Assembly: GCA_024742485.1 (NCBI GenBank) | Contig: JANSYK010000001.1 | Span: 62,001-126,000, forward strand | Source of the DNA: Alphaproteobacteria bacterium | GTDB lineage: Bacteria > Pseudomonadota > Alphaproteobacteria > Rhizobiales > Rhizobiaceae | Direction: 5' to 3' | DNA length: 64,000 nucleotides | Shown here: one piece after another, positions 1 to 64,000 of the stretch | Position numbering within the stretch: the first letter of the stretch is position 1 | How the letters are laid out: each line of letters starts with the position of its first letter | The notes under the pieces: model-generated | What the model was told of the DNA's origin: nothing | Databases searched by the model: none | What the model saw: only the letters and a program-made list of their open reading frames with translations | Translations under genes and position numbers: made by a program

Positions 1-105
1 ACGCACCGCATGGCCGGCAGCATTCACGGGAGGATTGTCGATTGTAATGACGGCGATGCCACCGGCATCGTCCTTGAGGCACTCATAGGCAACAGCGTCA
101 GACAT
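1..105 (-). CDS. Enoyl-CoA hydratase / 3-hydroxyacyl-CoA dehydrogenase family protein, N-terminal fragment
   Basis: Only the first 35 codons lie in the window; the gene continues past the left edge. Reading leftward from the ATG at 105 the protein begins MSDAVAYECLKDDAGGIAVI and continues with TIDNPPVNA. The strand-strand-NPPVNA pattern is the classic start of the crotonase fold, as in enoyl-CoA hydratases and FadJ-type bifunctional enzymes. It is the last visible gene of a leftward operon that carries an acyl-CoA synthetase and an acyl-CoA dehydrogenase, so hydration of the enoyl-CoA product is the natural role. Whether it is a short hydratase or a fused hydratase/dehydrogenase cannot be seen. 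The crotonase assignment is fairly sure; the exact enzyme is not. Confidence 0.75.
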   Translation of the reverse strand, partial: MSDAVAYECLKDDAGGIAVITIDNPPVNAAGHAVR

Positions 106-199
106 GGGTATTCACCAGATATATGATTTCACCGGTTTGCCCGGTGATCGGGAGACAGGATCCGGCGCCAGTGACTGGCGCCGGAGTTTCGTAAAACGG
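105..199 (-). other. Tandem intercistronic hairpins downstream of livK
   Basis: The 94 bases between the livK stop and the next gene hold two perfect stem-loops. One has 11-bp arms (161-171 and 175-185, built on CCGGCGCCAG) around a 3-base loop. The other has 7-bp arms (TCACCGG at 129-135, CCGGTGA at 141-147) around a 5-base loop. Neither is followed by a T run in the direction of transcription, so they do not look like intrinsic terminators. Their place just after a binding-protein gene fits 3'-end stabilisation or attenuation, letting livK transcript outnumber downstream transcript. That role is inference; the stems are directly visible. Confidence 0.6.
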
Positions 200-1363
200 C
201 TATTTTTCGCCGACTGTTTTCCAGTTGTCGCCTTCAATGCGGGAAATGATGATCGCATTACCGCCCTGATGATCGTCAGGACCGTAATCGACCTGAACAC
301 CGGTGATTGAGTCGACAAAGTTCAGGCTTTCCATTCCCTTTTGGAAACTCTCGGCGGTCAAATCAGGACCGGCAGCTTCGAGGCCCTTGACCAGCGTTTC
401 AGCGCCGGAACGCCCGAGCAACGCGCCGGTTCCCGGGAACTCGCCATTCGCCGCCTGATAGTCTGCAATCCACTTTGCGACATAGGGGTCTTCAACCCGC
501 GTGGTCAGATCCGGCCATCCGGATGCGGCATAGAAACCATCGGCCGGTGTGCCCGGTACCTTGGCCACCGCCGTGTGAAACGAGGCCGATGCGCCAAGGA
601 AGTTGACGTCGTCCCATCCAAGCTTCTTCGCGGTGCCGAGCACGGTAATGGTCTGCCGGATACCCAGTGCCAGGGTGATGGTGTCACAGCCTTCCTCTTT
701 CAGCTTCGACAGCGACCCGACAAAGTCGAGTTCATCGCCCTTGTGGGTCGTTTCAGCTTTGTACTCCAGACCAAATTGCTCTGCAGCGGCTTTGGATCCT
801 TCCTGAACTTCAATGCCGAAATCATTCGGAATGAACATGGCGCAGATGACTTTCGCACCTTCATTTTCCTTCAGATAGTCGATGCCGGCCAGGATCTGGT
901 CGTAATAGGACGAAAAGCCCGCATATTTGTAGGGCGCAGGCGGATCGACCATCTGGCGCGCGGCGGAAAGAGGCGCAATATTGGCCACGTTCTTGCGATC
1001 CAGCAGTGGAAAGCTGGCAATATTCATGGGTGTGCCGAGCGAAAGAAGCATTGCAAAGACCTGATCGGAATTGACCAGCTTGTTGATGTTCTGCATCGCC
1101 TTGGGCATAGCATAACCATGGTCTTCGGCGATAAGCCTGATCTTGCGTCCATGCACGCCGCCTGCCGCATTGACTTCCTCGAAATACTGGTTGGCGGCCG
1201 TGATCGCCGACGTCGAAAATGCTGCGAAGATGCCAGACAGATCAACGTTGGAACCGATCAGTATTTCGGTGTCGGTAACGCCCTGAGTCTGCGCCTGTGG
1301 CGCCGACAGCATGGCAGCCGACATGGCGAGCGCCAGAGTCATCGTTTTTATTGTATTTTTCAT
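200..1363 (-). CDS. livK: Branched-chain amino-acid-type (LivK family) ABC transporter periplasmic binding protein
   Basis: A 387-residue periplasmic receptor of the leucine/isoleucine/valine-binding superfamily. The start at 1363 is preferred over an in-frame upstream ATG at 1399 because an excellent AAAGGAGGAAG ribosome site lies just before it, and the protein then begins with a clean signal peptide (MKNTIKTMTLALAMSAAMLS, cleavage after about residue 24, AQA). The mature protein opens with VTDTEILIGSNVDLSG, the typical first strand of the family, and contains AANQYFEEVNAAGGVHGRKI, the usual helix-loop that follows. It is co-oriented with livHMGF, with an acyl-CoA synthetase gene between, so the ligand may be an acid that is later CoA-activated rather than an amino acid. 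Family sure, ligand unknown. Confidence 0.9.
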   Translation of the reverse strand: MKNTIKTMTLALAMSAAMLSAPQAQTQGVTDTEILIGSNVDLSGIFAAFSTSAITAANQYFEEVNAAGGVHGRKIRLIAEDHGYAMPKAMQNINKLVNSDQVFAMLLSLGTPMNIASFPLLDRKNVANIAPLSAARQMVDPPAPYKYAGFSSYYDQILAGIDYLKENEGAKVICAMFIPNDFGIEVQEGSKAAAEQFGLEYKAETTHKGDELDFVGSLSKLKEEGCDTITLALGIRQTITVLGTAKKLGWDDVNFLGASASFHTAVAKVPGTPADGFYAASGWPDLTTRVEDPYVAKWIADYQAANGEFPGTGALLGRSGAETLVKGLEAAGPDLTAESFQKGMESLNFVDSITGVQVDYGPDDHQGGNAIIISRIEGDNWKTVGEK

Positions 1364-1400
1364 GCCTTCCTCCTTTGGGGCAACAATGGTTTTCACCACA

Positions 1401-3287
1401 TTAGTCGTACATTTGGTCTATGAGCGCTTTGTGTTTTTCTTCCACGAAACTGCGCTTGAGTTTCATGGTTGCGGTTAACTCGTCATCTTCAGCTGTCAAT
1501 AGAACATCGATCAGGCGAAAGGCCTTGATCTGTTCCACCCGCGAAAACTCGCTGTTGACTGTATCGACAACCTCGCTGATCAATTCCTGCACTTCAGGCG
1601 CTGCGCACAGGGAGGCGAAATCACCAAACGGAATTCGTCCATCCTGGGCAAACTTCTCGACGTTTTCCTGATCGATCATGATCAGGCAAACGAGATATTT
1701 TCGCTTGTCGCCAACGATGACAGCGTCAGAAATATAGGGCGAGAACTTCAGTTTGTTTTCGATCTCTGCCGGTGTGATGTTCTTGCCGCCCGCCGTGATG
1801 ATGATATCCTTGAGGCGGCCAGTGATTTTCAGATATCCGGAGTTGTCGATCAGTCCGACATCTCCCGTTCTCAACCAACCATCCTGGATTGCTTCTTCCG
1901 TCTTTTCAGGTTGCTTCCAGTAGCCCTGGAACACATTGGGCGCCTTGTACTGGATTTCATTGCCGTCGCTGATGCGAAGTTGCCCTCCGGGAACCACGCG
2001 ACCAACAGTTCCGACCTTGTTGTGACCGATGATGTTGAGCGAGATGATTCCCGCACTCTCGCTCATGCCGTAACCCTCGAAAAGGTCAATGCCGATCGCC
2101 TTGTACCAGGTCAACAGCTCCGGCGAGATTGGCGCGGCACCGGTTGTGCCGCGCCGCAGCCGGTCGAGGCCGATCATGCGCCGAATGTTCTTCAGCACCA
2201 TCATGTCCCAGATACGGTAGCGAAGCCGGGTGAGGGCAGGAACAGCCCGGCCTTCCTCCTGGTATTGTGCCACTGCCATTCCCGCGGCAAGCGCCCTTTG
2301 ATAGGCCCATCTGCCAAATGGCGTGGAGTCGCCGACCATGATGGATATTCTCGAATAGATTTTTTCCCAGACCCTCGGAACGGCCGTGAAGATGTGCGGA
2401 CTTACCTCCTGGACATTATCAAACACCGTCTCCGGGCTTTCGGCGAAATTGACGATGGATTTGGCCGAGATCGGACTGAAAACCGAAATAAAGCGCTCCA
2501 GAATATGACACAGCGGCAGAAAACACACCTGTTCGTCCGTCGAATAGGCCGGCAATGTGACAACGCCGGCGGATAGGGAGAACATGATGTTGCGATGTGA
2601 AATCATCGCGCCTTTCGGCTGGCCGGTTGTACCGGATGTGTATACCAGTATGGCTGTTTCATCCGGTTTCGACTTGGCAATTTCCGTTTCGAACAGGCTC
2701 GGGTTCTGCTTTTCATGCACCCGGCCGAGATCATAGAGCTCCTCGAGGAACATGACCTGGTCATCGTGAAAATCGTAAAGGCCCTCCCGCTCATAGACGA
2801 TGACCTTTGCAAGGTCAGGCATGGCTTCGCGGATGGTGAGAAACTTGTCGAGCTGCTCGTCATTTTCCACGAACAGGATCCGGCTGCCTGAATCATTGAC
2901 CAGAAAGGCCAGTTGCTTGGCTGAATCGGTCGTATAGACCCCTGATGTAATTCCGCCCATGCATTGCACGGCAAGATCCGTATAGACCCACTCCTTGCTG
3001 TCTTCCGACAAGACCGAGACAACGTCTCCCCGTTGCAATCCGAGCGCTGCCAGCCCATGGCCGATCAATCTGGCGTGCTCATGAAAATCGCGCCAGGAAT
3101 AGGACAGCCAGATGCCGTAATCCTTTTCCCGGTGGGCGGTTCGCTCACCCAGTTCCTTGCAGCGCTGCAGGAACAACTTTGGCAGCGTATCGCATCCATC
3201 CAGAAAATACGGTCCATTATCCAGATCGGCATTCAGGCTGATCCCGTTGATCACCTGTTGAGGCGGAATTTTCTCCATATTACCCAT
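1401..3287 (-). CDS. Long-chain acyl-CoA synthetase (AMP-forming)
   Basis: A 628-residue adenylate-forming enzyme that would convert a carboxylic acid, ATP and CoA to acyl-CoA. The P-loop-like motif YTSGTTGQPKGA is near residues 216-227, followed by GYGMSE (substrate/AMP site) and the WLRTGD and GRLKDIIITAGGKNI hinge motifs typical of the long-chain (FadD15/ACSBG-like) group. The start at 3287 is chosen because GGGAGGA stands 6-7 bases upstream; an ATG 18 codons earlier has no such site and would overlap livF. The gene is placed inside the liv transport operon, between livF (26-bp gap) and livK (37-bp gap). This placement argues that it activates the imported substrate. Substrate chain length or aromaticity cannot be read from the sequence. 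Confidence 0.9.
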   Translation of the reverse strand: MGNMEKIPPQQVINGISLNADLDNGPYFLDGCDTLPKLFLQRCKELGERTAHREKDYGIWLSYSWRDFHEHARLIGHGLAALGLQRGDVVSVLSEDSKEWVYTDLAVQCMGGITSGVYTTDSAKQLAFLVNDSGSRILFVENDEQLDKFLTIREAMPDLAKVIVYEREGLYDFHDDQVMFLEELYDLGRVHEKQNPSLFETEIAKSKPDETAILVYTSGTTGQPKGAMISHRNIMFSLSAGVVTLPAYSTDEQVCFLPLCHILERFISVFSPISAKSIVNFAESPETVFDNVQEVSPHIFTAVPRVWEKIYSRISIMVGDSTPFGRWAYQRALAAGMAVAQYQEEGRAVPALTRLRYRIWDMMVLKNIRRMIGLDRLRRGTTGAAPISPELLTWYKAIGIDLFEGYGMSESAGIISLNIIGHNKVGTVGRVVPGGQLRISDGNEIQYKAPNVFQGYWKQPEKTEEAIQDGWLRTGDVGLIDNSGYLKITGRLKDIIITAGGKNITPAEIENKLKFSPYISDAVIVGDKRKYLVCLIMIDQENVEKFAQDGRIPFGDFASLCAAPEVQELISEVVDTVNSEFSRVEQIKAFRLIDVLLTAEDDELTATMKLKRSFVEEKHKALIDQMYD

Positions 3288-3313
3288 GTAGAGTCCTCCC
3301 TTGACCGTCTGAC

Positions 3314-4099
3314 CTAGCGCCAGGTCTTGCGTTGTTTCCAACGCCGCTGGCCGCGTTGTGTTTCCTGCTGCACGCCGAGATAGAACTCCTGAACGTCCTT
3401 GGACTGCTGGAGCTTCCCGGCTTCACCGCTCATGACAATGCGTCCCAGTTCAAGGACATAACCGTAATGAGCAACGTCAAGCGCGACCTTTGCATTCTGT
3501 TCAACCAACATCATCGTAACATTCTGCTCGCGGTTCAATCGCCGAATGATGGTGAAAATCTCTTTTATCAGCAGCGGGCTCAAACCCAGGCTGGGTTCAT
3601 CAAGCAACATGATCCGGGGTTTGGCCATCAGGCCGCGACCAATCGCCAACATCTGTTGCTGCCCGCCAGACAGAGTCCCGGCTTCCTGGCTCCTGCGCTC
3701 CTCGAGGATAGGAAAATATTCATAGACGAGCTTCAGGTCAGACGCGACTTCCGCCCGGTTGGTACGGGTATAGGCGCCCATTTTCAGATTGTCTTCCACC
3801 GACAAGATGGGGAAAATCTCACGTCCCTCCGGCACGTGAACCATGCCCTGGTTGACGATGCTGTCCGGCGATGAGCCCTGAATGGCGCTACCGCTCAAGC
3901 TGACGGTTCCCTTCTCGGGATCCATCACACCGGAGATGGTCTTCAGCAAAGTGGTTTTCCCGGCTCCATTTGCCCCCAACACCGTTACGATCTGACCCTG
4001 ATTGACCTCAAGGCTGACACCACGAATGGCCATGATCGGACCGTAATAGCTTTCCAGATTGTCCACTTTGAGGAGCGGATTCGTGCCATTCGTACTCAT
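3314..4099 (-). CDS. livF: LivF-type ABC transporter ATP-binding protein
   Basis: A 261-residue ATPase of the branched-chain amino acid importer group. Walker A is GANGAGKTT at residues 42-50, the ABC signature is LSGGQQQMLAIGRGLM, and Walker B reads IMLLDEPSLGLSPL, the last being typical of LivF. It would form the heterodimer with LivG on the cytoplasmic side of LivH/LivM. Its ATG overlaps the livG stop as ATGA (4096-4099), indicating translational coupling. The C-terminal tail is rich in Arg, Lys and Gln (QRGQRRWKQRKTWR), slightly longer than usual. Confidence 0.95.
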   Translation of the reverse strand: MSTNGTNPLLKVDNLESYYGPIMAIRGVSLEVNQGQIVTVLGANGAGKTTLLKTISGVMDPEKGTVSLSGSAIQGSSPDSIVNQGMVHVPEGREIFPILSVEDNLKMGAYTRTNRAEVASDLKLVYEYFPILEERRSQEAGTLSGGQQQMLAIGRGLMAKPRIMLLDEPSLGLSPLLIKEIFTIIRRLNREQNVTMMLVEQNAKVALDVAHYGYVLELGRIVMSGEAGKLQQSKDVQEFYLGVQQETQRGQRRWKQRKTWR

Positions 4100-4884
4100 G
4101 CCGCCTCACCATCTTCGGGGCTGTCGCTGGACCCGATATAGGCCTCGATGACCGCCGGATCGTTTTGTACCTCCTGCGGTGTCCCGATAGACAGCATACG
4201 GCCATCGGCAAGCGCCATGACCCGATCGGATACGGAACTGACAAGATGCATGTCGTGCTCGACCATCAGGACGGTAATGCCCATGACCCGTTTGATGTCT
4301 TCGATCCAGAAAGCAACGTCCTGTGTTTCTTCCACGGAAAGGCCCGAGGCAGGTTCGTCAAGAAGCAGCAGATTGGGTTGGATGGCCAGCGCCCGCCCCA
4401 TTTCGACCACCTTGCGGACACCATAGGGCAAGCCGCCAATCATCTTGTCCCGATACGCCTGCAGGTCAAGAAAATCGATGACCTGCTCGACCGCCTCGCG
4501 GTGTCTGCGTTCTTGCTCGCGAACCGATGGCAGGAACAGCGCCTCGGACAGGAAATTGGTCCGACTATGGGTGTGTCGTCCAACCAGCAGATTCTGCAAC
4601 ACCGAGGCCTGTTCGAACAATTCGATATTCTGAAATGTTCGGGCAATCCCCAGCCGCGGAATGTCGTGCGCCTGGTGATCGAGAATGCTTTGTCCCTTGA
4701 AGTGGATGTCCCCCTGGGCCGGCGTATAGAAACGCGAAATCATGTTGAAGATGGTTGATTTTCCAGCGCCGTTGGGCCCCACCAGTGCAAACACTTCGCC
4801 TTCCTCGACACTGAAGGAAACATCATTGACGGCAACCAGTCCGCCGAACCGTAGGGTCACATTGCGCAGTTCAAGCAAATTCAT
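4096..4884 (-). CDS. livG: LivG-type ABC transporter ATP-binding protein
   Basis: A 262-residue ATPase, partner of LivF. Starting at 4884 gives MNLLELRNVTLRFGG, the standard LivG opening, and makes an ATGA overlap with the livM stop; a longer reading from 4980 would run 32 codons back into livM and is rejected. Walker A GPNGAGKST lies near residues 36-44. The signature is degenerate, LPYGVRKVVEMGRAL, as usual for LivG, and Walker B is LLLLDEPASGLS. The middle helical part, HTHSRTNFLSEALFLPSVREQERRH, is the family-specific arm between Walker A and the signature. Confidence 0.95.
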   Translation of the reverse strand: MNLLELRNVTLRFGGLVAVNDVSFSVEEGEVFALVGPNGAGKSTIFNMISRFYTPAQGDIHFKGQSILDHQAHDIPRLGIARTFQNIELFEQASVLQNLLVGRHTHSRTNFLSEALFLPSVREQERRHREAVEQVIDFLDLQAYRDKMIGGLPYGVRKVVEMGRALAIQPNLLLLDEPASGLSVEETQDVAFWIEDIKRVMGITVLMVEHDMHLVSSVSDRVMALADGRMLSIGTPQEVQNDPAVIEAYIGSSDSPEDGEAA

Positions 4885-5981
4885 CGGCTGCGCTCCGTCT
4901 TCAGATAGCTCTTCTGCCGGCGGAACATGTCCTTGCGATAGAAGGGAAACAGCTCGAAATAGGTTCTGATCTTGACCCAACGGCCATAGATTCCCATCGG
5001 TTCAAAAAGGATGAACCCGATCAGGATCGCCCCGAACACTCCATTTTCAATTCCCGGAACGGTTACGGAGCTCATGCCGAGAGCGCTCGTCACGCTGTCA
5101 CGGGTGACCGAAATCAGCAATGGCAGGAAGACCACAACCATGGCGCCGAAGAACGCACCGTGAATGGTGCCCAGTCCGCCGATGACGATCATCAGAAGCA
5201 ACGTTATGGACATGATCAGGTTGAACGTTTCATTGGTGAATATCGTCGCGAAATGTCCCATCAGCGCGCCACCAAGGCCCGTAATGAAGCAGGAAATCGC
5301 AAATGCGATCATTTTGGTGCGGGCGACGTTCACACCCATCGCCCTTGCGGACACTTCCGAGTCCCGGACGGCGGCGAAGGCCCGCCCGGTTGGTGAGCGA
5401 AGAAGGTTACGATAGATGAGCACCACCGCTAGCGTGATCAGCAGCACCAGCCAATAGAGTTCATTTGGATTGCCATACCGGTTGATGACATATCCGAAGA
5501 CTTCAATATCCGGTGCAAAGAGCCCGGCAACACCGCCGGTGATAGGTTCGAGCATCACAATCAGATCATCGGCCAGAACGGATATGGCAAGGGTCGCAAT
5601 GGCAAGATAGATCCCGTGCAGTCGTGTTGTCGGCATGGCGATTAGCGCGCCGGCTAGGGCGGCGGTCAGGCCCGAAAGCGGAAAGGAGAGCAGGAATGGC
5701 AGGGAAAAGTACTGCTGGTAGAGAACATTGGAATAAGCGCCAATCGCCATGAATGCGGCGTGACCCAGGCTTGCCTGGCCGGTTTGACCGACAAGCAGCA
5801 TCAGGCCCATACCGCAAATCGCCCAGATGAGAACCAGCGTGGCCTCGCCGATCAGAAAATCATTGATGAAGAACGGCAGCAGAACCGCGACTGTGAGCAA
5901 CAGCAAATACCAGAAAGCCTGCGCATTGTGTTTGAACAGCCTGATATCCGCATCGTATGAGGTTTTGAACACATAGCGCAT
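4881..5981 (-). CDS. livM: LivM-type ABC transporter permease
   Basis: A 366-residue inner-membrane permease with about eight to ten hydrophobic helices. Hallmarks are the N-terminal GLMLLVGQTGQASLGHAAFMAIGAYS segment and the cytoplasmic coupling loop GRAFAAVRDSEVSARAMGVNVARTKMIAFAIS, both characteristic of LivM. The N-terminus carries about 20 extra cytoplasmic residues before the first helix, and the C-terminus ends in a basic tail. The gene starts 9 bases after livH and overlaps livG by ATGA, so the four transport genes form a tight unit. Confidence 0.95.
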   Translation of the reverse strand: MRYVFKTSYDADIRLFKHNAQAFWYLLLLTVAVLLPFFINDFLIGEATLVLIWAICGMGLMLLVGQTGQASLGHAAFMAIGAYSNVLYQQYFSLPFLLSFPLSGLTAALAGALIAMPTTRLHGIYLAIATLAISVLADDLIVMLEPITGGVAGLFAPDIEVFGYVINRYGNPNELYWLVLLITLAVVLIYRNLLRSPTGRAFAAVRDSEVSARAMGVNVARTKMIAFAISCFITGLGGALMGHFATIFTNETFNLIMSITLLLMIVIGGLGTIHGAFFGAMVVVFLPLLISVTRDSVTSALGMSSVTVPGIENGVFGAILIGFILFEPMGIYGRWVKIRTYFELFPFYRKDMFRRQKSYLKTERSR

Positions 5982-5990
5982 GTTTGCCCC

Positions 5991-6866
5991 TCACACTTTC
6001 TTGGTCTGGATTTGCGACAGAATGCCGTGGGGACGCACGATCAGCATCACCACAAGAAGCAGATAGGGCGCGATCTGCGAATAGCCCGCCGGAAGATAAC
6101 GGGCCGCAAACGGTTCGATCAATCCAACGACAAGACCACCCAGAAGTGCGCCCGGAAGACTGCCGAAACCGCCGATAACGGCGGCGGCAAAAGCCTTGAT
6201 ACCCAACAATCCTGCGGTCGGATCGATCGTCCCTTTGGATGCGAACAGGATCCCGGCAATGGCGGCCACGATGCCTGCCAGCGCCCAGATCAGGGAGTGG
6301 ATGCGTTTGACGGGGATACCCATATAATATGCTGCAAGCTGGTTCTGCGAAGCGGCTTGCATGGCAACCCCAAGCTTGGTGCGAATGAAAAAGAGATAGA
6401 GCAGAATTGTCAGGATCACCGTGACAACGATGATTACGACCTCGTCCATTCCCAGAACCAAGCCGCCAAATCGGACATCGACACCGGCAATCGGCGATTC
6501 AAGCGCCTGCGGCTCGTGGCCCCATATGGCGCCGGCAATGAACCGGATGACGAAGCCGAGAGCGATGGTCAGGATGACCATGGCGACCTGAGACTGCCCG
6601 AACATCCGCCGGAGGACCACAAGGTCCAACAGGTAGCCAAGTATGCCCATGAGGCCGATCGCAAGGATAACCGAGATCCAGAAGGGCAGCCCGATATAGT
6701 CGGTGTTGGTGAATCCAAGAGTGATGAACGCGCCGAGCATCATGAAGTCGCCCTGGGCGAAATTCACCGCTTCGGTGGCTTTGTAAATCAGCACGAAACC
6801 CAAAGCGATCAGGCCGTATACACAGCCATTGGCGAGCCCACTGACGATTAATTGCAGAATATCCAC
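5991..6866 (-). CDS. livH: LivH-type ABC transporter permease
   Basis: A 291-residue integral membrane permease. It opens MDILQLIVSGLANGCVYGLI, and the GFVLIYKATEAVNFAQGDFMMLGAF segment is the LivH signature region. The coupling loop RTKLGVAMQAASQNQLAAYYMGIPVKRIHSLIW is well conserved. It is the first of four contiguous transport genes. The 82-bp gap to the upstream reductase gene is the widest gap in the visible operon apart from the livK 3' gap. It holds a small AACCG-AA-CGGTT inverted repeat (6897-6908), so an internal promoter is possible but unproven. Confidence 0.95.
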   Translation of the reverse strand: MDILQLIVSGLANGCVYGLIALGFVLIYKATEAVNFAQGDFMMLGAFITLGFTNTDYIGLPFWISVILAIGLMGILGYLLDLVVLRRMFGQSQVAMVILTIALGFVIRFIAGAIWGHEPQALESPIAGVDVRFGGLVLGMDEVVIIVVTVILTILLYLFFIRTKLGVAMQAASQNQLAAYYMGIPVKRIHSLIWALAGIVAAIAGILFASKGTIDPTAGLLGIKAFAAAVIGGFGSLPGALLGGLVVGLIEPFAARYLPAGYSQIAPYLLLVVMLIVRPHGILSQIQTKKV

Positions 6867-6948
6867 CGAGGCGGTCCTCCCAGACCCGTTTGTCTCAACC
6901 GAACGGTTTGCCCGCTTCTGTTGAGCGCGTTTGTTCCCCCACTACAAC

Positions 6949-7986
6949 CTATGGGATCAGCATCACCTTTCCGTTCGGGGAACGCAAGGCATCTGCCAGA
7001 TGCGACATCGCGTCACCGAGGCGCACGGTTTCCGCCACTTCTGTCTGCCACGCGCCCGTCACAAAGCGTTTCTGCACTTCGCCAATGGTTCGCATCTGTT
7101 CCTCCGGGGCTGTGCTCATGAACCATCGGGTCAGCCAGAAACCTTCGATTTGCTTTTGCATGAAGATCAACTGCCCCATTTCCTTCAGCGCCGGAGGTTC
7201 CGGATCAAGGATGCCGTAGACCACCCACCGTGCCCGATTGGGCATCATGGCGAATACATCGGCCGACATCTGGTTGGCGACTGCATCCAGCATTACACGC
7301 GGTTTTTCGGCCTGAATGATCTGTTTCATTTGTGTTGCGAAATCCGATGCCGTGCAATCGAGTACGTGTTTGGCACCGAGGTCTTTCAAATGCTGGGCCT
7401 GTGCTTCATTCCGAATGATTGCGATGGGTGCAATGTCATTGTCCCGGCCAAGCGCCGTCATCAATTTGCAGAGCTGACTATTGGCAGCCGTCATGATGAA
7501 ACTCTTGGAACCAGTAGAGCCCACAATGTCGAACATGGCCATGGCGGTTAGTGGGTTGACTACATGTCCTGCAGCGTCTTCGTCCCGCATGTCGTCACGG
7601 ACGGGAATGCAGGTGGCCGCATCGGTCAGGGCATATTCCGACCAGGCGCCCGACCCGTTTTCACCGACCGTAAAGGCGACGCGTTTTCCAACAAGCGATT
7701 CCGCATGCGCGCCGTTTCCTGCGACGACCTCTCCGACACCCTCAAATCCAGCGGGTGCACCTTTCTCTCGTGGTTTCCCATATTCGCCCTTGATGAAATG
7801 CAGATCCGACGGATTGATGGAGGCCATTCTCATCTTGACCAGCACCTGACCATCAGCCGGTTCCGGTGTCGGCAGGGTCGTGGCCTCGATGTATCGATCC
7901 AGTCGATCGATTTGCGGTCCTTCCGAAGTTCCCGAATAACCGTCATGTTTTTGCACCAGGGCGAACATTTCACGGGGTACGGTCAT
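6949..7986 (-). CDS. MDR-superfamily zinc-independent dehydrogenase (enoyl reductase/quinone oxidoreductase-like)
   Basis: A 345-residue member of the medium-chain dehydrogenase/reductase superfamily. The GroES-like N-terminal half carries PSDLHFIKGEYGKPREKGAPAGFEGVGEVV, and a Rossmann half follows (SFIMTAANSQLCKLMTALGRDNDIAPIAIIRN). The cysteine and histidine ligands of zinc-dependent alcohol dehydrogenases are absent, which points to the quinone reductase/2-enoyl reductase branch. The glycine-rich nucleotide loop is unusually degenerate: a TAANSQLCK stretch stands where GAAGGVG is expected. The ATG overlaps the stop of the preceding MDR gene. It is probably a redox step in the acid-degradation operon; the substrate is unknown. 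Confidence 0.8.
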   Translation of the reverse strand: MTVPREMFALVQKHDGYSGTSEGPQIDRLDRYIEATTLPTPEPADGQVLVKMRMASINPSDLHFIKGEYGKPREKGAPAGFEGVGEVVAGNGAHAESLVGKRVAFTVGENGSGAWSEYALTDAATCIPVRDDMRDEDAAGHVVNPLTAMAMFDIVGSTGSKSFIMTAANSQLCKLMTALGRDNDIAPIAIIRNEAQAQHLKDLGAKHVLDCTASDFATQMKQIIQAEKPRVMLDAVANQMSADVFAMMPNRARWVVYGILDPEPPALKEMGQLIFMQKQIEGFWLTRWFMSTAPEEQMRTIGEVQKRFVTGAWQTEVAETVRLGDAMSHLADALRSPNGKVMLIP

Positions 7987-8966
7987 TTTGACACCTCTTC
8001 GGGAACAAGGATGAGTTTTCCGGCCGCACCCCGCGCCATGATGCGTTCCAGCACTTGAGGGGCCTGGGGCAGGGGGTAGTGCCCTTCGATATGCGGTTTG
8101 ATCTTGCCTTCGGCGTACCAGCCCATCAGTTCGTTCACATTGGCGGCATAAAGCTCCGGCTCATGCTGGGTGAACGATCCCCAGAAGACACCGACCACGG
8201 AAAACTCCTTGACCAACGCGAGGTTCACCGGAAACTCCGGAATACGCCCGGAGGCAAAACCGATCACCAACAGCCTGCCGCCCCGGGCCATGGCACGACA
8301 TCCTGAATCGAAGGCATCTCCGCCAACCGGATCGAACAGAACATCCACACCCCTGTTGCCTGTGAGGCGCTTTAGATCTCCCTTGAGGTCATCATAGCCG
8401 ATGACCTCATCGGCGCCGGCAGCCTGCGCAATGGCCCGCTTCTGCGGGCTGGACGCAACGGCGATCACGCGTGCTCCGAATATCTTGCTGATCTGGATGG
8501 CCGCAATTCCGGTGGATCCGGCTGCACCGAGAACGCAGATTGTCTCCCCGGCCTTCAATTGGGCGCGCTGCTTCAGCGCATGGTGGGATGTGCCGTAAGC
8601 GCACATCATCGCGCAGGCATCAGCACCGTCCACCTCCTGTGGCAGCGCAAAAATCGAACGCACCGGCAACGCAATCTTCTCGGCATAGGCACCCAGCATT
8701 CCGAGGCCGGCGACCCGGTCACCCACCGTAAAGTTGCTCACATCCGGACCGATTGCCTCGACGGTTCCTACGACTTCCATTCCGGGTACAAACGGTGTCG
8801 GCGGTTTCATCTGGTACTGGCCCTGAACAAGCAGCCCATCGGGATAGTTTACACCAATTGCTTCAGTGCGAATGACCACCATGCCTTTGCCTGCCTCCGG
8901 ATCAGGGGTTTCGGCATAGTCCAGTTTGGATAGCGGTCCGTATTCCCGGCAGATCACGGCTTTCAT
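7983..8966 (-). CDS. NADPH:quinone oxidoreductase family protein (MDR superfamily)
   Basis: A 327-residue protein beginning MKAVICREYGPLSKLDYAET, the standard quinone oxidoreductase opening. The MDR fold motifs are complete: GVNYPDGLLVQGQYQMKPPTPFVPGMEVVG in the catalytic half and VLGAAGSTGIAAIQISKIFGARVIAVASS in the NADP-binding half. No zinc ligands are present. It is therefore a typical ETR/QOR enzyme, unlike its operon neighbour, whose nucleotide loop is degenerate. It follows the acyl-CoA dehydrogenase gene by 2 bases. It may act on an alpha,beta-unsaturated CoA or ketone intermediate; that part is inference. Confidence 0.88.
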   Translation of the reverse strand: MKAVICREYGPLSKLDYAETPDPEAGKGMVVIRTEAIGVNYPDGLLVQGQYQMKPPTPFVPGMEVVGTVEAIGPDVSNFTVGDRVAGLGMLGAYAEKIALPVRSIFALPQEVDGADACAMMCAYGTSHHALKQRAQLKAGETICVLGAAGSTGIAAIQISKIFGARVIAVASSPQKRAIAQAAGADEVIGYDDLKGDLKRLTGNRGVDVLFDPVGGDAFDSGCRAMARGGRLLVIGFASGRIPEFPVNLALVKEFSVVGVFWGSFTQHEPELYAANVNELMGWYAEGKIKPHIEGHYPLPQAPQVLERIMARGAAGKLILVPEEVSK

Positions 8967-8968
8967 GG

Positions 8969-10207
8969 CTAGACTCGTTCCTGCGTATATTTGCGCAACT
9001 CATTGCGGGCGACCTGCCGCCTGTGGACTGCATCCGGTCCGTCTGCCAGCCGCAACGTTCGCAGACCTGTCCAGGAGCGAGCGAGCGGAGTATCCTGCGA
9101 GACACCCTGTCCACCATGCATCTGAACGGCCTCGTCCGTTACCCGCAATGCCACCTGCGGAGCGATGACCTTGATCTGGCTGATCCACGGCGCGGCAGCA
9201 CGTGCGTCGCCCTGGTCCATCATCCAGGCCGCCTTGAGACACAGCAATCTGGCCATTTCGATGTCCATGCGACACTCTGCAATGATATCGTAATTGGCGC
9301 CCAGTTGCGCCAACGGTTTGCCAAAAGCCTCTCGGCGAAGGGCACGTGTGCACATCAGTTCCAACGCTCGTTCAGCCTGACCAATCGCTCGCATGCAATG
9401 GTGGATACGGCCGGGTCCCAGGCGGCCTTGGGCAATCTCAAATCCTTTGCCTTCCCCGACGATCAGATTTTCCACCGGGACGCGGACATTGGTGAACCGC
9501 AGATGCAGATGACCATGCGGCGCATCATCGTGTCCATACACTTCCATGGCGCGCACTTTTTCGACGCCGGCCGTATCGGCAGGCACCAGGATCATCGAAT
9601 GCCTCTGGTGTTTTGGCGCATCGTCATCACCGGTCCTGACCATCACGATGTAAATCGCGCAACGTGGATCCCCGGCACCGGACGACCACCATTTCTCACC
9701 GTTCAGCACATATTCATTGCCATCTCGGACGCAGCTCATGGCGACATTGGTGGCATCCGAAGAAGCCACATCCGGTTCCGTCATCAAATAGGCGGAACGT
9801 ATTTCTCCCTCGAGCAGCGGCTCAAGCCAGCGCTTTTTTTGAGCGTCGGTCGAGTAGCGCTCGAGAACTTCCATATTGCCAGTATCCGGCGCCGAGCAGT
9901 TGAAGACTTCGGCCCCCAGATGAGCCTTTCCCATTTCCTCGGCAAGATAGGCATATTCAACGGTGCTCAAGCCGTAACCGCGATCGGAATCGGTCAACCA
10001 GAAATTCCAGAGGCCACGCTTGCGGGCTTCCGTTTTGAGACCTTCGAGGATTTCCGTTTGACGCGGCGTGTAAGTCCATCGATCACCCTTGCCAACCTCT
10101 TCCAGATACGCATCATCAAGCGGAAGTATTTCATCGCGCACCATCGTCTTCACGTCTTCAAGGATTGGTCGCAATCGGTCGGTGATTCCCAGATTCATAT
10201 CAGGCAT
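8969..10207 (-). CDS. Acyl-CoA dehydrogenase
   Basis: A 412-residue flavoprotein that would introduce the 2,3 double bond into an acyl-CoA. Visible hallmarks are AYLMTEPDVASSDATNVAMSCVRDGNEYVLNGEKWWSSGA (FAD/substrate region, residues ~140-180), RLGPGRIHHCMRAIGQAERALELM, and the C-terminal MHGGQGVSQDTPLARSWTGLRTLRLADGPDAVH. The GPGRIHHCMR motif resembles the ACAD10/11 branch rather than short-chain enzymes, in my reading. The start at 10207 is favoured because GAGGAG lies 10 bases upstream; it overlaps the tetR 3' end by 8 bases. It is the first metabolic gene after the repressor. Confidence 0.92.
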   Translation of the reverse strand: MPDMNLGITDRLRPILEDVKTMVRDEILPLDDAYLEEVGKGDRWTYTPRQTEILEGLKTEARKRGLWNFWLTDSDRGYGLSTVEYAYLAEEMGKAHLGAEVFNCSAPDTGNMEVLERYSTDAQKKRWLEPLLEGEIRSAYLMTEPDVASSDATNVAMSCVRDGNEYVLNGEKWWSSGAGDPRCAIYIVMVRTGDDDAPKHQRHSMILVPADTAGVEKVRAMEVYGHDDAPHGHLHLRFTNVRVPVENLIVGEGKGFEIAQGRLGPGRIHHCMRAIGQAERALELMCTRALRREAFGKPLAQLGANYDIIAECRMDIEMARLLCLKAAWMMDQGDARAAAPWISQIKVIAPQVALRVTDEAVQMHGGQGVSQDTPLARSWTGLRTLRLADGPDAVHRRQVARNELRKYTQERV

Positions 10208-10850
10208 CGGCCAATAACTCCTCGTTCAGCCCCAGGCCACGCAATGCAAAATCCGTACATTGCCGTGCGATCCGGTTGATCGCATCGGGGTTCTGATCAT
10301 CTCGTTCAGAATACCAAAAAAGCGGTGAATTCAGCGACATAAACATAAGTTGTAATGCAATGCTTGAGTTTTCAATCTTCACCAACCCATCGCGTTCAAC
10401 CTGTTTAAGAACGGTTCTGAATATGTCTGCGTAATTCTCACGCATCGCCTGAAGATCGACCAGTGTCGCGCGTTGCGTTGGAGTCGTCGACCCGCGCATG
10501 AGCATTTCGACACCTTCCCAGACACAGCGCTGAAAAGGCTGTGTCCGGATCATTGCGCGGCAATGCGCTTGTGCCATCCGACGCAATTTGTCGACGGCAG
10601 GCCGGGCCTCATTCTTTATAGGGACAACGGTGTCGAAATTCATCGTCATGCCGGTGCGGAACACGTCGAAAAACAGATCGGCCTTGGATCGGTAATGATG
10701 ATAGATTCGGCCCTTGGTGGATCCGAGGCTTCGTGCGACATCATCGATGCTGGTCATCGTGTAACCGCGATCCATGAAGCAACGGGCGGCGGCGTTCAGG
10801 ATGTCCTCCCGGCCTTGCGGTTTCACGTCCACGCTTTCTGTTACCGACAT
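10200..10850 (-). CDS. TetR family transcriptional regulator
   Basis: A 216-residue repressor-like protein. The N-terminal helix-turn-helix is ILNAAARCFMDRGYTMTSIDDVARSLGSTKGRIYHHYRSKADLFFDVF (about residues 17-64), followed by an all-helical ligand domain without a recognisable ligand motif. It is the first gene of the leftward acyl-CoA operon and overlaps the acyl-CoA dehydrogenase gene. A perfect palindrome about 60 bp upstream of its ATG is a likely operator, so autoregulation and control of the whole operon by an acyl-CoA or the free acid is the simplest model. The C-terminal residues NEELLADA carry the overlap with the next start. Confidence 0.9.
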   Translation of the reverse strand: MSVTESVDVKPQGREDILNAAARCFMDRGYTMTSIDDVARSLGSTKGRIYHHYRSKADLFFDVFRTGMTMNFDTVVPIKNEARPAVDKLRRMAQAHCRAMIRTQPFQRCVWEGVEMLMRGSTTPTQRATLVDLQAMRENYADIFRTVLKQVERDGLVKIENSSIALQLMFMSLNSPLFWYSERDDQNPDAINRIARQCTDFALRGLGLNEELLADA

Positions 10851-10899
10851 CGGTCGTATGCACTCCGGATCATCGGGTTGTCATCACTCGGCCAAAAGG

Positions 10900-10924
10900 A
10901 ACATACTACCGGGTATGTTGTCAA
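10900..10924 (-). promoter_or_regulatory. Palindromic operator and abutting -35 element upstream of tetR
   Basis: The sequence AACATACTACCGGGTATGTT (10900-10919) is an inverted repeat with 7-bp perfect arms around 6 bases, the size and style of TetR-family operators. On the minus strand a TTGACA hexamer (10919-10924) directly abuts and overlaps it by one base. A bound repressor would cover the promoter that drives tetR and the acyl-CoA genes about 60 bp downstream. I find no clear -10 hexamer at the standard spacing, so promoter placement is tentative; the palindrome itself is certain. Confidence 0.7.
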
Positions 10925-11010
10925 TGTGAAGCAGGTCAAGAAGTCGGTACCCGATGTCGGACCGAAGCAGCGGGTGGCGATTGATTGTCCCGATCTTTAG
11001 ATCCCTGGCT

Positions 11011-11949
11011 TCAGGCTTCGATCACATGTCTGAACCAGGCAACCGTTTCTTTCAGTCCGTCTTCGAGATCGACCTTTGGTTGCCAGCCAAAACTAGATTT
11101 TGCCAGGGAGATATCCGGGCAACGCTGAACCGGGTCGTCCTGTGGCAGGTCCCGGAATTCGAGTTTCGACTTGCTGTCCACCAATTTCAGGATGCGTTCT
11201 GCAAGCTCGAGCATGGAACACTCGAACGGATTTCCAAAATTGACGGGTCCCGTGAAATCTGGTGGGCTGTCTGAAAAGGCAAGCATGCCAGCGATCAGAT
11301 CATCCACGTAGCAAAAACTGCGGATCTGCTTCCCTGTGCCGTAAATGGTGATTGGCTTGCCTTGCAGTGCTTGTACGATGAAGTTGCTCACCACCCGGCC
11401 ATCATTCGGATTCATGCGTGGCCCGTAGGTGTTGAAAATCCGCATCACCTTGATGTCGACGTTGTTTTGCCGGTGATACTCAAAAAAGAGCGTTTCTGCA
11501 CACCGCTTTCCTTCGTCGTAGCAACTGCGCGGCCCGATCGGATTCACGCTGCCCCAATAGGCCTCATGCTGCGGATGTATCTGTGGGTCGCCATAAACCT
11601 CCGAAGTTGATGCCTGCAAAATTGGTACGCCGAGGCGCTTGGCAAGCCCGAGAAGGTTGATCGCACCGATTACGGACGTCTTTGTGGTTTGAACGGGATC
11701 TTGCTGATAGTGGATGGGTGATGCCGGGCACGCGAGATTGAAGATGCGGCCGACCTCGACATAGAGCGGAAAGACCACGTCGTGACGCATCAGCTCGAAG
11801 TCAACATTTCCAAGTAAGTGTTTGATGTTGCTTCGTTGTCCAGTGTAGAAGTTGTCAACACACAGGACGCTGTGACCGCGGTTCAACAACGCGTCGCAAA
11901 GATGCGATCCCAAAAATCCCGATCCACCGGTGACGAGAATCTCACGCAT
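11011..11949 (-). CDS. UDP-glucuronate decarboxylase (UDP-xylose synthase)
   Basis: A 312-residue short-chain dehydrogenase/reductase that would convert UDP-glucuronate to UDP-xylose with bound NAD. The N-terminal Rossmann loop is [16 protein letters not shown], followed by [15 protein letters not shown]. The region [26 protein letters not shown] and the active-site segment [23 protein letters not shown] (YxxxK) are highly characteristic of UXS enzymes. It starts 51 bases after the UDP-glucose dehydrogenase gene on the same strand, so substrate and product enzymes are paired. An epimerase of the same family is less likely, given the CPASPIHYQ motif. Confidence 0.92.
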
Positions 11950-12000
11950 TGCGCCTCCAAAGGTGCTTTTGACGGACCGGACTCATGCCCGTTTTGGTCA

Positions 12001-13338
12001 TTATTCGGCAGCAGTATCCAGCTCGGTCGGTTCCGCCCGGTCACGCCCGATGCTGATATAGGAGAACCCGAACCGTGTCGGTTCCTTGCGTTTGTGGATA
12101 TTGCGCAGATCGATCATCAGCGGTACCGCCATGGCATCGCGCAAACGGTCGAGTTCGAGCGCCCTGAGAACGTTCCACTCGGTCATGATCACAACCGCGT
12201 GCGCACCCAGTGCAGCCTCGTAGGGATCGCCCGCCCAGACGACATCCGGATAGAGTTTGGCTGCCGGTTCCGTCGCCTTGGGATCGAAGGCGCGCACATT
12301 CACACCCTTTTCGATCAGCATGTCCAAAACCGGCAATGCCGGGGATTCCCGGATATCGTCCGTATCCGATTTGAATGCGACACCCAGTATGGTGACAGTC
12401 TTGCCGGTCGGGTCGCCGATGGCGTCAAGAACACGTTCTGCCATCCGGCGCTTGCGATCCTCATTGACCTCGATTGTCGCCTCGACGAGATCCTGAGGCG
12501 CGCCGACTTTCCGCGCAAAAGCCGCCAAGGCGCGGGTATCCTTGGGAAAGCAGGAGCCGCCGAAGCCGGGTCCGGCGCGCAGGAATTTGTCACCAATCCT
12601 TCCATCCAGACCAATGATCTCGGATACTTCGATTATGTTGCCGTCGACCTTTTCACACAGATCGGCGATCTGGTTGATGAAACTGACTTTCATGGCAAGA
12701 AAAGCGTTGGCCGCGTATTTGCTCAGCTCAGCGCCGGCCAGTGACCCGACCGTAATTGGAGTGTCCTGCAGTTTGAGCGGTCGATACAACTGCTCGGCGG
12801 CCATGCGGCCGCGGTCGTCATGGATGCCGAGAACAACCCGGTCCGGGCGCATGAAGTCCTGAATCGCGGAGCCTTCTCGCAGGAACTCGGGATTGCTAAC
12901 AACCGAAAAGTCCAGATCTGGTCGAAGTTCACCAATGCGGTCATGGATACGTTTGGACGTGCCGGGCACGACGGTGCACTTGACGATGACCACCACACCG
13001 TCTTTCAGATGAGGTGCGATATCCTCGATCGCGGCGAAGACGTAGCGCAGATCGACATCTTCACCATTGTCGGCAGATGGCGTCCCCACAGCCAGAAAAA
13101 CCACATCGGAGCCGGGAACGCAGGCCGAGACGTCACCCTCGAAATGCAGGCGTCCCTCATCTGCATTGGAGCGCATCATCTGTTCCAGGCCGGGTTCGTA
13201 AATCGGGCTGATGTTCTTCTGAAGCAACGCTACCTTTTCCGGCTGGTTGTCGATGCATGTGACATCAAAACCGAATTCCGACAGGCAGACGCCCGTCACC
13301 AGGCCGACATAACCCGTACCGATAATCGTGATGATCAA
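12001..13338 (-). CDS. ugd: UDP-glucose 6-dehydrogenase
   Basis: An NAD-dependent enzyme oxidising UDP-glucose to UDP-glucuronate. I place the start at a TTG (13338), giving (M)IITIIGTGYVGLVTGVCL and a 445-residue protein of normal family length. The ATG at 13449 would add 37 unlike residues upstream of the GxGxxG loop and extend into the divergent promoter. A GCGAGG stretch precedes the TTG. Catalytic and structural motifs include VKCTVVPGTSKRI, SNPEFLREGSAIQDFMRPDRVV and GPGFGGSCFPKDT with the active-site cysteine. The product feeds the decarboxylase encoded next. Start choice is moderately sure; function is sure. Confidence 0.92.
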   Translation of the reverse strand: MIITIIGTGYVGLVTGVCLSEFGFDVTCIDNQPEKVALLQKNISPIYEPGLEQMMRSNADEGRLHFEGDVSACVPGSDVVFLAVGTPSADNGEDVDLRYVFAAIEDIAPHLKDGVVVIVKCTVVPGTSKRIHDRIGELRPDLDFSVVSNPEFLREGSAIQDFMRPDRVVLGIHDDRGRMAAEQLYRPLKLQDTPITVGSLAGAELSKYAANAFLAMKVSFINQIADLCEKVDGNIIEVSEIIGLDGRIGDKFLRAGPGFGGSCFPKDTRALAAFARKVGAPQDLVEATIEVNEDRKRRMAERVLDAIGDPTGKTVTILGVAFKSDTDDIRESPALPVLDMLIEKGVNVRAFDPKATEPAAKLYPDVVWAGDPYEAALGAHAVVIMTEWNVLRALELDRLRDAMAVPLMIDLRNIHKRKEPTRFGFSYISIGRDRAEPTELDTAAE

Positions 13339-13478
13339 TGTAGCCTCGCAGAAATTGGGTGGGATTTGGCCAGCCTGCCGACAAACAGGTGAGATGGCAT
13401 TTTCTTTATATGCGCGTGCCGGTATAAACGCTCCGCGAAATATTTCCACACTTTCAATGCAATTTGTAGGGCTTGTTC

Positions 13479-14099
13479 ATGAATCGGATTGGAGCATCGG
13501 TTCAGCCGAAAGGTGACGTTCACCTTGTTCGGCATGGTGAAACCGATTGGAATCGCGACGGACGTTTCCAGGGTCACAGTGACATTCCGCTCAACAAAAA
13601 GGGGCGCGAACAGGCACGCCATTGCGGTCGGTTGCTGGCTGGCCTGTTCGAGGAACCGGCTCGAGGGGGCGGGATCCCGGTTCTCTATTACTCACCGTTG
13701 ACGCGCGCACGGCAATCCGCTGATGAAATCCGCAAAATCATGGCAAATCAAAACGTTGAGGCGAAACCGCATCCGGCGTTGACCGAAGTGTCTTTCGGAA
13801 ATTGGGAGGGTTTGACCACCCATGAGGTGAAAGACGAATTTCCGGACCACAGGAGGGAGCGCAAGAAAGATCGCTGGAACTTCACACCACCCGGAGGCGA
13901 GAGTTTTGCGGCCCGCGCACCGGAAATTGGCAACCTGCTGGCAAGCGTTGATCGGCCAACCATATTCGTGTGTCATGCGGGCATCATCAGAATTTGCTTG
14001 TATCTGCTCGGTGCGGCAGACCTTCAATCCGCTTTGGCAGAGCCGATTTCTCAAGAAAGAATCTACACTTGGTCAAATCGGTCATTGGCAGCGCAATAA
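13479..14099 (+). CDS. Histidine phosphatase family protein (phosphoglycerate mutase-like)
   Basis: A 206-residue member of the histidine phosphatase superfamily. The phosphohistidine motif is VHLVRHGETDWNRDG near the N-terminus. Supporting residues are SPLTRARQSADEI, the acidic TEVSFGNWEG, and the second histidine in IFVCHAGIIRI. A phosphoenzyme mechanism is therefore fully supported. An ATG at 13479 or a TTG at 13473 could start it; the ATG has a GTAGGG stretch upstream. It is divergent from ugd across 140 bp and 92 bp ahead of an ABC importer operon. It may be a sugar- or nucleotide-phosphatase in glycan metabolism, but the substrate cannot be told from sequence. Confidence 0.88.
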   Translation: MNRIGASVQPKGDVHLVRHGETDWNRDGRFQGHSDIPLNKKGREQARHCGRLLAGLFEEPARGGGIPVLYYSPLTRARQSADEIRKIMANQNVEAKPHPALTEVSFGNWEGLTTHEVKDEFPDHRRERKKDRWNFTPPGGESFAARAPEIGNLLASVDRPTIFVCHAGIIRICLYLLGAADLQSALAEPISQERIYTWSNRSLAAQ

Positions 14100-14191
14100 A
14101 AATGCTGCAAATATGCGGGCACGGTCGGTTTGACGGCAAACAACAAAAATGTCGCGTCCGATTGCTGCTCGGTAGGGGAACAGAGTGCTAG

Positions 14192-16093
14192 ATGAGTGAA
14201 AGCGTTGCAGATCTGCTGCGTGTTGAGGATTTGCGGGTCGGGATTGGCTCAGGCGTAAGCCGGGATGACGTCGTCAAGGGTGTCAGTTTCCGCATACCCA
14301 AGGGTAAAACCGTTGCATTGGTCGGTGAATCCGGTTCCGGCAAATCCATAATTGCACAGTCAATCATGGGAATCCTTCCCGATATCGCGGAGATAACGGG
14401 CGGGTCGATTACGTTTTTCGACCCCGAGAAAGACGGCGAGCCGGTCGACATTGTGCAATTGCCGCGCGACGGGAAGCGTATGCGACACCTGCGTGGTGGT
14501 CGGATTTCCATTATTTTCCAGGAGCCGATGACGTCGCTTTCGCCGGTCCATACCGTTGGAAATCAGATTGACGAGGCTCTATATCTACATCGCGACGTCT
14601 CTCGCCAGGAATGCCGTGAACTGACCGAGCAGATGCTGGACCTGGTCGGGTTCCCGGATGCGTCACGGGCCTACAATATGTACTCCATGGAGTTGTCTGG
14701 TGGATTGCGCCAAAGGGCCATGATCGCAATGGCCCTTGTCTGCCACCCGGCTCTGTTGATCGCCGACGAGCCGACGACTGCGCTCGATGTCACGGTCCAG
14801 GCCCAGGTTTTGGCCGTCCTGAAAGATGTGCAGCAGAAACTGGGCATGTCGCTCCTCTTGATCACCCATGACCTGGGTGTCGTCGCGAATATGGCGGATG
14901 AGGTCTTGGTGCTTTATCACGGCATGCTGATGGAAGCGGGCACCTTGGATGACATCTTTCACAGGGCCAGGCACCCCTATCTGAAGGCTTTGCTGGCGGC
15001 CGTGCCGCGGCTCGATATGAAGCCTGGAGAAAAGCTGGTTGCGCTGCGAGAGCTCGATCAGGAGCTGCCTCAATCCTTTACCGAAAGGGCCAAGGAAAGG
15101 TTGCACGAACCCGAAGATACAATTCTGACGCTGCGAAACCTCAGCAAGAGCTTTGAGACCAAGAAAGGCAGTCGGTTGGTGAGTTCGGCGGCAGATCGGA
15201 TCATTGCCGTCGACAATGTCAGTTTTTCCGTTCGCCATGGAGAGTGTTTTGGTTTGGTCGGAGAAAGTGGCTGCGGAAAGACATCCCTGAGCAAAATGAT
15301 CATGCGGGCGATTACCCCGACCAGCGGTGAGATCCGTTATGATGACGGCGGCAAGGAAATTGATCTTGCAAAGTTGAGCGGTCGAGAACTGTTCAACATG
15401 CGCCGGAAAATTCAGATGGTTTTCCAGGACCCGTTCTCGTCACTGAGCCCGCGGTCGACCGTATTGAATATCCTTTCTGAGCCGATGGAGATCCATGGTG
15501 ACGGGGACCGCCGTTGGCGCCGGGAGCGTGCGCGGGAACTGATGAATATGGTCGGTCTTTCACCGACCTTTCTGAACCGGTATCCGCACAGTTTCTCCGG
15601 GGGGCAGCGCCAGCGTATCGGTATTGCACGCGCCCTGGCGCTCGATCCGGATCTGCTGATTTGCGACGAACCGGTTTCTGCACTGGATGTATCGGTTCAG
15701 GCACAGATTCTGAACCTGCTCTCGCGCCTGCAGCACGAGCTCAACCTGACAACCATCTTCATTTCGCATAATCTTGCGGTGGTGAACTACGTCGCCGATC
15801 GGGTCGCGGTGATGCGGGGCGGTCGCATTGTCGAAATCGCGCCAGGGGAAATATTGTTCCAGGATCCAATCCACCCCTATACGCAGAACCTGCTACAATC
15901 GATACCGACAACGGATCTCGAACATCCGCTGTCGCTGGGTCAAACAGATATTCTAACGAGCAGCACCGACGAAAATTGGGACAGGAAATATGTTCCCGAG
16001 GGCCCCGGTGCAAAAATGGAAATGACAGAGGTCGGTAAAGATCACTTTGTACTGGTCCGACCGGATAGCAAAACAACGAGGCTGGTGGCATGA
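14192..16093 (+). CDS. Fused dual ATP-binding protein of a family-5 (peptide/oligosaccharide) ABC importer
   Basis: A 633-residue protein with two complete ABC ATPase domains, equivalent to DppD and DppF joined as in YejF. Domain 1 (about residues 8-285) has GESGSGKSI near 45-53, [15 protein letters not shown] and [14 protein letters not shown]. Domain 2 (about 310-590) has [24 protein letters not shown] and [14 protein letters not shown]. The domain 1 C-terminus carries [15 protein letters not shown], the family oligopeptide-binding tail; domain 2 has [12 protein letters not shown]. Its stop overlaps the ATG of the binding-protein gene, starting a four-gene operon. A single polypeptide supplying both ATPase sites is a known layout for this class. 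Confidence 0.93.
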
Positions 16094-18000
16094 GCTTGAA
16101 CATCAAACAGTTTGCAATTCTAACGTTTGTCGCGGCGTTTAGCCTGTCCGCAAGCATCGGTGCACAAGCGGCTCTCAAGGAACCGCCGGTCCTCGCACCC
16201 CTGGTGGAATCGGGCAAACTGCCGCCCATGGAAGAGCGGCTGCCGGACAATCCGCTGGTTGTCGATTTCAAGGACAGCGACAAGTCCATCGGCCGATATT
16301 GCTGCACATTGGAAATGCTGATGGGCAAATCCAAAGACATCCGCATGATGACGGTCTATGGCTATGCACGGCTCATCGGCTTCGATTCCAACTATCAGTT
16401 GAAGCCTGACATTCTTGAAAAGTTCGAGTCCGAAGAAGGACGGATCTTTACGCTGCATCTGCGCAAGGGTCACAAATGGTCTGACGGACACCCGTTCACC
16501 GCCGAAGACTTCCGTTACTACTGGGAAGATGTGGCCATGAACGAGGATTTGTCAGGGTCGGGGCCGCCGCAGGTTCTGTTGTCCAACGGCAAGCCACCGA
16601 AATTTGAAGTGATCGATGATTATACGGTCCGCTACACATGGGAAGATCCCAATCCGGCATTCCCATTGGGCCTCGCCGGCCCCAGCCCGGCCTATATCTA
16701 CAAGCCGGCCCACTACATGAAGCAGTTTCACATGAGCTATGCTGATCCAGAGAAACTGCAAAAGATCGTCGAGGACGGCGAATACAGGAACTGGGGTGCC
16801 GTGCACACCAGACTGGGGCGCCAATACCGCCCGGAAAATCCGGAAATGCCTTCGCTGCAGCCTTGGCAGAACACCACGAAAGGCCCATCCAAGCGTTTCG
16901 AGTTCACACGGAACCCTTACTATCACCGGGTCGACCCAAACGGCCAGCAACTGCCTTACATTGACGAAGTTGTGCTGCTGATGGGCTCTTCGGATCTTGT
17001 TGCGACAAAATCCGGATCAGGTGAGACCGATCTCCAGGCACGGTATCTGCGATTTGATGACTACACATTCCTGAAGCAGGGCGAAGACGAGCAGGGATAC
17101 AAAGTCCTGACCTGGCGTGCCGGTGTCGCGTCCCAGATTTCCCTCTATCCCAACTTGAATGTCCAGGATCCCGTCTGGCGCGATCTGTTCCAGAACGTGA
17201 ACTTTCGTCGGGCCTTGTCACTTGGTCTGAACCGTCATGAACTCAACGAACAGCTGTTTTTTGGCCTGGCCAAAGTTGGTGGCGATACCGTGTTGGAGGA
17301 ATCGCCGCTTTACAAAGAGGAATACGCCACGGCCTGGACCGAGAACGATTTTGAACAGGCCAACAAAATGCTGGACGAACTCGGTTTGGACAAGAGGGGT
17401 GAAGACAATGTTCGGTTGCTTCCTGATGGCAGGCCGATGGAAATCATTGTCGAGAGCGCCGGTGAAAGCCTGGAACAGGCCGACGCGCTGGAGTTGATCC
17501 GCTATCATTGGGAAGAACTCGGTATCAAGACATTCACCAGGGTTCTGCAGCGGGACATCCATCGTCGCCGCTTCCTGACCGGCGAAACCATGATGACGAT
17601 TTCAAAGGGCATGAACATCGGATTGGCGACGCCGGATCTCAATCCGGAGGAGTTGGCACCGGTTTCACCTGCACAGCCCAATTGGCCGGTGTGGGGCCAA
17701 TACACCCAGACCGGTGGCAAGGCTGGAGAGCCGCCAAGCCTGCCTTCAGCCAAGCGGCTGTTGGAGCTTTATCTGGACTGGCGCAAATCAACCAACAATG
17801 CAGAGCGTGAAGCGATCTGGTCGGAAATGCTGGAAATCTATTCCCAGGAAGTGTTTTCCATCGGCATCGCCCGTGGCGCCATCCAGCCGGTTGTTGTTAA
17901 CAGCAAACTGCGCAACCTTCCGGAAACGGGCATCTATTCCTGGTCGCCTTCGGCCTTCTTCGGTGTCTATCGACCGGATACTTTCTGGTTCGCGGAGTAA
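16090..18000 (+). CDS. Family-5 ABC transporter periplasmic substrate-binding protein
   Basis: A 636-residue SBP_bac_5 receptor, larger than classic DppA/OppA (~530). It has a signal peptide ([20 protein letters not shown], cleavage after about residue 27, AQA). Family hallmarks are RIFTLHLRKGHKWSDGHPFTAEDFRYYWEDV and the later NVNFRRALSLGLNRHELNEQLFFG. The long form is seen in YejA- and oligosaccharide-type receptors, so the ligand could be a peptide or a glycan fragment. It is placed between the fused ATPase and two permease genes, next to nucleotide-sugar and glycosyltransferase genes. There is no hairpin after this binding-protein gene, unlike the two other importers noted here. Confidence 0.92.
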   Translation: MSLNIKQFAILTFVAAFSLSASIGAQAALKEPPVLAPLVESGKLPPMEERLPDNPLVVDFKDSDKSIGRYCCTLEMLMGKSKDIRMMTVYGYARLIGFDSNYQLKPDILEKFESEEGRIFTLHLRKGHKWSDGHPFTAEDFRYYWEDVAMNEDLSGSGPPQVLLSNGKPPKFEVIDDYTVRYTWEDPNPAFPLGLAGPSPAYIYKPAHYMKQFHMSYADPEKLQKIVEDGEYRNWGAVHTRLGRQYRPENPEMPSLQPWQNTTKGPSKRFEFTRNPYYHRVDPNGQQLPYIDEVVLLMGSSDLVATKSGSGETDLQARYLRFDDYTFLKQGEDEQGYKVLTWRAGVASQISLYPNLNVQDPVWRDLFQNVNFRRALSLGLNRHELNEQLFFGLAKVGGDTVLEESPLYKEEYATAWTENDFEQANKMLDELGLDKRGEDNVRLLPDGRPMEIIVESAGESLEQADALELIRYHWEELGIKTFTRVLQRDIHRRRFLTGETMMTISKGMNIGLATPDLNPEELAPVSPAQPNWPVWGQYTQTGGKAGEPPSLPSAKRLLELYLDWRKSTNNAEREAIWSEMLEIYSQEVFSIGIARGAIQPVVVNSKLRNLPETGIYSWSPSAFFGVYRPDTFWFAE

Positions 18001-18008
18001 GCCGAGGA

Positions 18009-19007
18009 ATGCTCAAATACATCGTTTTTCGTTTCGGGGCGATGATCCCGACGCTTGCGATTGCCAGCTTGCTGATCTTCGCGATCATCGAGCTGCCGCC
18101 GGGTGACTATTTCGAAAGTTACATCGCGGAATTGGAGGCGTCGGGTGAGGCTGTCGATCCGAAGAAGATCGAGTATTTGAGAACCGAATACGGTTTCGAC
18201 AAGCCAATGTGGCAACGCTATATTGGCTGGGTATGGGGCATGCTTCATGGGGACTTCGGATATTCCTTCGAATATGAACGCCCGGTTTCAGAGCTGATCG
18301 GCAGCCGTCTGTTCCTGACGATGCTCCTGTCCTTCGTGACGATCATCTTCACCTGGCTCATCGCATTTCCCATCGGCATCTACTCGGCAACGCACAAATA
18401 TTCGATCGGTGACTACGGGTTCACACTGTTCGGCCTGTTGGGCTTGGCCACACCCAATTTCTTGCTGGCCTTGATCATGATGTATTTTGCCAAGGTCTGG
18501 TTTGGCACATCCATCGGCGGATTGATGGATCCCGAATATATCAATGAGCCCATGAGCTGGGCGAAATTCGGCTCGATCATGGAACATATGGTGATACCGG
18601 TCATCGTGATCGGCACCGCCGGGACAGCCGCCATGATCAGGCGGATCCGGGCAAACCTTCTGGACGAGTTGAAAAAACAATATGTCACGACCGCCCGGGC
18701 CAAAGGCGTGCCGCCGGTCCGCGCCGTTTTGAAATATCCGTTTCGGATGTCATTGAATTTCTTTATCGCCGATATCGGCAACATCCTGCCGGCCATCGTG
18801 TCCGGCGCCGAAGTGGTGGCGATTGTTTTGTCGCTGGAAACGACCGGACCATTGTTGATTTCGGCGCTGCAGAGCCAGGACATGTATCTGGCCGGTTCAT
18901 TTTTAATGTTCCTGGCCGTGTTGACGGTCATAGGAGTGCTGATTTCGGATATCGCGCTGGTCATACTTGATCCACGCATCCGCCTGCAGGGAAAAGCCCA
19001 AAAATGA
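18009..19007 (+). CDS. DppB-type ABC transporter permease
   Basis: A 332-residue inner-membrane permease. The start MLKYIVFRFGAMIPTLAIASLLIFAIIELPPGDYF is the standard DppB first helix, and KIEYLRTEYGFDKPMWQRYIGWVWGMLHGDFGYSFEYERPV is the conserved periplasmic segment. The coupling helix region RIRANLLDELKKQYVTTARAKGVPPVRAVLKYPFRMSL (EAA loop) is present. About six membrane helices are seen. The gene begins 8 bases after the binding-protein stop and overlaps the second permease by ATGA. Confidence 0.93.
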   Translation: MLKYIVFRFGAMIPTLAIASLLIFAIIELPPGDYFESYIAELEASGEAVDPKKIEYLRTEYGFDKPMWQRYIGWVWGMLHGDFGYSFEYERPVSELIGSRLFLTMLLSFVTIIFTWLIAFPIGIYSATHKYSIGDYGFTLFGLLGLATPNFLLALIMMYFAKVWFGTSIGGLMDPEYINEPMSWAKFGSIMEHMVIPVIVIGTAGTAAMIRRIRANLLDELKKQYVTTARAKGVPPVRAVLKYPFRMSLNFFIADIGNILPAIVSGAEVVAIVLSLETTGPLLISALQSQDMYLAGSFLMFLAVLTVIGVLISDIALVILDPRIRLQGKAQK

Positions 19008-20182
19008 GCAATTCCCCACTCCCGGACAAGGGAAAGCCGATTGAGCATTTCGTTTCGACCGAGCCTTTCGATCCGCTCGCCGTTGAGAAACTGACACCTG
19101 CGCAGGAAAAATACTATTTCGCCTCACAACGGCAATTGATGTGGTGGAAATTCAAGAAGCATAAGCTGGCTCTCTTCTCGGCGTTGTTTCTTCTGTTTTG
19201 CTATCTGGTCATTGCCTTGGCGGAATTCGTCGCGCCCTATGACTTGGCGCATCGCCACATCGGATCGATCTACGCGCCCCCGCAGGGCATTCACTTTTTC
19301 GAGGATGGCAAGTTCGTCGGGCCGCGGGTCTACCAGCGGGTCAGAACGCTGGATATGGATTTGCAGAAGCGCATCTACACCGACAACAAATCCAAATCCT
19401 ATGCCATCAATTTCTTTTGTGATGGCGACAGCTATAAATTTTGGGGGCTGTTTGAGGCGCGCAAACACCTTTATTGCGTCGAAGAGGGCGGCACCTTCTT
19501 CCTGCTCGGCACTGACAAGCTCGGGCGCGACATGTTCTCGAGGATCATTTACGGCGCCCGCATTTCCATCACGATCGGATTGATCGGGATCGCCGTCAGC
19601 TTCATTCTGGGGATCACGATCGGTGGCCTTGCCGGATATTATGGCGGTTGGGTCGATGTCATTGTGCAACGGATCATCGAGGTTCTGCAGTCGATACCAA
19701 GTATCCCGTTGTGGATGGCGCTAGCTGCCATCCTGCCTGTGACGTGGAGCCCGATTCTGGTTTATTTCGGCATCACGGTCATTCTCGGACTGCTGGACTG
19801 GACCGGGCTGGCACGCGCAGTGCGCTCCAAGCTGCTTTCGCTGCGTGAGGAAGACTATGTCCTTGCCTCTCAATTGATGGGCGCCAAGCCGGGCCGCATC
19901 ATCACCCGGCATCTGATTCCGGGCTTCATGAGCCATTTGATCGCTTCTGCAACGATTACCATTCCGGCCATGATCCTTGGTGAGACCGCCTTGAGCTTTC
20001 TGGGATTGGGGCTTCGCCCGCCGGTCACCAGTTGGGGCGTCCTTCTGAATGAAGCACAAAACATCAATGTGATTGTCCTGTACCCGTGGCTCATTCTTCC
20101 GGTGGTTCCGGTGATCCTGGTGATCCTGGCATTCAATTTCATGGGTGATGGATTGCGCGACGCGGCAGATCCGTACGAATAG
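19004..20182 (+). CDS. DppC-type ABC transporter permease with enlarged first periplasmic loop
   Basis: A 392-residue permease, about 90 residues longer than ordinary DppC. The extra length lies between the first helix (about 50-72) and the conserved FLLGTDKLGRDMFSRIIYGARISI at about 165-188. This periplasmic insert includes two cysteines (FFCDGDSYKFWG and HLYCVEEGG) that could form a disulfide. The coupling loop AVRSKLLSLREEDYVLASQLMGAKPGRIITRHLIPGFMSHLI is complete. It ends 15 bases from the convergent end of a glycosyltransferase gene, with no obvious terminator in between. The insert is known in some oligosaccharide-type importers; here its role is unknown. Confidence 0.92.
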   Translation: MSNSPLPDKGKPIEHFVSTEPFDPLAVEKLTPAQEKYYFASQRQLMWWKFKKHKLALFSALFLLFCYLVIALAEFVAPYDLAHRHIGSIYAPPQGIHFFEDGKFVGPRVYQRVRTLDMDLQKRIYTDNKSKSYAINFFCDGDSYKFWGLFEARKHLYCVEEGGTFFLLGTDKLGRDMFSRIIYGARISITIGLIGIAVSFILGITIGGLAGYYGGWVDVIVQRIIEVLQSIPSIPLWMALAAILPVTWSPILVYFGITVILGLLDWTGLARAVRSKLLSLREEDYVLASQLMGAKPGRIITRHLIPGFMSHLIASATITIPAMILGETALSFLGLGLRPPVTSWGVLLNEAQNINVIVLYPWLILPVVPVILVILAFNFMGDGLRDAADPYE

Positions 20183-20197
20183 GTGGGAAAGCCGTCG

Positions 20198-21322
20198 TCA
20201 CCCTTGGACGATTGGACCCAGAACCGAACGGAATGTCGCTGCGACCGCTTCAACATCATGGTTCTTGCGGACATAGTCCGGTGCGGTTTTTGACAACTTG
20301 GCAAGCAGGTCGGGTTCTTCCAGTAGCTGACCGATTGCCCGACAATAGGCATCCGTATCGCCCTCGGCCGTCAGTATTCCGCCCACCTGATCGGAGACCA
20401 CCAGTGGGACACCGGCCGTCTCCATGGCGACGACCGGAAGTCCGCGCGATTGAGCCTCCAGGTAGACCTGACCGATGGCTTCGCCGATTCCTGGCCAGAC
20501 GAACACATCGGCCTGATCCATCAGCGTAAACATTTTCTCATGTTCAACACTACCGAGAAACATGACTCGATCCGGCGCAAGAAATGCAAATTGCGATTCA
20601 ACGACCTGCCTTTCGGGGCCATCGCCGGCGATGATCAGGTTCCAATCGCGGTTGCCGAGAGCTGTCAGTGCCTTCGCCAACTGCCAGTAGCTTTCCGATT
20701 TTGCGCCGGGCCGCATCATGCCTGCCGCCAAAAGCAATGGCCGATCGACCGCAAAATCAACGCGGTCTTCGTGTGTCGGATGCTCTGGTTGACTGGCGAG
20801 ATCGAGGAACGGCGGAATGCGAACCGCCGTATCCATGCTCGGCATGAATGATTTCAAATATATCCAGTCCGTGTTCTTGAGAACAAAATTCGCACGCGCC
20901 ATCTGAACGCCCGACTGAACCGCCGCCCGACCGGCGGACCAGTCGCTGTCCTGTCCCTGATGGGTCCGACACGCCTCCGCTGTGACATAGGGAATGCCGA
21001 ACCGCTGACACAGCGGTGGACCAAGCCAGTCGGGAGATTTGCAGTAGGGATGATAGGTGAACCAGAGGTCGGGACGGCTCGCCGGTTGAGCCTGCCAAAG
21101 CGACGCAATCCGCTGCTCTTCCTCGCCGACTGCGGCGCGGCGTTTTTCATAGAGTTCGGGAGATGGTCGTTTTTGATAGCTGATCACATCAGAAATCAAA
21201 TCGACCTTGTAACCGGCCAGCCGCAGGGCCCTCATCATCAGCCGCGCAATCTCCCGGTCACCGGAAGGAATATGATGATAGGGTGATTTCAAAGGCGCAT
21301 AAAACGCCACATTTACCGACAT
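20198..21322 (-). CDS. GT4-like glycosyltransferase
   Basis: A 374-residue GT-B fold glycosyltransferase. It begins MSVNVAFYAPLKSPYHHIPSGDREIARLMMRALRLAGYKVDLISDV, a typical acceptor-domain start. The C-terminal half has LLLAAGMMRPGAKSESYWQLAKAL, LIIAGDGPERQVVE, VMFLGSVEHEKMFTLMDQADVFVWPGIGEAIGQVYLEAQSRGLPVVAMETAGVPLVV, matching the GT4 donor-binding EX7E-type region (GEAIGQVYLE). It is the last gene of a four-gene glycosyltransferase cassette, 12 bases after its neighbour. Donor and acceptor are unknown; UDP-sugars made by the nearby ugd and decarboxylase genes are possible donors. Confidence 0.85.
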   Translation of the reverse strand: MSVNVAFYAPLKSPYHHIPSGDREIARLMMRALRLAGYKVDLISDVISYQKRPSPELYEKRRAAVGEEEQRIASLWQAQPASRPDLWFTYHPYCKSPDWLGPPLCQRFGIPYVTAEACRTHQGQDSDWSAGRAAVQSGVQMARANFVLKNTDWIYLKSFMPSMDTAVRIPPFLDLASQPEHPTHEDRVDFAVDRPLLLAAGMMRPGAKSESYWQLAKALTALGNRDWNLIIAGDGPERQVVESQFAFLAPDRVMFLGSVEHEKMFTLMDQADVFVWPGIGEAIGQVYLEAQSRGLPVVAMETAGVPLVVSDQVGGILTAEGDTDAYCRAIGQLLEEPDLLAKLSKTAPDYVRKNHDVEAVAATFRSVLGPIVQG

Positions 21323-21334
21323 GCCTCGGCTCCG

Positions 21335-22498
21335 TCAGCGAAAGATGCTCAGATCTGCGCCAGTTACGGCACGTGAAAGAATATCAGCCGTTTTCTCCCC
21401 GCCATGACGTTGAACCGACGTCCAATCCGGCACGGGCCGGTCCATGACACGGTCGATGGCAGCGCAAAGGCCGGACGCGGTCTTTTCCTCGTGTCCGATC
21501 ATCTCGACAAGGCCACGCTTTGACAGCAATTGCGCGCGATGCAGCTGTTCGGTCTCCTTGTCATTCCACTGGGGAGAAATGATCGCTCGGCAGCCAGCGG
21601 CCATGATGTCGGCCACGGTGTTGTAGCCGGCAAGTGAAATCGACAATTGCGCCTTGGCAAGTGTGCAGTGCAGGTCCGGAATGAATGGTCGGAAAGCAAC
21701 ATCACCACCGGCCAGCGCCTCCAGCCTGGCATATTCGGAAGCTTCGAGATAGGGCCCGGTCAGGATGCACCACCGTGCTTCTTTCAGGTTCGAAATGGCC
21801 TTGGCTTCGACTGCCGAAGCAATCAACTCCCTGCCGAGCAGGCCTCCGCCAGCCGATACGACGACATCGAACGTTTCCTCGGCCGGTCTACCCCCTTCCG
21901 GTGTGACGATACCCGTATAGTAGGTGCAGTCGGCAATTTCGCTCGCAAAGGGAAATGTTGCATCCAGCCGGATGAGGTCCGGGTCGCCATGCACCAACAC
22001 GCCATCGAAATAGCGGTGAACAAACTCGACTGTTTGCCGGTCCTTCTTGGTTTTGTTGCCTTCCTGGAGGATATCGCGCACCGATGCAAAGATCATCGGT
22101 GGTTTGGCAAGGGACTTCGCCGCATCCATCAACGGAAGCAATTCGAAATGCATCTGACGACGACCGAATGGGAAGGCTTCCGTGACGATGATATCCGGAA
22201 TGCTGTTTGCAAAAATGGTCAGGACCAGGTCACGTCGGGCGGTTTTGTATTCCTCTGTTGCGGGCTTGCCATCCGCCGCCAGCAGATTGGAAAAATCACC
22301 CTTGCTGGAGACCAGGGATGGCAGGAAATGCACATCGGCCCCGCAAGAATCGAAATTCGGCAGCCGTTCCCCGCCATGGACGAGATCCACCTGAAATCCC
22401 CGGTCCACCAGGACGGACACAATCCGCATGGTCCGGAACACATGTCCCACACCGAGCAGATGCTGCACGTAGTAGAAAACACGTGGCTTGTCCGTCAT
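21335..22498 (-). CDS. MurG-like predicted glycosyltransferase (COG4671 type), second copy
   Basis: A 387-residue GT-B protein. It starts with RVFYYVQHLLGVGHVFRTMRIVSVLVDRGFQVDLVHGG, where GVGH is the nucleotide-loop-like motif of this group. The C-terminal half has VVSAGGGLLGRELIASAVEA and LSISLAGYNTVADIMAAGCRAIISPQWNDKETEQLHRAQLL, equivalent to the MurG donor site. It is a paralogue of the protein encoded at 23751-24968, with the same order of motifs. Its ATG overlaps the stop of the upstream GT4 gene (ATGA). No signal peptide or membrane helix is seen, so it is cytoplasmic or membrane-peripheral. Confidence 0.8.
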   Translation of the reverse strand: MTDKPRVFYYVQHLLGVGHVFRTMRIVSVLVDRGFQVDLVHGGERLPNFDSCGADVHFLPSLVSSKGDFSNLLAADGKPATEEYKTARRDLVLTIFANSIPDIIVTEAFPFGRRQMHFELLPLMDAAKSLAKPPMIFASVRDILQEGNKTKKDRQTVEFVHRYFDGVLVHGDPDLIRLDATFPFASEIADCTYYTGIVTPEGGRPAEETFDVVVSAGGGLLGRELIASAVEAKAISNLKEARWCILTGPYLEASEYARLEALAGGDVAFRPFIPDLHCTLAKAQLSISLAGYNTVADIMAAGCRAIISPQWNDKETEQLHRAQLLSKRGLVEMIGHEEKTASGLCAAIDRVMDRPVPDWTSVQRHGGEKTADILSRAVTGADLSIFR

Positions 22499-23754
22499 TG
22501 TGCTGCTTCAGCCCGTTCAGGCTCGATGCCGGCGGCCTCAAACAGATCGATGAGAAGCCGGATTTCCGACAAATGACTGAAGTCCCGCTTGACCCTGAGG
22601 ACACCGGCCTCACCCATCCGGGCCCTGAGTTCGGGATTTTCGATCAAACTGGCGATCGCCTCCTGTAGCGCATCAACTTGATCGGGTGGTGTAAGGAGAC
22701 CGTTCACACCATCTTCGATCAGTTCGACAATTCCGGATATGGGCGATGATATGCAGGGCAGGGCCTGGCTCTGAGCCTCCACGAGCACATTGGGCAATCC
22801 GTCCCGGTCTCCGTCTTTTGCTATTCGGCACGGCAGAACAAACAGGTCGCTTGCCCGGTAGGTTTGCAGAATGAATTCCTGTGGCTTTGATCCGAGCATC
22901 TCGACCTTTTGCTCCAGGCCGAGCTCCGCAACTTGAGACTGAAGTTTATCGGACAGAACGCCGCCGCCAATATGCGTCCAACGCCAATTGAGGGATTGGG
23001 GCATTTTCGACAAAGCGGCGATCAGCGTGTCGAGCCCCTTTTTTTCCACAGCGCGTCCAACCGTAAGGAGCCGAACAGGATCGTCCGGGTCGCGGCCGTC
23101 GCGCTGTGAGTGGCTGTGCCCCGGTGTCGGAAACCGCTTTAGGTCGATACCATGATGCACCAGCTGGACCGTCGAAGATGGAGCCGCCAGAGACTTTAGA
23201 TGCTCATACCCGCTCCGGGTACAGGTAACCGTCCAGCGCGCATCATTCAGCTTTTCGCGTAGCTCCCAGTCAGGCGAAGTCCAGATATCCTTTGCGTGGG
23301 CGGAACAACTCCAGTCAAGGCCGGTTATGAAGTGGGCGTAATAGGCCACGGAGGCAGGCGTATGGATGAAATGGGCATAAATCCATCGAACATCATTGGG
23401 CATTTCATGGGCGAGGACCAGCGACTGGCCAAAACGCCGTAGCCGGTTGCGGGTGCGGTCACGCCGGAAATCCGCCATCAGCGTTGCAAATGCCGTTCGA
23501 TACCCGGGTTTGCGACGACAGCCCCACCAGGCCCGCAGGACTCTGAGAGGTTCCTCATGCAGATATTCCGGCAGATAGGTGACGTCGGCCGCGATCTCGT
23601 CATGGATCGGATGTCGCGCTTTGTCGGTGGGTCGCCTCAGCGCGATGATGCGCAGCCGAAATCCGGCGCGTTCCAGTTCAAGCAGCTCCTGCGCGATAAA
23701 TGTCTCCGAAAGCCTTGGATAGCCCTTGAGAACAGCCGCGATTGAACCGGTCAC
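22495..23754 (-). CDS. GT4 family glycosyltransferase
   Basis: A 419-residue glycosyltransferase. I start it at a GTG (23754) that overlaps the upstream stop as GTGA, giving (M)TGSIAAVLKGYPRLSETFIAQELLELERAGF, which is the characteristic opening of this GT4 group. A longer open frame to 24072 lies inside the neighbouring gene and is rejected. Donor-site motifs are LLTVGRAVEKKGLDTLIAAL, WTHIGGGVLSDKLQSQV and DLFVLPCRIAKDGDRDGLPNVLVEAQSQALPCISSPISGIVELI (EX7E region). The gene couples to both neighbours by overlapping codons, so the cassette is probably translated in fixed ratio. Confidence 0.88.
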   Translation of the reverse strand: MTGSIAAVLKGYPRLSETFIAQELLELERAGFRLRIIALRRPTDKARHPIHDEIAADVTYLPEYLHEEPLRVLRAWWGCRRKPGYRTAFATLMADFRRDRTRNRLRRFGQSLVLAHEMPNDVRWIYAHFIHTPASVAYYAHFITGLDWSCSAHAKDIWTSPDWELREKLNDARWTVTCTRSGYEHLKSLAAPSSTVQLVHHGIDLKRFPTPGHSHSQRDGRDPDDPVRLLTVGRAVEKKGLDTLIAALSKMPQSLNWRWTHIGGGVLSDKLQSQVAELGLEQKVEMLGSKPQEFILQTYRASDLFVLPCRIAKDGDRDGLPNVLVEAQSQALPCISSPISGIVELIEDGVNGLLTPPDQVDALQEAIASLIENPELRARMGEAGVLRVKRDFSHLSEIRLLIDLFEAAGIEPERAEAAQ

Positions 23755-24968
23755 GGGCCTGCTCGTTCCACCGCCAGCGGACGAATGCCCTGCTTTTCGA
23801 GTGTCTCGCTGACTCGCGTGCAGATGCGATCGAGCCCGTTCGTATCGAAAGTGTCCAAACCCGGCGCACTGGCCTCCTGGTTCAGAAGGGACCGAATTGC
23901 GGCGGCCATGCGAGCCGGATTGGCAGCGTCGTTGGCCAGGATCATGTCCGCATAGCCAAGTTCCTGTGCCCGTTCGGCCCTGATGAGCTGTTCGGTACGG
24001 GGGGTCTGACGCGGAACGAACAGGGCGGGTTTGCGGCGCGCAATGACTTCGCAAAACGTGTTGTACCCGCACATGCCGACAACGGCTTCGGAATGGCGGA
24101 TCAAGGTTTCAGGTTGAGTGTCGAAGCCGATGACCTCGATCCGGTCAATGGTCGCTGCACGATCACGGATCGATTGTGCCTTGACCTCCTGACTATAGGG
24201 TCCGAGCAAGAGGACAGACGGGATTGGAATGGTGGGATCGCATTCATAGGCGCCCAGCACGGAATTCATCAGAAAATCACCGTCGCCACCGCCACCGGCG
24301 GTTACCAGCAGATATTTTTGCGGCAGATCATGAAGGGGGGACGCCTCCAGATCGGGGTTTGGTTGATAAAGGAATCCCGTATAGCTGCAGCTTCCACGAA
24401 CATTCTCCGGCAATCCCATACCCTTGAGTGGATCGTAGAAGTCTTTGGCGCCATAGATCCATATCTGGTCGTAAAGGCCATCTATGGCATCAAAAATGCC
24501 CTTGCTGTGCCACTCTCGCCGGACCGTCTCCGGATCATCAAGCACGTCACGCAATCCGAGAACCAGCTCCGTGGATGTCTGTTTGAGATAATCCAGCGCG
24601 TCCTGCAATTCACCGCCCAGACCCAAGGGTTCTTTGTCGGCGATGAAAATATTGGCGGGCATTGTTTCCGCACAGTGCCGAATGGCCTCGCGGCGCGCCT
24701 TGATGGCCTGTGCATATGTGAGATTCGGATCGGCCGAGCGGTAGCTGCCGTCCGGCTGTTTTTCCACCTGCGGCAATTCGACAAATCTGATGCGCGGATG
24801 CGGGGCATATTGGCCCGACAGGTTGGACCCGGTCATGATGGTGGTCACGAGTCCTGGAAACCGGTCAACCAGCGCACGAGCAATTTTACGATTGCGCCGG
24901 ATATGACCGAGGCCAAACGTATCATGGCTGTAGAGTAGGAGATGCGCTGCCGGGCTTACGGTATCCAA
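23751..24968 (-). CDS. MurG-like predicted glycosyltransferase (COG4671 type), first copy
   Basis: A 405-residue GT-B protein, first gene of the cassette. Its start HLLLYSHDTFGLGHIRRNRKIARALVDRFPGL contains the GLGH motif. Later come LLVTAGGGGDGDFLMNSVLGA and MCGYNTFCEVIARRKPALFVPRQTPRTEQLIRAERAQELG, matching the donor-site half of MurG-like enzymes. The closest relative in the window is the product of 21335-22498. It is probably soluble. The role in a glycan or glycolipid pathway is inferred only from neighbours. The promoter should lie in the gene-free stretch to its right. Confidence 0.8.
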   Translation of the reverse strand: MDTVSPAAHLLLYSHDTFGLGHIRRNRKIARALVDRFPGLVTTIMTGSNLSGQYAPHPRIRFVELPQVEKQPDGSYRSADPNLTYAQAIKARREAIRHCAETMPANIFIADKEPLGLGGELQDALDYLKQTSTELVLGLRDVLDDPETVRREWHSKGIFDAIDGLYDQIWIYGAKDFYDPLKGMGLPENVRGSCSYTGFLYQPNPDLEASPLHDLPQKYLLVTAGGGGDGDFLMNSVLGAYECDPTIPIPSVLLLGPYSQEVKAQSIRDRAATIDRIEVIGFDTQPETLIRHSEAVVGMCGYNTFCEVIARRKPALFVPRQTPRTEQLIRAERAQELGYADMILANDAANPARMAAAIRSLLNQEASAPGLDTFDTNGLDRICTRVSETLEKQGIRPLAVERAGP

Positions 24969-25685
24969 AGCGAATTGGCTCCAAGGCAGGTGATCTTGGA
25001 TGTCACCATGTTATCAAGGCGCGAACCGAACGGTCCGGAACGGCATATGTTGATCCAGTCAGCGATGCACTTGGCTCCCGCAATATTCCCCCACCCGTTT
25101 GAACAGCTCAAATTCAGACGGCATCAGCATTGTAAATAAGTGGTTGACGGCCAGATGTCACGGCTGATTTGCGTTTATGTGAAGCGAATTGAAAGCCGCC
25201 AAGGCATGAAGGCCGCTGATTTGCGGTGTCAAAAGTGAATCTCCGCGCACATCTGGCCTTGCGAGGGCGATTCCCTGGGGCCCTGGCAGCTAGTATCCGG
25301 TGCAATTGCGGCTTCGGCAGAACAGCAGTGACCTGAATACACCAATGAAATCAATGATCGGAACGACCGAGGCGTCTCTGACAAGGCGTACAGTGCTCTG
25401 GTCGCTCATTTGGAAGGCCCTTTTTGCGGCCGAACTTCCTGCCTTCGGGTAACAATCAACCGTCTTCATGTCAGAGTTGAAAGAACACAGGATTTGCAAG
25501 CATGTTGAGTGACGAAGAGGTGTGCGAGAGGTGGAAAACGGCGTCACGAAACAGGGAAAGCAGGTATCGAGGCAACGCTATTGAACGTTCACCTCCGTCA
25601 GCCTCGGAAATTCGACGGTTTCCTTTTTCCCTGTCCTTGCTATGACCGTGGAACAAGACCATCCAGGACGAGACGGGCAAGAATT
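24969..25685. other. Gene-free stretch between the glycosyltransferase cassette and fkbM-like gene
   Basis: About 717 bases with no convincing coding sequence on either strand. It must contain the divergent promoters for the glycosyltransferase cassette (leftward) and the methyltransferase gene (rightward), though I cannot point to confident -35/-10 pairs. It holds a 10-bp inverted repeat enclosing about 90 bases and an 11-bp direct repeat, listed separately. Short open frames here (60-100 codons) have no recognisable domains or ribosome sites. Confidence 0.6.
25149..25258. repeat. Long-range inverted repeat enclosing internal hairpins and a direct repeat
   Basis: GGCCAGATGT (25149-25158) and ACATCTGGCC (25249-25258) are perfect complements 90 bases apart. 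Inside, GCTGATTTGCG occurs twice (25163-25173 and 25215-25225), 52 bases apart. The first copy starts a possible CGGCT/AGCCG stem (25161-25165 with 25194-25198). The second lies in a CCGC-TGATTT-GCGG hairpin. A transcript would be able to fold into a closed multibranch structure of about 110 nt. This could be a structured leader, a small RNA or a decayed repeat; neither strand nor expression can be decided. Confidence 0.35.
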
Positions 25686-26543
25686 GTGAAAAGACGTGAC
25701 GATCTTGATGTGGCATCGGCTTTCGGGGTGCGTCGACCAGATTTTTTGCCAAAATTGATCTGGCAACTGGCGACACACCGAAAGATCGATCGCAAGCACC
25801 GGAAATTCATTCGAAAACGCATCGCGCGTCGTTTTCCGGGGCCATTTGACGTGACGGTCGAAGGAGTTTCGCTTCGAGCCTATCCGTTGGAAAACTACTG
25901 TGATCGAACGGCCGTCGGTCGTGGCAGACTTCCCGAGATTCCGGAGCGAAAGCTGATTGCTCCATTGCTCCACCCGAAAATGGTGTTCGTCGACATTGGT
26001 GCGAATATCGGCACCTACAGTCTGTTTGTCGCCAAATCCTGCCAGGATGACGCCACGATCCTGTCTTTCGAGCCTCACCCTCGGACCTTTGCCAAGCTCG
26101 TGTTCAACACACAGGCAAACCATTTCGACAGTATAGAGACGATCAATCAGGGCGTTGGTCCTCAACGCGAGCACATGCGTCTCTATTCCGATGGCGGCAC
26201 GAATATTGGTACTGCGTCCATTCTGCCTGATGCAGCCGGGAACAAGGAATCGGTCGATATTGAAATCGTGCCGCTTACCGACGTTCTCAAGCACCGTTTC
26301 ATCGATCACATCGATCTTCTGAAAATCGACATCGAGGGCTATGAGGACCAGGCGCTGATGCCGCTCATGCAGCCCGAGCATCAATCTTTATGGCCGCGTG
26401 CAATCCTGATCGAGACCGTACTGAAACAGCATTGGCAGAGTGATTGCATCGCCCATCTCCAGACGCTTGGCTATCAGTTAGCAGGCGATACTGGTGAGAA
26501 CATGCTGTTTTCTCATCCGATGACGGAAAAACTGGAGTCCTGA
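25686..26543 (+). CDS. FkbM family S-adenosylmethionine-dependent methyltransferase
   Basis: A methyltransferase of the FkbM group, which often methylates sugar hydroxyls or related acceptors. The SAM-binding motif is VFVDIGANIGTYSLFVAKS, followed by ILSFEPHPRTFAKLVFN, and the family motif IDLLKIDIEGYEDQALMPLM is complete. I use a GTG at 25686 (285 residues, normal length); the open frame extends to 25509 but the extra 59 residues look unlike protein sequence. No strong ribosome site marks either start. Its 3' end overlaps the convergent oxidoreductase gene by 31 bases. A link to the glycosyltransferase cassette is plausible but only positional. Confidence 0.82.
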   Translation: MKRRDDLDVASAFGVRRPDFLPKLIWQLATHRKIDRKHRKFIRKRIARRFPGPFDVTVEGVSLRAYPLENYCDRTAVGRGRLPEIPERKLIAPLLHPKMVFVDIGANIGTYSLFVAKSCQDDATILSFEPHPRTFAKLVFNTQANHFDSIETINQGVGPQREHMRLYSDGGTNIGTASILPDAAGNKESVDIEIVPLTDVLKHRFIDHIDLLKIDIEGYEDQALMPLMQPEHQSLWPRAILIETVLKQHWQSDCIAHLQTLGYQLAGDTGENMLFSHPMTEKLES

Positions 26544-27823
26544 TTGATTTTCCGATTGCGCGAAAACGCGCCCAGGGAAATGTCCTGACCGATGTGATCG
26601 AGATGAAAGGTGAGGGGGGTGCGGTCGTGATCGTGGCCGGCTTCGCATGCCTCGACAAGGGCGGCCATCATCTTGCCGGCAACCGGTGCGTTCTTGAACT
26701 GATTGCCGCTGGTACCCACCGCCATGTAGAAACCTTCCAGGTCGCTTCGGTCGTAGATCGGCATCCAGTCATCGGTCACATCATAGAGCGCAACAACACC
26801 ACTTGTTTTGGTGGGTATGCGCAGACCGGACAGGCGTTGTGCCATCCGCATCACCAGAACATTCCATTGATCTGAGAAATTGGTATCGAAGTGGTCGGGG
26901 TCCTCAACCCAATCCTGGGTGTCGCATGCCGGGTCTTCCGATCCGATGAGGATGTGGTTGCCGATTTCCGGCCTGCAATAGGTACTGATGTCACTGTCGG
27001 AGTAGACCAGCCCCTGACGCTCGAAATCCACTCCATCGGGTGCGGGAACATGCGCGACTTCATGGCGCAGAGCCCGTGTTTTCATCTTCATCCCGCTCTC
27101 GACACCGGCCATGGCGTTGACTTTCGATGAATGCGGTCCGGCCACATTGATCACGATTGGTGAATGGATCACCGAACCGTCTTTCAGGCGCACGCCGCAA
27201 ACGCGGCCGTTGTCGTTCAGGATTTCGACAATTTCAGAATTGAACAGAAATTCCGCACCATGGTGCTCTGCTGCGCGCTGCGCATTATGGGCTGACAGTT
27301 TGGGATCGTTGACATAACCGCCGCAAGGGAAAAACACGGCACCCGAAACCGCTGGGCCGGTCGGCTCACCAAAACCATTGTCTTCAGGCCGCTTGGCTGG
27401 CTCATATTGCCGTATATCGGCATTCGGCAACCGATCCGGAATTTGATCCGTTGCAACATGCTCATAGGGACATCCCAACCGGTCCATCATGTCGCACACC
27501 CGCGATAGCTGATGGTTGTGTTCGGTCTTGATCACCAGGCATCCGGTATTGTGGTACGCGATAAGCCCGTGTTCATCGGCGATGCCGATATAGTCCTTCC
27601 AGTCTTTCCAATAGTGCCAGCCTTCATAGGCGATGGCACAGGTTTCCAGCGCTGAGTAATAGGTTCGAATGATCGCGCAGGAACCTGACGTCGAGCCGTA
27701 TCCGGACTCGGGGAGCTTGTCGATCGAAAGTGTCTTGAATCCCTTCTTGGCAAGCTCGAAGGCTGTGCAGGCACCGATCACCCCGGCTCCGATGATGATG
27801 GCGTCATAAGTGGATCTGGTCAT
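26513..27823 (-). CDS. DAO-family FAD-dependent oxidoreductase (sarcosine/dimethylglycine-oxidase-like)
   Basis: A 436-residue flavoprotein. The dinucleotide motif is TYDAIIIGAGVIGACTAFELAKKGFKTLSIDK at the N-terminus; the later GVRLKDGSVIHSPIVINVAGPHSSKV and the C-terminal FYMAVGTSGNQFKNAPVAGKMMAALVEA are typical of the DAO fold. The start at 27823 follows CAGGGAA; an ATG 11 codons upstream lies within the preceding gene and is rejected. It follows the MttB-family gene by 16 bases. In known systems such enzymes oxidise N-methyl groups of sarcosine or dimethylglycine, which fits a pathway removing methyls from a quaternary amine. The true substrate is not known. Confidence 0.85.
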   Translation of the reverse strand: MTRSTYDAIIIGAGVIGACTAFELAKKGFKTLSIDKLPESGYGSTSGSCAIIRTYYSALETCAIAYEGWHYWKDWKDYIGIADEHGLIAYHNTGCLVIKTEHNHQLSRVCDMMDRLGCPYEHVATDQIPDRLPNADIRQYEPAKRPEDNGFGEPTGPAVSGAVFFPCGGYVNDPKLSAHNAQRAAEHHGAEFLFNSEIVEILNDNGRVCGVRLKDGSVIHSPIVINVAGPHSSKVNAMAGVESGMKMKTRALRHEVAHVPAPDGVDFERQGLVYSDSDISTYCRPEIGNHILIGSEDPACDTQDWVEDPDHFDTNFSDQWNVLVMRMAQRLSGLRIPTKTSGVVALYDVTDDWMPIYDRSDLEGFYMAVGTSGNQFKNAPVAGKMMAALVEACEAGHDHDRTPLTFHLDHIGQDISLGAFSRNRKINQDSSFSVIG

Positions 27824-27839
27824 TTGGATTTCCCTGTTG

Positions 27840-29369
27840 TCAGCCTTCAGCAACACCGCCTTCGGATTTGCGCCTGGCTATGAAATCGCTGATGGCTTCG
27901 GCGCGCGCCACGTCCATCGGTGGTGTCTGGTAATCCTTCAGCAATTGCCGTGAGATATCGTGGGCTCGCTGTGTGGCGTTCTTTGAACCCCGGTCCTGCC
28001 AGTTCTCGAAGTTGTTCCAGTCCGACACCATGGGCGTGTAGAAAGCTGTTTCATAGCGCTCCAGAGTATGGGCCGTACCGAAAAAATGACCCCCGGGTCC
28101 GACATCCTTGACGGCTTCGAGGCCCAACGATCCCTCATCGACCTGGAGTGGGCGCAGGAATTCTGAAAGACTTTGCAGCATTTCCGCATCGATCACCATT
28201 TTCTCGAAGGACGCGCACAATCCGCCCTCAAGCCAACCGGCACCATGCATCAGAAAATTGGCGTGCCCCATGAGCGCCGCCCAGGTCGACATTTGGCTTT
28301 CATAGGTTGCCTGAGCATCGACGCAGTTCGAGGCGTTGACGTTCGATGACCTGTAAGGCACGCCCACCCGGCGCGCCAATTGTCCGCCGATGAGTGCCGC
28401 TCGTGCATTCTCCGGTGTCCCGAAGGCCGGAGCACCGGTTTTCATGTCGACATTGGACGTGAAGCCACCATAGGCAACAGGGCAGCCCGGCGAGTGGATC
28501 TGCAGCAGTGCCATGCCGGCAAGGGCTTCGGCATGCTGCTGTGCCAGCGCGCCGGCGATGGTAACCGGGCTCATCGCGCCTGACAGGGTGAACGGAGTGA
28601 TGACGCAAAGCTGGTTATGGCGCGCCATTTCAAACGCGCCCTCAATCATGACTCCGTCAAGCCGCAGCGGTGATGACGTGTTGATGATGGTGAAGATGCG
28701 AGTCTTTTCCGCCAACGCTTCCTGGCTGCAGTCGAAAGCGAGACGAGTGATTTCAAGTGCGTCGACGATTCGCTCCCGCCCCAGCGAGTAGGCGTGGTAG
28801 ACCTTGTCGGTCAAGGTTGCGAAGTCACCGATGCAATCCAGGTGCCGGGTGGCCGGCGGCAGATCAATCGGCTCCACCGGATAGCCGCCGAAGAAGTGAA
28901 CAATATTCAGGGATTGCCCGAGCCTGAGGAAATCGCGGTAGTCCTTCTGGTTTCCCGATCGCCGACCATCGATGATGTCACTGGAATTCGGTGCGCTGGC
29001 CACGGACCCGAAGGCGATGCGATTTCCACCAATCGTCAGCGTATGGTTCGGGTTGCGCGCATGAAGCGTAACCTGCGATGGCGCATGCTTCATCGCCTCA
29101 TTGATCAATTCCCTGTCGAACCGCACACGATCGCCGGATGGATCGACATCCGCACCGGCTTTTCTGAGCAGGGATTTTGCACCGTCATGAAGGATGTCCA
29201 TACCGACATCCTCCAGGATCCGGAAGGCCGTGTCGCAAATCGCGTCGATCTGGTCTGCGGACAGCACCTCCATCGGCGGATAGGGGTTTTCTACCGACCG
29301 CCAGTCCAACTGGCTGACCGATGAGGTCTTTTGCCGGGCTTTCCGGCTGCCGTTCGATCGTCGCACCAT
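27840..29369 (-). CDS. Non-pyrrolysine trimethylamine methyltransferase (MttB) family protein
   Basis: A 509-residue member of the MttB superfamily (COG5598). The coding frame has no internal TAG, so it belongs to the non-pyrrolysine branch that includes glycine-betaine, proline-betaine and carnitine methyltransferases. Family features are EILRPLQ-like segments (QSLSEFLRPLQVDEGSLGLEAVKDVGPGGHFFGTAHTLERYETAFYTPMVSDW) and QLARRVGVPYRSSNVNASNCVDAQATYESQMS. The N-terminus is basic (RRSNGSRKARQK). The start at 29369 is chosen over a TTG at 29414, though its ribosome site is weak. No corrinoid protein gene (MttC-like) is visible nearby, so the methyl acceptor is unclear. Reaction is by family only. 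Confidence 0.85.
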   Translation of the reverse strand: MVRRSNGSRKARQKTSSVSQLDWRSVENPYPPMEVLSADQIDAICDTAFRILEDVGMDILHDGAKSLLRKAGADVDPSGDRVRFDRELINEAMKHAPSQVTLHARNPNHTLTIGGNRIAFGSVASAPNSSDIIDGRRSGNQKDYRDFLRLGQSLNIVHFFGGYPVEPIDLPPATRHLDCIGDFATLTDKVYHAYSLGRERIVDALEITRLAFDCSQEALAEKTRIFTIINTSSPLRLDGVMIEGAFEMARHNQLCVITPFTLSGAMSPVTIAGALAQQHAEALAGMALLQIHSPGCPVAYGGFTSNVDMKTGAPAFGTPENARAALIGGQLARRVGVPYRSSNVNASNCVDAQATYESQMSTWAALMGHANFLMHGAGWLEGGLCASFEKMVIDAEMLQSLSEFLRPLQVDEGSLGLEAVKDVGPGGHFFGTAHTLERYETAFYTPMVSDWNNFENWQDRGSKNATQRAHDISRQLLKDYQTPPMDVARAEAISDFIARRKSEGGVAEG

Positions 29370-29419
29370 GTCCCGTCTTTCTTTGATCCGCGCCAACGCG
29401 GCACGTTGTTGCAAAGGCT

Positions 29420-30211
29420 CTACAGAATGATGGAACCTGACTTTTCAAATTGCGACCGGATAACGCCGTAATCCGTCGGAAGGGTGGGCGAAAAGCCGGA
29501 CAGCATCAAAGCGTGTCTGCACTCCTCTTCCAGTGACGCCATCGCCTCCACCACGGCAAGATGGATTTGATCGGCGCGCCAATCGGATCGGTTTGCGCAA
29601 ATGAACGGTAGTCCCGGAGTCGGCTCCGTCTGCGCCAGGATGCGTAAATCTCCGGCAGCCTCTTCGTGACGCAGCGCGATCTTCCAGGTTACGGCGTCTA
29701 TGGCAGCCAGATCGGACTGGCGCTGGGCGACGGATTTGATCGATGCCCGATGGGAACCGGTGCAGATGCTCTCGCTGAACGGGCTGGCGTTCCAGGCGCT
29801 TTGCTGGAGCAGATAGGCGAGCGCCGCATAGCCCGATTGCGAATTCCTGCTGTTGTAGGCCAAACGCAGGCCACCAATGTCGTCCAATGATGAGACATCG
29901 CAATCGGAATGGACGACGATCACGCTGTAATAGCTGCCCGCACCGCAATCCAGTTCATAGGCTGGTGTTCCGACCAGCGCGACCTCATTGAAAAGATCGC
30001 GAACGTAGGGAAGGCCGCAACATTGCGCCAGAACCAGGTTTCCATCGTGCCAGATGGCTTCGGGTGGACGGCTCCGATCGAGCGCCTTTGGTGCTGGAAA
30101 ACCGAATCGTTTCAAACAGTTGGAGAGTTTGTCCCAGAACTGATCGGTTTCGCTTCGCAGTTCCGGCCAGTCATACATTGGAAGCGCCGCAACGCCGGTC
30201 ATTATGCTCAT
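29420..30211 (-). CDS. PhnD-like substrate-binding-fold protein without signal peptide
   Basis: A 263-residue protein with a phosphonate-binding (PhnD/transferrin-type) fold. It begins TGVAALPMYDWPELRSETDQFWDKLSN, and has EVALVGTPAYELDCGAGSYYSVIVVHSDCDVSSLDDIGGLRLAYNSRNSQSGYAALAYLL, which matches the SxxSGY ligand motif. It lacks an N-terminal signal peptide and no permease or ATPase gene accompanies it, so it is probably cytoplasmic. Its ATG overlaps the desaturase-like stop (ATGA) and the MttB-family gene follows. It could sense or deliver a small ligand. I know of no assigned function for this arrangement. Confidence 0.75.
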   Translation of the reverse strand: MSIMTGVAALPMYDWPELRSETDQFWDKLSNCLKRFGFPAPKALDRSRPPEAIWHDGNLVLAQCCGLPYVRDLFNEVALVGTPAYELDCGAGSYYSVIVVHSDCDVSSLDDIGGLRLAYNSRNSQSGYAALAYLLQQSAWNASPFSESICTGSHRASIKSVAQRQSDLAAIDAVTWKIALRHEEAAGDLRILAQTEPTPGLPFICANRSDWRADQIHLAVVEAMASLEEECRHALMLSGFSPTLPTDYGVIRSQFEKSGSIIL

Positions 30212-31185
30212 TGCGGCTTTTTCGGTGTCAACGGATAGGCCACTGGCTCTTTACGGTGAAAGGCGAAGCGCCGCAGTATTTCGCCATAGCTTCGAAAACC
30301 ATATCCCTTGTTCATCGCAATGAATCTCTCCCGGTGTCGTTGGTAAAGCGAAGGGAGCTGATGCCAGGCCACCGCCGGATAGGCATGATGGACGGCATGC
30401 AGATTGTTGTTGAGGAAAAGCAGGCTCAACGGACCCTTGTCTTCAATGATCACGGACCGTCCGCCATAGGATTCTTCGGCTTGATGCTCAAGATAAGTGC
30501 GAATCATCAACACCGACATGCCGCAATAGCAGCACACCAGATAGGCGATGATCCCAAATCCTGACCAATTGGCCACCAGATACAGAACACCGGTGCCAAG
30601 AACGCCGTGAAGCACCCATGCCATCTGAACCCGCCGGTCACCGGCGAGGATGGCCCTGCCATCGCTGATGGCCAGCCGAACGAGGGATATGGCCGGTCCA
30701 AGCACCATGCGGCCGACCAGCGTATTGTTGGCCTGAAAGACGATTTTGATCATGCGCGGCAGTCGAACCCAGAAATCCTGGGATACATACCAGCTCTCCG
30801 GGTCATCATAGGGATCGCAGATGCTGGCATTTTGATGGTGTTGCAGATGAACGTCCTTGAACCGCAGATAGGGAATGAGAAGCCCAATGGGCGGCGCAAC
30901 AATCAGGTCATTGAGCCATCGCTTGGTAAAGGGATGTCCGTGGAGGCACTCATGCTGCAGTGACGAATGGAGTGTGAGCAGGGGAATCAGCAACAGACCG
31001 GCCAGCCATGGCACGGACCAGGACAACCAGAGCAGTACAATCAGCCACAGGCCATAGCACATTGCGATGAGGGCAAGTGTGCGCCATTCCGTATTATCTC
31101 TAAGAATCATTAAGTTAGGTTCCCGCCAATGCGCAGGCAATATGCGCGGGCGGATGCCTGTTGGACAATATGAGAGTTCGCGCAT
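30208..31185 (-). CDS. Membrane fatty-acid-desaturase-family diiron enzyme
   Basis: An integral membrane protein with the three histidine boxes of the desaturase/hydroxylase superfamily: HECLH (about residues 78-82 from this start), HLQHH (113-117) and HAVHH near the C-terminal third. About four membrane helices are predicted by eye. ATGs at 31185 (325 residues) and 31110 (300 residues) are both possible; neither has a strong ribosome site, and the frame upstream of 31185 enters the divergent regulator's promoter. As first gene of an MttB/DAO operon it may oxidise a quaternary amine or an acyl chain attached to one, rather than membrane lipid. That role is inference. Confidence 0.82.
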   Translation of the reverse strand: MRELSYCPTGIRPRILPAHWREPNLMILRDNTEWRTLALIAMCYGLWLIVLLWLSWSVPWLAGLLLIPLLTLHSSLQHECLHGHPFTKRWLNDLIVAPPIGLLIPYLRFKDVHLQHHQNASICDPYDDPESWYVSQDFWVRLPRMIKIVFQANNTLVGRMVLGPAISLVRLAISDGRAILAGDRRVQMAWVLHGVLGTGVLYLVANWSGFGIIAYLVCCYCGMSVLMIRTYLEHQAEESYGGRSVIIEDKGPLSLLFLNNNLHAVHHAYPAVAWHQLPSLYQRHRERFIAMNKGYGFRSYGEILRRFAFHRKEPVAYPLTPKKPQ

Positions 31186-31200
31186 ATTAATGAGAATATG
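31167..31200. promoter_or_regulatory. Alternating AATATG/CATATT half-sites between the desaturase-like gene and the XRE gene
   Basis: Three 6-base half-sites alternate in orientation: AATATG (31167-31172), CATATT (31183-31188) and AATATG (31195-31200). The last two form a perfect CATATT-AATGAG-AATATG inverted repeat. They lie in an AT-rich tract between the divergent genes and overlap the longer start of the desaturase-like gene. This is a sensible place for the XRE regulator to bind and control both directions. The pattern is visible; binding is inferred. Confidence 0.5.
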
Positions 31201-31228
31201 TTTTGAATAATGTGCATTGTATTGAAAA

Positions 31229-32122
31229 ATGAAGAATGATGTGAATATACAACAAAATGTCATTGAATCGACGGACAAGCGCGATGTCGCCGAGGTGTTC
31301 CGTGGTCGAATGGCCCTGTTATTGGCCCAGAAGGGCTTCAATCTCAGCCGGTTCTCTCAGGAGATCGGCATAGACCGTTCGGCGCTCAGTCAATTCCTGG
31401 CGCCGGGCTCGACACGCCTCCCGCGGGCCGAGACATTGTGTGCCATCGCACGCGCCTTCGGCGTGTCGCTGGACTGGCTGATGGGGTTGATTGCCAACGA
31501 GACCTTTGACGAAGACATCGCGCCAATGATGGAGATCGAACGCGTCACGGATCAATCCAACAGTCAGATGATTGCCGCATGGCATGCCGAAGCCATGGGT
31601 TACAAGATCCGTTATGTGCCCAGCGCGCTGCCGGATCTCCTGCGCACCGAGGCCGTGCGCAACTTCGAATTCAACGCGCAGAATCTGGGGGAGCGGGAAT
31701 CCCGAGAGCAGCAGGCGCGCGACCAGCTGGTGTATTCAAGGCGCCCGGAAACCGACATGGAAGTCTGCATGCCGTTGCAGCGGCTGGAACAGTTCACACA
31801 GGGACAGGGTGTCTGGAGCGGACTCTCCATACGCCTGCGGCGTCAGCAGCTGGAGCACATGATCACGCTGATCGATGAGCTCTATCCGACCTTTCGTCTG
31901 TTTTTATACGACGAACGGGAAGCCTATGCGGCGCCCTACACGCTGTTTGGTCCACTGCGTGCCGCCGTATATCTCGGCGATATGTATCTGGTTGTGAACT
32001 CTGTTGAACATATCCGGGCCTTGACCATCCACTTTGACCGACTTATTCGCATTGCCCGCGTCGGGCCGGACCGCGTGTCGGACCGGATATCCCAACAGAT
32101 CGACGCACTGGAGCAGGCCTGA
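31229..32122 (+). CDS. XRE-family regulator with uncharacterised C-terminal ligand domain
   Basis: A 297-residue protein. Residues ~27-87 form a Cro/CI-type helix-turn-helix (LLLAQKGFNLSRFSQEIGIDRSALSQFLAPGSTRLPRAETLCAIARAFGVSLDWLMGL). The remaining ~200 residues form a separate domain I do not recognise; it contains LRTEAVRNFEFNAQNLGERESREQQARDQL and an YLGDMYLVVNSVEHIRALTIHFDRLIRIA segment that may bind a small molecule. The gene is divergent from the desaturase-PhnD-MttB-DAO operon and close to inverted half-sites, so it is probably its regulator. No clear ribosome site precedes the ATG, so a leaderless transcript or a later start is possible. Confidence 0.8.
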   Translation: MKNDVNIQQNVIESTDKRDVAEVFRGRMALLLAQKGFNLSRFSQEIGIDRSALSQFLAPGSTRLPRAETLCAIARAFGVSLDWLMGLIANETFDEDIAPMMEIERVTDQSNSQMIAAWHAEAMGYKIRYVPSALPDLLRTEAVRNFEFNAQNLGERESREQQARDQLVYSRRPETDMEVCMPLQRLEQFTQGQGVWSGLSIRLRRQQLEHMITLIDELYPTFRLFLYDEREAYAAPYTLFGPLRAAVYLGDMYLVVNSVEHIRALTIHFDRLIRIARVGPDRVSDRISQQIDALEQA

Positions 32123-32147
32123 CAAGACCCTTGTCGATCCAAAGGGA

Positions 32148-34070
32148 TCAAAGGGACTTCAGATACTCGACCAGGTCCTGTCGCTCCGCCTCACTCAGAT
32201 CGGCATTGCCATAATCATGACCTGAGTTGAAGTTTCCGGGTATCGGCATTCCATTGTCGTCGCGAACCCGGAACACGAAACGGATGTCGGGATCGTCCTG
32301 GCTGAAACCGACCGCCGCCGGATCGAAGCGTCTTTGGCCAACGCCGAATGATTCGGGGCGATGCGCATCAGTCGCAGAGGCCACTGAATCATCAGAGGAA
32401 TTGGCCACTCTTGAGGGTAGCAGCAGATCATACAGCGTTGGGACCGATCCGTTGTGCAGATAGGGTGCCGTCGCCCAGATCCCGTTCAGCGGGCGGGCCT
32501 TATAGGCCAGAATATCGTCGGTCTGGGTCAGGCAGATCTGTGCAGACTCCTTTTTGATCTGGTCGTCGACACCGGGAAGATACTCTGTCAAACCTTCTGC
32601 AAATCCGAGGAACCGCGCTCTTGCGCCATTGAACAGATCATTGAAGATGAGGCCGAAGATGCTTGGAGTCTGGGAGATGATGGCGCCAACGGACGCGTTC
32701 ACCAGCATCTTGCGTGTGAAGTCCTCACGGCGAATGACATCGCCCGTATAGGCAAACTCCCACTGGTTTTCGAAATTGCCCGCGACTGATTCATGCAGGA
32801 AGGTGTTGCAGGCGGTAAAGACATCCGTATTGACCTCGGCCAATGGTGTCATTTGGTCTTTTGCCGGTGAAACCAGGTCGTCAGGCTCGAGATGGGCATG
32901 GCAGCGCGCGCAGTCGGCCTTTCCTTCGAAAAGGACGCGACCACGCTCAACCATCGCAGGATCGAGCGGCGGCAACACGTCTGTGGGCCAGACCGGTGAT
33001 TCCAGGAAACCCAGCAAACGTTCCAGTTCCACCATGTTCCGCAGCCGGAGACTGGACCGGTATCCCTTGAATGCCCGGCGATTATAGGCCTCGATATGAG
33101 CAAACACGCCAATCACCTCGGAGGTGTTGCGCACCAGCGCACCGAAGTCGGTCTTTTCACCGAACAGCTCGAATTCGAGAAAGTTCTTTGCGATCCCGTT
33201 CCATTGTATCTGTTTTTGTTGTGCCGTGTTCCAGACGAAAGGATAGCTGACCGGGGCGTCGGACGGCGAGGGGAACAGATCCTCGCCACTGCCGGTCACG
33301 GACGTGATCTTGTTCAGAATGTAGCCCTGTGCATCCAGGCGCGCATGGCCATGGACCAATGGTGTCCTGTTCTTTTCAAACAGGACACGTCTCCAGGCAA
33401 TCTGCTCATTCAACTGCTGTTTCAGATTGGCGCGTTCTTCCGGCAGGGCGGAAGGTGTGAGGACATTGTCGGCAAAGCGATTGAACTTGTCGTCGTCGTC
33501 GGCCGTTGCCTCGAGAGAGAAGAGAACCCCGTCGATGAAACTCTGAAAATCGGCGGATGCCGGAGCGCCTTCGATACGCACTCGCTTGTCGCCAAGCGTG
33601 ATTTCGGCGGTGTGGCATGCGGCGCAGTTCAATCCGACCCATTCCTTGCGCATGGTTCGTGCCGCGCACATTTGCGGGAACTTGTCGCACATCAAATCCG
33701 CTTTGGAAGACGGGTCATGATCTATGGCAAATCCGACCGGCAAACCCTGCGGATTCGTGTTCGACGGAGGATTTTCGAGATATCCCAGATCCTGCATATT
33801 TTGTTTGCCGAAAAATTTGACATCGGAATCAGGCATCTCCAGCGCCAGCGCCCAGTCAAGCGGCAAAAGCCGCGAACCCTGTGACGTCGTATACCACCAG
33901 GCGCGCTGCTCGTCCGTCCACCCCTGGTCAAGGCAGAACAGATCATCCTTGCAGATGCTGTTTTGCACCAATTGTGCCGTGGCTGGTCCGGGACTGGCAA
34001 GCAAGAGGAGAAGGGGGGCCGCCGTCAGAAACAACGCTCGGCGAATCCATTCAGGCTGAAAGATCGGCAT
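32148..34070 (-). CDS. Secreted diheme cytochrome c, RoxA-like (rubber-oxygenase/MauG-type family)
   Basis: A 640-residue secreted protein with a signal peptide (RRALFLTAAPLLLLLASPGP, cleavage near residue 32). Two c-type heme motifs are present: CAACH (149-153) and CARCH (387-391). Size, heme spacing and the C-terminal ATAPYLHNGSVPTLYDLLLPSR segment match the RoxA-like branch of diheme cytochrome c peroxidase relatives, which includes the latex clearing oxygenase RoxA of Xanthomonas. Activity on polyisoprene is not implied; many relatives are uncharacterised. The ATG at 34070 is preferred over a GTG two codons upstream because GAGGGGAG precedes it at good spacing. The upstream LuxR-type gene shares a likely operator with it. 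Confidence 0.82.
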   Translation of the reverse strand: MPIFQPEWIRRALFLTAAPLLLLLASPGPATAQLVQNSICKDDLFCLDQGWTDEQRAWWYTTSQGSRLLPLDWALALEMPDSDVKFFGKQNMQDLGYLENPPSNTNPQGLPVGFAIDHDPSSKADLMCDKFPQMCAARTMRKEWVGLNCAACHTAEITLGDKRVRIEGAPASADFQSFIDGVLFSLEATADDDDKFNRFADNVLTPSALPEERANLKQQLNEQIAWRRVLFEKNRTPLVHGHARLDAQGYILNKITSVTGSGEDLFPSPSDAPVSYPFVWNTAQQKQIQWNGIAKNFLEFELFGEKTDFGALVRNTSEVIGVFAHIEAYNRRAFKGYRSSLRLRNMVELERLLGFLESPVWPTDVLPPLDPAMVERGRVLFEGKADCARCHAHLEPDDLVSPAKDQMTPLAEVNTDVFTACNTFLHESVAGNFENQWEFAYTGDVIRREDFTRKMLVNASVGAIISQTPSIFGLIFNDLFNGARARFLGFAEGLTEYLPGVDDQIKKESAQICLTQTDDILAYKARPLNGIWATAPYLHNGSVPTLYDLLLPSRVANSSDDSVASATDAHRPESFGVGQRRFDPAAVGFSQDDPDIRFVFRVRDDNGMPIPGNFNSGHDYGNADLSEAERQDLVEYLKSL

Positions 34071-34148
34071 AGTCACTCCCCTCGATTCTATTTCATCGGC
34101 ACCTGTCGCCGGAACACCATCAGATGGAGCATCTCCGCCCGAGGGTCA

Positions 34149-34164
34149 TCACCCATATTGGTGA
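34149..34164. promoter_or_regulatory. Candidate LuxR-type operator upstream of the RoxA-like gene
   Basis: TCACCCATATTGGTGA is an imperfect palindrome (TCACC...GGTGA). Its centre is about 86 bp upstream of the RoxA-like ATG. It overlaps the last codons and stop of the LuxR-type gene. It matches 15 of 16 bases with a site similarly placed upstream of the LuxR-type gene. A possible -10 (TAGAAT on the minus strand, 34085-34090) puts the site at roughly -78 from transcription start, typical of an activator site. Confidence 0.65.
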
Positions 34165-35351
34165 GTTTCGGCCTGCATCGCCGCGTTGCCGCGCACATAG
34201 TTGGTGCTGATGCTGGTTACGAGACGCAGCAATTGCGTTCGGTTGGCTGAATTGGTTTTTGCAAGGATTGATTTGACCTGAGAATTGACGGTCTCAATGG
34301 ACTTTTCCCGACGATGGGAGATCTCTGAATTGGTGAGCCCTTCCGACAGGTGTTCCAGCACGTCCTGTTCGGCCTGGGTCAGATGAAAGGCCCTGGCAAC
34401 CATGCCGGCATCGATGCGAACCGACATGGCGCTATCCAGACTGTAGATGATATGCCCTTCCAACTGGCTTTCATCCAGATCATCAATACTGGACAGCGGG
34501 CAGACTTCGATGCAAAGGGCACGGGCATTCACATCATGTTCGGTGATGATGGCTTCCTTGTGCGGCCGAGCGCCCCACCGGCCATGGCAGGCGACATCGC
34601 TGCGCATGGCAGCCAATTCGCGGCGCAATTCACTGCTCGTCATCTCCAGCTTCTTGTCGGCGGTCACCCGAAAGATCGGATAGGTCTCCACCTGTCGGTT
34701 GAATTCCGTATTGGTGAAAACGATAGTCCCGGTCTTTGAAAGGACACAGACACCAATCTGCAAGAGATCCAGACTGCCGATGATGTTGTTGAAGCGCTGT
34801 TCAAGCTGCAAGGCGGGTCGCGATATGCTCAGCGCCTTCGCCACGTGCGGCAGCAACTGGGAGGCACGTTGGCGGTGTTCGACCGACAGAGCGCCATCGC
34901 GCCGGGAAAACTGCAGGGCAAAACGGCCATGCCGCGAATAGTCCTTGTTCAGCAATGCACCGGCGCGATGGTATATGCCATTGCTCAGCATTTCCTTGAC
35001 GTTCGGCCGCGCCAGATATTCAGTCTCGTCTTGGAACAGAACGTCCTCGCCGATCAGTTCGATACCGTCGGACATCCTGGAATGCTCGGCGAGTTTGTCC
35101 TGATCCTGCAGTTCCTGGGTATTGTGCCGTGCGAGATAGCCCAATACGAGCTCCGGCTGGTAGCTGCTGCTGAAATAGGGGGCTGCCACGCGCCGCTCTG
35201 CGCCTTCCCCTTCCAGTTCGAAAAGGAAAGCGCCTCGTGCGCCGATATAGTTCGCAACCTTGTCGAGGACACCCGGCCAGAGCTTCGGGTCGAGTGCCGT
35301 ATCATATATCTCGAGTGTCAGACCGCGAATTGAATCTCCTTCGAGTGCCAT
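34149..35351 (-). CDS. LuxR-family transcriptional regulator with PAS-like N-terminal region
   Basis: A 400-residue regulator. The C-terminal LuxR helix-turn-helix is FHLTQAEQDVLEHLSEGLTNSEISHRREKSIETVNSQVKSILAKTNSANRTQLLRLV (about residues 330-387), with the conserved SxETVxxQVKxIxxK pattern. The rest has no acyl-homoserine-lactone pocket signature; around residues 190-240 (LLQIGVCVLSKTGTIVFTNTEFNRQVE) it resembles a PAS fold. It is therefore probably an intracellular sensor rather than a quorum receptor. The gene precedes the RoxA-like gene and carries a matching operator upstream, suggesting autoregulation and control of the secreted oxidase. Confidence 0.85.
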   Translation of the reverse strand: MALEGDSIRGLTLEIYDTALDPKLWPGVLDKVANYIGARGAFLFELEGEGAERRVAAPYFSSSYQPELVLGYLARHNTQELQDQDKLAEHSRMSDGIELIGEDVLFQDETEYLARPNVKEMLSNGIYHRAGALLNKDYSRHGRFALQFSRRDGALSVEHRQRASQLLPHVAKALSISRPALQLEQRFNNIIGSLDLLQIGVCVLSKTGTIVFTNTEFNRQVETYPIFRVTADKKLEMTSSELRRELAAMRSDVACHGRWGARPHKEAIITEHDVNARALCIEVCPLSSIDDLDESQLEGHIIYSLDSAMSVRIDAGMVARAFHLTQAEQDVLEHLSEGLTNSEISHRREKSIETVNSQVKSILAKTNSANRTQLLRLVTSISTNYVRGNAAMQAETHQYG

Positions 35352-35424
35352 TTGACCGCCCCAATGCGTAACTCGAACAGACTTCTCACGTTACCAAATA
35401 AAAAATCGGAAAAAAAGTTGATGC

Positions 35425-35440
35425 TCACCCATACTGGTGA
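35425..35440. promoter_or_regulatory. Candidate LuxR-type operator upstream of its own gene
   Basis: TCACCCATACTGGTGA, centred about 81 bp before the ATG of the LuxR-type gene, is a 15/16 match to the site upstream of the RoxA-like gene. A partial third copy (CCATACCGG, 35472-35480) lies 47 bp further away. Two GGTTGATC direct repeats (35454-35461 and 35465-35472), 11 bp or one helical turn apart, lie between. Conservation at matching distances from two start codons supports a real operator. Confidence 0.65.
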
Positions 35441-35661
35441 TGTCGCCAGGTTCGGTTGATCTTAGGTTGATCCATACCGGCCCTGAGCCCCACCGGGCTG
35501 GTTTGTAAGGGTTAGCAACGGGTGGCGTTAACAAAAGTTGTTCCATGTCGCCCGTTGCTATCAGTTAAGATGTTCTTGAGCAATGCATCTGAGAGGCTTT
35601 TTGTTTCCGGTAAAATCGACCTGAATCCAATGGGTTGAATTTTACTTTTAATGTATCGGAT

Positions 35662-35698
35662 CCGTTAACGGAATTGTCGGTGACAATTATTGTATAAC
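35662..35698 (+). promoter_or_regulatory. Abutting palindromes and -10 element ahead of the protease operon
   Basis: CCGTTAACGG (35662-35671) abuts AATTGTCGGTGACAATT (35672-35688; perfect 7-bp arms, 3-base centre). A TATAAC hexamer (35693-35698) follows and could be the -10. There is no standard -35 at 16-18 bp, and that position is covered by the palindromes, so the promoter may need an activator. The expected leader to the protease ATG would be about 53 nt with an AGGGAGG ribosome site (35744-35750). Confidence 0.5.
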
Positions 35699-35757
35699 AG
35701 GATCAAAAATGATGTTTCGCAGCAATCAAGATTGATCGCGAACAGGGAGGCGATGGC

Positions 35758-38124
35758 ATGCAGACCTTGACGCCGTACCAGCGAAATCTCTGGAAGAGAA
35801 GCAGGAATCGGCCACCGAGCCTTGCAGAATCCTGTACTCGACTATCCAATTTTCTTGCGCACTCCGCCATCCGTCGCGCCATTGGCATCGGCCTATTGAC
35901 GGTTATGCTGATCGTGGCCTGGACTACCGCTTCATCCGCCATGCTGGCTGCGCAGAATGCCGAAATCACATGGAGTGCGCGGGCCGCGAGCGACAGTGAT
36001 GCGACATCGGCACAGGACGCACTGTTCATGACGCTCTATAACACCGGACGCCTCCCGCTGACATCCGTCGTGATCAACAAGGGCGAATATCCGGGCGACA
36101 CATTGCGCCGATCCGGCGCATGGGTTGGCAATCTGAGCGCAGCCTCTGACGCTCTCTTGTGCGATCTCAACCCGCGCATTTGCAGCCGCTCACGCCAGAC
36201 CGCAGGCAGCCGCGAGCAGCGCAGGGAAACAACACACCTTGCTGGGTTCAAAGTCAGCGGGTCGCCCCGATGGAAAGCGTCGGCCGGCGACAAGCTTGTC
36301 GTGCCGGACATTCTCATCGTGCAGATTTATCGCCAGGAAAATGGCAGCAACTTTCCGACCCGCAAGGATGCATTGGTCAGTGCAGATCAGATTTCCAGGG
36401 TGCCAGCCTGTCTCGACAATAGCCGGAAAATCTGTGTCACCGACTACCAATCAGCATCACAGGGTGTCACCGGCGAACAAACCAAATTGCGTCCGGTGAT
36501 CAAGGTTCAGCCGAAGTTTTCCAAAAACACCAAGGATGCGTTTGCGCTCGTGCCGCATCTGACGGCCCGTCTGAGCATACCGGAGCAGCAGATTTCCTAT
36601 TATGGAAGGCTTGCAAGGGCCGGCAAATATACATTTGACGATCCCGGATATACCCGTCTTCTTCGCGGAATCGGCGACAATATTCAGGGGAAGTTTGCCG
36701 GTGCCATCAAATCTCTGCCGGAGGAAGAACCGAAGTTTCAACTGCAGAAGGACTTTTTCGAGCAGTTTTTCAACGTCGCCCGCCACGGCCAGCCGAAACC
36801 GCATGAAAACGGTTTTCCCATCACCATTGCAGTGATCGATCACAAGCCCAACATCAAACATTGCGACTTTGAATCGGCCCGCATTGAGATGCTGCAAGAA
36901 CCGGGAACCTTTGCCGATCCGGACAGCGAAACAGCTCTTGCCGCTTCCTCCGGTGGCGAAGAAGCCGCACCAGGTACAGAGAATTGCGAAATATCGGAGA
37001 GCCCCTGGCTGCGGGAATTTCACGGCACCCACATTCTGGGTCTGGCTGCGGCACGTCGAAACAAGCGCGGCGGAGCCGGGTTGCTCAGCCATTTCGACAA
37101 TGTGTCCTTCAAGGTCATTCCGATCAACATTGACCGGTTGCGCGGAGACGAGAATTACGTGGCCGAACTGGCTGTGTCCATCCGGGAAGCGATTTTTGAT
37201 CACGGTGCAAAAATCATCAATCTGAGTTGGGCCTATACGCCGGTTGACGGCGGCGGACAGCGAGATGATATCCGGCAATTGATTGAGCAGACGAAGAACA
37301 GCGTGGTGTGGTTTGCCGCTGCGGGCAATGAGGGAAACAACGCCAATGATGGTGTCTGTAACACCAGGCCGGCCTGTTTCTCACATCCCAATGTTGCCGG
37401 CATTGTGGCTGTCGAACGTTCCAATGACGGGTCGGGTTTCAAGTTGCTCGGCGATGGAACGGAGACCAATATTGGCTGGCAGTCATTCGACTTGGCCGCT
37501 CCTGGCCGCAATATCTGGTCCACGGTGGGCGACCACGAAATGGCCGCCGCGTCCGGCACGTCACAGTCGACCATCATTGCGACATCCGCTGCGGCGCTGG
37601 TCATGTCGAAGGAAAACCTTACTCCGCGCGCCGCCATTGAACGCCTGGTCTACACGTCGAGCATCGTTCCAGCACTAAAACATGGCATGAATGGCGGCAT
37701 CGTGGATGTTTCCGCGGCGCTCAATTTCGAACGGGACCAACTCTGGCTCAACGATGGATGTGCCTATGCGGGCAGGGCGTTGTCGCTGAAATTCGACAAT
37801 GGTTCGGATCTGGTCAGTGGCGACTTCGTGATAGACAGCGAAGACCCCGTAACAGCTGAAAGCCTCGGTGCGGTCCATTTCAACCTGGCCGAAACGCGTC
37901 GGCTTTTTTTCGATGCACAAAATGACAGCTATATCGGCTTCTTCGTTCGCGCCAACACCGAGGTCCTGCGTCGCGTCAATGGCGATTTCGGGACAAAACG
38001 CGACAAACGAATCCTGCGGTTTCAGATCGCCTCCGGCCGTGGAGAAAACTGTAGATCCGGTCCGGGCAAGATTTCGGTGACCGTCGATCAGATCAAGGAC
38101 TTCATCCGGCGGGCAAGATCATGA
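35758..38124 (+). CDS. Membrane-anchored subtilisin-like (S8) serine protease
   Basis: A 788-residue protein. A hydrophobic segment (about 41-63) acts as an anchor or uncleaved signal after a basic 40-residue cytoplasmic tail. Residues ~65-350 form a long N-terminal part; one stretch, INKGEYPGDTL...ALLCDLNPRIC, resembles a LysM motif. The S8 domain (about 352-670) has the catalytic triad D361 (IAVIDHKPN), H422 (FHGTHILGL) and S602 (SGTSQSTI), plus oxyanion N524 (AAGNEGNN). A ~120-residue C-terminal extension follows. The active site should face the periplasm. Its stop overlaps the ATG of a trypsin-like protease gene, implying a paired function. Targets are unknown. Confidence 0.87.
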   Translation: MQTLTPYQRNLWKRSRNRPPSLAESCTRLSNFLAHSAIRRAIGIGLLTVMLIVAWTTASSAMLAAQNAEITWSARAASDSDATSAQDALFMTLYNTGRLPLTSVVINKGEYPGDTLRRSGAWVGNLSAASDALLCDLNPRICSRSRQTAGSREQRRETTHLAGFKVSGSPRWKASAGDKLVVPDILIVQIYRQENGSNFPTRKDALVSADQISRVPACLDNSRKICVTDYQSASQGVTGEQTKLRPVIKVQPKFSKNTKDAFALVPHLTARLSIPEQQISYYGRLARAGKYTFDDPGYTRLLRGIGDNIQGKFAGAIKSLPEEEPKFQLQKDFFEQFFNVARHGQPKPHENGFPITIAVIDHKPNIKHCDFESARIEMLQEPGTFADPDSETALAASSGGEEAAPGTENCEISESPWLREFHGTHILGLAAARRNKRGGAGLLSHFDNVSFKVIPINIDRLRGDENYVAELAVSIREAIFDHGAKIINLSWAYTPVDGGGQRDDIRQLIEQTKNSVVWFAAAGNEGNNANDGVCNTRPACFSHPNVAGIVAVERSNDGSGFKLLGDGTETNIGWQSFDLAAPGRNIWSTVGDHEMAAASGTSQSTIIATSAAALVMSKENLTPRAAIERLVYTSSIVPALKHGMNGGIVDVSAALNFERDQLWLNDGCAYAGRALSLKFDNGSDLVSGDFVIDSEDPVTAESLGAVHFNLAETRRLFFDAQNDSYIGFFVRANTEVLRRVNGDFGTKRDKRILRFQIASGRGENCRSGPGKISVTVDQIKDFIRRARS

Positions 38125-39602
38125 AACGCTGGGATCAAATGAGCCGTATCTTTGCGGTGTTGATGGTGATGTCGGTGACATCAACTGTGACCATACCGGA
38201 TGCACAGGCCCAACCGGCTCCATTTGCCCAGGGGCCAGTCGTGTCGCTTGATGTCAAATTTCCTCCAGACAATGCCGCTGCGCTGTTCAACAGCACCATT
38301 GTCTGGACATTCAACCGGAGCCTACCGTTTCACAACAGTACGCTCCCGCAGACCTCGCGTATTTTCCTCGACGATATTGTTGTCAAAGGTCAGGGCGACT
38401 ATTCGATCGACATTGCCGACGGATTGGGGAATATCCAGGAAACGTTTCGTTTTGAAGAGCTGATAACCCGTACCGGGATCTGGTCCAAGGTCTTGTCCGG
38501 CGGCTCCCTGTCGGTCCGCGTCCGCGGTCAGGATGCGGCTGAAAAACTCTCTTTTCGTCTGACCCGCATTGCCTATGATTTTGATGCGCTGGCGGAAAAA
38601 TCCCTGGTGGGTGCAATCAACGGCTTGACGGATGTTGCCCTGTATACGGGCCCGATGTCGGAGGAGCTGGCACGGATCGCACCCTCGGTCGCAAAACTCG
38701 AATACATCAAGGACGGTTCGAAATTCACCTGCTCGGGATTTCTGGTCGATCCGCAACGGATGGTTACCAATGCCCATTGCATCGATAGCCAGGCGCTGTG
38801 TGACACGGCGATTGCGATTTTCAATTACCAGAAACTGTCCCATGGAGGTATTTCGCTCGGGCAGCAATACCGTTGCACTGACTTTCTCGGTGCTGACAAA
38901 ACAATCGACGCAGCCGCATTTACTCTTGCCGAGCGTCCAGTGGATGATGATGCCGGGCGGCAGCCCATTGTCTTCGGTGAAACGCCACTTTCGTCATCGG
39001 AGCCCCTGCTGCTGATTCAGCATCCCGGTGGCAGCCCGAAAATGGTCTCCGTCGAGGGGTGCATGGCCTCGACCCTGCCGCAAACGCCAGGTGACGATGG
39101 CGACTTGTCGGTCAGCAATTTCGAACATGGTTGCGACACCGAGCAGGGCAGTTCCGGTTCGCCTTTGCTGCGGGCCAACGGGAAACTGGTTGGGTTGCAC
39201 AAGATCGGCCACGGTGCGGAAGCCGACTCCGGACGGCACAACACGGCCGTGGATGCCAATGTTTTGCGGGCCTGGTTACAGAAGACGGAGATATTGCCGT
39301 CAAGCGATAATGCGGAGGAAGCGATCATGGCTGCGTCAGAAAACAGCACACCGCCACCGGTCAGCATCGAATCCGAGGAGGGCAATGCCGGGCAGGGCAT
39401 GCCCAATGCCGAATGTGACGACGTCAATCCCGACAACTGTCCGGAACAGTTTCGTGTTCCCGACGATCTCAAGGACGCCAAACCGTTGCCTATGCCGACG
39501 GTTGATGACGAGGATCCAACAGAAATGAAAGGAGATGCACCCGCCGAAGACGGCGAATCCCGGAGTGAACCGGGATCGACAGGCTCCGGCACCACTGAAT
39601 AA
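38121..39602 (+). CDS. Secreted trypsin-like (S1) serine protease with N-terminal beta domain and acidic tail
   Basis: A 493-residue protein with a signal peptide ending near residue 30 (AQA). Residues ~40-155 look like a beta-rich accessory domain that I do not recognise. The S1 domain (about 185-390) has H219 (VTNAHC), D263 (TIDAAAF) and S345 (EQGSSGSPLL). A ~100-residue C-terminal tail is Pro/Asp/Glu-rich (VDDEDPTEMKGDAPAEDGE) and looks disordered. Cysteines in CSGF, NAHC, RCTD, EGCM and HGCD suggest disulfides, so it acts outside the cytoplasm. Translational coupling to the S8 protease suggests activation or complex formation between the two; that is inference. Confidence 0.87.
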   Translation: MKRWDQMSRIFAVLMVMSVTSTVTIPDAQAQPAPFAQGPVVSLDVKFPPDNAAALFNSTIVWTFNRSLPFHNSTLPQTSRIFLDDIVVKGQGDYSIDIADGLGNIQETFRFEELITRTGIWSKVLSGGSLSVRVRGQDAAEKLSFRLTRIAYDFDALAEKSLVGAINGLTDVALYTGPMSEELARIAPSVAKLEYIKDGSKFTCSGFLVDPQRMVTNAHCIDSQALCDTAIAIFNYQKLSHGGISLGQQYRCTDFLGADKTIDAAAFTLAERPVDDDAGRQPIVFGETPLSSSEPLLLIQHPGGSPKMVSVEGCMASTLPQTPGDDGDLSVSNFEHGCDTEQGSSGSPLLRANGKLVGLHKIGHGAEADSGRHNTAVDANVLRAWLQKTEILPSSDNAEEAIMAASENSTPPPVSIESEEGNAGQGMPNAECDDVNPDNCPEQFRVPDDLKDAKPLPMPTVDDEDPTEMKGDAPAEDGESRSEPGSTGSGTTE

Positions 39603-39719
39603 TTCTGGAAGAACGGGTGGGGCACCTGAGTTCCGGTGGCGAGAGGAATCCGTTTGCGCTTTCGAAGCTGCCGACCATGACCCGCGAGGGTCGAACACTA
39701 ACACCCGAAGGAGTCCGAT

Positions 39720-40880
39720 ATGGCTTATTCCACCAGACTGAAACAAATCTCTTTGATCACCATCGCGACGGTCGTATTCGCCGCCGCGCCATCGGTCAAA
39801 ACCATGGCCCAGGCACCTGAGCCGGTTCAGATCGAAAATGAGCAGGCCGCACCCGTCGCAGCCCGCGACCCGGAAGGGCACTGGACGCCACAAGTTCTCT
39901 TTGAGGCCGAATTGCTGCCCTTGCCCGAACCGACAGAATCTTTCTCGAGCATCACCGAAAATATCGAGGAAACCAACTCCAACGAACCAAGTGTGATTGA
40001 TAATGGTGCCTACACAGAAGACAGCGGCGTTGAGCCGGATATGGAGGATATGCTTTTCAGCGAAGCACGTCCGCCGGTGGTCAATGAAGACTCGCAACCC
40101 GAAGCGGCCGGTACGGCCGGAGCCTATTTCTCAAGCTCCAGATTGGTTCCAACGTCCGCACGTGTACAATACCCATATCGCGTGCACGGAAAGCTCTTCT
40201 TTTCCAAGCCGGGCGGTGGCAACTTCATCTGCTCGGGCACGGTCATCAAACCGCGCCTCATCCTGACGGCGGGCCATTGTGTCCATCGCGGTTCGGGTGG
40301 TTCGGGTGGCTTCTACAATCGCTTCCTGTTTGTTCCGGCCTATCATAATGGCCAGGCGCCTTATCAGGCCTGGAACTGGCGCTGGGCGGTAACAACCGGC
40401 TCATGGGCAGGCTCCAACGGCAATGTGCCGAACCGGGCTGATTTCGCGATCATAGAGGTGGCTGACCGTCGCTTCGGCAACCAGATGCGCAAGATTGGTG
40501 AAGTGACGGGTTGGGCCGGTTATCGCACCAATGCCCTGTTTCCGAACCACACCAAGAAGATTGGTTACCCGGGAAATCACGACCGTGGGGAAATCATGCA
40601 CCAGGTTGATTCCCAGAGCCACCAGCGTGCGGCTCAAAATACGGTCCTTTACGGTTCCGACATGCGTGGCGGATCATCCGGTGGCGGCTGGGTCGAGAAC
40701 TTTGGTGTCAAAGCACAAGGCCAGCAGGGCGCCCGGTTTAATTCTCCGAACCGCGTTGTCGGTGTCACATCCTATGGTTACGTCAACCAGGGTCCGAAGG
40801 TTCAGGGAAGCTCGATCCTCAACAATGAGTTCATCCAGATCCTGAACATGGCTTGCGCCCACCGTGCCGGCAACTGCTGA
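39720..40880 (+). CDS. Secreted trypsin-like serine peptidase (glutamyl-endopeptidase/V8-like)
   Basis: A 386-residue protein with a signal peptide (cleavage near residue 30, TMAQA). An acidic, probably disordered segment of about 100 residues (NIEETNSNEPSVIDN, EPDMEDMLFSEARP) may be a propeptide. The catalytic domain (about 145-380) has H186 (LTAGHCVH), D241 (NRADFAIIEV) and S320 (MRGGSSGGGW), close to the V8/COG3591 group. A GAAGGAG ribosome site lies just upstream. It is 117 bases after the first S1 protease gene and before a strong terminator, so it probably shares their transcript. Confidence 0.88.
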   Translation: MAYSTRLKQISLITIATVVFAAAPSVKTMAQAPEPVQIENEQAAPVAARDPEGHWTPQVLFEAELLPLPEPTESFSSITENIEETNSNEPSVIDNGAYTEDSGVEPDMEDMLFSEARPPVVNEDSQPEAAGTAGAYFSSSRLVPTSARVQYPYRVHGKLFFSKPGGGNFICSGTVIKPRLILTAGHCVHRGSGGSGGFYNRFLFVPAYHNGQAPYQAWNWRWAVTTGSWAGSNGNVPNRADFAIIEVADRRFGNQMRKIGEVTGWAGYRTNALFPNHTKKIGYPGNHDRGEIMHQVDSQSHQRAAQNTVLYGSDMRGGSSGGGWVENFGVKAQGQQGARFNSPNRVVGVTSYGYVNQGPKVQGSSILNNEFIQILNMACAHRAGNC

Positions 40881-40914
40881 CACAACGGCATAAGAACGTG
40901 CCTCCCAAGGCCGT

Positions 40915-40947
40915 GCGTCCGGACTTCGGTCCGGGCGCCTTTATTTT
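40915..40947 (+). terminator. Rho-independent terminator of the protease locus
   Basis: A 10-bp stem (GCGTCCGGAC / GTCCGGGCGC, one G-T pair) with a TTCG loop is followed by CTTTATTTT. It stands 35 bases after the last protease stop. On the other strand there is no T run, so it terminates rightward transcription only. Confidence 0.92.
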
Positions 40948-40997
40948 GAGGTGTTCTCACATCGCAGGTCGGCTGCAATCATCGCGGCACAGGGTCC

Positions 40998-41792
40998 TCA
41001 CTCGGCGAATGCCTCATCGGACATTTCAACAAGTGTCTCAAAAATCGCCGGTGCTCCCGCAACGACACGTCCGCCATGGACAAGCATGTCATCAGCGCTC
41101 TGCCGCTCAACCATCCCGCCAGCCTCGGCGATGAGCAACTGCCCAGCCAGGCAATCCCATGCATTCATGTGCGGTTCTGAATAGCCGATCAGGCGGCCCG
41201 ATGCGACATAGGCGAGCATGAGTGCTCCAGAGGCGTTGCGATAGAAAAGGCCGCCATGGTCCACCAGCAATTCGATGAAGCGTGTCACCAGTTGCCCATT
41301 GGTGCGTCCGTTTATTCCGACACCCGTGTTGCCGTCATCCAGCCCATTTGTCGTTGCGACATGCATCCGGGCATCGTTGAGAAATGCCCCGTTGCCCAAA
41401 GCGCAGGAAAACAACTCGTCATGACAGGGTTCATAAATGGCGCCAATCTTCGTCTGGTCCTGATGCACGCAAGCAATGGCGACGCACCAGGCTGGAATAC
41501 TGCGCACAAAATTTGCGGTACCGTCGATCGGGTCGATGACCCAGACGAATCCGGACGAACCGGTAACATCGTCATGCTCTTCTCCAACGATGCCGTCATT
41601 GGGGAACGCATCGGAAAGTCGCCCCCGGATAAACAGTTCGACCTCGCGGTCTGCATTGGAAACGAGGTCCTGGGTTCCCTTTTGCTCGATCACCAGTTCG
41701 CCGATCGACCGAAAGTAGGTCATGCCCAATTCGCCCGCCTCGCGTGCCAGGTTCTTCGCCAGATCAAGGCGCTCCATCAAATCATCGGTCAA
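40998..41792 (-). CDS. Inositol monophosphatase family sugar-phosphate phosphatase
   Basis: A metal-dependent phosphatase of about 264 residues. The motif GIVGEEHDD (metal-binding glutamates) and WVIDPIDGTANFVRSIPAW (DPxDGT) are complete, and the C-terminal NAWDCLAGQLLIAEAGG (WD) motif is present. A TTG at 41792 has GGAG 8 bases upstream; an ATG at 41777 (259 residues) has none, so the TTG is slightly preferred. It is the last gene downstream of an AfuABC-type importer. In that setting it would dephosphorylate an imported sugar phosphate, though inositol-1-phosphate, fructose-1,6-bisphosphate or histidinol phosphate are other family substrates. Confidence 0.85.
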   Translation of the reverse strand: MTDDLMERLDLAKNLAREAGELGMTYFRSIGELVIEQKGTQDLVSNADREVELFIRGRLSDAFPNDGIVGEEHDDVTGSSGFVWVIDPIDGTANFVRSIPAWCVAIACVHQDQTKIGAIYEPCHDELFSCALGNGAFLNDARMHVATTNGLDDGNTGVGINGRTNGQLVTRFIELLVDHGGLFYRNASGALMLAYVASGRLIGYSEPHMNAWDCLAGQLLIAEAGGMVERQSADDMLVHGGRVVAGAPAIFETLVEMSDEAFAE

Positions 41793-41897
41793 TCGGGATG
41801 CTCCATGCGCATGGTGAGTCGGTGTTGCTCGACCGAGATAGCACAAACGGACAATGTTTGTGTTGCTAGCTGTATTCCGGGCCGGAGGTCGTCGGTG

Positions 41898-42974
41898 TCA
41901 ATCCGCCAACAACACCGGTCCACCAGAAGCAAAGGTGATACTGACTGTGTCGCCTGTTGAGAGCGGGCTGTTGACATCGCCGGTCGTTGCAAACATCTCG
42001 CCATGGTCGGTTGCAAGCGTGAATTCGAGATGTTTGCCCACATAGGTCTGACGCAGGATCGTACCCGCAATCGAATTGTCCCGATCTGCCTCATGGAGTT
42101 CGATCCGATTGGGCCGGATGCCGATAAAGGCCTTTCCGGGTTCGAGCCCGCTCGATGGCAACCGAAGCTCATACTGACCGATCCGGACATCGGCAACGTC
42201 GCCGGTTATGGTGAGCACAGTGCAATCAAGTATATTGGCCTCGCCAATGAAGTCAGCGACAAACCGGTTGGCCGGCGCATCATACAGCTCGCGCGGAGTG
42301 CCGTCCTGCGCAATAACGGCATTGTTCATGACAATAATGCGGTCCGAGACAGCCAGCGCTTCTTCCTGATCATGGGTCACATAAACAACGGTCAATCCGA
42401 GGTTCTGTTGAATTTCACGGATTTCCTCGCGCACCTGGCGCCGCAGTTTCGCATCAAGATTGGACAGCGGTTCGTCAAACAGCAGCACCTGCGGTTCGAG
42501 GACGAGAGCACGGGCGACAGCCACGCGCTGCTGCTGCCCGCCCGACAATTCGCTGGGAAGACGATCCCCGTATCCGGACAGGCCGACCAGGTTTAGACCA
42601 GCCTCGGCCCGTTCACGGGTTTCAGCTTTCCGGAAGCCGGAAAATTTGAGGCCGTAAGAGACATTTTCCAGCACCGTCATGTGCGGAAACAGCGCGTAGG
42701 ACTGAAAGACCATTGACACATCCCGATCCGTTGCCGGTAGATTGGTCACATCCTTGTCACCGATTTTTATGGTGCCGCTGCTCGACATCTCCAATCCTGC
42801 GATCAATCGAAGGGTGGTTGTTTTACCGCAGCCAGATGGTCCCAGCAGGGTTACCAGGGTTCCGGCTGCGATATCGACCGAGATATCGTCGACCGCACGA
42901 ACGTCGGTGCCGTAGATTTTGGTGACGCCACGAAACGACACCGATGCGGCGTTCTGGTTTCCGGTCAGTGTCAT
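41898..42974 (-). CDS. ABC transporter ATP-binding protein, AfuC/FbpC (PotA-like) type
   Basis: A 358-residue ATPase with an ABC domain followed by a C-terminal TOBE/OB regulatory domain. Walker A is GPSGCGKTT (about residues 45-53), the signature LSGGQQQRVAVARAL and Walker B VLLFDEPLSNLDAKLR. The region IGIRPNRIELHEAD and TYVGKHLEFTLATDHGEMFATT mark the TOBE domain. The start overlaps the permease stop by ATGA. It energises the permease and binding protein encoded just upstream. Confidence 0.93.
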   Translation of the reverse strand: MTLTGNQNAASVSFRGVTKIYGTDVRAVDDISVDIAAGTLVTLLGPSGCGKTTTLRLIAGLEMSSSGTIKIGDKDVTNLPATDRDVSMVFQSYALFPHMTVLENVSYGLKFSGFRKAETRERAEAGLNLVGLSGYGDRLPSELSGGQQQRVAVARALVLEPQVLLFDEPLSNLDAKLRRQVREEIREIQQNLGLTVVYVTHDQEEALAVSDRIIVMNNAVIAQDGTPRELYDAPANRFVADFIGEANILDCTVLTITGDVADVRIGQYELRLPSSGLEPGKAFIGIRPNRIELHEADRDNSIAGTILRQTYVGKHLEFTLATDHGEMFATTGDVNSPLSTGDTVSITFASGGPVLLAD

Positions 42975-45199
42975 GGTGTCTCCGCGAGATTGGTTCGAGA
43001 TTGGCTCATCCTGCGCCCGACATTGGTCCGGCCGACCAGTATCTGCAGCAATCCGACCGCCGCAAGCATGACCACAATCAGTGATGTGGAATAGGCAATG
43101 GCCAGGCCATAATCATTGTTTTCGACACGGCCGATAATGTAACTCGTGGCCATGTTGTAGTCCGCGCTGACGAGAAATATGACGGCTGAAATGGCCGTCA
43201 TGGCGCGAACGAATGAATAAACGAGTGCGGCCAGAATGGCCGGTTTGAGAAGCGGCAGGATAACATTCAGAAAGGTTTGCCAGGAATTGGCGCCGAGTGT
43301 CAGGGACGACTCGTCGAGACTCTTGTCCAACTGGGACATGGAGGCGATTCCTGCCCTTACGCCCACCGGCATATTGCGAAAGATGAAACTCACGACGAGA
43401 ATGATGCCGGTGCCCGTGATTTCAATCGGTGGAACATTGAACGCCAGTATATAGCTGACGCCAATCACCGTGCCCGGTATGGCAAAACTGAGCATCGTCC
43501 CGAACTCGAACGCATTTTTTCCGGCAAAATTCTGTCGGGTCAGCAAATAGGCGGTCACAAGGCCAACGATGGCCGTCAATGGCGCGGCCATTGCTGCAAT
43601 TTGCAGGGTGGTCCAGAACGAATCCCAAGCTGAACCCGTCCATCGAATGCCTTCCTCTCCAAACTTCATGGCAAAGGCGGTCAGGTAATGCTTGAAGGTC
43701 AGATCATTGTTGACGCCCCAGAGCTCGACGAAGGAACCATAGATGATCATCATGTAGATCGTAGCAGTAAACACGGTCCAGATACCTGCCACGAGCAGAA
43801 CGGGAATGGACAGGCCACTGGGGAGCAGGGGGTGGACACCAGAATCCCCTTTCCCGGTCATGGTCGTATAGGATTTCTTGCCCAGCCAGAAGCGCTGCGC
43901 ATAGAAGGCGCCGAGCGTGAAGGCCAGCAGCACAAGCGCCAGCACCGCCGCTCGGCCCTGGTCATATTGCGCTCCGACAATCGCAAAGAAGATCTCGGTC
44001 GACAGCACATCGAAATTTCCACCCAGCACCAGCGGGTTGCCAAAATCGGCCATGCTTTCAATGAATCCAAGCAAAAACGCATTGGCCAGACCGGGCCGCA
44101 TGAGCGGCAGGGAAACGGTGCGGAATGTGTTCCAACGGTTGGCCCGCAAAGTCTGCGCGGCTTCCTCCATTGACGGGCTCACACCTTCCACCACGCCGAT
44201 CAGGACAAGAAAGGCAATAGGCGTGAAGGCCAGCAATTGGGCAATCAGAACGCCAGGCAGCCCGTAGACCCAACGCCCGGGCGTAACGTCAATCAAGTCT
44301 GCCACAAAGCGCGTAATCGTGCCCGATTGTCCAAACAGAAGAATGATCGCCAGACCGATGACAAAGGGCGGGGTGATGATTGGCAATACGGTCATGGCCC
44401 GCAATGACCGTTTGAAGCGGAAGCCTGTCCGGGTCACAACAAGGGCGAAAATCAGACCGAGTATTGTTGTCAGGGCACCAACCAGAATTGCCAGGATAAG
44501 GGAATTCCAGGCCGCGCCGCACCGACCGCCGGAAAGGCAGCCAAGCCCCCACAGGCGCCGGTCGGTGAATTTTTCAACGAACACGACAATGGAATAGGTG
44601 TTGTCCTGCGTAATGAAGGCGGACGCCAGCATATTGAGAATGGGATAGAAAACGAAAATCGTGACAATGGCGATTACGAAGCCGATGGCGCCAACCACGA
44701 ATATATCACCATTGACCGCACCACGAGCCGCAATGCCCTGTGTGAAGAAAAACAGGAATGCCGTGGCAACCAGCAAGCCGCCATAACCCATGCCGAATTG
44801 GCGGTCGCCGAGTGGCCCAAACAGCGTTTCGAGCCATCCCAGCTGCCAACCTCTGATGCCGATGGAAAAACCCTGTGCAATCAACCAGGCAAAGCCCAGC
44901 GCTCCGCAGAGGATCAATATGGTCGCATAGGCCTGATCATCCCGTTTCTTGCCGACTGCCAGCAGCGGACCGGCCAAAAAGGGTATGATTGGTGCCAGCC
45001 ACAGCTTTTCACCCTGCAGGACGAGAAAGAGCCCCGGAGCCACATCACCATCGAAGGGAAAGCCCTCAAACAGCCAGGCAAAGGAGAAAAAACCGTCCTC
45101 GATCCCGTACCAGGGCACGATGCAAAAACCCGCCCAACCGACAATCATCCACAGGACAAGCGTCGATCGGGCGGTTTTGTTGAGGGCGGTGCGTCTCAC
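42971..45199 (-). CDS. ABC transporter permease, AfuB/FbpB type (two-domain)
   Basis: A 742-residue permease with two BPD_transp_1 halves in one chain, about twelve or more membrane helices. Coupling loops are seen in each half: VVEGVSPSMEEAAQTLRANRWNTFRTVSLPLMRPGLANAFLLGF and GIASMSQLDKSLDESSLTLGANSWQTFLNVILPLLKPAILAAL. The first ~200 residues carry extra helices and a loop beyond the basic fold. It is translationally coupled to the ATPase gene and 21 bases downstream of the binding-protein gene. Together they form a single-substrate importer. Confidence 0.93.
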   Translation of the reverse strand: MRRTALNKTARSTLVLWMIVGWAGFCIVPWYGIEDGFFSFAWLFEGFPFDGDVAPGLFLVLQGEKLWLAPIIPFLAGPLLAVGKKRDDQAYATILILCGALGFAWLIAQGFSIGIRGWQLGWLETLFGPLGDRQFGMGYGGLLVATAFLFFFTQGIAARGAVNGDIFVVGAIGFVIAIVTIFVFYPILNMLASAFITQDNTYSIVVFVEKFTDRRLWGLGCLSGGRCGAAWNSLILAILVGALTTILGLIFALVVTRTGFRFKRSLRAMTVLPIITPPFVIGLAIILLFGQSGTITRFVADLIDVTPGRWVYGLPGVLIAQLLAFTPIAFLVLIGVVEGVSPSMEEAAQTLRANRWNTFRTVSLPLMRPGLANAFLLGFIESMADFGNPLVLGGNFDVLSTEIFFAIVGAQYDQGRAAVLALVLLAFTLGAFYAQRFWLGKKSYTTMTGKGDSGVHPLLPSGLSIPVLLVAGIWTVFTATIYMMIIYGSFVELWGVNNDLTFKHYLTAFAMKFGEEGIRWTGSAWDSFWTTLQIAAMAAPLTAIVGLVTAYLLTRQNFAGKNAFEFGTMLSFAIPGTVIGVSYILAFNVPPIEITGTGIILVVSFIFRNMPVGVRAGIASMSQLDKSLDESSLTLGANSWQTFLNVILPLLKPAILAALVYSFVRAMTAISAVIFLVSADYNMATSYIIGRVENNDYGLAIAYSTSLIVVMLAAVGLLQILVGRTNVGRRMSQSRTNLAETP

Positions 45200-45220
45200 C
45201 GTGTACGCTTGTGTAGACGC

Positions 45221-46246
45221 TTATTGCGGCAGGGTGGACACCTCATCGTCCCATTTCTTCAACAGGCGCTTGCGCTCTGCGCTCGATCCGTATTTCTTGA
45301 AATCGTAATCGATCAATTTGATCGACGACAGATCCGGAGCCGAAGGAGATGTCTTGGCGCCCTTGTTGGAAGGCACCTGATAGGCCTTGACATCAAGAGC
45401 CCGCGACTGCGCTTCCTGCGTCAGGGCCCAGTCATAGAACTTCTTGGCCTCATCCGGATTGCGCGCATCCTTGATGATCGACATGGAGCCGATCTCGTAT
45501 CCGGTGCCCTCACAGGGTGCGACGACCTTGATCGGAAAGCCCGAGACCGCCTGTTTGACGGCGTCGTGCATGAATACGATACCGATCGTGTTTTCGCCAC
45601 GGCCGGCTGCCTTGATCGGTGCTGAGCCGGATTTGGTGTACTGGTTGATGTTCTTGTGGAGGGCCTTCATGAAGTCAAAGCCTTCATCCTCGCCAAACAG
45701 CTGAACCATTGTGGCAAGCGTCGTGTAGGCCGTTCCCGACGAATTGGGATTGGCCATCTGAACATGCCCCTTGTATTCGGGCTTGGTCAGATCCTTCCAG
45801 CATTTCGGCTCCGGCAAGTTCGCTGCCTTGAGAAGATCCTCATTGTATCCGTAACCCAGTGCACCGGAATAGATGCCAATGGTCTTGTCACCGGCTGACT
45901 CGGCCTGGGAAATGGCCCAGTCATTCAGTTCACCGCGCATTGGTGAAACATAGGGTTCGGTCAAGCCTTCCTCGGCGGCCTGCAGGTGCGGGTCACCGGT
46001 ACCGCCCCACCAGACATCGCCCTTTGGATTGGACGCCTCGGCCTTGATCTGTGCGAATGTTTCTCCAGAGCTTTTGCGCGTCATGTTGACGTCAATGCCG
46101 GTTGCCTCCTCAAAACCCCGAGCCATGGACTGGCACCAGTCTTCCTGTGCACTGCAGTAAAATGTCAGTTTTGCGGCATTTGCCATCGCAGTCGACGCGG
46201 CCAGCGCCGCAGCCAGAACAACGATTCCCGTATATTTCGTTCTCAT
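45221..46246 (-). CDS. Periplasmic binding protein of AfuA type, probable sugar-phosphate receptor
   Basis: A 341-residue binding protein with a signal peptide cleaved near residue 24 (ANA). The sequence VWWGGTGDPHLQAAEEGLTEPYVSP is typical of the AfuA/iron(III)-family branch. Databases often label such proteins iron receptors, but the characteristic paired tyrosine iron ligands are not evident. H227-D228 and E251 have the same relative spacing as the histidine, aspartate and glutamate that I recall binding sugar hydroxyls in Actinobacillus AfuA (residues 205, 206 and 229). This and the adjacent IMPase-family phosphatase favour hexose or heptose phosphate as ligand. Ligand assignment is inference. 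Confidence 0.85.
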   Translation of the reverse strand: MRTKYTGIVVLAAALAASTAMANAAKLTFYCSAQEDWCQSMARGFEEATGIDVNMTRKSSGETFAQIKAEASNPKGDVWWGGTGDPHLQAAEEGLTEPYVSPMRGELNDWAISQAESAGDKTIGIYSGALGYGYNEDLLKAANLPEPKCWKDLTKPEYKGHVQMANPNSSGTAYTTLATMVQLFGEDEGFDFMKALHKNINQYTKSGSAPIKAAGRGENTIGIVFMHDAVKQAVSGFPIKVVAPCEGTGYEIGSMSIIKDARNPDEAKKFYDWALTQEAQSRALDVKAYQVPSNKGAKTSPSAPDLSSIKLIDYDFKKYGSSAERKRLLKKWDDEVSTLPQ

Positions 46247-46453
46247 GATTGTTTCCTCCTGTGTGTCCGAGCAGGACTGGCCCTCCCGAAACCTCCATCA
46301 GGCGTCGAATTCTTGTGACTTGTCAATCGTGTCAGTCAAACATTGTTCGGGAAGGAGACGATTGCGGGGTGGACGATCGGTCCACCGGCAAGGACAGCGG
46401 AGTTTCGCAATCTTCAACTCCCGGTAGGAAGTGCATTGCGGCATTCAGAATGG

Positions 46454-47131
46454 TCAGTCCAGAGCGATGTCTTTCATCGTCGTCTCCAGCCCCTGGCGCA
46501 TATGCTGCTCCAGGTGGCTGATCATCGCATTCAGGTCGTCGCCGGACGCGAATTTGACATAAACATCATGGGCTTCACGAAGTGGTCCTGGCCGATTGTG
46601 AGCCTTCTGGTGCAAGGTAAAATAGAACTGGAGATTTGGCTTCATCTGGTCCCATGCCTTCAACAGGAGACTGTGGCCTGACAACTCATAGCACCAGGAG
46701 TGAAGGACGAGTTCCAGTTCGATGGCCTGCTGCGGATCACTGTTCCTTTCAACCTCGGCGATCAGGTTCCGGTGTCTTTGAAACAGGTCTTCCAGCGCTT
46801 CGTCAGATCTGCGGTTCCAGCACTGTTGAAAGGCAAATTGTTCAAGCGCTGTGCGCAGAGAGTAGAGTTCTTCCAGATCGGTTCGGGTTACCCGCCGCAC
46901 GAACAAGCCCTTATACGGGATACTTTCCACAAGCCCGCTCTCGACGAGTTCACGAATGGCTTCCCGCAGGGGCGCGCGACTGACGCCCAGTCTGCGGGCA
47001 AGGTCTGTTTCCGTCAGCCTTTCGCCGGGTGAAACATTACCATATACGATCAACTCCCGCAGTTTGCGGGCAATCTGTCCACGACGCGTTTCATCGACAA
47101 TGGGCTCAAGCCCGGTCAGGTTGACGGTCAT
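46454..47131 (-). CDS. GntR-family (FadR/FCD type) transcriptional regulator
   Basis: A 225-residue regulator. The winged helix is RGQIARKLRELIVYGNVSPGERLTETDLARRLGVSRAPLREAIRELVESGLVES, followed by an all-helical FCD ligand domain (LYSLRTALEQFAFQQ and HLEQHMRQGL). It is the last gene of the amino-acid importer operon, 3 bases after the aminotransferase. A perfect 14-bp palindrome in the operon promoter is the best candidate operator, in keeping with FCD-type sites. It would respond to the imported compound or a product. Whether it also controls the AfuABC operon is unknown. Confidence 0.9.
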   Translation of the reverse strand: MTVNLTGLEPIVDETRRGQIARKLRELIVYGNVSPGERLTETDLARRLGVSRAPLREAIRELVESGLVESIPYKGLFVRRVTRTDLEELYSLRTALEQFAFQQCWNRRSDEALEDLFQRHRNLIAEVERNSDPQQAIELELVLHSWCYELSGHSLLLKAWDQMKPNLQFYFTLHQKAHNRPGPLREAHDVYVKFASGDDLNAMISHLEQHMRQGLETTMKDIALD

Positions 47132-47134
47132 GCA

Positions 47135-48076
47135 TTACTCCGTATTCGCTTCAACCAGCTTCTTATACAGTTTACGCAGGTGAAGTGTCATCGGTCCGGC
47201 TGATCCGGTGCCGATCATTCGGCCATCGATCTCCGAAACCGGTGTCTGCGCGCCAAAGGTGCCGGTCAGAAATGCCTCATCCGCCGAATAGGTCTCATAC
47301 AGCGTAAAATTCTTTTCGAACACCGGCACTCCATTTTGCCGGCACAGATCAATCACGTTCTGTCTGGTCACGCCGTTCATGCAGTAGTCACCGGTGGACG
47401 TCCAGACCTGGCCTTTGCGGACAATGAAGAAATTGCAGGCGTTCGTCGTGTTCACAAACCCATGAGGATCGAGCATCAAGGCCTCATCAGCGCCAGCCGT
47501 GTTGGCTTGCAGGCAGGCGATGACGCAGTTGAGCTTGGAATGAGAGTTGAGCTTGGCGTCCTGTGCGTGCGGCAAACCGCGAACTTGCGGCACGCTTGCC
47601 AGGCGAATCCCGCCCATTTCGGTCCGGTCAACCGGCTTGGAGTGCTCCATGATGATGACAACCGTCGGCCCGGTTTTCGACAGTCCCGGATGCTGAAACG
47701 GTTTGCTTTTCACGCCGCGGGTCACCATCAGCCGGCAGTGAACATCCGAGGTCATTCCGTTTGCGGCTGCGGTCCGTTTCAGTGCATCGGCAATATCTGC
47801 ACGGTTCATTCCGATATCGAGGGATATTGCCTTGCAGCTGTCGAACAGCCGGTCCATGTGCTCATCGAAAAACGCCCATTTACCGTTGTAGAGGCGCATG
47901 CCTTCCCACATTCCGTCGCCGAGCATAAACCCGGAATCATAAACCGAGATCTTGGCATCTTCCCGGTTCACGATTTCACCGTTCACATAGATCTTGATAT
48001 CGCGATTTCGCGCATCCTCATCCGAGTCATGCGTTGTCTGTTGGATGGCGTCAGAATTCGATAGGGGAGTGTGCAT
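47135..48076 (-). CDS. Class IV aminotransferase-family protein (BCAT/D-amino acid transaminase fold)
   Basis: A 313-residue fold-type IV PLP protein. It has the typical start IKIYVNGEIVNREDAKISVYDSGFMLGDGMWEGMRLYNGKWAFFDEHMDRLFDS and the phosphate-binding GVTRQNVIDLCRQNGVPV. The region DAKLNSHSKLNCVIACLQA covers the expected active-site lysine. Aligned ungapped to Bacillus D-amino acid transaminase, the lysine column holds N177, with K175 and K181 nearby. Either the loop is shifted or the reaction differs. Branched-chain, D-alanine or aminodeoxychorismate activity cannot be separated by eye. It lies between the importer ATPase and GntR genes, so it probably processes the imported amino compound. 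Confidence 0.82.
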   Translation of the reverse strand: MHTPLSNSDAIQQTTHDSDEDARNRDIKIYVNGEIVNREDAKISVYDSGFMLGDGMWEGMRLYNGKWAFFDEHMDRLFDSCKAISLDIGMNRADIADALKRTAAANGMTSDVHCRLMVTRGVKSKPFQHPGLSKTGPTVVIIMEHSKPVDRTEMGGIRLASVPQVRGLPHAQDAKLNSHSKLNCVIACLQANTAGADEALMLDPHGFVNTTNACNFFIVRKGQVWTSTGDYCMNGVTRQNVIDLCRQNGVPVFEKNFTLYETYSADEAFLTGTFGAQTPVSEIDGRMIGTGSAGPMTLHLRKLYKKLVEANTE

Positions 48077-48082
48077 GGTGTT

Positions 48083-48868
48083 TCAGTCCAGATTCGGTTC
48101 AGGCAGGCGGAAGGAACCGTGCCCGCGAAGGAAATTTTTGGTCGCGTCCTGCTGGGGGTTGATCAGCACGGATTCCGGATCGCCCTGTTCGAGAATCTTT
48201 CCATTCGCCAGGAACAGCACACGATCGGCAACGGTGTAGGCAAAGCCGAGCTCGTGAGTCACAATGAGCATCGTCATGCCCTCATCGGCCAACTCCTTCA
48301 TCGTCAGCAGAACTTCGCCGACAAGTTCCGGGTCAAGGGCAGATGTGGCCTCGTCGAAGAGCATGATCTCCGGTTCCATTGCAAGGGCTCTGGCAATCGC
48401 GACACGCTGCTGCTGGCCGCCGGACAATTGCGACGGAAAACTGTCTGCCTTCCATCCAAGACCGACCTTCTCGAGATATTTGTCAGCGCGGCGCGAACAC
48501 TCCACCGCACTGCATTTGAGGACTGTTTTGGGACCTTCCATGACGTTCTGTTTGACGGTCATATGAGGAAAAAGGTTGAAGTGCTGAAACACCATGCCCA
48601 CTCGGGCGCGCAGCCCCGTCAATTCCTTCTCCGAGTAGGTCACGGAACCATTGCTGGCTGTCCCTATTGCGGACCCGTTGAGCGTAATGCGTCCGCCGCT
48701 TGGAATTTCCATGAAGTTCACACAGCGCAACATGGTGGATTTTCCGGAACCGGAAGCACCGATAACGACAATCGTCTCTCCCTTGTTGACGCTCAGATCG
48801 ATCCCGTCGAGCACGGTCAGATCACCAAATGATTTGTTCAGGCCTTCGATTTTCAGGATTTCGACCAT
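48083..48868 (-). CDS. Polar amino-acid ABC transporter ATP-binding protein (GlnQ/HisP type)
   Basis: A 261-residue ATPase. Walker A is GASGSGKST, the signature LSGGQQQRVAIARAL and Walker B IMLFDEATSALDPEL, followed by MLIVTHELGFAYTVADRVLFLANG. It begins MVEILKIEGLNKSFGDLTVLDGIDLSVNKGE, standard for GlnQ. It would pair with the two permeases encoded just upstream; gap 2 bases. Neighbouring genes complete the importer. Confidence 0.94.
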   Translation of the reverse strand: MVEILKIEGLNKSFGDLTVLDGIDLSVNKGETIVVIGASGSGKSTMLRCVNFMEIPSGGRITLNGSAIGTASNGSVTYSEKELTGLRARVGMVFQHFNLFPHMTVKQNVMEGPKTVLKCSAVECSRRADKYLEKVGLGWKADSFPSQLSGGQQQRVAIARALAMEPEIMLFDEATSALDPELVGEVLLTMKELADEGMTMLIVTHELGFAYTVADRVLFLANGKILEQGDPESVLINPQQDATKNFLRGHGSFRLPEPNLD

Positions 48869-48870
48869 GG

Positions 48871-49536
48871 TCAGCCTCGGCCCTTCGATTTGATTTCAAG
48901 ACGCTGAACGAAAAGCGTCAGGGGAAAGATGAGAACAAAGAAGATCAGCGCGACGCTGGTGTACATTTCGATGGGATTGAATTCGATCGTCGAAATGGTT
49001 TTCGCCTGATACATCAATTCGCCATAGGCGATAACCGACGCCAGTGAGGTCATCTTCACCAGTTCCACGGCCCGGTTCATGAAGGCCGGGATCATGCGCC
49101 TGATTGCCTGTGGCAAGATGATCCGCCGCATCTGGTTGGTGTAATTCATCCCCAATGCTTTTGCCGCTTCCCACTGGCCCCGGTGAATGGACTGAATTCC
49201 GGCCCTATAGATCTCCGAGGAAAAGGCGATTGTATTGAGGGTCAGCCCCAGGGTCGCCGCCGTGAATGCATCGATGTCGAATGGTGAAATGATTGGAAAG
49301 GCGAAAAAGAACCACATGATCTGAACAAGAACAGGTGTGTTGCGGAACACCTCCACGAAAGCAGTGGCGGGCCAATTGAACACGATGCGGGTTGAGTAAC
49401 GCGCAGCCCCGACAAACAGGCCGAAGAACAGCCCGAGCACGAGGCAGACAACCGCCAGGATGATGGTGTTTTTCAAGCCGATCAGCAGCAGGTAGCTGTT
49501 GGTGAAAACGGCGGAAAAGTCCCAGGCATGTTCCAT
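48871..49536 (-). CDS. Polar amino-acid ABC transporter permease, second subunit
   Basis: A 221-residue HisM/GlnP-type permease. The start at 49536 (MEHAWDFSAVFTNSYLLLIGLKNTIIL) follows TGAGG and lies 10 bases after the first permease stop; a longer frame to 49617 overlaps that gene and is rejected. The family EAA loop SIHRGQWEAAKALGMNYTNQMRRIILPQAIRRMIPAFMNRAVEL is well conserved. About five helices are present. It heterodimerises with the product of 49547-50227. Confidence 0.93.
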   Translation of the reverse strand: MEHAWDFSAVFTNSYLLLIGLKNTIILAVVCLVLGLFFGLFVGAARYSTRIVFNWPATAFVEVFRNTPVLVQIMWFFFAFPIISPFDIDAFTAATLGLTLNTIAFSSEIYRAGIQSIHRGQWEAAKALGMNYTNQMRRIILPQAIRRMIPAFMNRAVELVKMTSLASVIAYGELMYQAKTISTIEFNPIEMYTSVALIFFVLIFPLTLFVQRLEIKSKGRG

Positions 49537-49546
49537 CAGAATAACC

Positions 49547-50227
49547 TCATCCCGTCGTTGTCTCACCGGTACGTCCAAGATGACGCTCAAGCCGGCGAAC
49601 GCCCATGGAACAGGCAAAAATCACGACGAAATACATACCGGCTGCAAGGCTGAAGACTTCCAGCGAGCGATAAGTGGATTGCGCGATATTGTTGGCCTCA
49701 TACAAAAGGTCAGCATAGGAAATGGTGCCCACGAGCGTTGTGGTTTTCATCAGTTCAATGGCCCGTTCCAGAAAGGCTGGAACCATGCGCTTGACGGCCT
49801 GTGGAAGAATGATCCGCCGCAGGGATGCGTTGCGGTCCATTCCAATCGCCTTGGCAGCTTCCCACTGGCCGTTGTCGATCGACACGATCCCACCCCTGAA
49901 AACCTCCGCGAAAAACGCTGACGATTGCAGCGAGAAAGTGAGGACGGACGCCTGAAAGGGATCAATTTCGATACCCAGCAGTATCGGCATTGCAAAGAAG
50001 AACCAGAACAGCTGGGCAATGGGCGGTGTGGTGCGCAGGAATTCGATCAGGACGCCGACCGGCACCCTGATCAGGCGACCACCATAGAGCCGCCAAAGTG
50101 CGAGAAACAAGCCCAGTGGCACACCGAACAGGAGCGAAAGACCAGTCACCTTGAGGGTGTTCACCAGCCCCCAGAGCAGCAGATCAAAGTCCCGCAGGAC
50201 AACACCAAAATCCCATTCATAACCCAC
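49547..50227 (-). CDS. Polar amino-acid ABC transporter permease, first subunit
   Basis: A 226-residue HisQ/GlnP-type permease. It has GLVNTLKVTGLSLLFGVPLGLFLALWRLYGG and the coupling loop SIDNGQWEAAKAIGMDRNASLRRIILPQAVKRMVPAFLERAIELMKTTTLV. It is similar to the second permease, as is usual for heterodimeric importers. The gene follows the binding-protein gene by 61 bases, which contain a stable TTCG-loop hairpin. Confidence 0.93.
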   Translation of the reverse strand: MGYEWDFGVVLRDFDLLLWGLVNTLKVTGLSLLFGVPLGLFLALWRLYGGRLIRVPVGVLIEFLRTTPPIAQLFWFFFAMPILLGIEIDPFQASVLTFSLQSSAFFAEVFRGGIVSIDNGQWEAAKAIGMDRNASLRRIILPQAVKRMVPAFLERAIELMKTTTLVGTISYADLLYEANNIAQSTYRSLEVFSLAAGMYFVVIFACSMGVRRLERHLGRTGETTTG

Positions 50228-50263
50228 GGATCAGCGCCTCTGATGCGGTTTGGTTTGGCAGGC

Positions 50264-50277
50264 GGGGCCGAAGCCCC
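50264..50277 (-). other. UUCG-loop hairpin after the amino-acid binding-protein gene
   Basis: On the minus strand GGGGC-TTCG-GCCCC forms a compact hairpin just after the binding-protein stop and before the first permease. There is no T run. As with the hairpins after livK, it may protect the upstream message and raise receptor-to-permease ratio. That is a common design in importer operons; here it is inference. Confidence 0.55.
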
Positions 50278-50288
50278 AGCCCGGTTTG

Positions 50289-51128
50289 TCAGTCTTTCCA
50301 GTCTTCGCGGCGTATCGCCGGCACGGTCGAAGGATCGACACCGAATGAATTCAGGAATTCCTCATACCAGACCTGTGTTTGGCCCGTGGCATAGTAATAG
50401 GCGATCGCGGTATTGACCCAGTCGCGAAACGTCTTGTCAGCTTCACGGCGAACACCGGCAGAAGACGCCGACTGACGGATAGGCGAGGGCAGAACAATTT
50501 GGCCACGACCAATTTTCTTACGCATCGCGATCAAGGGTGGATGGAACAATGAAACGGCATTGACGCGCCTGGACTGGAAGGCTGCGACAGATTCTCCATT
50601 GGACGGAAACCGCAGGATTTCGGCCTTGTCCAAGCGCGCTGTGACATAGCGGTCCATCGTGGTCCCCTGAGTAACCGCAATCTTGATGCCATCCTTGTTG
50701 AGGTCGTCCCAGGTTTGAATTTTCAGATCATCGTCAGCCAATACGGCCAATGCGTAATATAGCAGGGGTTGTGCCGGGAAATCGATGGCCAGAGCACGCT
50801 TCGGTGTCGCGTCGAGCACGAACATCACATCGATCTTGTTGGCTTGCAGCGCCGCAACGGCCGTTCCCCAGGTCACCTCGACCGGCTCGAACGTGACGCC
50901 GAGTTCTTCGGCCATGGCCTTGCCGATTGAAGAGCCAAGCCCGGTCCACTCGTCGTCAGCTGGGGCCTTGTAGAACCACGGCGGTGCTTGTGTCACACCG
51001 ATGCGCAGCGATCCACGGTCCTTGATGGCGTCCCAGGTCGAGCCTTCCTGGGCTTGAGCCGCGGCTGCGAAAAGAGTCGAAATGGCAAAAACCGTTGCCA
51101 CGATTCGCATTAAAACAGTCTTGATCAT
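50289..51128 (-). CDS. Polar amino-acid ABC transporter periplasmic binding protein
   Basis: A 279-residue SBP_bac_3 receptor. The start at 51128 is preceded by ACGGAGG and gives a signal peptide (MIKTVLMRIVATVFAISTLF, cleavage near AQA at 26). The open frame extends 38 codons further, through the promoter, and is rejected. Motifs are GSLRIGVTQAPPWFYKAPADDEWTGLGSSIGKAMAEELGVTFEPVEVTW and IKIAVTQGTTMDRYV. The usual arginine-binding pattern is partly altered, so the ligand is uncertain. It is the first gene of the importer-aminotransferase-GntR operon. Confidence 0.92.
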   Translation of the reverse strand: MIKTVLMRIVATVFAISTLFAAAAQAQEGSTWDAIKDRGSLRIGVTQAPPWFYKAPADDEWTGLGSSIGKAMAEELGVTFEPVEVTWGTAVAALQANKIDVMFVLDATPKRALAIDFPAQPLLYYALAVLADDDLKIQTWDDLNKDGIKIAVTQGTTMDRYVTARLDKAEILRFPSNGESVAAFQSRRVNAVSLFHPPLIAMRKKIGRGQIVLPSPIRQSASSAGVRREADKTFRDWVNTAIAYYYATGQTQVWYEEFLNSFGVDPSTVPAIRREDWKD

Positions 51129-51156
51129 GATAACCTCCGTCTTCCAGATGCGTTGT

Positions 51157-51185
51157 AATATTGCCGATTGTCGACAATCAGTCAA
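51157..51185 (-). promoter_or_regulatory. Promoter of the amino-acid importer operon with operator in the spacer
   Basis: On the minus strand TTGACT (51180-51185) and AATATT (51157-51162) are spaced by 17 bases. The 14-bp perfect palindrome GATTGTCGACAATC (51166-51179) sits wholly inside that spacer. A GntR-type repressor bound there would block RNA polymerase. The expected transcript starts about 22 bases before the receptor ATG, leaving room for the ribosome site only. This is the best-supported promoter in the window apart from that of the tRNA. Confidence 0.8.
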
Positions 51186-51539
51186 TCTGTAGAATGAGAA
51201 TCTGTGGAAATTGAATGTCGGGAGCAGAAAAGCACACGTCAACCGGATCGGGGTCAGGTTCAGAGCGCATCGTCAATCACTTGATAAACCTCAGGAAAAG
51301 GGAAGGTGATTGGCATGGCGTGTCACTTTCTTGCCTCGGAGAAGCGGTGAACCATTCGGAATGGAAGATTGCTCGAGGTACGACCGCATTCCCAAAACAA
51401 CGCTCGGGTTTTTGCAATTGAATCGCTGTATGACACCGTTTCCTGTGAGATGAGCCGATCTTGCCTGGCGTCTGGGCGAACCGGTCGGTCTTTGTGCTTT
51501 CACCTAAGCCGGTCATATCTGATGGCTTTTGGAGTCGCT
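51186..51539. other. Gene-free stretch between importer promoter and ABC membrane-domain gene
   Basis: About 350 bases without a credible gene. Two AATCTGT repeats stand just outside the importer promoter, and a short CCATT-CGG-AATGG hairpin occurs around 51353-51365. Open frames of 60-90 codons on both strands lack ribosome sites and domains. No sign of an ATPase domain for the neighbouring truncated-looking ABC gene was found here. Confidence 0.6.
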
Positions 51540-52439
51540 CTAGTTCCCTGCATTGACCAGCAGGTCGAATTTCAATCTGACGGCACTGAGCTCGCGGTAG
51601 AAGGCGATCAGCGCTCGCCAGGGTTCATTCATTCGAACCAGCGCCGATAGTGATGCAACGACGGTTCCGACATCCGTTCGACCGTCGAGATACAGCAATC
51701 CGCCGACAAGCAATATTCCGACCGTACCCAAGCCGTTGATGAGATTCAGGGCAAGTTTCATCGTGAGTTTTATTCGGAAAGTCTGTCGGCGACCTTCGTA
51801 AATCCGGTCGAAATCATCCAGAACCGCCTGCTGTGTCTGCTTGATCTGTTGCGGGCCAAGAGCTGTGGAAATGCCGCGCAACAGTTTGATGCGCCTGGCA
51901 ATGCGCTCATTGATTGATTTTTGCAGGGACAAGACAATGACAGCCTGCGGCAAGACCACTGCTATGAGAAACAATCCGAGATAGGGTTGGGTTGTGGCGA
52001 CAAAGGCGACAACGCTCAACAACGTGCCAATCTGGAGGATCGGCGATGCGATGGCATCACCAGCAAATCTTCCGACTTCCTCGGCCTCCGAGACAACAAT
52101 GGCGACCAACGTCTCTCGCTTTTCCTCTGCGGGTGCGGTGGCACCCGAATGCTCTCCATAGGCGGATTTGCGTATCCGCCGGATCAGCGACTCGCCCAGC
52201 ATGCTGATGCGAAAACGCATCGCAAAACGCAGGCTACTGGTCACAGCGAGGACAGCGAGATATCCCGCGCACAGAAGGACCAGAGCCCTTGCATTCGTGC
52301 CTTCCGTCAATCCGTTGATGATGCTCTTTTGAAATTGCAGCGGAACGGCCGCCAGCCCCGCGACGGTGATAGAGAGGGCAATGACGATCAGCTGCGCTCG
52401 CTTGGACGCGCTCCATATCCCTCGATAGAGCTCAAGCAT
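51540..52439 (-). CDS. ABC exporter transmembrane-domain protein lacking an ATPase domain
   Basis: A 299-residue protein with about six membrane helices in the type-I exporter (ABC_membrane) pattern. It includes LIRRIRKSAYGEHSG, the coupling-helix region, LVAIVVSEAEEVGRFAGDAIASPILQIGTLLSVVAFVATTQP and the extended cytoplasmic helix SINERIARRIKLLRGIS. It stops right after the last helix (YRELSAVRLKFDLLVNAGN), where a full half-transporter would continue into a nucleotide-binding domain. An AGAGAGGA ribosome site supports the start. The sequence after the stop shows no Walker motifs in any frame. It may partner an ATPase encoded elsewhere or be a remnant. Confidence 0.75.
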   Translation of the reverse strand: MLELYRGIWSASKRAQLIVIALSITVAGLAAVPLQFQKSIINGLTEGTNARALVLLCAGYLAVLAVTSSLRFAMRFRISMLGESLIRRIRKSAYGEHSGATAPAEEKRETLVAIVVSEAEEVGRFAGDAIASPILQIGTLLSVVAFVATTQPYLGLFLIAVVLPQAVIVLSLQKSINERIARRIKLLRGISTALGPQQIKQTQQAVLDDFDRIYEGRRQTFRIKLTMKLALNLINGLGTVGILLVGGLLYLDGRTDVGTVVASLSALVRMNEPWRALIAFYRELSAVRLKFDLLVNAGN

Positions 52440-52632
52440 GATCCTCTCTCTTCCGGATATGGAACACTATGAAACCGGAATTATCCCGTGGCTATCCGGG
52501 TTTCATGATTGTGTTGTGGATTGACAACGCCAACCGGCCTTTGACGGATTCAACGCCGGTTTTGACTTTACATGGTGTCGCCAGCTGCCATCCTGTCTTA
52601 CTGAAACATGCGAACATGTGCTGGAGAGCAAT

Positions 52633-52932
52633 ATGCGATTTACGCCGGTTTGTGCAGGTTTGGCTTTAAGCTGCGCAATAGCAGGTGTCAGCGTTGGCGG
52701 CACCCAGGCCCAGCAATTGACGAATTCCATGACCTGCGCCCAGGCAATAGCCGTTTTTGCCGCTCAGGGGCGCGTGGTGACCCGGACCTGGTCGGGAGCG
52801 GTGCTCCCCATCTATGGCGGTGTCCCGGCGGCCAAACGCCGTTCCCTCATGTGCTTTCGAGATCGGGCCGTCAGGCCGATGTCCGTCATTACCCGCGATA
52901 AAAAGCGGTGCACGATCGGCTACAAATGCTGA
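52633..52932 (+). CDS. Small secreted cysteine-containing protein of unknown function
   Basis: A 99-residue protein with a signal peptide (MRFTPVCAGLALSCAIAG, cleavage near AQA at 26). The mature ~73 residues contain four cysteines (35, 74, 93, 99), suggesting two disulfides. The spacing TCAQA...GRVVTRT...Y...MCF...TRDKKRCTIGYKC resembles a family of short secreted proteins common in rhizobia-like bacteria, as I recall; no function is known to me. The ATG at 52633 follows GGAGAG; an ATG five codons upstream is less well placed. Not linked to neighbours. Confidence 0.75.
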   Translation: MRFTPVCAGLALSCAIAGVSVGGTQAQQLTNSMTCAQAIAVFAAQGRVVTRTWSGAVLPIYGGVPAAKRRSLMCFRDRAVRPMSVITRDKKRCTIGYKC

Positions 52933-53072
52933 CGGGTGAGACCCTTGCCTTGCAATGCTCTGATGAGCCTGTGGCAAGGTCACAAGAATTCGATGCCTTG
53001 AAATGAAAACGGGTTGTCTGGTGCGCGGATCTGTCCCGCATGTGCCATGCAATCTGAAACAATGGAATGATG

Positions 53073-53148
53073 TGGTGAGCCGGCAGGGGCTCGAACCCTG
53101 GACCTACTGATTAAAAGTCAGTTGCTCTACCAGCTGAGCTACCGGCTC
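53073..53148 (-). tRNA. tRNA-Lys (anticodon TTT)
   Basis: A 76-nt gene on the minus strand, including encoded CCA. The acceptor stem GAGCCGG pairs with CCGGCTC, and the D loop region is TAGCTCAGCTGGTAGAGC. The anticodon arm is ACTGA-CTTTTAA-TCAGT with anticodon TTT, and the T arm holds GGTTCGAGCCC. All arms are complete. Confidence 0.98.
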
Positions 53149-53185
53149 CCGCAGGGCAACATTGGTGCCCCTCAGAATTGCGCGG

Positions 53186-53214
53186 AACATATGCACGGCG
53201 TCACGGCGGGTCAA
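53186..53214 (-). promoter_or_regulatory. Sigma-70-type promoter of tRNA-Lys
   Basis: On the minus strand TTGACC (53209-53214) and TATGTT (53186-53191) are separated by exactly 17 bases. The inferred start lies about 30 bases before the mature 5' end of the tRNA, a normal leader. Good match in sequence and position. Confidence 0.8.
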
Positions 53215-53332
53215 CAGCAAAATTCGCCGTCGACGGGTTCTTTTTGCAAATAATCCGGCCCGCGCAAAAAGGTGACTGGCGCGTGATCATCAACCCGCCT
53301 ATGAAAAGCCAATTGCAATCTGGATCAGACGT

Positions 53333-54076
53333 GTGAGCATCGCCGATATTTCCGTGTTCGCCGCGATATTTGCCGGCGCACTGTCGTTTCTATCACCTTG
53401 CGTTTTGCCGCTTGTACCGCCTTATCTGTGCTATATGGCCGGTGTCAGTGTGGAGGATTTCCAGGCCGGCACCAAAACGGACAATGCCGCCCGCCGGTCC
53501 ATCATGTTCGCGTCCCTGTTCTTCACGTTTGGATTCGCGACCGTTTTTGTGGCCCTGGGCGCCGGGGCCTCGAGCATCGGTACTGTTCTGCGCTCCCATA
53601 TGGATATCCTGGCGCAACTCGCCGGAATCGTGATCATCATCATGGGGCTGCATTTTCTGGGCCTCTTCCGGATCGGATTTCTCAATCGTGAAGCGCGTTT
53701 CCAGGGTGGCGGAACGCCCGCCACCATTACGGGCGCCTATATAATGGGCCTGGCTTTCGCGTTCGGCTGGACACCCTGTATCGGGCCGGTGCTGGGCGCG
53801 ATCCTGGGAGTTGCCGGCACCAAGGATACGGTCGGGGCAGGGGCATTGCTGCTGGCTGCCTACTCGCTTGGTCTGGCGGTGCCCTTCTGGATTGCCGCAT
53901 CCTTCTCCGGCGTGTTCATGCGGTTTTTGACGAGGTTTCGCCGTCATCTGGGCACGGTGGAAAAGGCGATGGGCGGTCTTCTGGTTCTTACCGGCGTCCT
54001 GTTTCTGACCGGCGGCATGCAGGCCATGGCCTTCTGGTTGCTGGAAACATTCCCCGCCTTTGCCACCATCGGCTGA
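53333..54076 (+). CDS. CcdA-like cytochrome c biogenesis / thiol-disulfide transport membrane protein
   Basis: A 247-residue membrane protein with six helices of the DsbD transmembrane (CcdA) family, which passes electrons from cytoplasmic thioredoxin to periplasmic thiols. The redox cysteines are in FLSPCVLPLVPPYL and GWTPCIGPVLGAILG, the hallmark pair. The start is a GTG at 53333 (MSIADISVFAAIFAGALSFLSPC). Reduced apocytochrome c is a likely end acceptor. Nearby genes do not encode other maturation factors. A CCGGC-GCT-GCCGG hairpin (54079-54091) follows the stop, without a clear T run. Confidence 0.9.
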   Translation: MSIADISVFAAIFAGALSFLSPCVLPLVPPYLCYMAGVSVEDFQAGTKTDNAARRSIMFASLFFTFGFATVFVALGAGASSIGTVLRSHMDILAQLAGIVIIIMGLHFLGLFRIGFLNREARFQGGGTPATITGAYIMGLAFAFGWTPCIGPVLGAILGVAGTKDTVGAGALLLAAYSLGLAVPFWIAASFSGVFMRFLTRFRRHLGTVEKAMGGLLVLTGVLFLTGGMQAMAFWLLETFPAFATIG

Positions 54077-54162
54077 GGCCGGCGCTGCCGGGGCTTTCGT
54101 CGGCGGAACAATTTCTTTAGACCTGCGCAATAATTTCCACGCTGGAAACGATGGAGAAGAAT

Positions 54163-55542
54163 ATGGCGCGCAGTTGTCTGGCCGTGGTGCTGGCTGCCGG
54201 TGAAGGCACCCGAATGAAATCCAGCATGATAAAGGTGCTGCATCCGGTCGGGAACCTGCCGGTGATCTGCCATGTCATGAAGGCGGCGTCCGGTGCCGGT
54301 GCCGATACCATGGCCCTGGTGTTGGGGCGTGATGCAGACGCGGTTCGCGACGCAGCGGTTCCCTATGGCAACAATGTTTCGACTTTCGTTCAGGAGCAAC
54401 GTCTGGGTACCGGAAGTGCCGTTCTTGCCGCGCGCACAGCGATCGCAAAGGGCTTTGACGATGTTCTGGTCATATTTGGCGACACACCTTTGATTGGAGA
54501 AGAAACCCTCGGCCGCGCCCGGGCCGCACTTGCGGCTGGCGCCGATGTGGCCGTTATCGGATTTCGCACCGAGAACCCCTTTGGCTATGGTCGATTGCTC
54601 GAAAGCGACGGTGAGCTCGTCGCAATCCGCGAACACAAGGATGCCACTGACGAGGAACGGGCCATCAATTTTTGCAATGCAGGCCTCATGGCGATCTCCG
54701 GCGACAAGGCGCTTTCGCTGCTGGACGCAATTGATTGCGATAATGCAAAGGGCGAATACTATTTGACGGATGTTGTCGAGATTTCCAGGCGGGCCGGTGG
54801 AAAGGCCGTAGCCATTGATGCGCCCTGGGAAGAACTCATCGGAATCGACACCAGAGTGGGTCTCGCGGAAGCGGAATCGCTTTGGCAACAGCGGCGGCGA
54901 CGCGAATTGATGCTCGCCGGTGTCAGCATGACGGCACCCGAAACGGTGTTCGTCAGCCACGACACCGTCATTTCACCGGATGTTCTGCTGGAGCCCAATG
55001 TGGTCATCGGTCCGGGCGTCGAGATCGGTGCCGGAGCGACCATCCATGCCTTCAGTCATCTCGAGGGTGCGACCGTTGGCGCCAATTGCTCTGTCGGTCC
55101 ATTTGCCCGCTTGCGGCCGGGTGCGGACATGCAGGATCGTTCGAAGGTCGGAAATTTCTGTGAGGTCAAGAAAGCCGTCATCGGCGAGGCGGCCAAGGTC
55201 AATCACCTGACCTATGTCGGGGATGCGTTTGTTGGCGCGGGAGCCAATCTGGGCGCCGGTACGATCACCTGCAACTATGACGGGGTCAACAAGCACGTCA
55301 CCACGATCGGGCAGGGCGCATTCGTCGGCTCCAACAGTGCCCTTGTGGCGCCAGTCACGATTGGAAACAATGCCTATGTTGCTTCCGGCAGCGTGGTCAC
55401 GATGAATGTTCCCGATGACGCACTCGCGTTTGGACGCGCACGTCAGGTCAACAAGGACGGGCTGGCCACCACCCTTCGCCGCCGAAACGAAGACGAAAAG
55501 CAACGCCGGCAAAATGACAACTCGCAAGGGTCGGGGCGCTGA
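54163..55542 (+). CDS. glmU: Bifunctional GlmU: N-acetylglucosamine-1-phosphate uridyltransferase / glucosamine-1-phosphate acetyltransferase
   Basis: A 459-residue enzyme making UDP-N-acetylglucosamine. The N-terminal nucleotidyltransferase has [40 protein letters not shown] and [12 protein letters not shown]. The C-terminal left-handed beta-helix contains [65 protein letters not shown], the acetyltransferase site. I start it at 54163 because GGAG lies 6 bases upstream; an ATG at 54151 would add four residues. It is followed by glmS 111 bases downstream, so both enzymes of the pathway are adjacent. Confidence 0.97.
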
Positions 55543-55604
55543 ACCGATTCGATGAAGTTAGATTTGGGCCTGTAACGGATTGTGATTTGTCAGCCGGCGC
55601 GACC

Positions 55605-55635
55605 TTGACAAAAACCGGCAAGGCACCTGCAGAAT
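55605..55635 (+). promoter_or_regulatory. Possible promoter ahead of glmS
   Basis: TTGACA (55605-55610) lies upstream of glmS, but the nearest -10-like hexamer CAGAAT (55630-55635) is 19 bases away and only a partial match. It may serve glmS independently of glmU. Weak support. Confidence 0.3.
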
Positions 55636-55653
55636 GATGGGGATACCAAGGAA

Positions 55654-57480
55654 ATGTGCGGCATCGTCGGAATGATTGGCACGCAGCCCGTCGCACCGCT
55701 TCTGGTGGACGCGCTCAAGCGATTGGAATATCGCGGCTATGATTCCGCCGGTGTTGCAACGTTGAGCAATGGGCAACTGGACCGCCGTCGCGCTGAAGGA
55801 AAGCTTGCCAATCTCGAAAACCAACTCCTGCTCAGTCCGCTGGAGGGAGAAATCGGCATTGGTCACACGCGCTGGGCAACACATGGTGCACCGACCCAGA
55901 ACAATGCCCATCCACATTTTTGCGACGGAATTGCGGTCGTTCACAATGGAATCATAGAAAACTTTTCGGAAATCAGAGACCAGCTGAAGGCTCGCGGCGC
56001 CGACTTTTCCACCGAGACCGATACGGAAGTCGTGGCCCATCTGCTCGCCAGTCTGGTCAAAAATGGCATGACACCGCCCGAAGCGATGCGGGCAACGCTG
56101 AACCTTATCAGGGGAGCCTATGCGCTCGCCGTCATGTTTCGCAGCGAACCGGATAGGATATTTTGTGCCCGCAACGGTCCGCCACTGGCCGTCGGCCATG
56201 GCAGCGGCGAGATGTTTGTCGGTTCTGATGCAATCGCACTGTCACCCTTCACGGATGAGATTACCTATCTGGAAGATGGTGATTGGGCGGTGGTGACCCA
56301 TGACGGGCTGGAGATCACCAACAGTGAAGGTGCTGCGGTGGAGCGTCCGCGCAGCCGCGCCGCAACCACTCACGCACAGGTCGACAAGGGCAACCACAAG
56401 CACTTCATGGAAAAAGAGATATATGAACAGCCGGAGGTGATTTCACACACCCTGGCGCACTACATCGATTTTTCCGCCGCGACGATCCGCAATGTACCGG
56501 CCGGCATGGATTTCGAGCGCATTCACAGCCTCAAGATCGCAGCCTGTGGTACGGCCTATTTTGCTGGAATGATCGGCAAGACCTGGTTCGAGCGCTATGC
56601 GCGACTGCCGGTCGAAATCGATGTTGCATCGGAGTTTCGCTACCGGGAAATGCCGCTTTCCGAAAATGAAGCGGCACTGGTCGTTTCACAGTCCGGAGAG
56701 ACCGCCGATACGCTGGCAAGCTTGCGCTATTGCCATGATCATGGCTTGAAAATCGGTTCGATCGTCAATGTTCGTGAATCCACCATCGCCCGCGAATCCG
56801 ACGTCGTATTCCCAACCCTTGCCGGTCCGGAAATAGGCGTTGCGTCCACCAAGGCGCTCAGTTGTCAGCTGGCGGTGTTTGCGGCGCTCGCCATCGCCGC
56901 AGCCAGAGCCAGGGGCACGCTTGCGACGGATGAAGAACAGATCCTCATTCGCGCGCTTTCCGAAGCACCCCGTATCGCCGGCGAGGTGCTGAATGAAATA
57001 GAACCCCAGATGGTGGAGTTATCTCGGGAAATCGCACGGCATACCCATGTGCTTTATCTCGGGCGCGGTACCAATTTCACACTCGCCATGGAAGGCGCGC
57101 TCAAACTGAAAGAGATTTCCTACATTCATGCCGAGGGATATGCAGCCGGCGAGTTGAAACATGGACCAATTGCGTTGATCGACGAACATATGCCGGTAAT
57201 CGTCATTGCGCCGAATGACCGCTACTTCGAGAAGACCATGTCCAACATGCAGGAAGTCGCAGCACGTGGCGGCCGGATCATATTCATCACCGACAGAAGC
57301 GGAGCTGCAGCCTGTGATTTGCCGACGCTGCAAACGATCATTCTGCCCGATGTGCACGAGATGATCGCGCCGCTGATCTTTTTGCTGCCAGTCCAACTTC
57401 TGGCCTATCATACCGCGGTGTTTATGGGGACTGACGTCGATCAACCAAGGAATCTCGCCAAATCCGTGACGGTCGAATAG
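55654..57480 (+). CDS. glmS: Glutamine-fructose-6-phosphate aminotransferase (isomerizing)
   Basis: A 608-residue enzyme converting fructose-6-phosphate and glutamine to glucosamine-6-phosphate. It has the N-terminal nucleophile MCGIVGMIG (Cys2 becomes the terminal residue), then RWATHGAPTQNNAHPHF and TDTEVVAHLL in the glutaminase domain. Two SIS domains follow, with ACGTAYFAGMIGK, SQSGETADTLASLRYC and STKALSCQLAVFAALA. The C-terminus PRNLAKSVTVE is the classic ending. No glmS ribozyme signature is seen, as expected for proteobacteria. Confidence 0.98.
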   Translation: MCGIVGMIGTQPVAPLLVDALKRLEYRGYDSAGVATLSNGQLDRRRAEGKLANLENQLLLSPLEGEIGIGHTRWATHGAPTQNNAHPHFCDGIAVVHNGIIENFSEIRDQLKARGADFSTETDTEVVAHLLASLVKNGMTPPEAMRATLNLIRGAYALAVMFRSEPDRIFCARNGPPLAVGHGSGEMFVGSDAIALSPFTDEITYLEDGDWAVVTHDGLEITNSEGAAVERPRSRAATTHAQVDKGNHKHFMEKEIYEQPEVISHTLAHYIDFSAATIRNVPAGMDFERIHSLKIAACGTAYFAGMIGKTWFERYARLPVEIDVASEFRYREMPLSENEAALVVSQSGETADTLASLRYCHDHGLKIGSIVNVRESTIARESDVVFPTLAGPEIGVASTKALSCQLAVFAALAIAAARARGTLATDEEQILIRALSEAPRIAGEVLNEIEPQMVELSREIARHTHVLYLGRGTNFTLAMEGALKLKEISYIHAEGYAAGELKHGPIALIDEHMPVIVIAPNDRYFEKTMSNMQEVAARGGRIIFITDRSGAAACDLPTLQTIILPDVHEMIAPLIFLLPVQLLAYHTAVFMGTDVDQPRNLAKSVTVE

Positions 57481-57592
57481 AGTGTTTCAAGGCCACCACA
57501 TCCGTGTCGGCACGATAGTGCTTGTTGCTCCGGATCATGGCCCCTATATAGCTCAATCATGTGTCTGCCCCCAGAACTGGCGCGTTGATTAA

Positions 57593-58318
57593 ATGGCTGA
57601 AAAACAAAAGCGCTTGTCAGCGACAACGCGGATCAGAAACTACTTCCTGACCGGGCTGATCATCTGTGCGCCATTGGCGATCACCGCCTACCTGACATGG
57701 TCATTCATCAAATGGGTCGACGGATGGGTCAAACCGTATCTTCCCGCCGTCTACAATCCTGACAATTACCTTCCCTTCAGCATTCCGGGATTCGGTCTTC
57801 TCACGGCTCTGATTTTCATAACGGCCGTTGGCTTTCTGACCGCCAATCTGATCGGCAGGACCATCATTGCCTATGGCGAGTCCATTCTCAATCAGATGCC
57901 GCTGATTCGCGGTATTTACAAAGGCTTGAAACAGATATTTCAGACAGTCCTTGCGGAACAGTCAAACTCGTTCAACAAGGCGGGATTGATCGAATATCCG
58001 CGAAAGGGCATCTGGTCGATGGTCTTCCTGGCAACGGAAACCAAAGGTGAAGTCGACTCCAGACTGCGCACTGGCGGCAAGGATACATTGTCGGTATTCC
58101 TGCCGACCACTCCAAACCCGACCTCCGGATTTCTCCTCTTCGTTCCGCGAGAGGATATCATCCTCCTCGACATGACTGTCGAGGAAGCCGCCAAGATGGT
58201 CATCTCTGCCGGACTGGTTGCGCCTGAATTTGATGATCCGGCTGAGCTGACGGACATGGCCGGCGGACGTGAAGGCGATGACGAACAGGCACCGCGGCTC
58301 GCGTCGGATCGGCAATGA
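57593..58318 (+). CDS. DUF502 family membrane protein
   Basis: A 241-residue protein of the DUF502 family. Two membrane helices are clear (YFLTGLIICAPLAITAYLTWSFIKWV at about 18-43, and FGLLTALIFITAVGFLTANLIGRTIIAY at about 64-91). A conserved soluble part follows: MPLIRGIYKGLKQIFQTVLAEQSNSFNKAGLIEYPRKGIWSMVFLATETKGEV and TTPNPTSGFLLFVPREDIILLDMTVEEAAKMVISAGLV. Function is unknown in bacteria. Its position between glmS and recG is a frequent arrangement in Hyphomicrobiales as I recall, and supports the taxonomic call. Confidence 0.9.
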   Translation: MAEKQKRLSATTRIRNYFLTGLIICAPLAITAYLTWSFIKWVDGWVKPYLPAVYNPDNYLPFSIPGFGLLTALIFITAVGFLTANLIGRTIIAYGESILNQMPLIRGIYKGLKQIFQTVLAEQSNSFNKAGLIEYPRKGIWSMVFLATETKGEVDSRLRTGGKDTLSVFLPTTPNPTSGFLLFVPREDIILLDMTVEEAAKMVISAGLVAPEFDDPAELTDMAGGREGDDEQAPRLASDRQ

Positions 58319-58424
58319 CCCACTGATGGAGCGACCGGCGTGCCGGCCGGCTCTGGCCTTGTCGGCTCAAGAAAATACCACAGACGCATAACCGACGGAT
58401 TGCTGAGGACTGGCTACCGCTTGC

Positions 58425-60530
58425 CTATCCGGCACGCAGGAGCCTGATCGCCTCGTCGCGCCGCCAGATGTAAAGCAGCAGGCGAAGCGCTTTTCCCCGC
58501 TCGCCCGCCAGTTCACTATCAATCTCCAGAATGTAACGCGCATCGTCGCGGGCCGTTTCAAGCAGGTCGCCATGCACGGACAGATCAACCAGGCGAAACC
58601 CCGGTGTGCCCGATTGGCGAGTTCCCAGCAATTCGCCCTCTCCACGAAGCTTGAGATCTTCTTCCGCGATCCGAAACCCGTCCTCCGTTTCCCTCATGAT
58701 GGAGAGCCGCGCCTTGGCAGTTTCGCTGAGCGGAGCCTTGTAAAGCAGCATGCAACTTGATGAATCCTGTCCACGGCCGACACGGCCGCGCAACTGGTGC
58801 AATTGCGCCAATCCGAACCGCTCGGCATGCTCAATCACAATGATCGATGCGTCCGGAACATCGACTCCCACCTCAACGACGGTTGTTGCCACAAGAATAC
58901 GGGTGAGGCCGGAGCGAAACTGCTCCATCGCGGCGTCTTTTTCAGTGCTCTTCATGCGCCCGTGAACAAGGCCGACCAGGTCCCCGAATGTCTGTTGCAG
59001 CACCTCCTGGCGTTGTTCCGCAGACATCAGATCCGAAAGATCGGATTCTTCGACCAGCGGGCATATCCAATAGGCCTTGCGTCCACTGGAGACAGCATCC
59101 TTCAACCTGGCGACGACGTCATCAAGCCGGTCGATATCCAGCGACGCCGTCTTGATCGGCTGTCGTCCCGCCGGCTTTTCGGTGAGTCTTGAAACATCCA
59201 TGTCGCCAAAGGCGGCCAGGACCAGCGTCCGGGGGATCGGCGTCGCTGTCATCACCAGCATATGAGGAGCCGTTCCCTTCGCTGTCAGTCGCAAGCGCTG
59301 ATGGACCCCGAAACGATGCTGCTCATCAACAACGGCAAGGAGAAGGTTCTTGTAGTTGACCGATTCCTGAAACAGGGCATGAGTACCAACAATGAGCTGC
59401 GCTTCGCCCGATTCGATACGGCCAACGGCGTCCTTTCGCTCTTTTCCCTTCAACCGGCCGGTCAGGATTTCGACGCTTATTCCTGCGGCCTCCGCCAGCG
59501 GTGCGATGGTCGCAAGATGCTGGCGCGCAAGAATCTCCGTTGGCGCCATCAAAACAGCTTGTCCACCGGCTTCAACACAAGCGACCATCGCCAGCAAGGC
59601 GACGATCGTTTTTCCGGAGCCGACATCCCCTTGCAGCAATCGGAGCATGCGCTCCTGGCTCTTCATATCGTCCAGTATATCAGTGACGGCCGATCGTTGA
59701 CTGTTGGTCAGGCGAAACGGGAGCGCGGACAGGACCGTGTCCCGTATCCTGCCGTTTCCCTTGATGGGACGGCCCTGCAGCTTCCTGACGCGTCGGCGAA
59801 CAAGCGCCAGCGACAATTGTCCTGCCAGAAGTTCATCATAGGCCAATCGACGTCGGGAAGGGGCGTTTGGCAACAAATCATGATTGTCGTCCGGTGCGTG
59901 CAATTTCGCAATCGCAGCGTTGAAACCGGGCAGGTCATTACGGGCGATGAACGCCGGGTCGAGCCATTCGGGCAGAATCGGCATTGTCTCGACGGCCTGG
60001 TCGATGGAACGTTGCAGAATCTTGGCCGACAGCCCGGCCGTCAGAGGATAGACCGGCTCGATCATCGGGAAACCGGCGCTGTCGCTTTCAAGCGCCATTC
60101 GGTCCGGATGAACCATGGACGGTCGCCCGTTGAACCATTCGACCTTGCCGCTGACCAGCACGGTTTCACCGACCGGCAGAGACTTTTCCAGCCACTGTTG
60201 GCGTGCATGGAAGAATGTCAGGGAGATTTCTCCCGTATCATCATGCGCGAACACCCGGTAGGGAACATTGGGTCGCCCCCGTGGCGATGGCTGGTGTCGG
60301 TCCACGTGGAGTTTGAGCGTGACGATTTCACGTTCCGTGGCAAAGGCGACACCTGGCCGATTGCGCCGGTCGATCAGCCTGTGCGGCGGCAGCAACAGCA
60401 AATCGACAGACCGCGCATCTTCGGCGCTCTCTCGGCCCATGGCGCGGGCCACCAGCGTGGCGGTCTTGGGACCGACGCCCGAAAAGCTGGTCAGCGGAAC
60501 AAAGAGAGGATCAAGAATGTTCGGGCGCAT
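58425..60530 (-). CDS. recG: ATP-dependent DNA helicase RecG
   Basis: A 701-residue helicase that remodels stalled forks and branched DNA. It has an N-terminal wedge (OB-fold) domain (about 1-250), then Walker A LLQGDVGSGKTIVALLAMVA, the DExH box AVVDEQHRFGVHQRL, and TATPIPRTLVLAAFGDMDVS. Later motifs are VATTVVEVGVDVPDASIIVIEHAERFGLAQLHQLRGRVGRG (TRG and motif VI). The ATG at 60530 follows AAGGAG at 7 bases; an upstream codon eight residues earlier is rejected. It is divergent from sdhE-mfd, leaving a 180-bp promoter region. Confidence 0.97.
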   Translation of the reverse strand: MRPNILDPLFVPLTSFSGVGPKTATLVARAMGRESAEDARSVDLLLLPPHRLIDRRNRPGVAFATEREIVTLKLHVDRHQPSPRGRPNVPYRVFAHDDTGEISLTFFHARQQWLEKSLPVGETVLVSGKVEWFNGRPSMVHPDRMALESDSAGFPMIEPVYPLTAGLSAKILQRSIDQAVETMPILPEWLDPAFIARNDLPGFNAAIAKLHAPDDNHDLLPNAPSRRRLAYDELLAGQLSLALVRRRVRKLQGRPIKGNGRIRDTVLSALPFRLTNSQRSAVTDILDDMKSQERMLRLLQGDVGSGKTIVALLAMVACVEAGGQAVLMAPTEILARQHLATIAPLAEAAGISVEILTGRLKGKERKDAVGRIESGEAQLIVGTHALFQESVNYKNLLLAVVDEQHRFGVHQRLRLTAKGTAPHMLVMTATPIPRTLVLAAFGDMDVSRLTEKPAGRQPIKTASLDIDRLDDVVARLKDAVSSGRKAYWICPLVEESDLSDLMSAEQRQEVLQQTFGDLVGLVHGRMKSTEKDAAMEQFRSGLTRILVATTVVEVGVDVPDASIIVIEHAERFGLAQLHQLRGRVGRGQDSSSCMLLYKAPLSETAKARLSIMRETEDGFRIAEEDLKLRGEGELLGTRQSGTPGFRLVDLSVHGDLLETARDDARYILEIDSELAGERGKALRLLLYIWRRDEAIRLLRAG

Positions 60531-60710
60531 AGAGCGACTCCTTGCGCGAACCACATTCTTGTGTGCGTTTGCATACCCGATTTTGCGGTTTCAAGCGCAT
60601 TCTTCAATGTCCCTCACGTCAATTCTCAATTCGTCATCCCTGCCTCGGCTGACAAGTGCAGTCACCTTCGCTATAGAAGCGCATCACGACACAGGACAGC
60701 GATACTATTC

Positions 60711-60998
60711 ATGACCGGCACAACACGCACAAGTGCGGAACTTGAGCCTCGGCGGCGGCGCATTCTCTTTCGTGCCTGGCATCGTGGAATTCGGGAAATG
60801 GACCTGATACTGGGTCAGTTCGCAGACGAGAATATCAGTGATCTGGGCGAACAGGACTTGGCCTGTCTCGAAAGTTTACTGGAAATTGACGACCGTGATC
60901 TCCTTCAGTGGGTAACCGGTGAAGTCGCCACACCGGCCGAACACGATTCCGAGCTCTTCCGGAAAATATGTGCTTACGGGCACAGCGACACGGCATGA
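60711..60998 (+). CDS. sdhE: Succinate dehydrogenase flavinylation factor SdhE family protein
   Basis: A 95-residue protein of the SdhE/SDH5 (DUF339) family, which promotes FAD attachment to succinate dehydrogenase. The key motif RRRRILFRAWHRGIREMDLILGQFADE contains the RGxxExD core, followed by LACLESLLEIDDRDLLQWVTG. Its reading frame is open far upstream, antisense to recG, but homology begins at this ATG. An ATGA overlap links it to mfd. The sdhE-mfd pairing is common in alphaproteobacteria. Confidence 0.93.
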   Translation: MTGTTRTSAELEPRRRRILFRAWHRGIREMDLILGQFADENISDLGEQDLACLESLLEIDDRDLLQWVTGEVATPAEHDSELFRKICAYGHSDTA

Positions 60999-63900
60999 TG
61001 AACATTCTCGCCAACCCGGTGCCCGGTGACGGCAATGTCCCGATAACGCTGGCGAATGTGCCTCCGGGCGCGGAAACGCTCCTGCTGGCGCAGGCAGCAC
61101 GCGACGGAAAAGCCGTGGCCTACATCGTGTCCGATGGGCAGCGAATGGCCGACCTTCAGCAATTCCTGGGTTTCGTCGCACCCGATATTCCGGTTTTGAC
61201 CCTGCCTGCCTGGGACTGTCTTCCCTATGACCGAGTGTCGCCTAGTGCCGAGGCTGCCGCACGGCGTCTGGCTGCGCTCAGCGCCTTGATTGCCCATGCC
61301 CGAAACCCGCATCCGGTAATCGTCCTTCTGTCAGTCAACGCACTGCTTCAGCTCATGCCGCCGCGCTCAGTCCTAGAAACCATGAGCTTCCAGGCGAAGC
61401 CGGGCAATCGGGTCAGAATGGACGAGGTGGCCAAACGTCTGGCCGATAACGGTTTCGAGCGCGTTCCGACTGTGCGCGATGTGGGTGAATTTGCCATTCG
61501 GGGTGGCATACTCGATGCCTTTGTTCCGGGCCATGCCGAACCGCTTCGGCTCGATTTTTTCGGCGACACACTGGAAACCATTCGCAATTTTGATGCGCAA
61601 ACCCAGCGGACCACGCGCCAGGAACAGTCGTTCGAACTCAATCCGATGAGCGAAGTGACGCTTGACGACAGGACGATAAGCCGATTCCGCCAGAATTATC
61701 TCAATCTGTTTGGCGCAGCGACGCGCGATGACGCCCTGTATCAGGCGATCAGTGAGGGCAGGCGATATGCCGGAATGGAACACTGGCTCCCGCTGTTTTA
61801 CGAGAATCTGGAAACGGTGTTCGACTATCTTCCAGGCTTCTCCTATTACGTTGACAGCCATGCGGCGGAAGCTGCAAAAGCGCGCATTGTCCAGATCAAG
61901 GACCATTTCGAGGCCCGGTGTCGGTCCGCCGATGCGGGCGGTTCGACCCATGGAACGCCCTATAACCCGGTTCCGGTCGATCAGCTTTATCTGCATCCCG
62001 ACACCATTGAAAAGGCGCTGATCAACGAAAACGCGGTCAGTATCTCTGCATTCCGTGAGGATGAAAGCGGATCCCGGAAGATTGTCAATCTCGATGCCAG
62101 ACAGGGGCATCGCTGGGCGAGGGGTCCGGATCAGGGTGTACGCGAGGAAGGCCGGGTCAATGTGTTTGATCAGGTCGCAAAACACATTGCCGACAAGCGG
62201 GCAGCCGGGGCCAAGGTCCTGATCACGGCCTGGAGCGAGGGGTCGTTGGACCGGCTGATGCAGGTGCTGGGCGAACATGGTCTCGAGCGGGTCAGGCAAA
62301 TTGACACGCTGGACGCAATGGATCAGTTGCAGAAAGGCGAAGCAGCGTCAGCTATCCTCCATCTTGAAAGCGGATTTGAGACCGACTCTCTGGTCATAAT
62401 CGGCGAACAGGACATATTGGGCGACCGGTTGGTGCGCCGCGGACGCCGCCGCAAGCGTGGCGCCGATTTCATCTCCGAAGTATCCGGCCTGGAGGAAGGC
62501 GACATCGTCGTTCATGCGGAGCATGGGATTGGCCGGTTCATGGGATTGAACACCATTCAGGCCGCCGGCGCGCCTCATGCCTGTCTGGAACTGCAATATG
62601 CCGAAAAGGCGAAGCTATTCCTGCCGGTGGAAAACATCGAGCTCCTTTCACGCTACGGGTCGGACGCGTCCGGTGCGGTTCTCGACAAGCTCGGAGGCGT
62701 TGCCTGGCAATCGCGCAAGGCCAAACTGAAAAAAAGGCTTCTCGACATTGCCGATGGCCTGATCCGGATCGCTGCCGAGCGCCAGACCCGAACGGCGCCC
62801 AAACTGAACGTTCCGGACGGGCTCTATGATGAATTCGCGGCCCGATTTCCCTATGACGAAACCGATGACCAGATGGTTGCCATCGATTCGGTCCTCGATG
62901 ATCTCGCCGCCGGAAAACCGATGGATCGGCTGGTATGCGGTGATGTGGGTTTCGGCAAAACGGAAGTTGCCCTGCGCGCCGCCTTTGTCGCGGCCATGAA
63001 TGGTGTCCAGGTGGCCGTGGTGGTCCCGACGACCTTGCTGGCGCGCCAACACTACAAGACCTTCACCGAACGCTTGCACGGCTTCCCGATCCGGGTGCGG
63101 CAGGCGTCGAGGCTTGTCGGGAGCAAGGAACTCACCACCACCAAGAAGGAACTCTCGGAAGGTAAGACCGACATCGTTATCGGCACCCATGCGCTGCTGG
63201 GGAAGTCAATCAGTTTTGCCAATCTCGGATTTCTTGTCATCGATGAGGAGCAGCATTTCGGCGTCAAGCACAAGGAGCGGCTCAAGGAGCTCAAATCCGA
63301 CGTGCATGTTCTGACCCTGTCGGCAACACCCATTCCGCGAACCTTGCAACTGGCCATGACCGGTGTGCGCGAGCTGTCCTTGATTACCACGCCGCCGATC
63401 GACCGCATGGCGGTCAGAACATTCATCTCGCCTTTCGACGCATTGGGAATACGCGAAACGCTTTTGCGGGAGCATTACAGGGGCGGGCAGAGTTTCTACG
63501 TCTGTCCACGGATTTCAGACTTGGCCGAAGTCCACGCTTTCCTTCAATCCGACGTCCCGGAACTAAAGGTGGCGGTGGCCCATGGACAACTGGCGGCGGG
63601 CGCGCTCGATGACATCATGAATGCTTTCTACGATGGTCAATACGATGTGCTCTTGTCGACCACTATCGTGGAATCCGGGCTGGATGTGCCGACCGCCAAC
63701 ACGCTGATCGTCCACCGGGCCGACATGTTCGGGCTCGCACAGCTTTACCAGCTCCGTGGCCGGGTCGGACGCTCGAAGGTTCGAGCATTTGCGCTGTTCA
63801 CTTTGCCGGTGAACCGTACATTGACCGCGACGGCGGATCGGCGGCTGAAGGTGCTGCAGTCCCTTGACACGCTGGGCGCCGGCTTCCAGTTGGCCAGCCA

Positions 63901-64000
63901 CGACCTTGATATTCGCGGCGCAGGCAATCTTCTGGGGGAGGAACAGTCGGGCCACATTCGAGAGGTTGGATTCGAGCTCTACCAGCATATGCTGGAAGAA
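60995..64000 (+). CDS. mfd: Transcription-repair coupling factor Mfd, partial (runs off the window)
   Basis: The first 1002 codons are visible; typical Mfd is about 1150-1170 residues, so most of the gene is here. Starting [20 protein letters not shown], it has the UvrB-like module ([22 protein letters not shown]), the RNA-polymerase-interacting domain ([24 protein letters not shown]) and the translocase: [20 protein letters not shown] (Walker A), [16 protein letters not shown] (DExH), [22 protein letters not shown] and [24 protein letters not shown]. It releases stalled polymerase and recruits UvrA. The C-terminal part is outside the window. Confidence 0.97.
   Translation, partial: [1002 protein letters not shown]

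Follow-up and report, generated by a model that had tools for sequence, protein, structure and literature searches.

A desaturase-family enzyme and an AioX-like binding protein recur near methylated-amine genes across several bacterial families

The window analyzed here, a 64,000-nucleotide stretch of a Rhizobiaceae genome (G000), harbors four tightly spaced, co-oriented ORFs, DES, PBP, MttB, and DAO, in an operon-like packing (Table 1). An earlier note on this DNA had proposed four genes at 26513–31185; all four are present, each with a strong Pfam family match. A 4-base overlap joins DES to PBP, the PBP–MttB gap is 5 or 50 bases depending on the MttB start codon (TTG 29414 or ATG 29369), and MttB and DAO lie ≈16 bases apart or overlap by 17 bases, again set by the choice of start (ATG 27823 in DAO, with GTG 27856 as the alternative). 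The proposed span omits a divergent XRE regulator, which belongs to the conserved unit and is found within 1.2 kb at 30 of 44 DES-PBP loci (37–100% identity). An alignment of eight intergenic regions, with L039, L040, and L149 included in part only, reveals a shared stretch, ATTCTCATTAATATGCGCGAACTCTCATATTGTCCA in the window, that is a candidate XRE operator.

Table 1. Features of the DES-PBP locus in window coordinates
Feature	Coordinates	Strand	Description
DAO	26513..27823	-	Sarcosine-oxidase-like flavoprotein, PF01266 (9.1e-49)
MttB	27840..29414	-	MtgB-like, non-pyrrolysine methyltransferase, PF06253 (3.7e-193)
PBP	29420..30211	-	Periplasmic-binding-protein fold, PF12974 (6.7e-25)
DES	30208..31110	-	FA_desaturase-family membrane diiron enzyme, PF00487 (2.8e-37)
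Divergent promoter region	31111..31228		AT-rich; stretch common to relatives, window form ATTCTCATTAATATGCGCGAACTCTCATATTGTCCA
XRE regulator	31229..32122	+	HTH_3 (1e-7) and conserved ~200-residue C-terminal part; divergent from operon

DES scores 129 bits against PF00487 (cut-off, 29.7), and nine histidines are invariant in 29/29 DES sequences (H78, H82, H113, H116, H117, H234, H263, H266, and H267, numbered from a start at 31185), which together support a family assignment as a membrane diiron enzyme. The start at 31110 is more likely than that at 31185, since the alignment of near relatives, judged from match ends rather than annotated starts, begins at MIL.D..EW, and residues 1 to 29 of the longer form are modeled with a pLDDT <50. 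The AF2 model of DES (pLDDT 79) returns weak fold matches, FtAlkB among them, and the sequence weakly matches the NCBIfam models for CrtR, CrtW, and DesA. Related plasmid-borne genes are annotated as fatty acid desaturases. GntB, described as a transmembrane enzyme that produces the linear precursor of enduracididine (PMC10367076) and named by NCBIfam NF041365 an L-arginine hydroxylase of guanitoxin biosynthesis, offers a precedent for a membrane desaturase-superfamily enzyme whose substrate is a small cationic amino acid. Seventeen of the 29 DES-family rows match NF041365, all below its cut-off; the window DES, however, has no match to this model at E 0.001, and its operon context differs.

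PBP is closest to AioX and ArrX, known sensors of arsenic oxyanions (PMC5908839), rather than to PhnD, as judged from profile matches (AioX, 4e-30; ArrX, 2e-22; PtxB, 2e-13; PhnD, 1e-11) and from an AF2 model (pLDDT 91) whose six best fold matches are all AioX. Its putative ligand pocket, formed by C65, Y94, S124, S126, H154, and D172, corresponds to AioX Cys106, Tyr131, Ser161, Ser163, His192, and Asp210 (PMC5908839) in a mapping counted by hand along the profile alignment, in which the equivalent of AioX Tyr88 was not placed. C65, S124, S126, H154, and D172 are invariant in 25/25 PBP sequences, and Y94 is kept in 9/9 near relatives but not throughout all 25. PBP retains the arsenite-binding Cys of AioX. 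The N terminus contains no hydrophobic segment and the first modeled strand starts at residue 7, in agreement with the earlier note that PBP carries no signal peptide and unlike AioX and ArrX, which are periplasmic. PBP differs from these sensors also in its pairing with a membrane diiron enzyme within an operon whose other genes are XRE, MttB, and DAO, and in the lack of visible AioS/AioR-type partners; a Pfam scan of eight window proteins returned no histidine kinase. The note had called PBP PhnD-like. The binding-protein fold stands, but the label is too loose for an AioX/ArrX-type pocket, and the designation as a PhnD-like transporter component was rejected on the TIGR03431 equivalog score (59.8 bits versus 261), the AioX-first profile ranking, and the fold matches.

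PF06253 spans the full length of MttB (642 bits, positions 5–500 of 500), and the 524-codon ORF lacks internal stops or an in-frame amber codon, which makes the enzyme non-pyrrolysine, as proposed before. MttB is predicted to demethylate a quaternary amine; it is not a trimethylamine equivalog (TIGR02369, 289.8 bits versus a cut-off of 525). MtgB, MtgC, and MtgD carry out glycine-betaine demethylation in aerobic marine bacteria (Ruegeria pomeroyi), as published in 2025 (PMC12478193). Like that system, the window's genome pairs an MttB-family enzyme with MtgC, RamA, and a MetF2-like protein; unlike it, the window MttB shares its operon with DES, PBP, and DAO and falls in a clade (96/94) separate from that of Mtg-operon MttBs (37–40% identity between them), on a branch flagged as long and of unsure placement. 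The earlier note saw no corrinoid partner nearby, and this is true of the operon, which encodes neither a corrinoid protein nor a reductive activase, but not of the genome: MtgC, MetF2-like, and RamA genes, sharing 86, 53, and 72% identity with their L057 counterparts, lie 1.1 Mb from the operon on the same contig. The notion of a missing corrinoid partner was rejected on this basis, that of an orphan methyltransferase is not supported, and this MtgB/MtgC/RamA set of the published type provides an ordinary candidate answer for the methyl acceptor, which had been posed as an open question. G000 contains eight MttB places, nine DMGDH-family rows (two being pieces of one gene), and a 71% DMGDH-like gene. 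DAO harbors the FAD-dependent oxidoreductase domain of sarcosine and N-methyl-tryptophan oxidases and shares their N-methyl amine context, but reaches no NCBIfam name in the SoxA/SoxB and N-methyl-tryptophan oxidase family (85.3, 80.2, and 73.5 bits versus cut-offs of 257–530).

In our analysis of other genomes, XRE/DES-PBP (the slash marking divergence) is the conserved core, and MttB looks like an optional addition. XRE/DES-PBP-DAO is conserved at eight loci counting the window; in the seven nearest cassettes (L039–L043, L148, and L149, the last two obtained via DAO) it is followed by FkbM and lacks MttB, which lies between PBP and DAO in the window alone. The closest MttB relatives in these seven genomes are encoded elsewhere (52–56% identity). 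A central place for MttB in the system was rejected on this basis, and the proposal that the four genes form a single conserved pathway is not supported. One other genus does have DES, PBP, MttB, and a DAO-family gene together in two of its genomes (L068 and L097), in a rearranged order, where the DAO is distant (46–47%) and outside the branch containing the window DAO and two paralogues from its own genome. MttB-DMGDH-M24 converges on XRE/DES-PBP in three genomes from the family to which the window belongs (L171, L177, and L179, selected for closeness of PBP and MttB matches); the same arrangement, whole or partial, is found in five family f28 genomes. L166 (genome G049) encodes MttB (55%), M24, DMGDH, and DAO (55%) consecutively on one strand, and DAO relatives adjoin DMGDH-like genes here and in L152 and L155. 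DES and/or PBP lie beside MtgC and RamA in L057, L092, and L075. Early neighbor ORFs were picked by length, some wrongly, and later ones by codon-position composition or profiles.

The 44 DES-PBP loci, a set that includes the window and five loci obtained via MttB or DAO matches, have as nearby genes MttB (12, at any identity, the L057 copy being a 40% Mtg type), DMGDH-like (11), DAO (10, from 44% identity), M24 (6), and RamA (3). Among the 26 loci obtained through the PBP search alone, eight have MttB within 10 kb versus 0/40 control stretches (P 3e-4), the controls being hand-placed at round coordinates across 24 PBP-positive genomes. Five of the control stretches come from genomes that lack MttB altogether. 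Any of MttB, DMGDH, DAO, or RamA is found at 16 of 38 loci versus 0/40 controls (P 1e-6), with inputs transcribed by hand from the 44-locus tally, the window, L171, L177, L179, L148, and L149 left out, and 12 of the 38 drawn from named contigs and plasmids, the controls coming from other genomes; one version dropped L171, L177, and L179 alone. Genomes from the same family do not count as independent observations. Scored by family, MttB is found within 10 kb of PBP in at least 4 of 25 (P 0.024) and within 25 kb in at least 6 (P 0.038), a modest association. The 62 genomes surveyed are the stronger PBP matches among 82 positive of 297, with the window's genome left out and three genuine DES-PBP loci (L171, L177, and L179) among the weaker matches dropped; 13 of the 62 have no MttB among the matches listed, and at E 1e-20 no MttB is detected in a Reinekea genome. 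A window-type DES is near 0/17 close MttB relatives chosen irrespective of DES (picked by identity, 53–58%; L160 and L167 are short stretches) and near 0/8 best MttB matches in Rhizobiaceae-type and Oceanicella genomes, two of which have a distant desaturase instead. The DES-PBP core recurs near methylated-amine genes across several bacterial families, and the quaternary-amine setting proposed earlier thus survives as an onium/N-methyl-amine context, without the four-gene pathway.

The reading that we favor, tentatively and at a little short of an even chance, is that of an operon for the catabolism of a small N-methylated compound, inducible, controlled by the divergent XRE, and acting by stepwise N-demethylation with hydroxylation by DES. 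It builds on gene content, conservation, neighborhood enrichment, the conserved pocket and histidines, the Mtg-type locus, and the 71% DMGDH-like gene, and from these we infer induction, substrate, reaction order, DES chemistry, and the role of PBP. The substrate is probably zwitterionic and betaine-like. DES would hydroxylate or dehydrogenate it at the membrane, and a cytosolic PBP would bind an anionic or thiol-reactive ligand as a sensor or handling protein; an enzyme with a Cys/His/Asp site is a less likely alternative for PBP. MttB would transfer one methyl from the quaternary nitrogen to the genome's MtgC cobalamin protein and on to tetrahydrofolate, the DMGDH-like enzyme encoded elsewhere would take off a second, and DAO would oxidize the last N-methyl. 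The older cassette may have comprised XRE, DES, PBP, and DAO, with MttB gained in the window lineage or lost from others; MttB would widen the range to quaternary substrates.

Several other readings compete with such an operon. It is unlikely that the locus is a glycine betaine/dimethylglycine side operon in which MttB and DAO are paralogous to enzymes of the ordinary glycine-betaine route and DES-PBP adjusts or senses that route. MtgC, RamA, and a GbdR-like regulator near DES-PBP in L057, RamA and GbdR in L047, and the many MttB and DMGDH-family copies of G000 fit this idea; however, the window MttB is placed outside the Mtg-operon clade, the genome already carries an Mtg-type locus, and DES and PBP appear to have no role in the published route (PMC12478193; the word "desaturase" occurs 0 times in its main text). 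That MttB is a recent chance insertion functionally unrelated to its neighbors is improbable: it is missing from the seven closest cassettes, whose genomes keep their nearest relatives elsewhere, but close relatives are found near DES-PBP in other families, in L166 with a DAO relative, and its base composition is similar to that of the flanking operon genes, with operon-like gaps.

Equally improbable is a separate oxyanion, arsenic, or sulfur system, with PBP as a cytosolic AioX-type sensor, MttB and DAO as chance neighbors, and, in the extreme form, a trimethylarsonio or sulfonium compound as substrate. The AioX pocket residues (PMC5908839) retained in 25/25 sequences would suit it, as would ArsJ and ACR3 beside PBP in L078, ACR3 in L068, and sulfur genes next to DES and/or PBP in L072, L074, and L077. 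In a search limited to ACR3 and ArsJ, though, these genes are near just two searched loci and absent from the window, so that an arsenic context is not supported; nor does a histidine kinase occur among the eight scanned window proteins, and the N-methyl gene enrichment is significant. We regard as very unlikely a DES that is a lipid desaturase or hydroxylase in membrane or betaine lipid remodeling, within a loosely metabolic operon. PF00487 membership, the annotation of plasmid relatives, and the weak DesA and CrtR matches allow for this role, but DES recurrently runs with a soluble binding protein and in company with, or close to, amine-oxidase-type genes, and the Pfam-scanned neighbors, a subset, contain a single lipid-type gene (an acyltransferase in L065).

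Methylated amines such as glycine betaine supply bacteria with carbon and nitrogen to an important extent, and to our knowledge the degradation genes for many methylated amines are unknown. The importance of glycine betaine in this respect is described in PMC12478193, and a recurrent regulated module that couples a membrane diiron enzyme with genes for corrinoid-type demethylation suggests substrates beyond the published glycine-betaine route and supplies a short gene list open to testing. A broader proposition, possible but doubtful, is that XRE/DES-PBP forms a previously undescribed module for catabolism. A membrane diiron hydroxylase of small N-methylated zwitterions and its regular partner, a cytosolic AioX-type protein with a Cys/His/Asp pocket (a ligand sensor or a binding-protein-fold enzyme), would combine freely with MttB, DMGDH, DAO, and DddP-like M24 genes. 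New onium compounds would then be opened to degradation, and AioX-type binding proteins would extend from periplasmic sensing to an intracellular role. The earlier note knew of no characterized pathway with this set, and our open-access literature search likewise found no paper on it. PMC13390433 cites a 2026 Nature Microbiology article about a conserved pathway for homarine, and that article may describe related genes.

Elsewhere, DES and/or PBP are found among sulfur, histidine-lyase, and other genes, which speaks against the operon reading that we favor. L056 encodes an EgtB-EgtD-like fusion and L073 and L069 histidine-ammonia-lyase-type genes, each a lead toward ergothioneine as a substrate.

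Four genes lie close together on the minus strand and give strong family matches, which upholds the co-oriented set described in the earlier note: DES (an FA_desaturase-family membrane diiron enzyme), PBP (a periplasmic-binding-protein fold), MttB and DAO (a sarcosine-oxidase-like flavoprotein). The XRE regulator gene is on the plus strand, divergent from this run. DES probably starts at 31110, because near relatives align from that point on and the structure model gives low confidence to the residues before it; with this start, XRE and DES are 118 bases apart, and the intergenic region contains a stretch common to the aligned relatives, a candidate operator. An FkbM methyltransferase gene, downstream, convergent and kept in synteny in relatives, is not counted as part of the operon.

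Coordinates of features in the window and in loci retrieved from other genomes
Place	Coordinates	Strand	Feature	Setting
Window	26513-31185	-	DES, PBP, MttB, DAO
Window	31229-32122	+	XRE regulator
Window	32148-34076		Di-heme cytochrome c peroxidase / RoxA-like protein	Adjoins XRE; outside clusters common to relatives
Window	25509-26543 and 21335-24968		FkbM methyltransferase and glycosyltransferase-like ORFs	Synteny with Rhizobiaceae relatives L042, L043
L142, Hoeflea poritis	7363-10304		MttB, SnoaL-like, distant FA desaturase
L143, Nitratireductor sp. XY-223	8744-11686		MttB, SnoaL-like, distant FA desaturase
L056	5398-7665		DinB-FGE-EgtD fusion (ergothioneine-type domains)	~2 kb from DES-PBP pair
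L078, Ruegeria conchae plasmid	5773-10738		PBP relative divergent from HTH gene	ArsJ/ACR3 arsenic operon

A search of genome contigs with DES matched 11 loci, five of which (Hoeflea poritis, Nitratireductor sp. XY-223 and three Rhizobiaceae assemblies) have XRE divergent from DES-PBP-DAO-FkbM, with DAO at 76 to 80% identity and ≤0.2 kb from PBP, and none of the five includes MttB. The order is identical in L149 and L148, from the genus and the family of the window, respectively, again without MttB. The four-gene set is therefore conserved in part: DES-PBP-DAO with XRE recurs, but MttB has no place in any of the seven closest cassettes, and its relatives (52-56%) are encoded elsewhere in those genomes. 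PBP occurs in 82 of 297 genomes of the order, the window's own included (E 1e-10). Among retrieved loci >9 kb, 44 have DES and PBP ≤2.6 kb apart; at identity thresholds of our own choosing, their neighbors include XRE (30/44), MttB (12/44), DMGDH-like (11/44), DAO (10/44), DddP-like M24 (6/44), RamA (3/44) and MtgC (2/44) genes.

We compared this neighborhood with chance in two ways. From genome size and copy number, MttB is expected ≤10 kb from PBP in 1.2 of 62 PBP-positive genomes (those with the stronger matches, the window's own left out) and is found in at least 10 (P 2e-7; at least 4 of 25 families, P 0.024); ≤25 kb, the count is at least 15 versus 3.0 expected (at least 6 of 25 families, P 0.038). 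The corresponding numbers for RACo are 3 genomes versus 0.25 expected at ≤10 kb, and 7 versus 0.6 at ≤25 kb. In 40 control stretches drawn from 24 PBP-positive genomes and scored at the thresholds used for the DES-PBP loci, MttB, close DMGDH, DAO, RamA, MtgC, M24 and XRE are each found in 0/40. MttB is present in 8 of 26 PBP-search loci (P 3e-4 versus controls), and at least one of MttB, DMGDH, DAO and RamA in 16 of 38 loci (P 1e-6), a set that omits the window and loci picked through those genes. We rate the operon as putative quaternary/N-methyl amine catabolism, a known kind, with a core module for which we found no description: full-text searches of the open-access literature listed no paper on the gene combination.

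Viewed from MttB, the evidence points the other way: window-type DES occurs in 0/17 stretches around close relatives chosen irrespective of DES, 8 of which carry a DMGDH-like gene, and near 0/8 best MttB matches of named relatives, two of which have a distant desaturase nearby; MttB of this kind is thus mainly a DMGDH partner, and DES-PBP is one among several modules joined to it. In a maximum-likelihood tree of 42 MttB proteins, many of them sampled because they lie near DES, the window MttB clade (support 96/94) includes copies near DES-PBP in two bacterial families (f28, f41), a Phaeobacter plasmid copy (L070) with a DES gene ~8 kb away, three copies without DES nearby (L140, L108, L109), and those of L142 and L143, each followed by a second, distant desaturase gene; Mtg-operon MttB forms a separate clade. 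The exact place of the window MttB is unsure because its row was flagged as a long branch. The three L142 genes run end to end, and the desaturase is 23% identical to window DES and matches NCBIfam GntB below the cut-off (7.6e-15; 55 bits versus 380). This second arrangement, in which the desaturase of both L142 and L143 is GntB-like but below the cut-off, pairs MttB separately with a putative membrane diiron-type enzyme. The window's genome has eight MttB-family genes in 8 places, across several deep clades; two copies (L007, L008) are only 27 to 30% identical to window MttB.

L166 carries, consecutively on one strand, MttB and DAO (each 55% to its window counterpart) with M24 (59%) and DMGDH-like (76%) genes between them, the latter two relative to L060, a run that suggests successive removal of three methyl groups. 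The DMGDH label denotes DAO, GCV_T and FAO_M domains and implies no substrate. DMGDH-like genes adjoin DAO relatives in L152 and in L155 (a 53% paralogue in the window's genome), and MttB adjoins a DAO relative in L153; the DAO-family genes of L068 and L097 are more distant (46-47%). The window operon lacks DMGDH, and a DMGDH-like gene (71% over 745 residues) is on another contig of that genome. M24 proteins lie beside DMGDH-like and MttB genes in L056 and L060 (scanned) and in L171, L177 and L179 (59-60% to that of L060); those of L060 and L056 resemble the DMSP lyase DddP below the cut-off (501-519 bits versus 600). The earlier note saw no corrinoid partner nearby, which is correct for the operon, but a genome search found MtgC (86% to L057, a DES-PBP locus) and the activase RamA (72%) encoded on the same contig at a distance of ~1.1 Mb, together with MttB, MetF2-like (53%) and GbdR-like regulator (65%) genes. 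In its gene content this locus resembles the aerobic system of PMC12478193, where glycine-betaine demethylation and methionine synthesis both make use of MtgC and MtgD.

The PhnD-like label for PBP is only partly apt: a 25-sequence profile does match PhnD in the PDB (1e-11), but AioX (4e-30) and ArrX (2e-22) are closer, ahead also of PtxB (2e-13), and the six best Foldseek matches of the AF2 model (pLDDT 91, pTM 0.88) are all AioX. According to PMC5908839, AioX holds arsenite via Cys106 in a pocket with Tyr88, Tyr131, Ser161, Ser163, His192 and Asp210, whereas in PhnD the Cys and Asp are replaced by Gly and Asn. Counting along the profile alignment, the PBP counterparts of six of these residues are C65, Y94, S124, S126, H154 and D172; all except Y94 are invariant in 25/25 sequences, and four of these five remain fully conserved (100%) across a broader set of 57, where S126 drops to 96%. 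This Cys/His/Asp site would also be compatible with an enzymatic role. As the earlier note had it, PBP lacks a signal peptide, none being found in the sequence or the predicted model. The L078 relative carries the AioX-type cysteine.

Nine His are invariant in 29/29 DES sequences, the distant Hoeflea type included, as would be expected of a membrane diiron site. The DES model (pLDDT 79) has only weak PDB matches, namely two chloroplast motor-complex chains and FtAlkB. All 29 sequences weakly match the CrtR model and 17 the GntB model, which window DES does not match at 0.001. We infer that the DES family may act on small polar molecules, because of its gene context and of GntB, described in PMC10367076 as a transmembrane enzyme and named L-arginine hydroxylase in NCBIfam.
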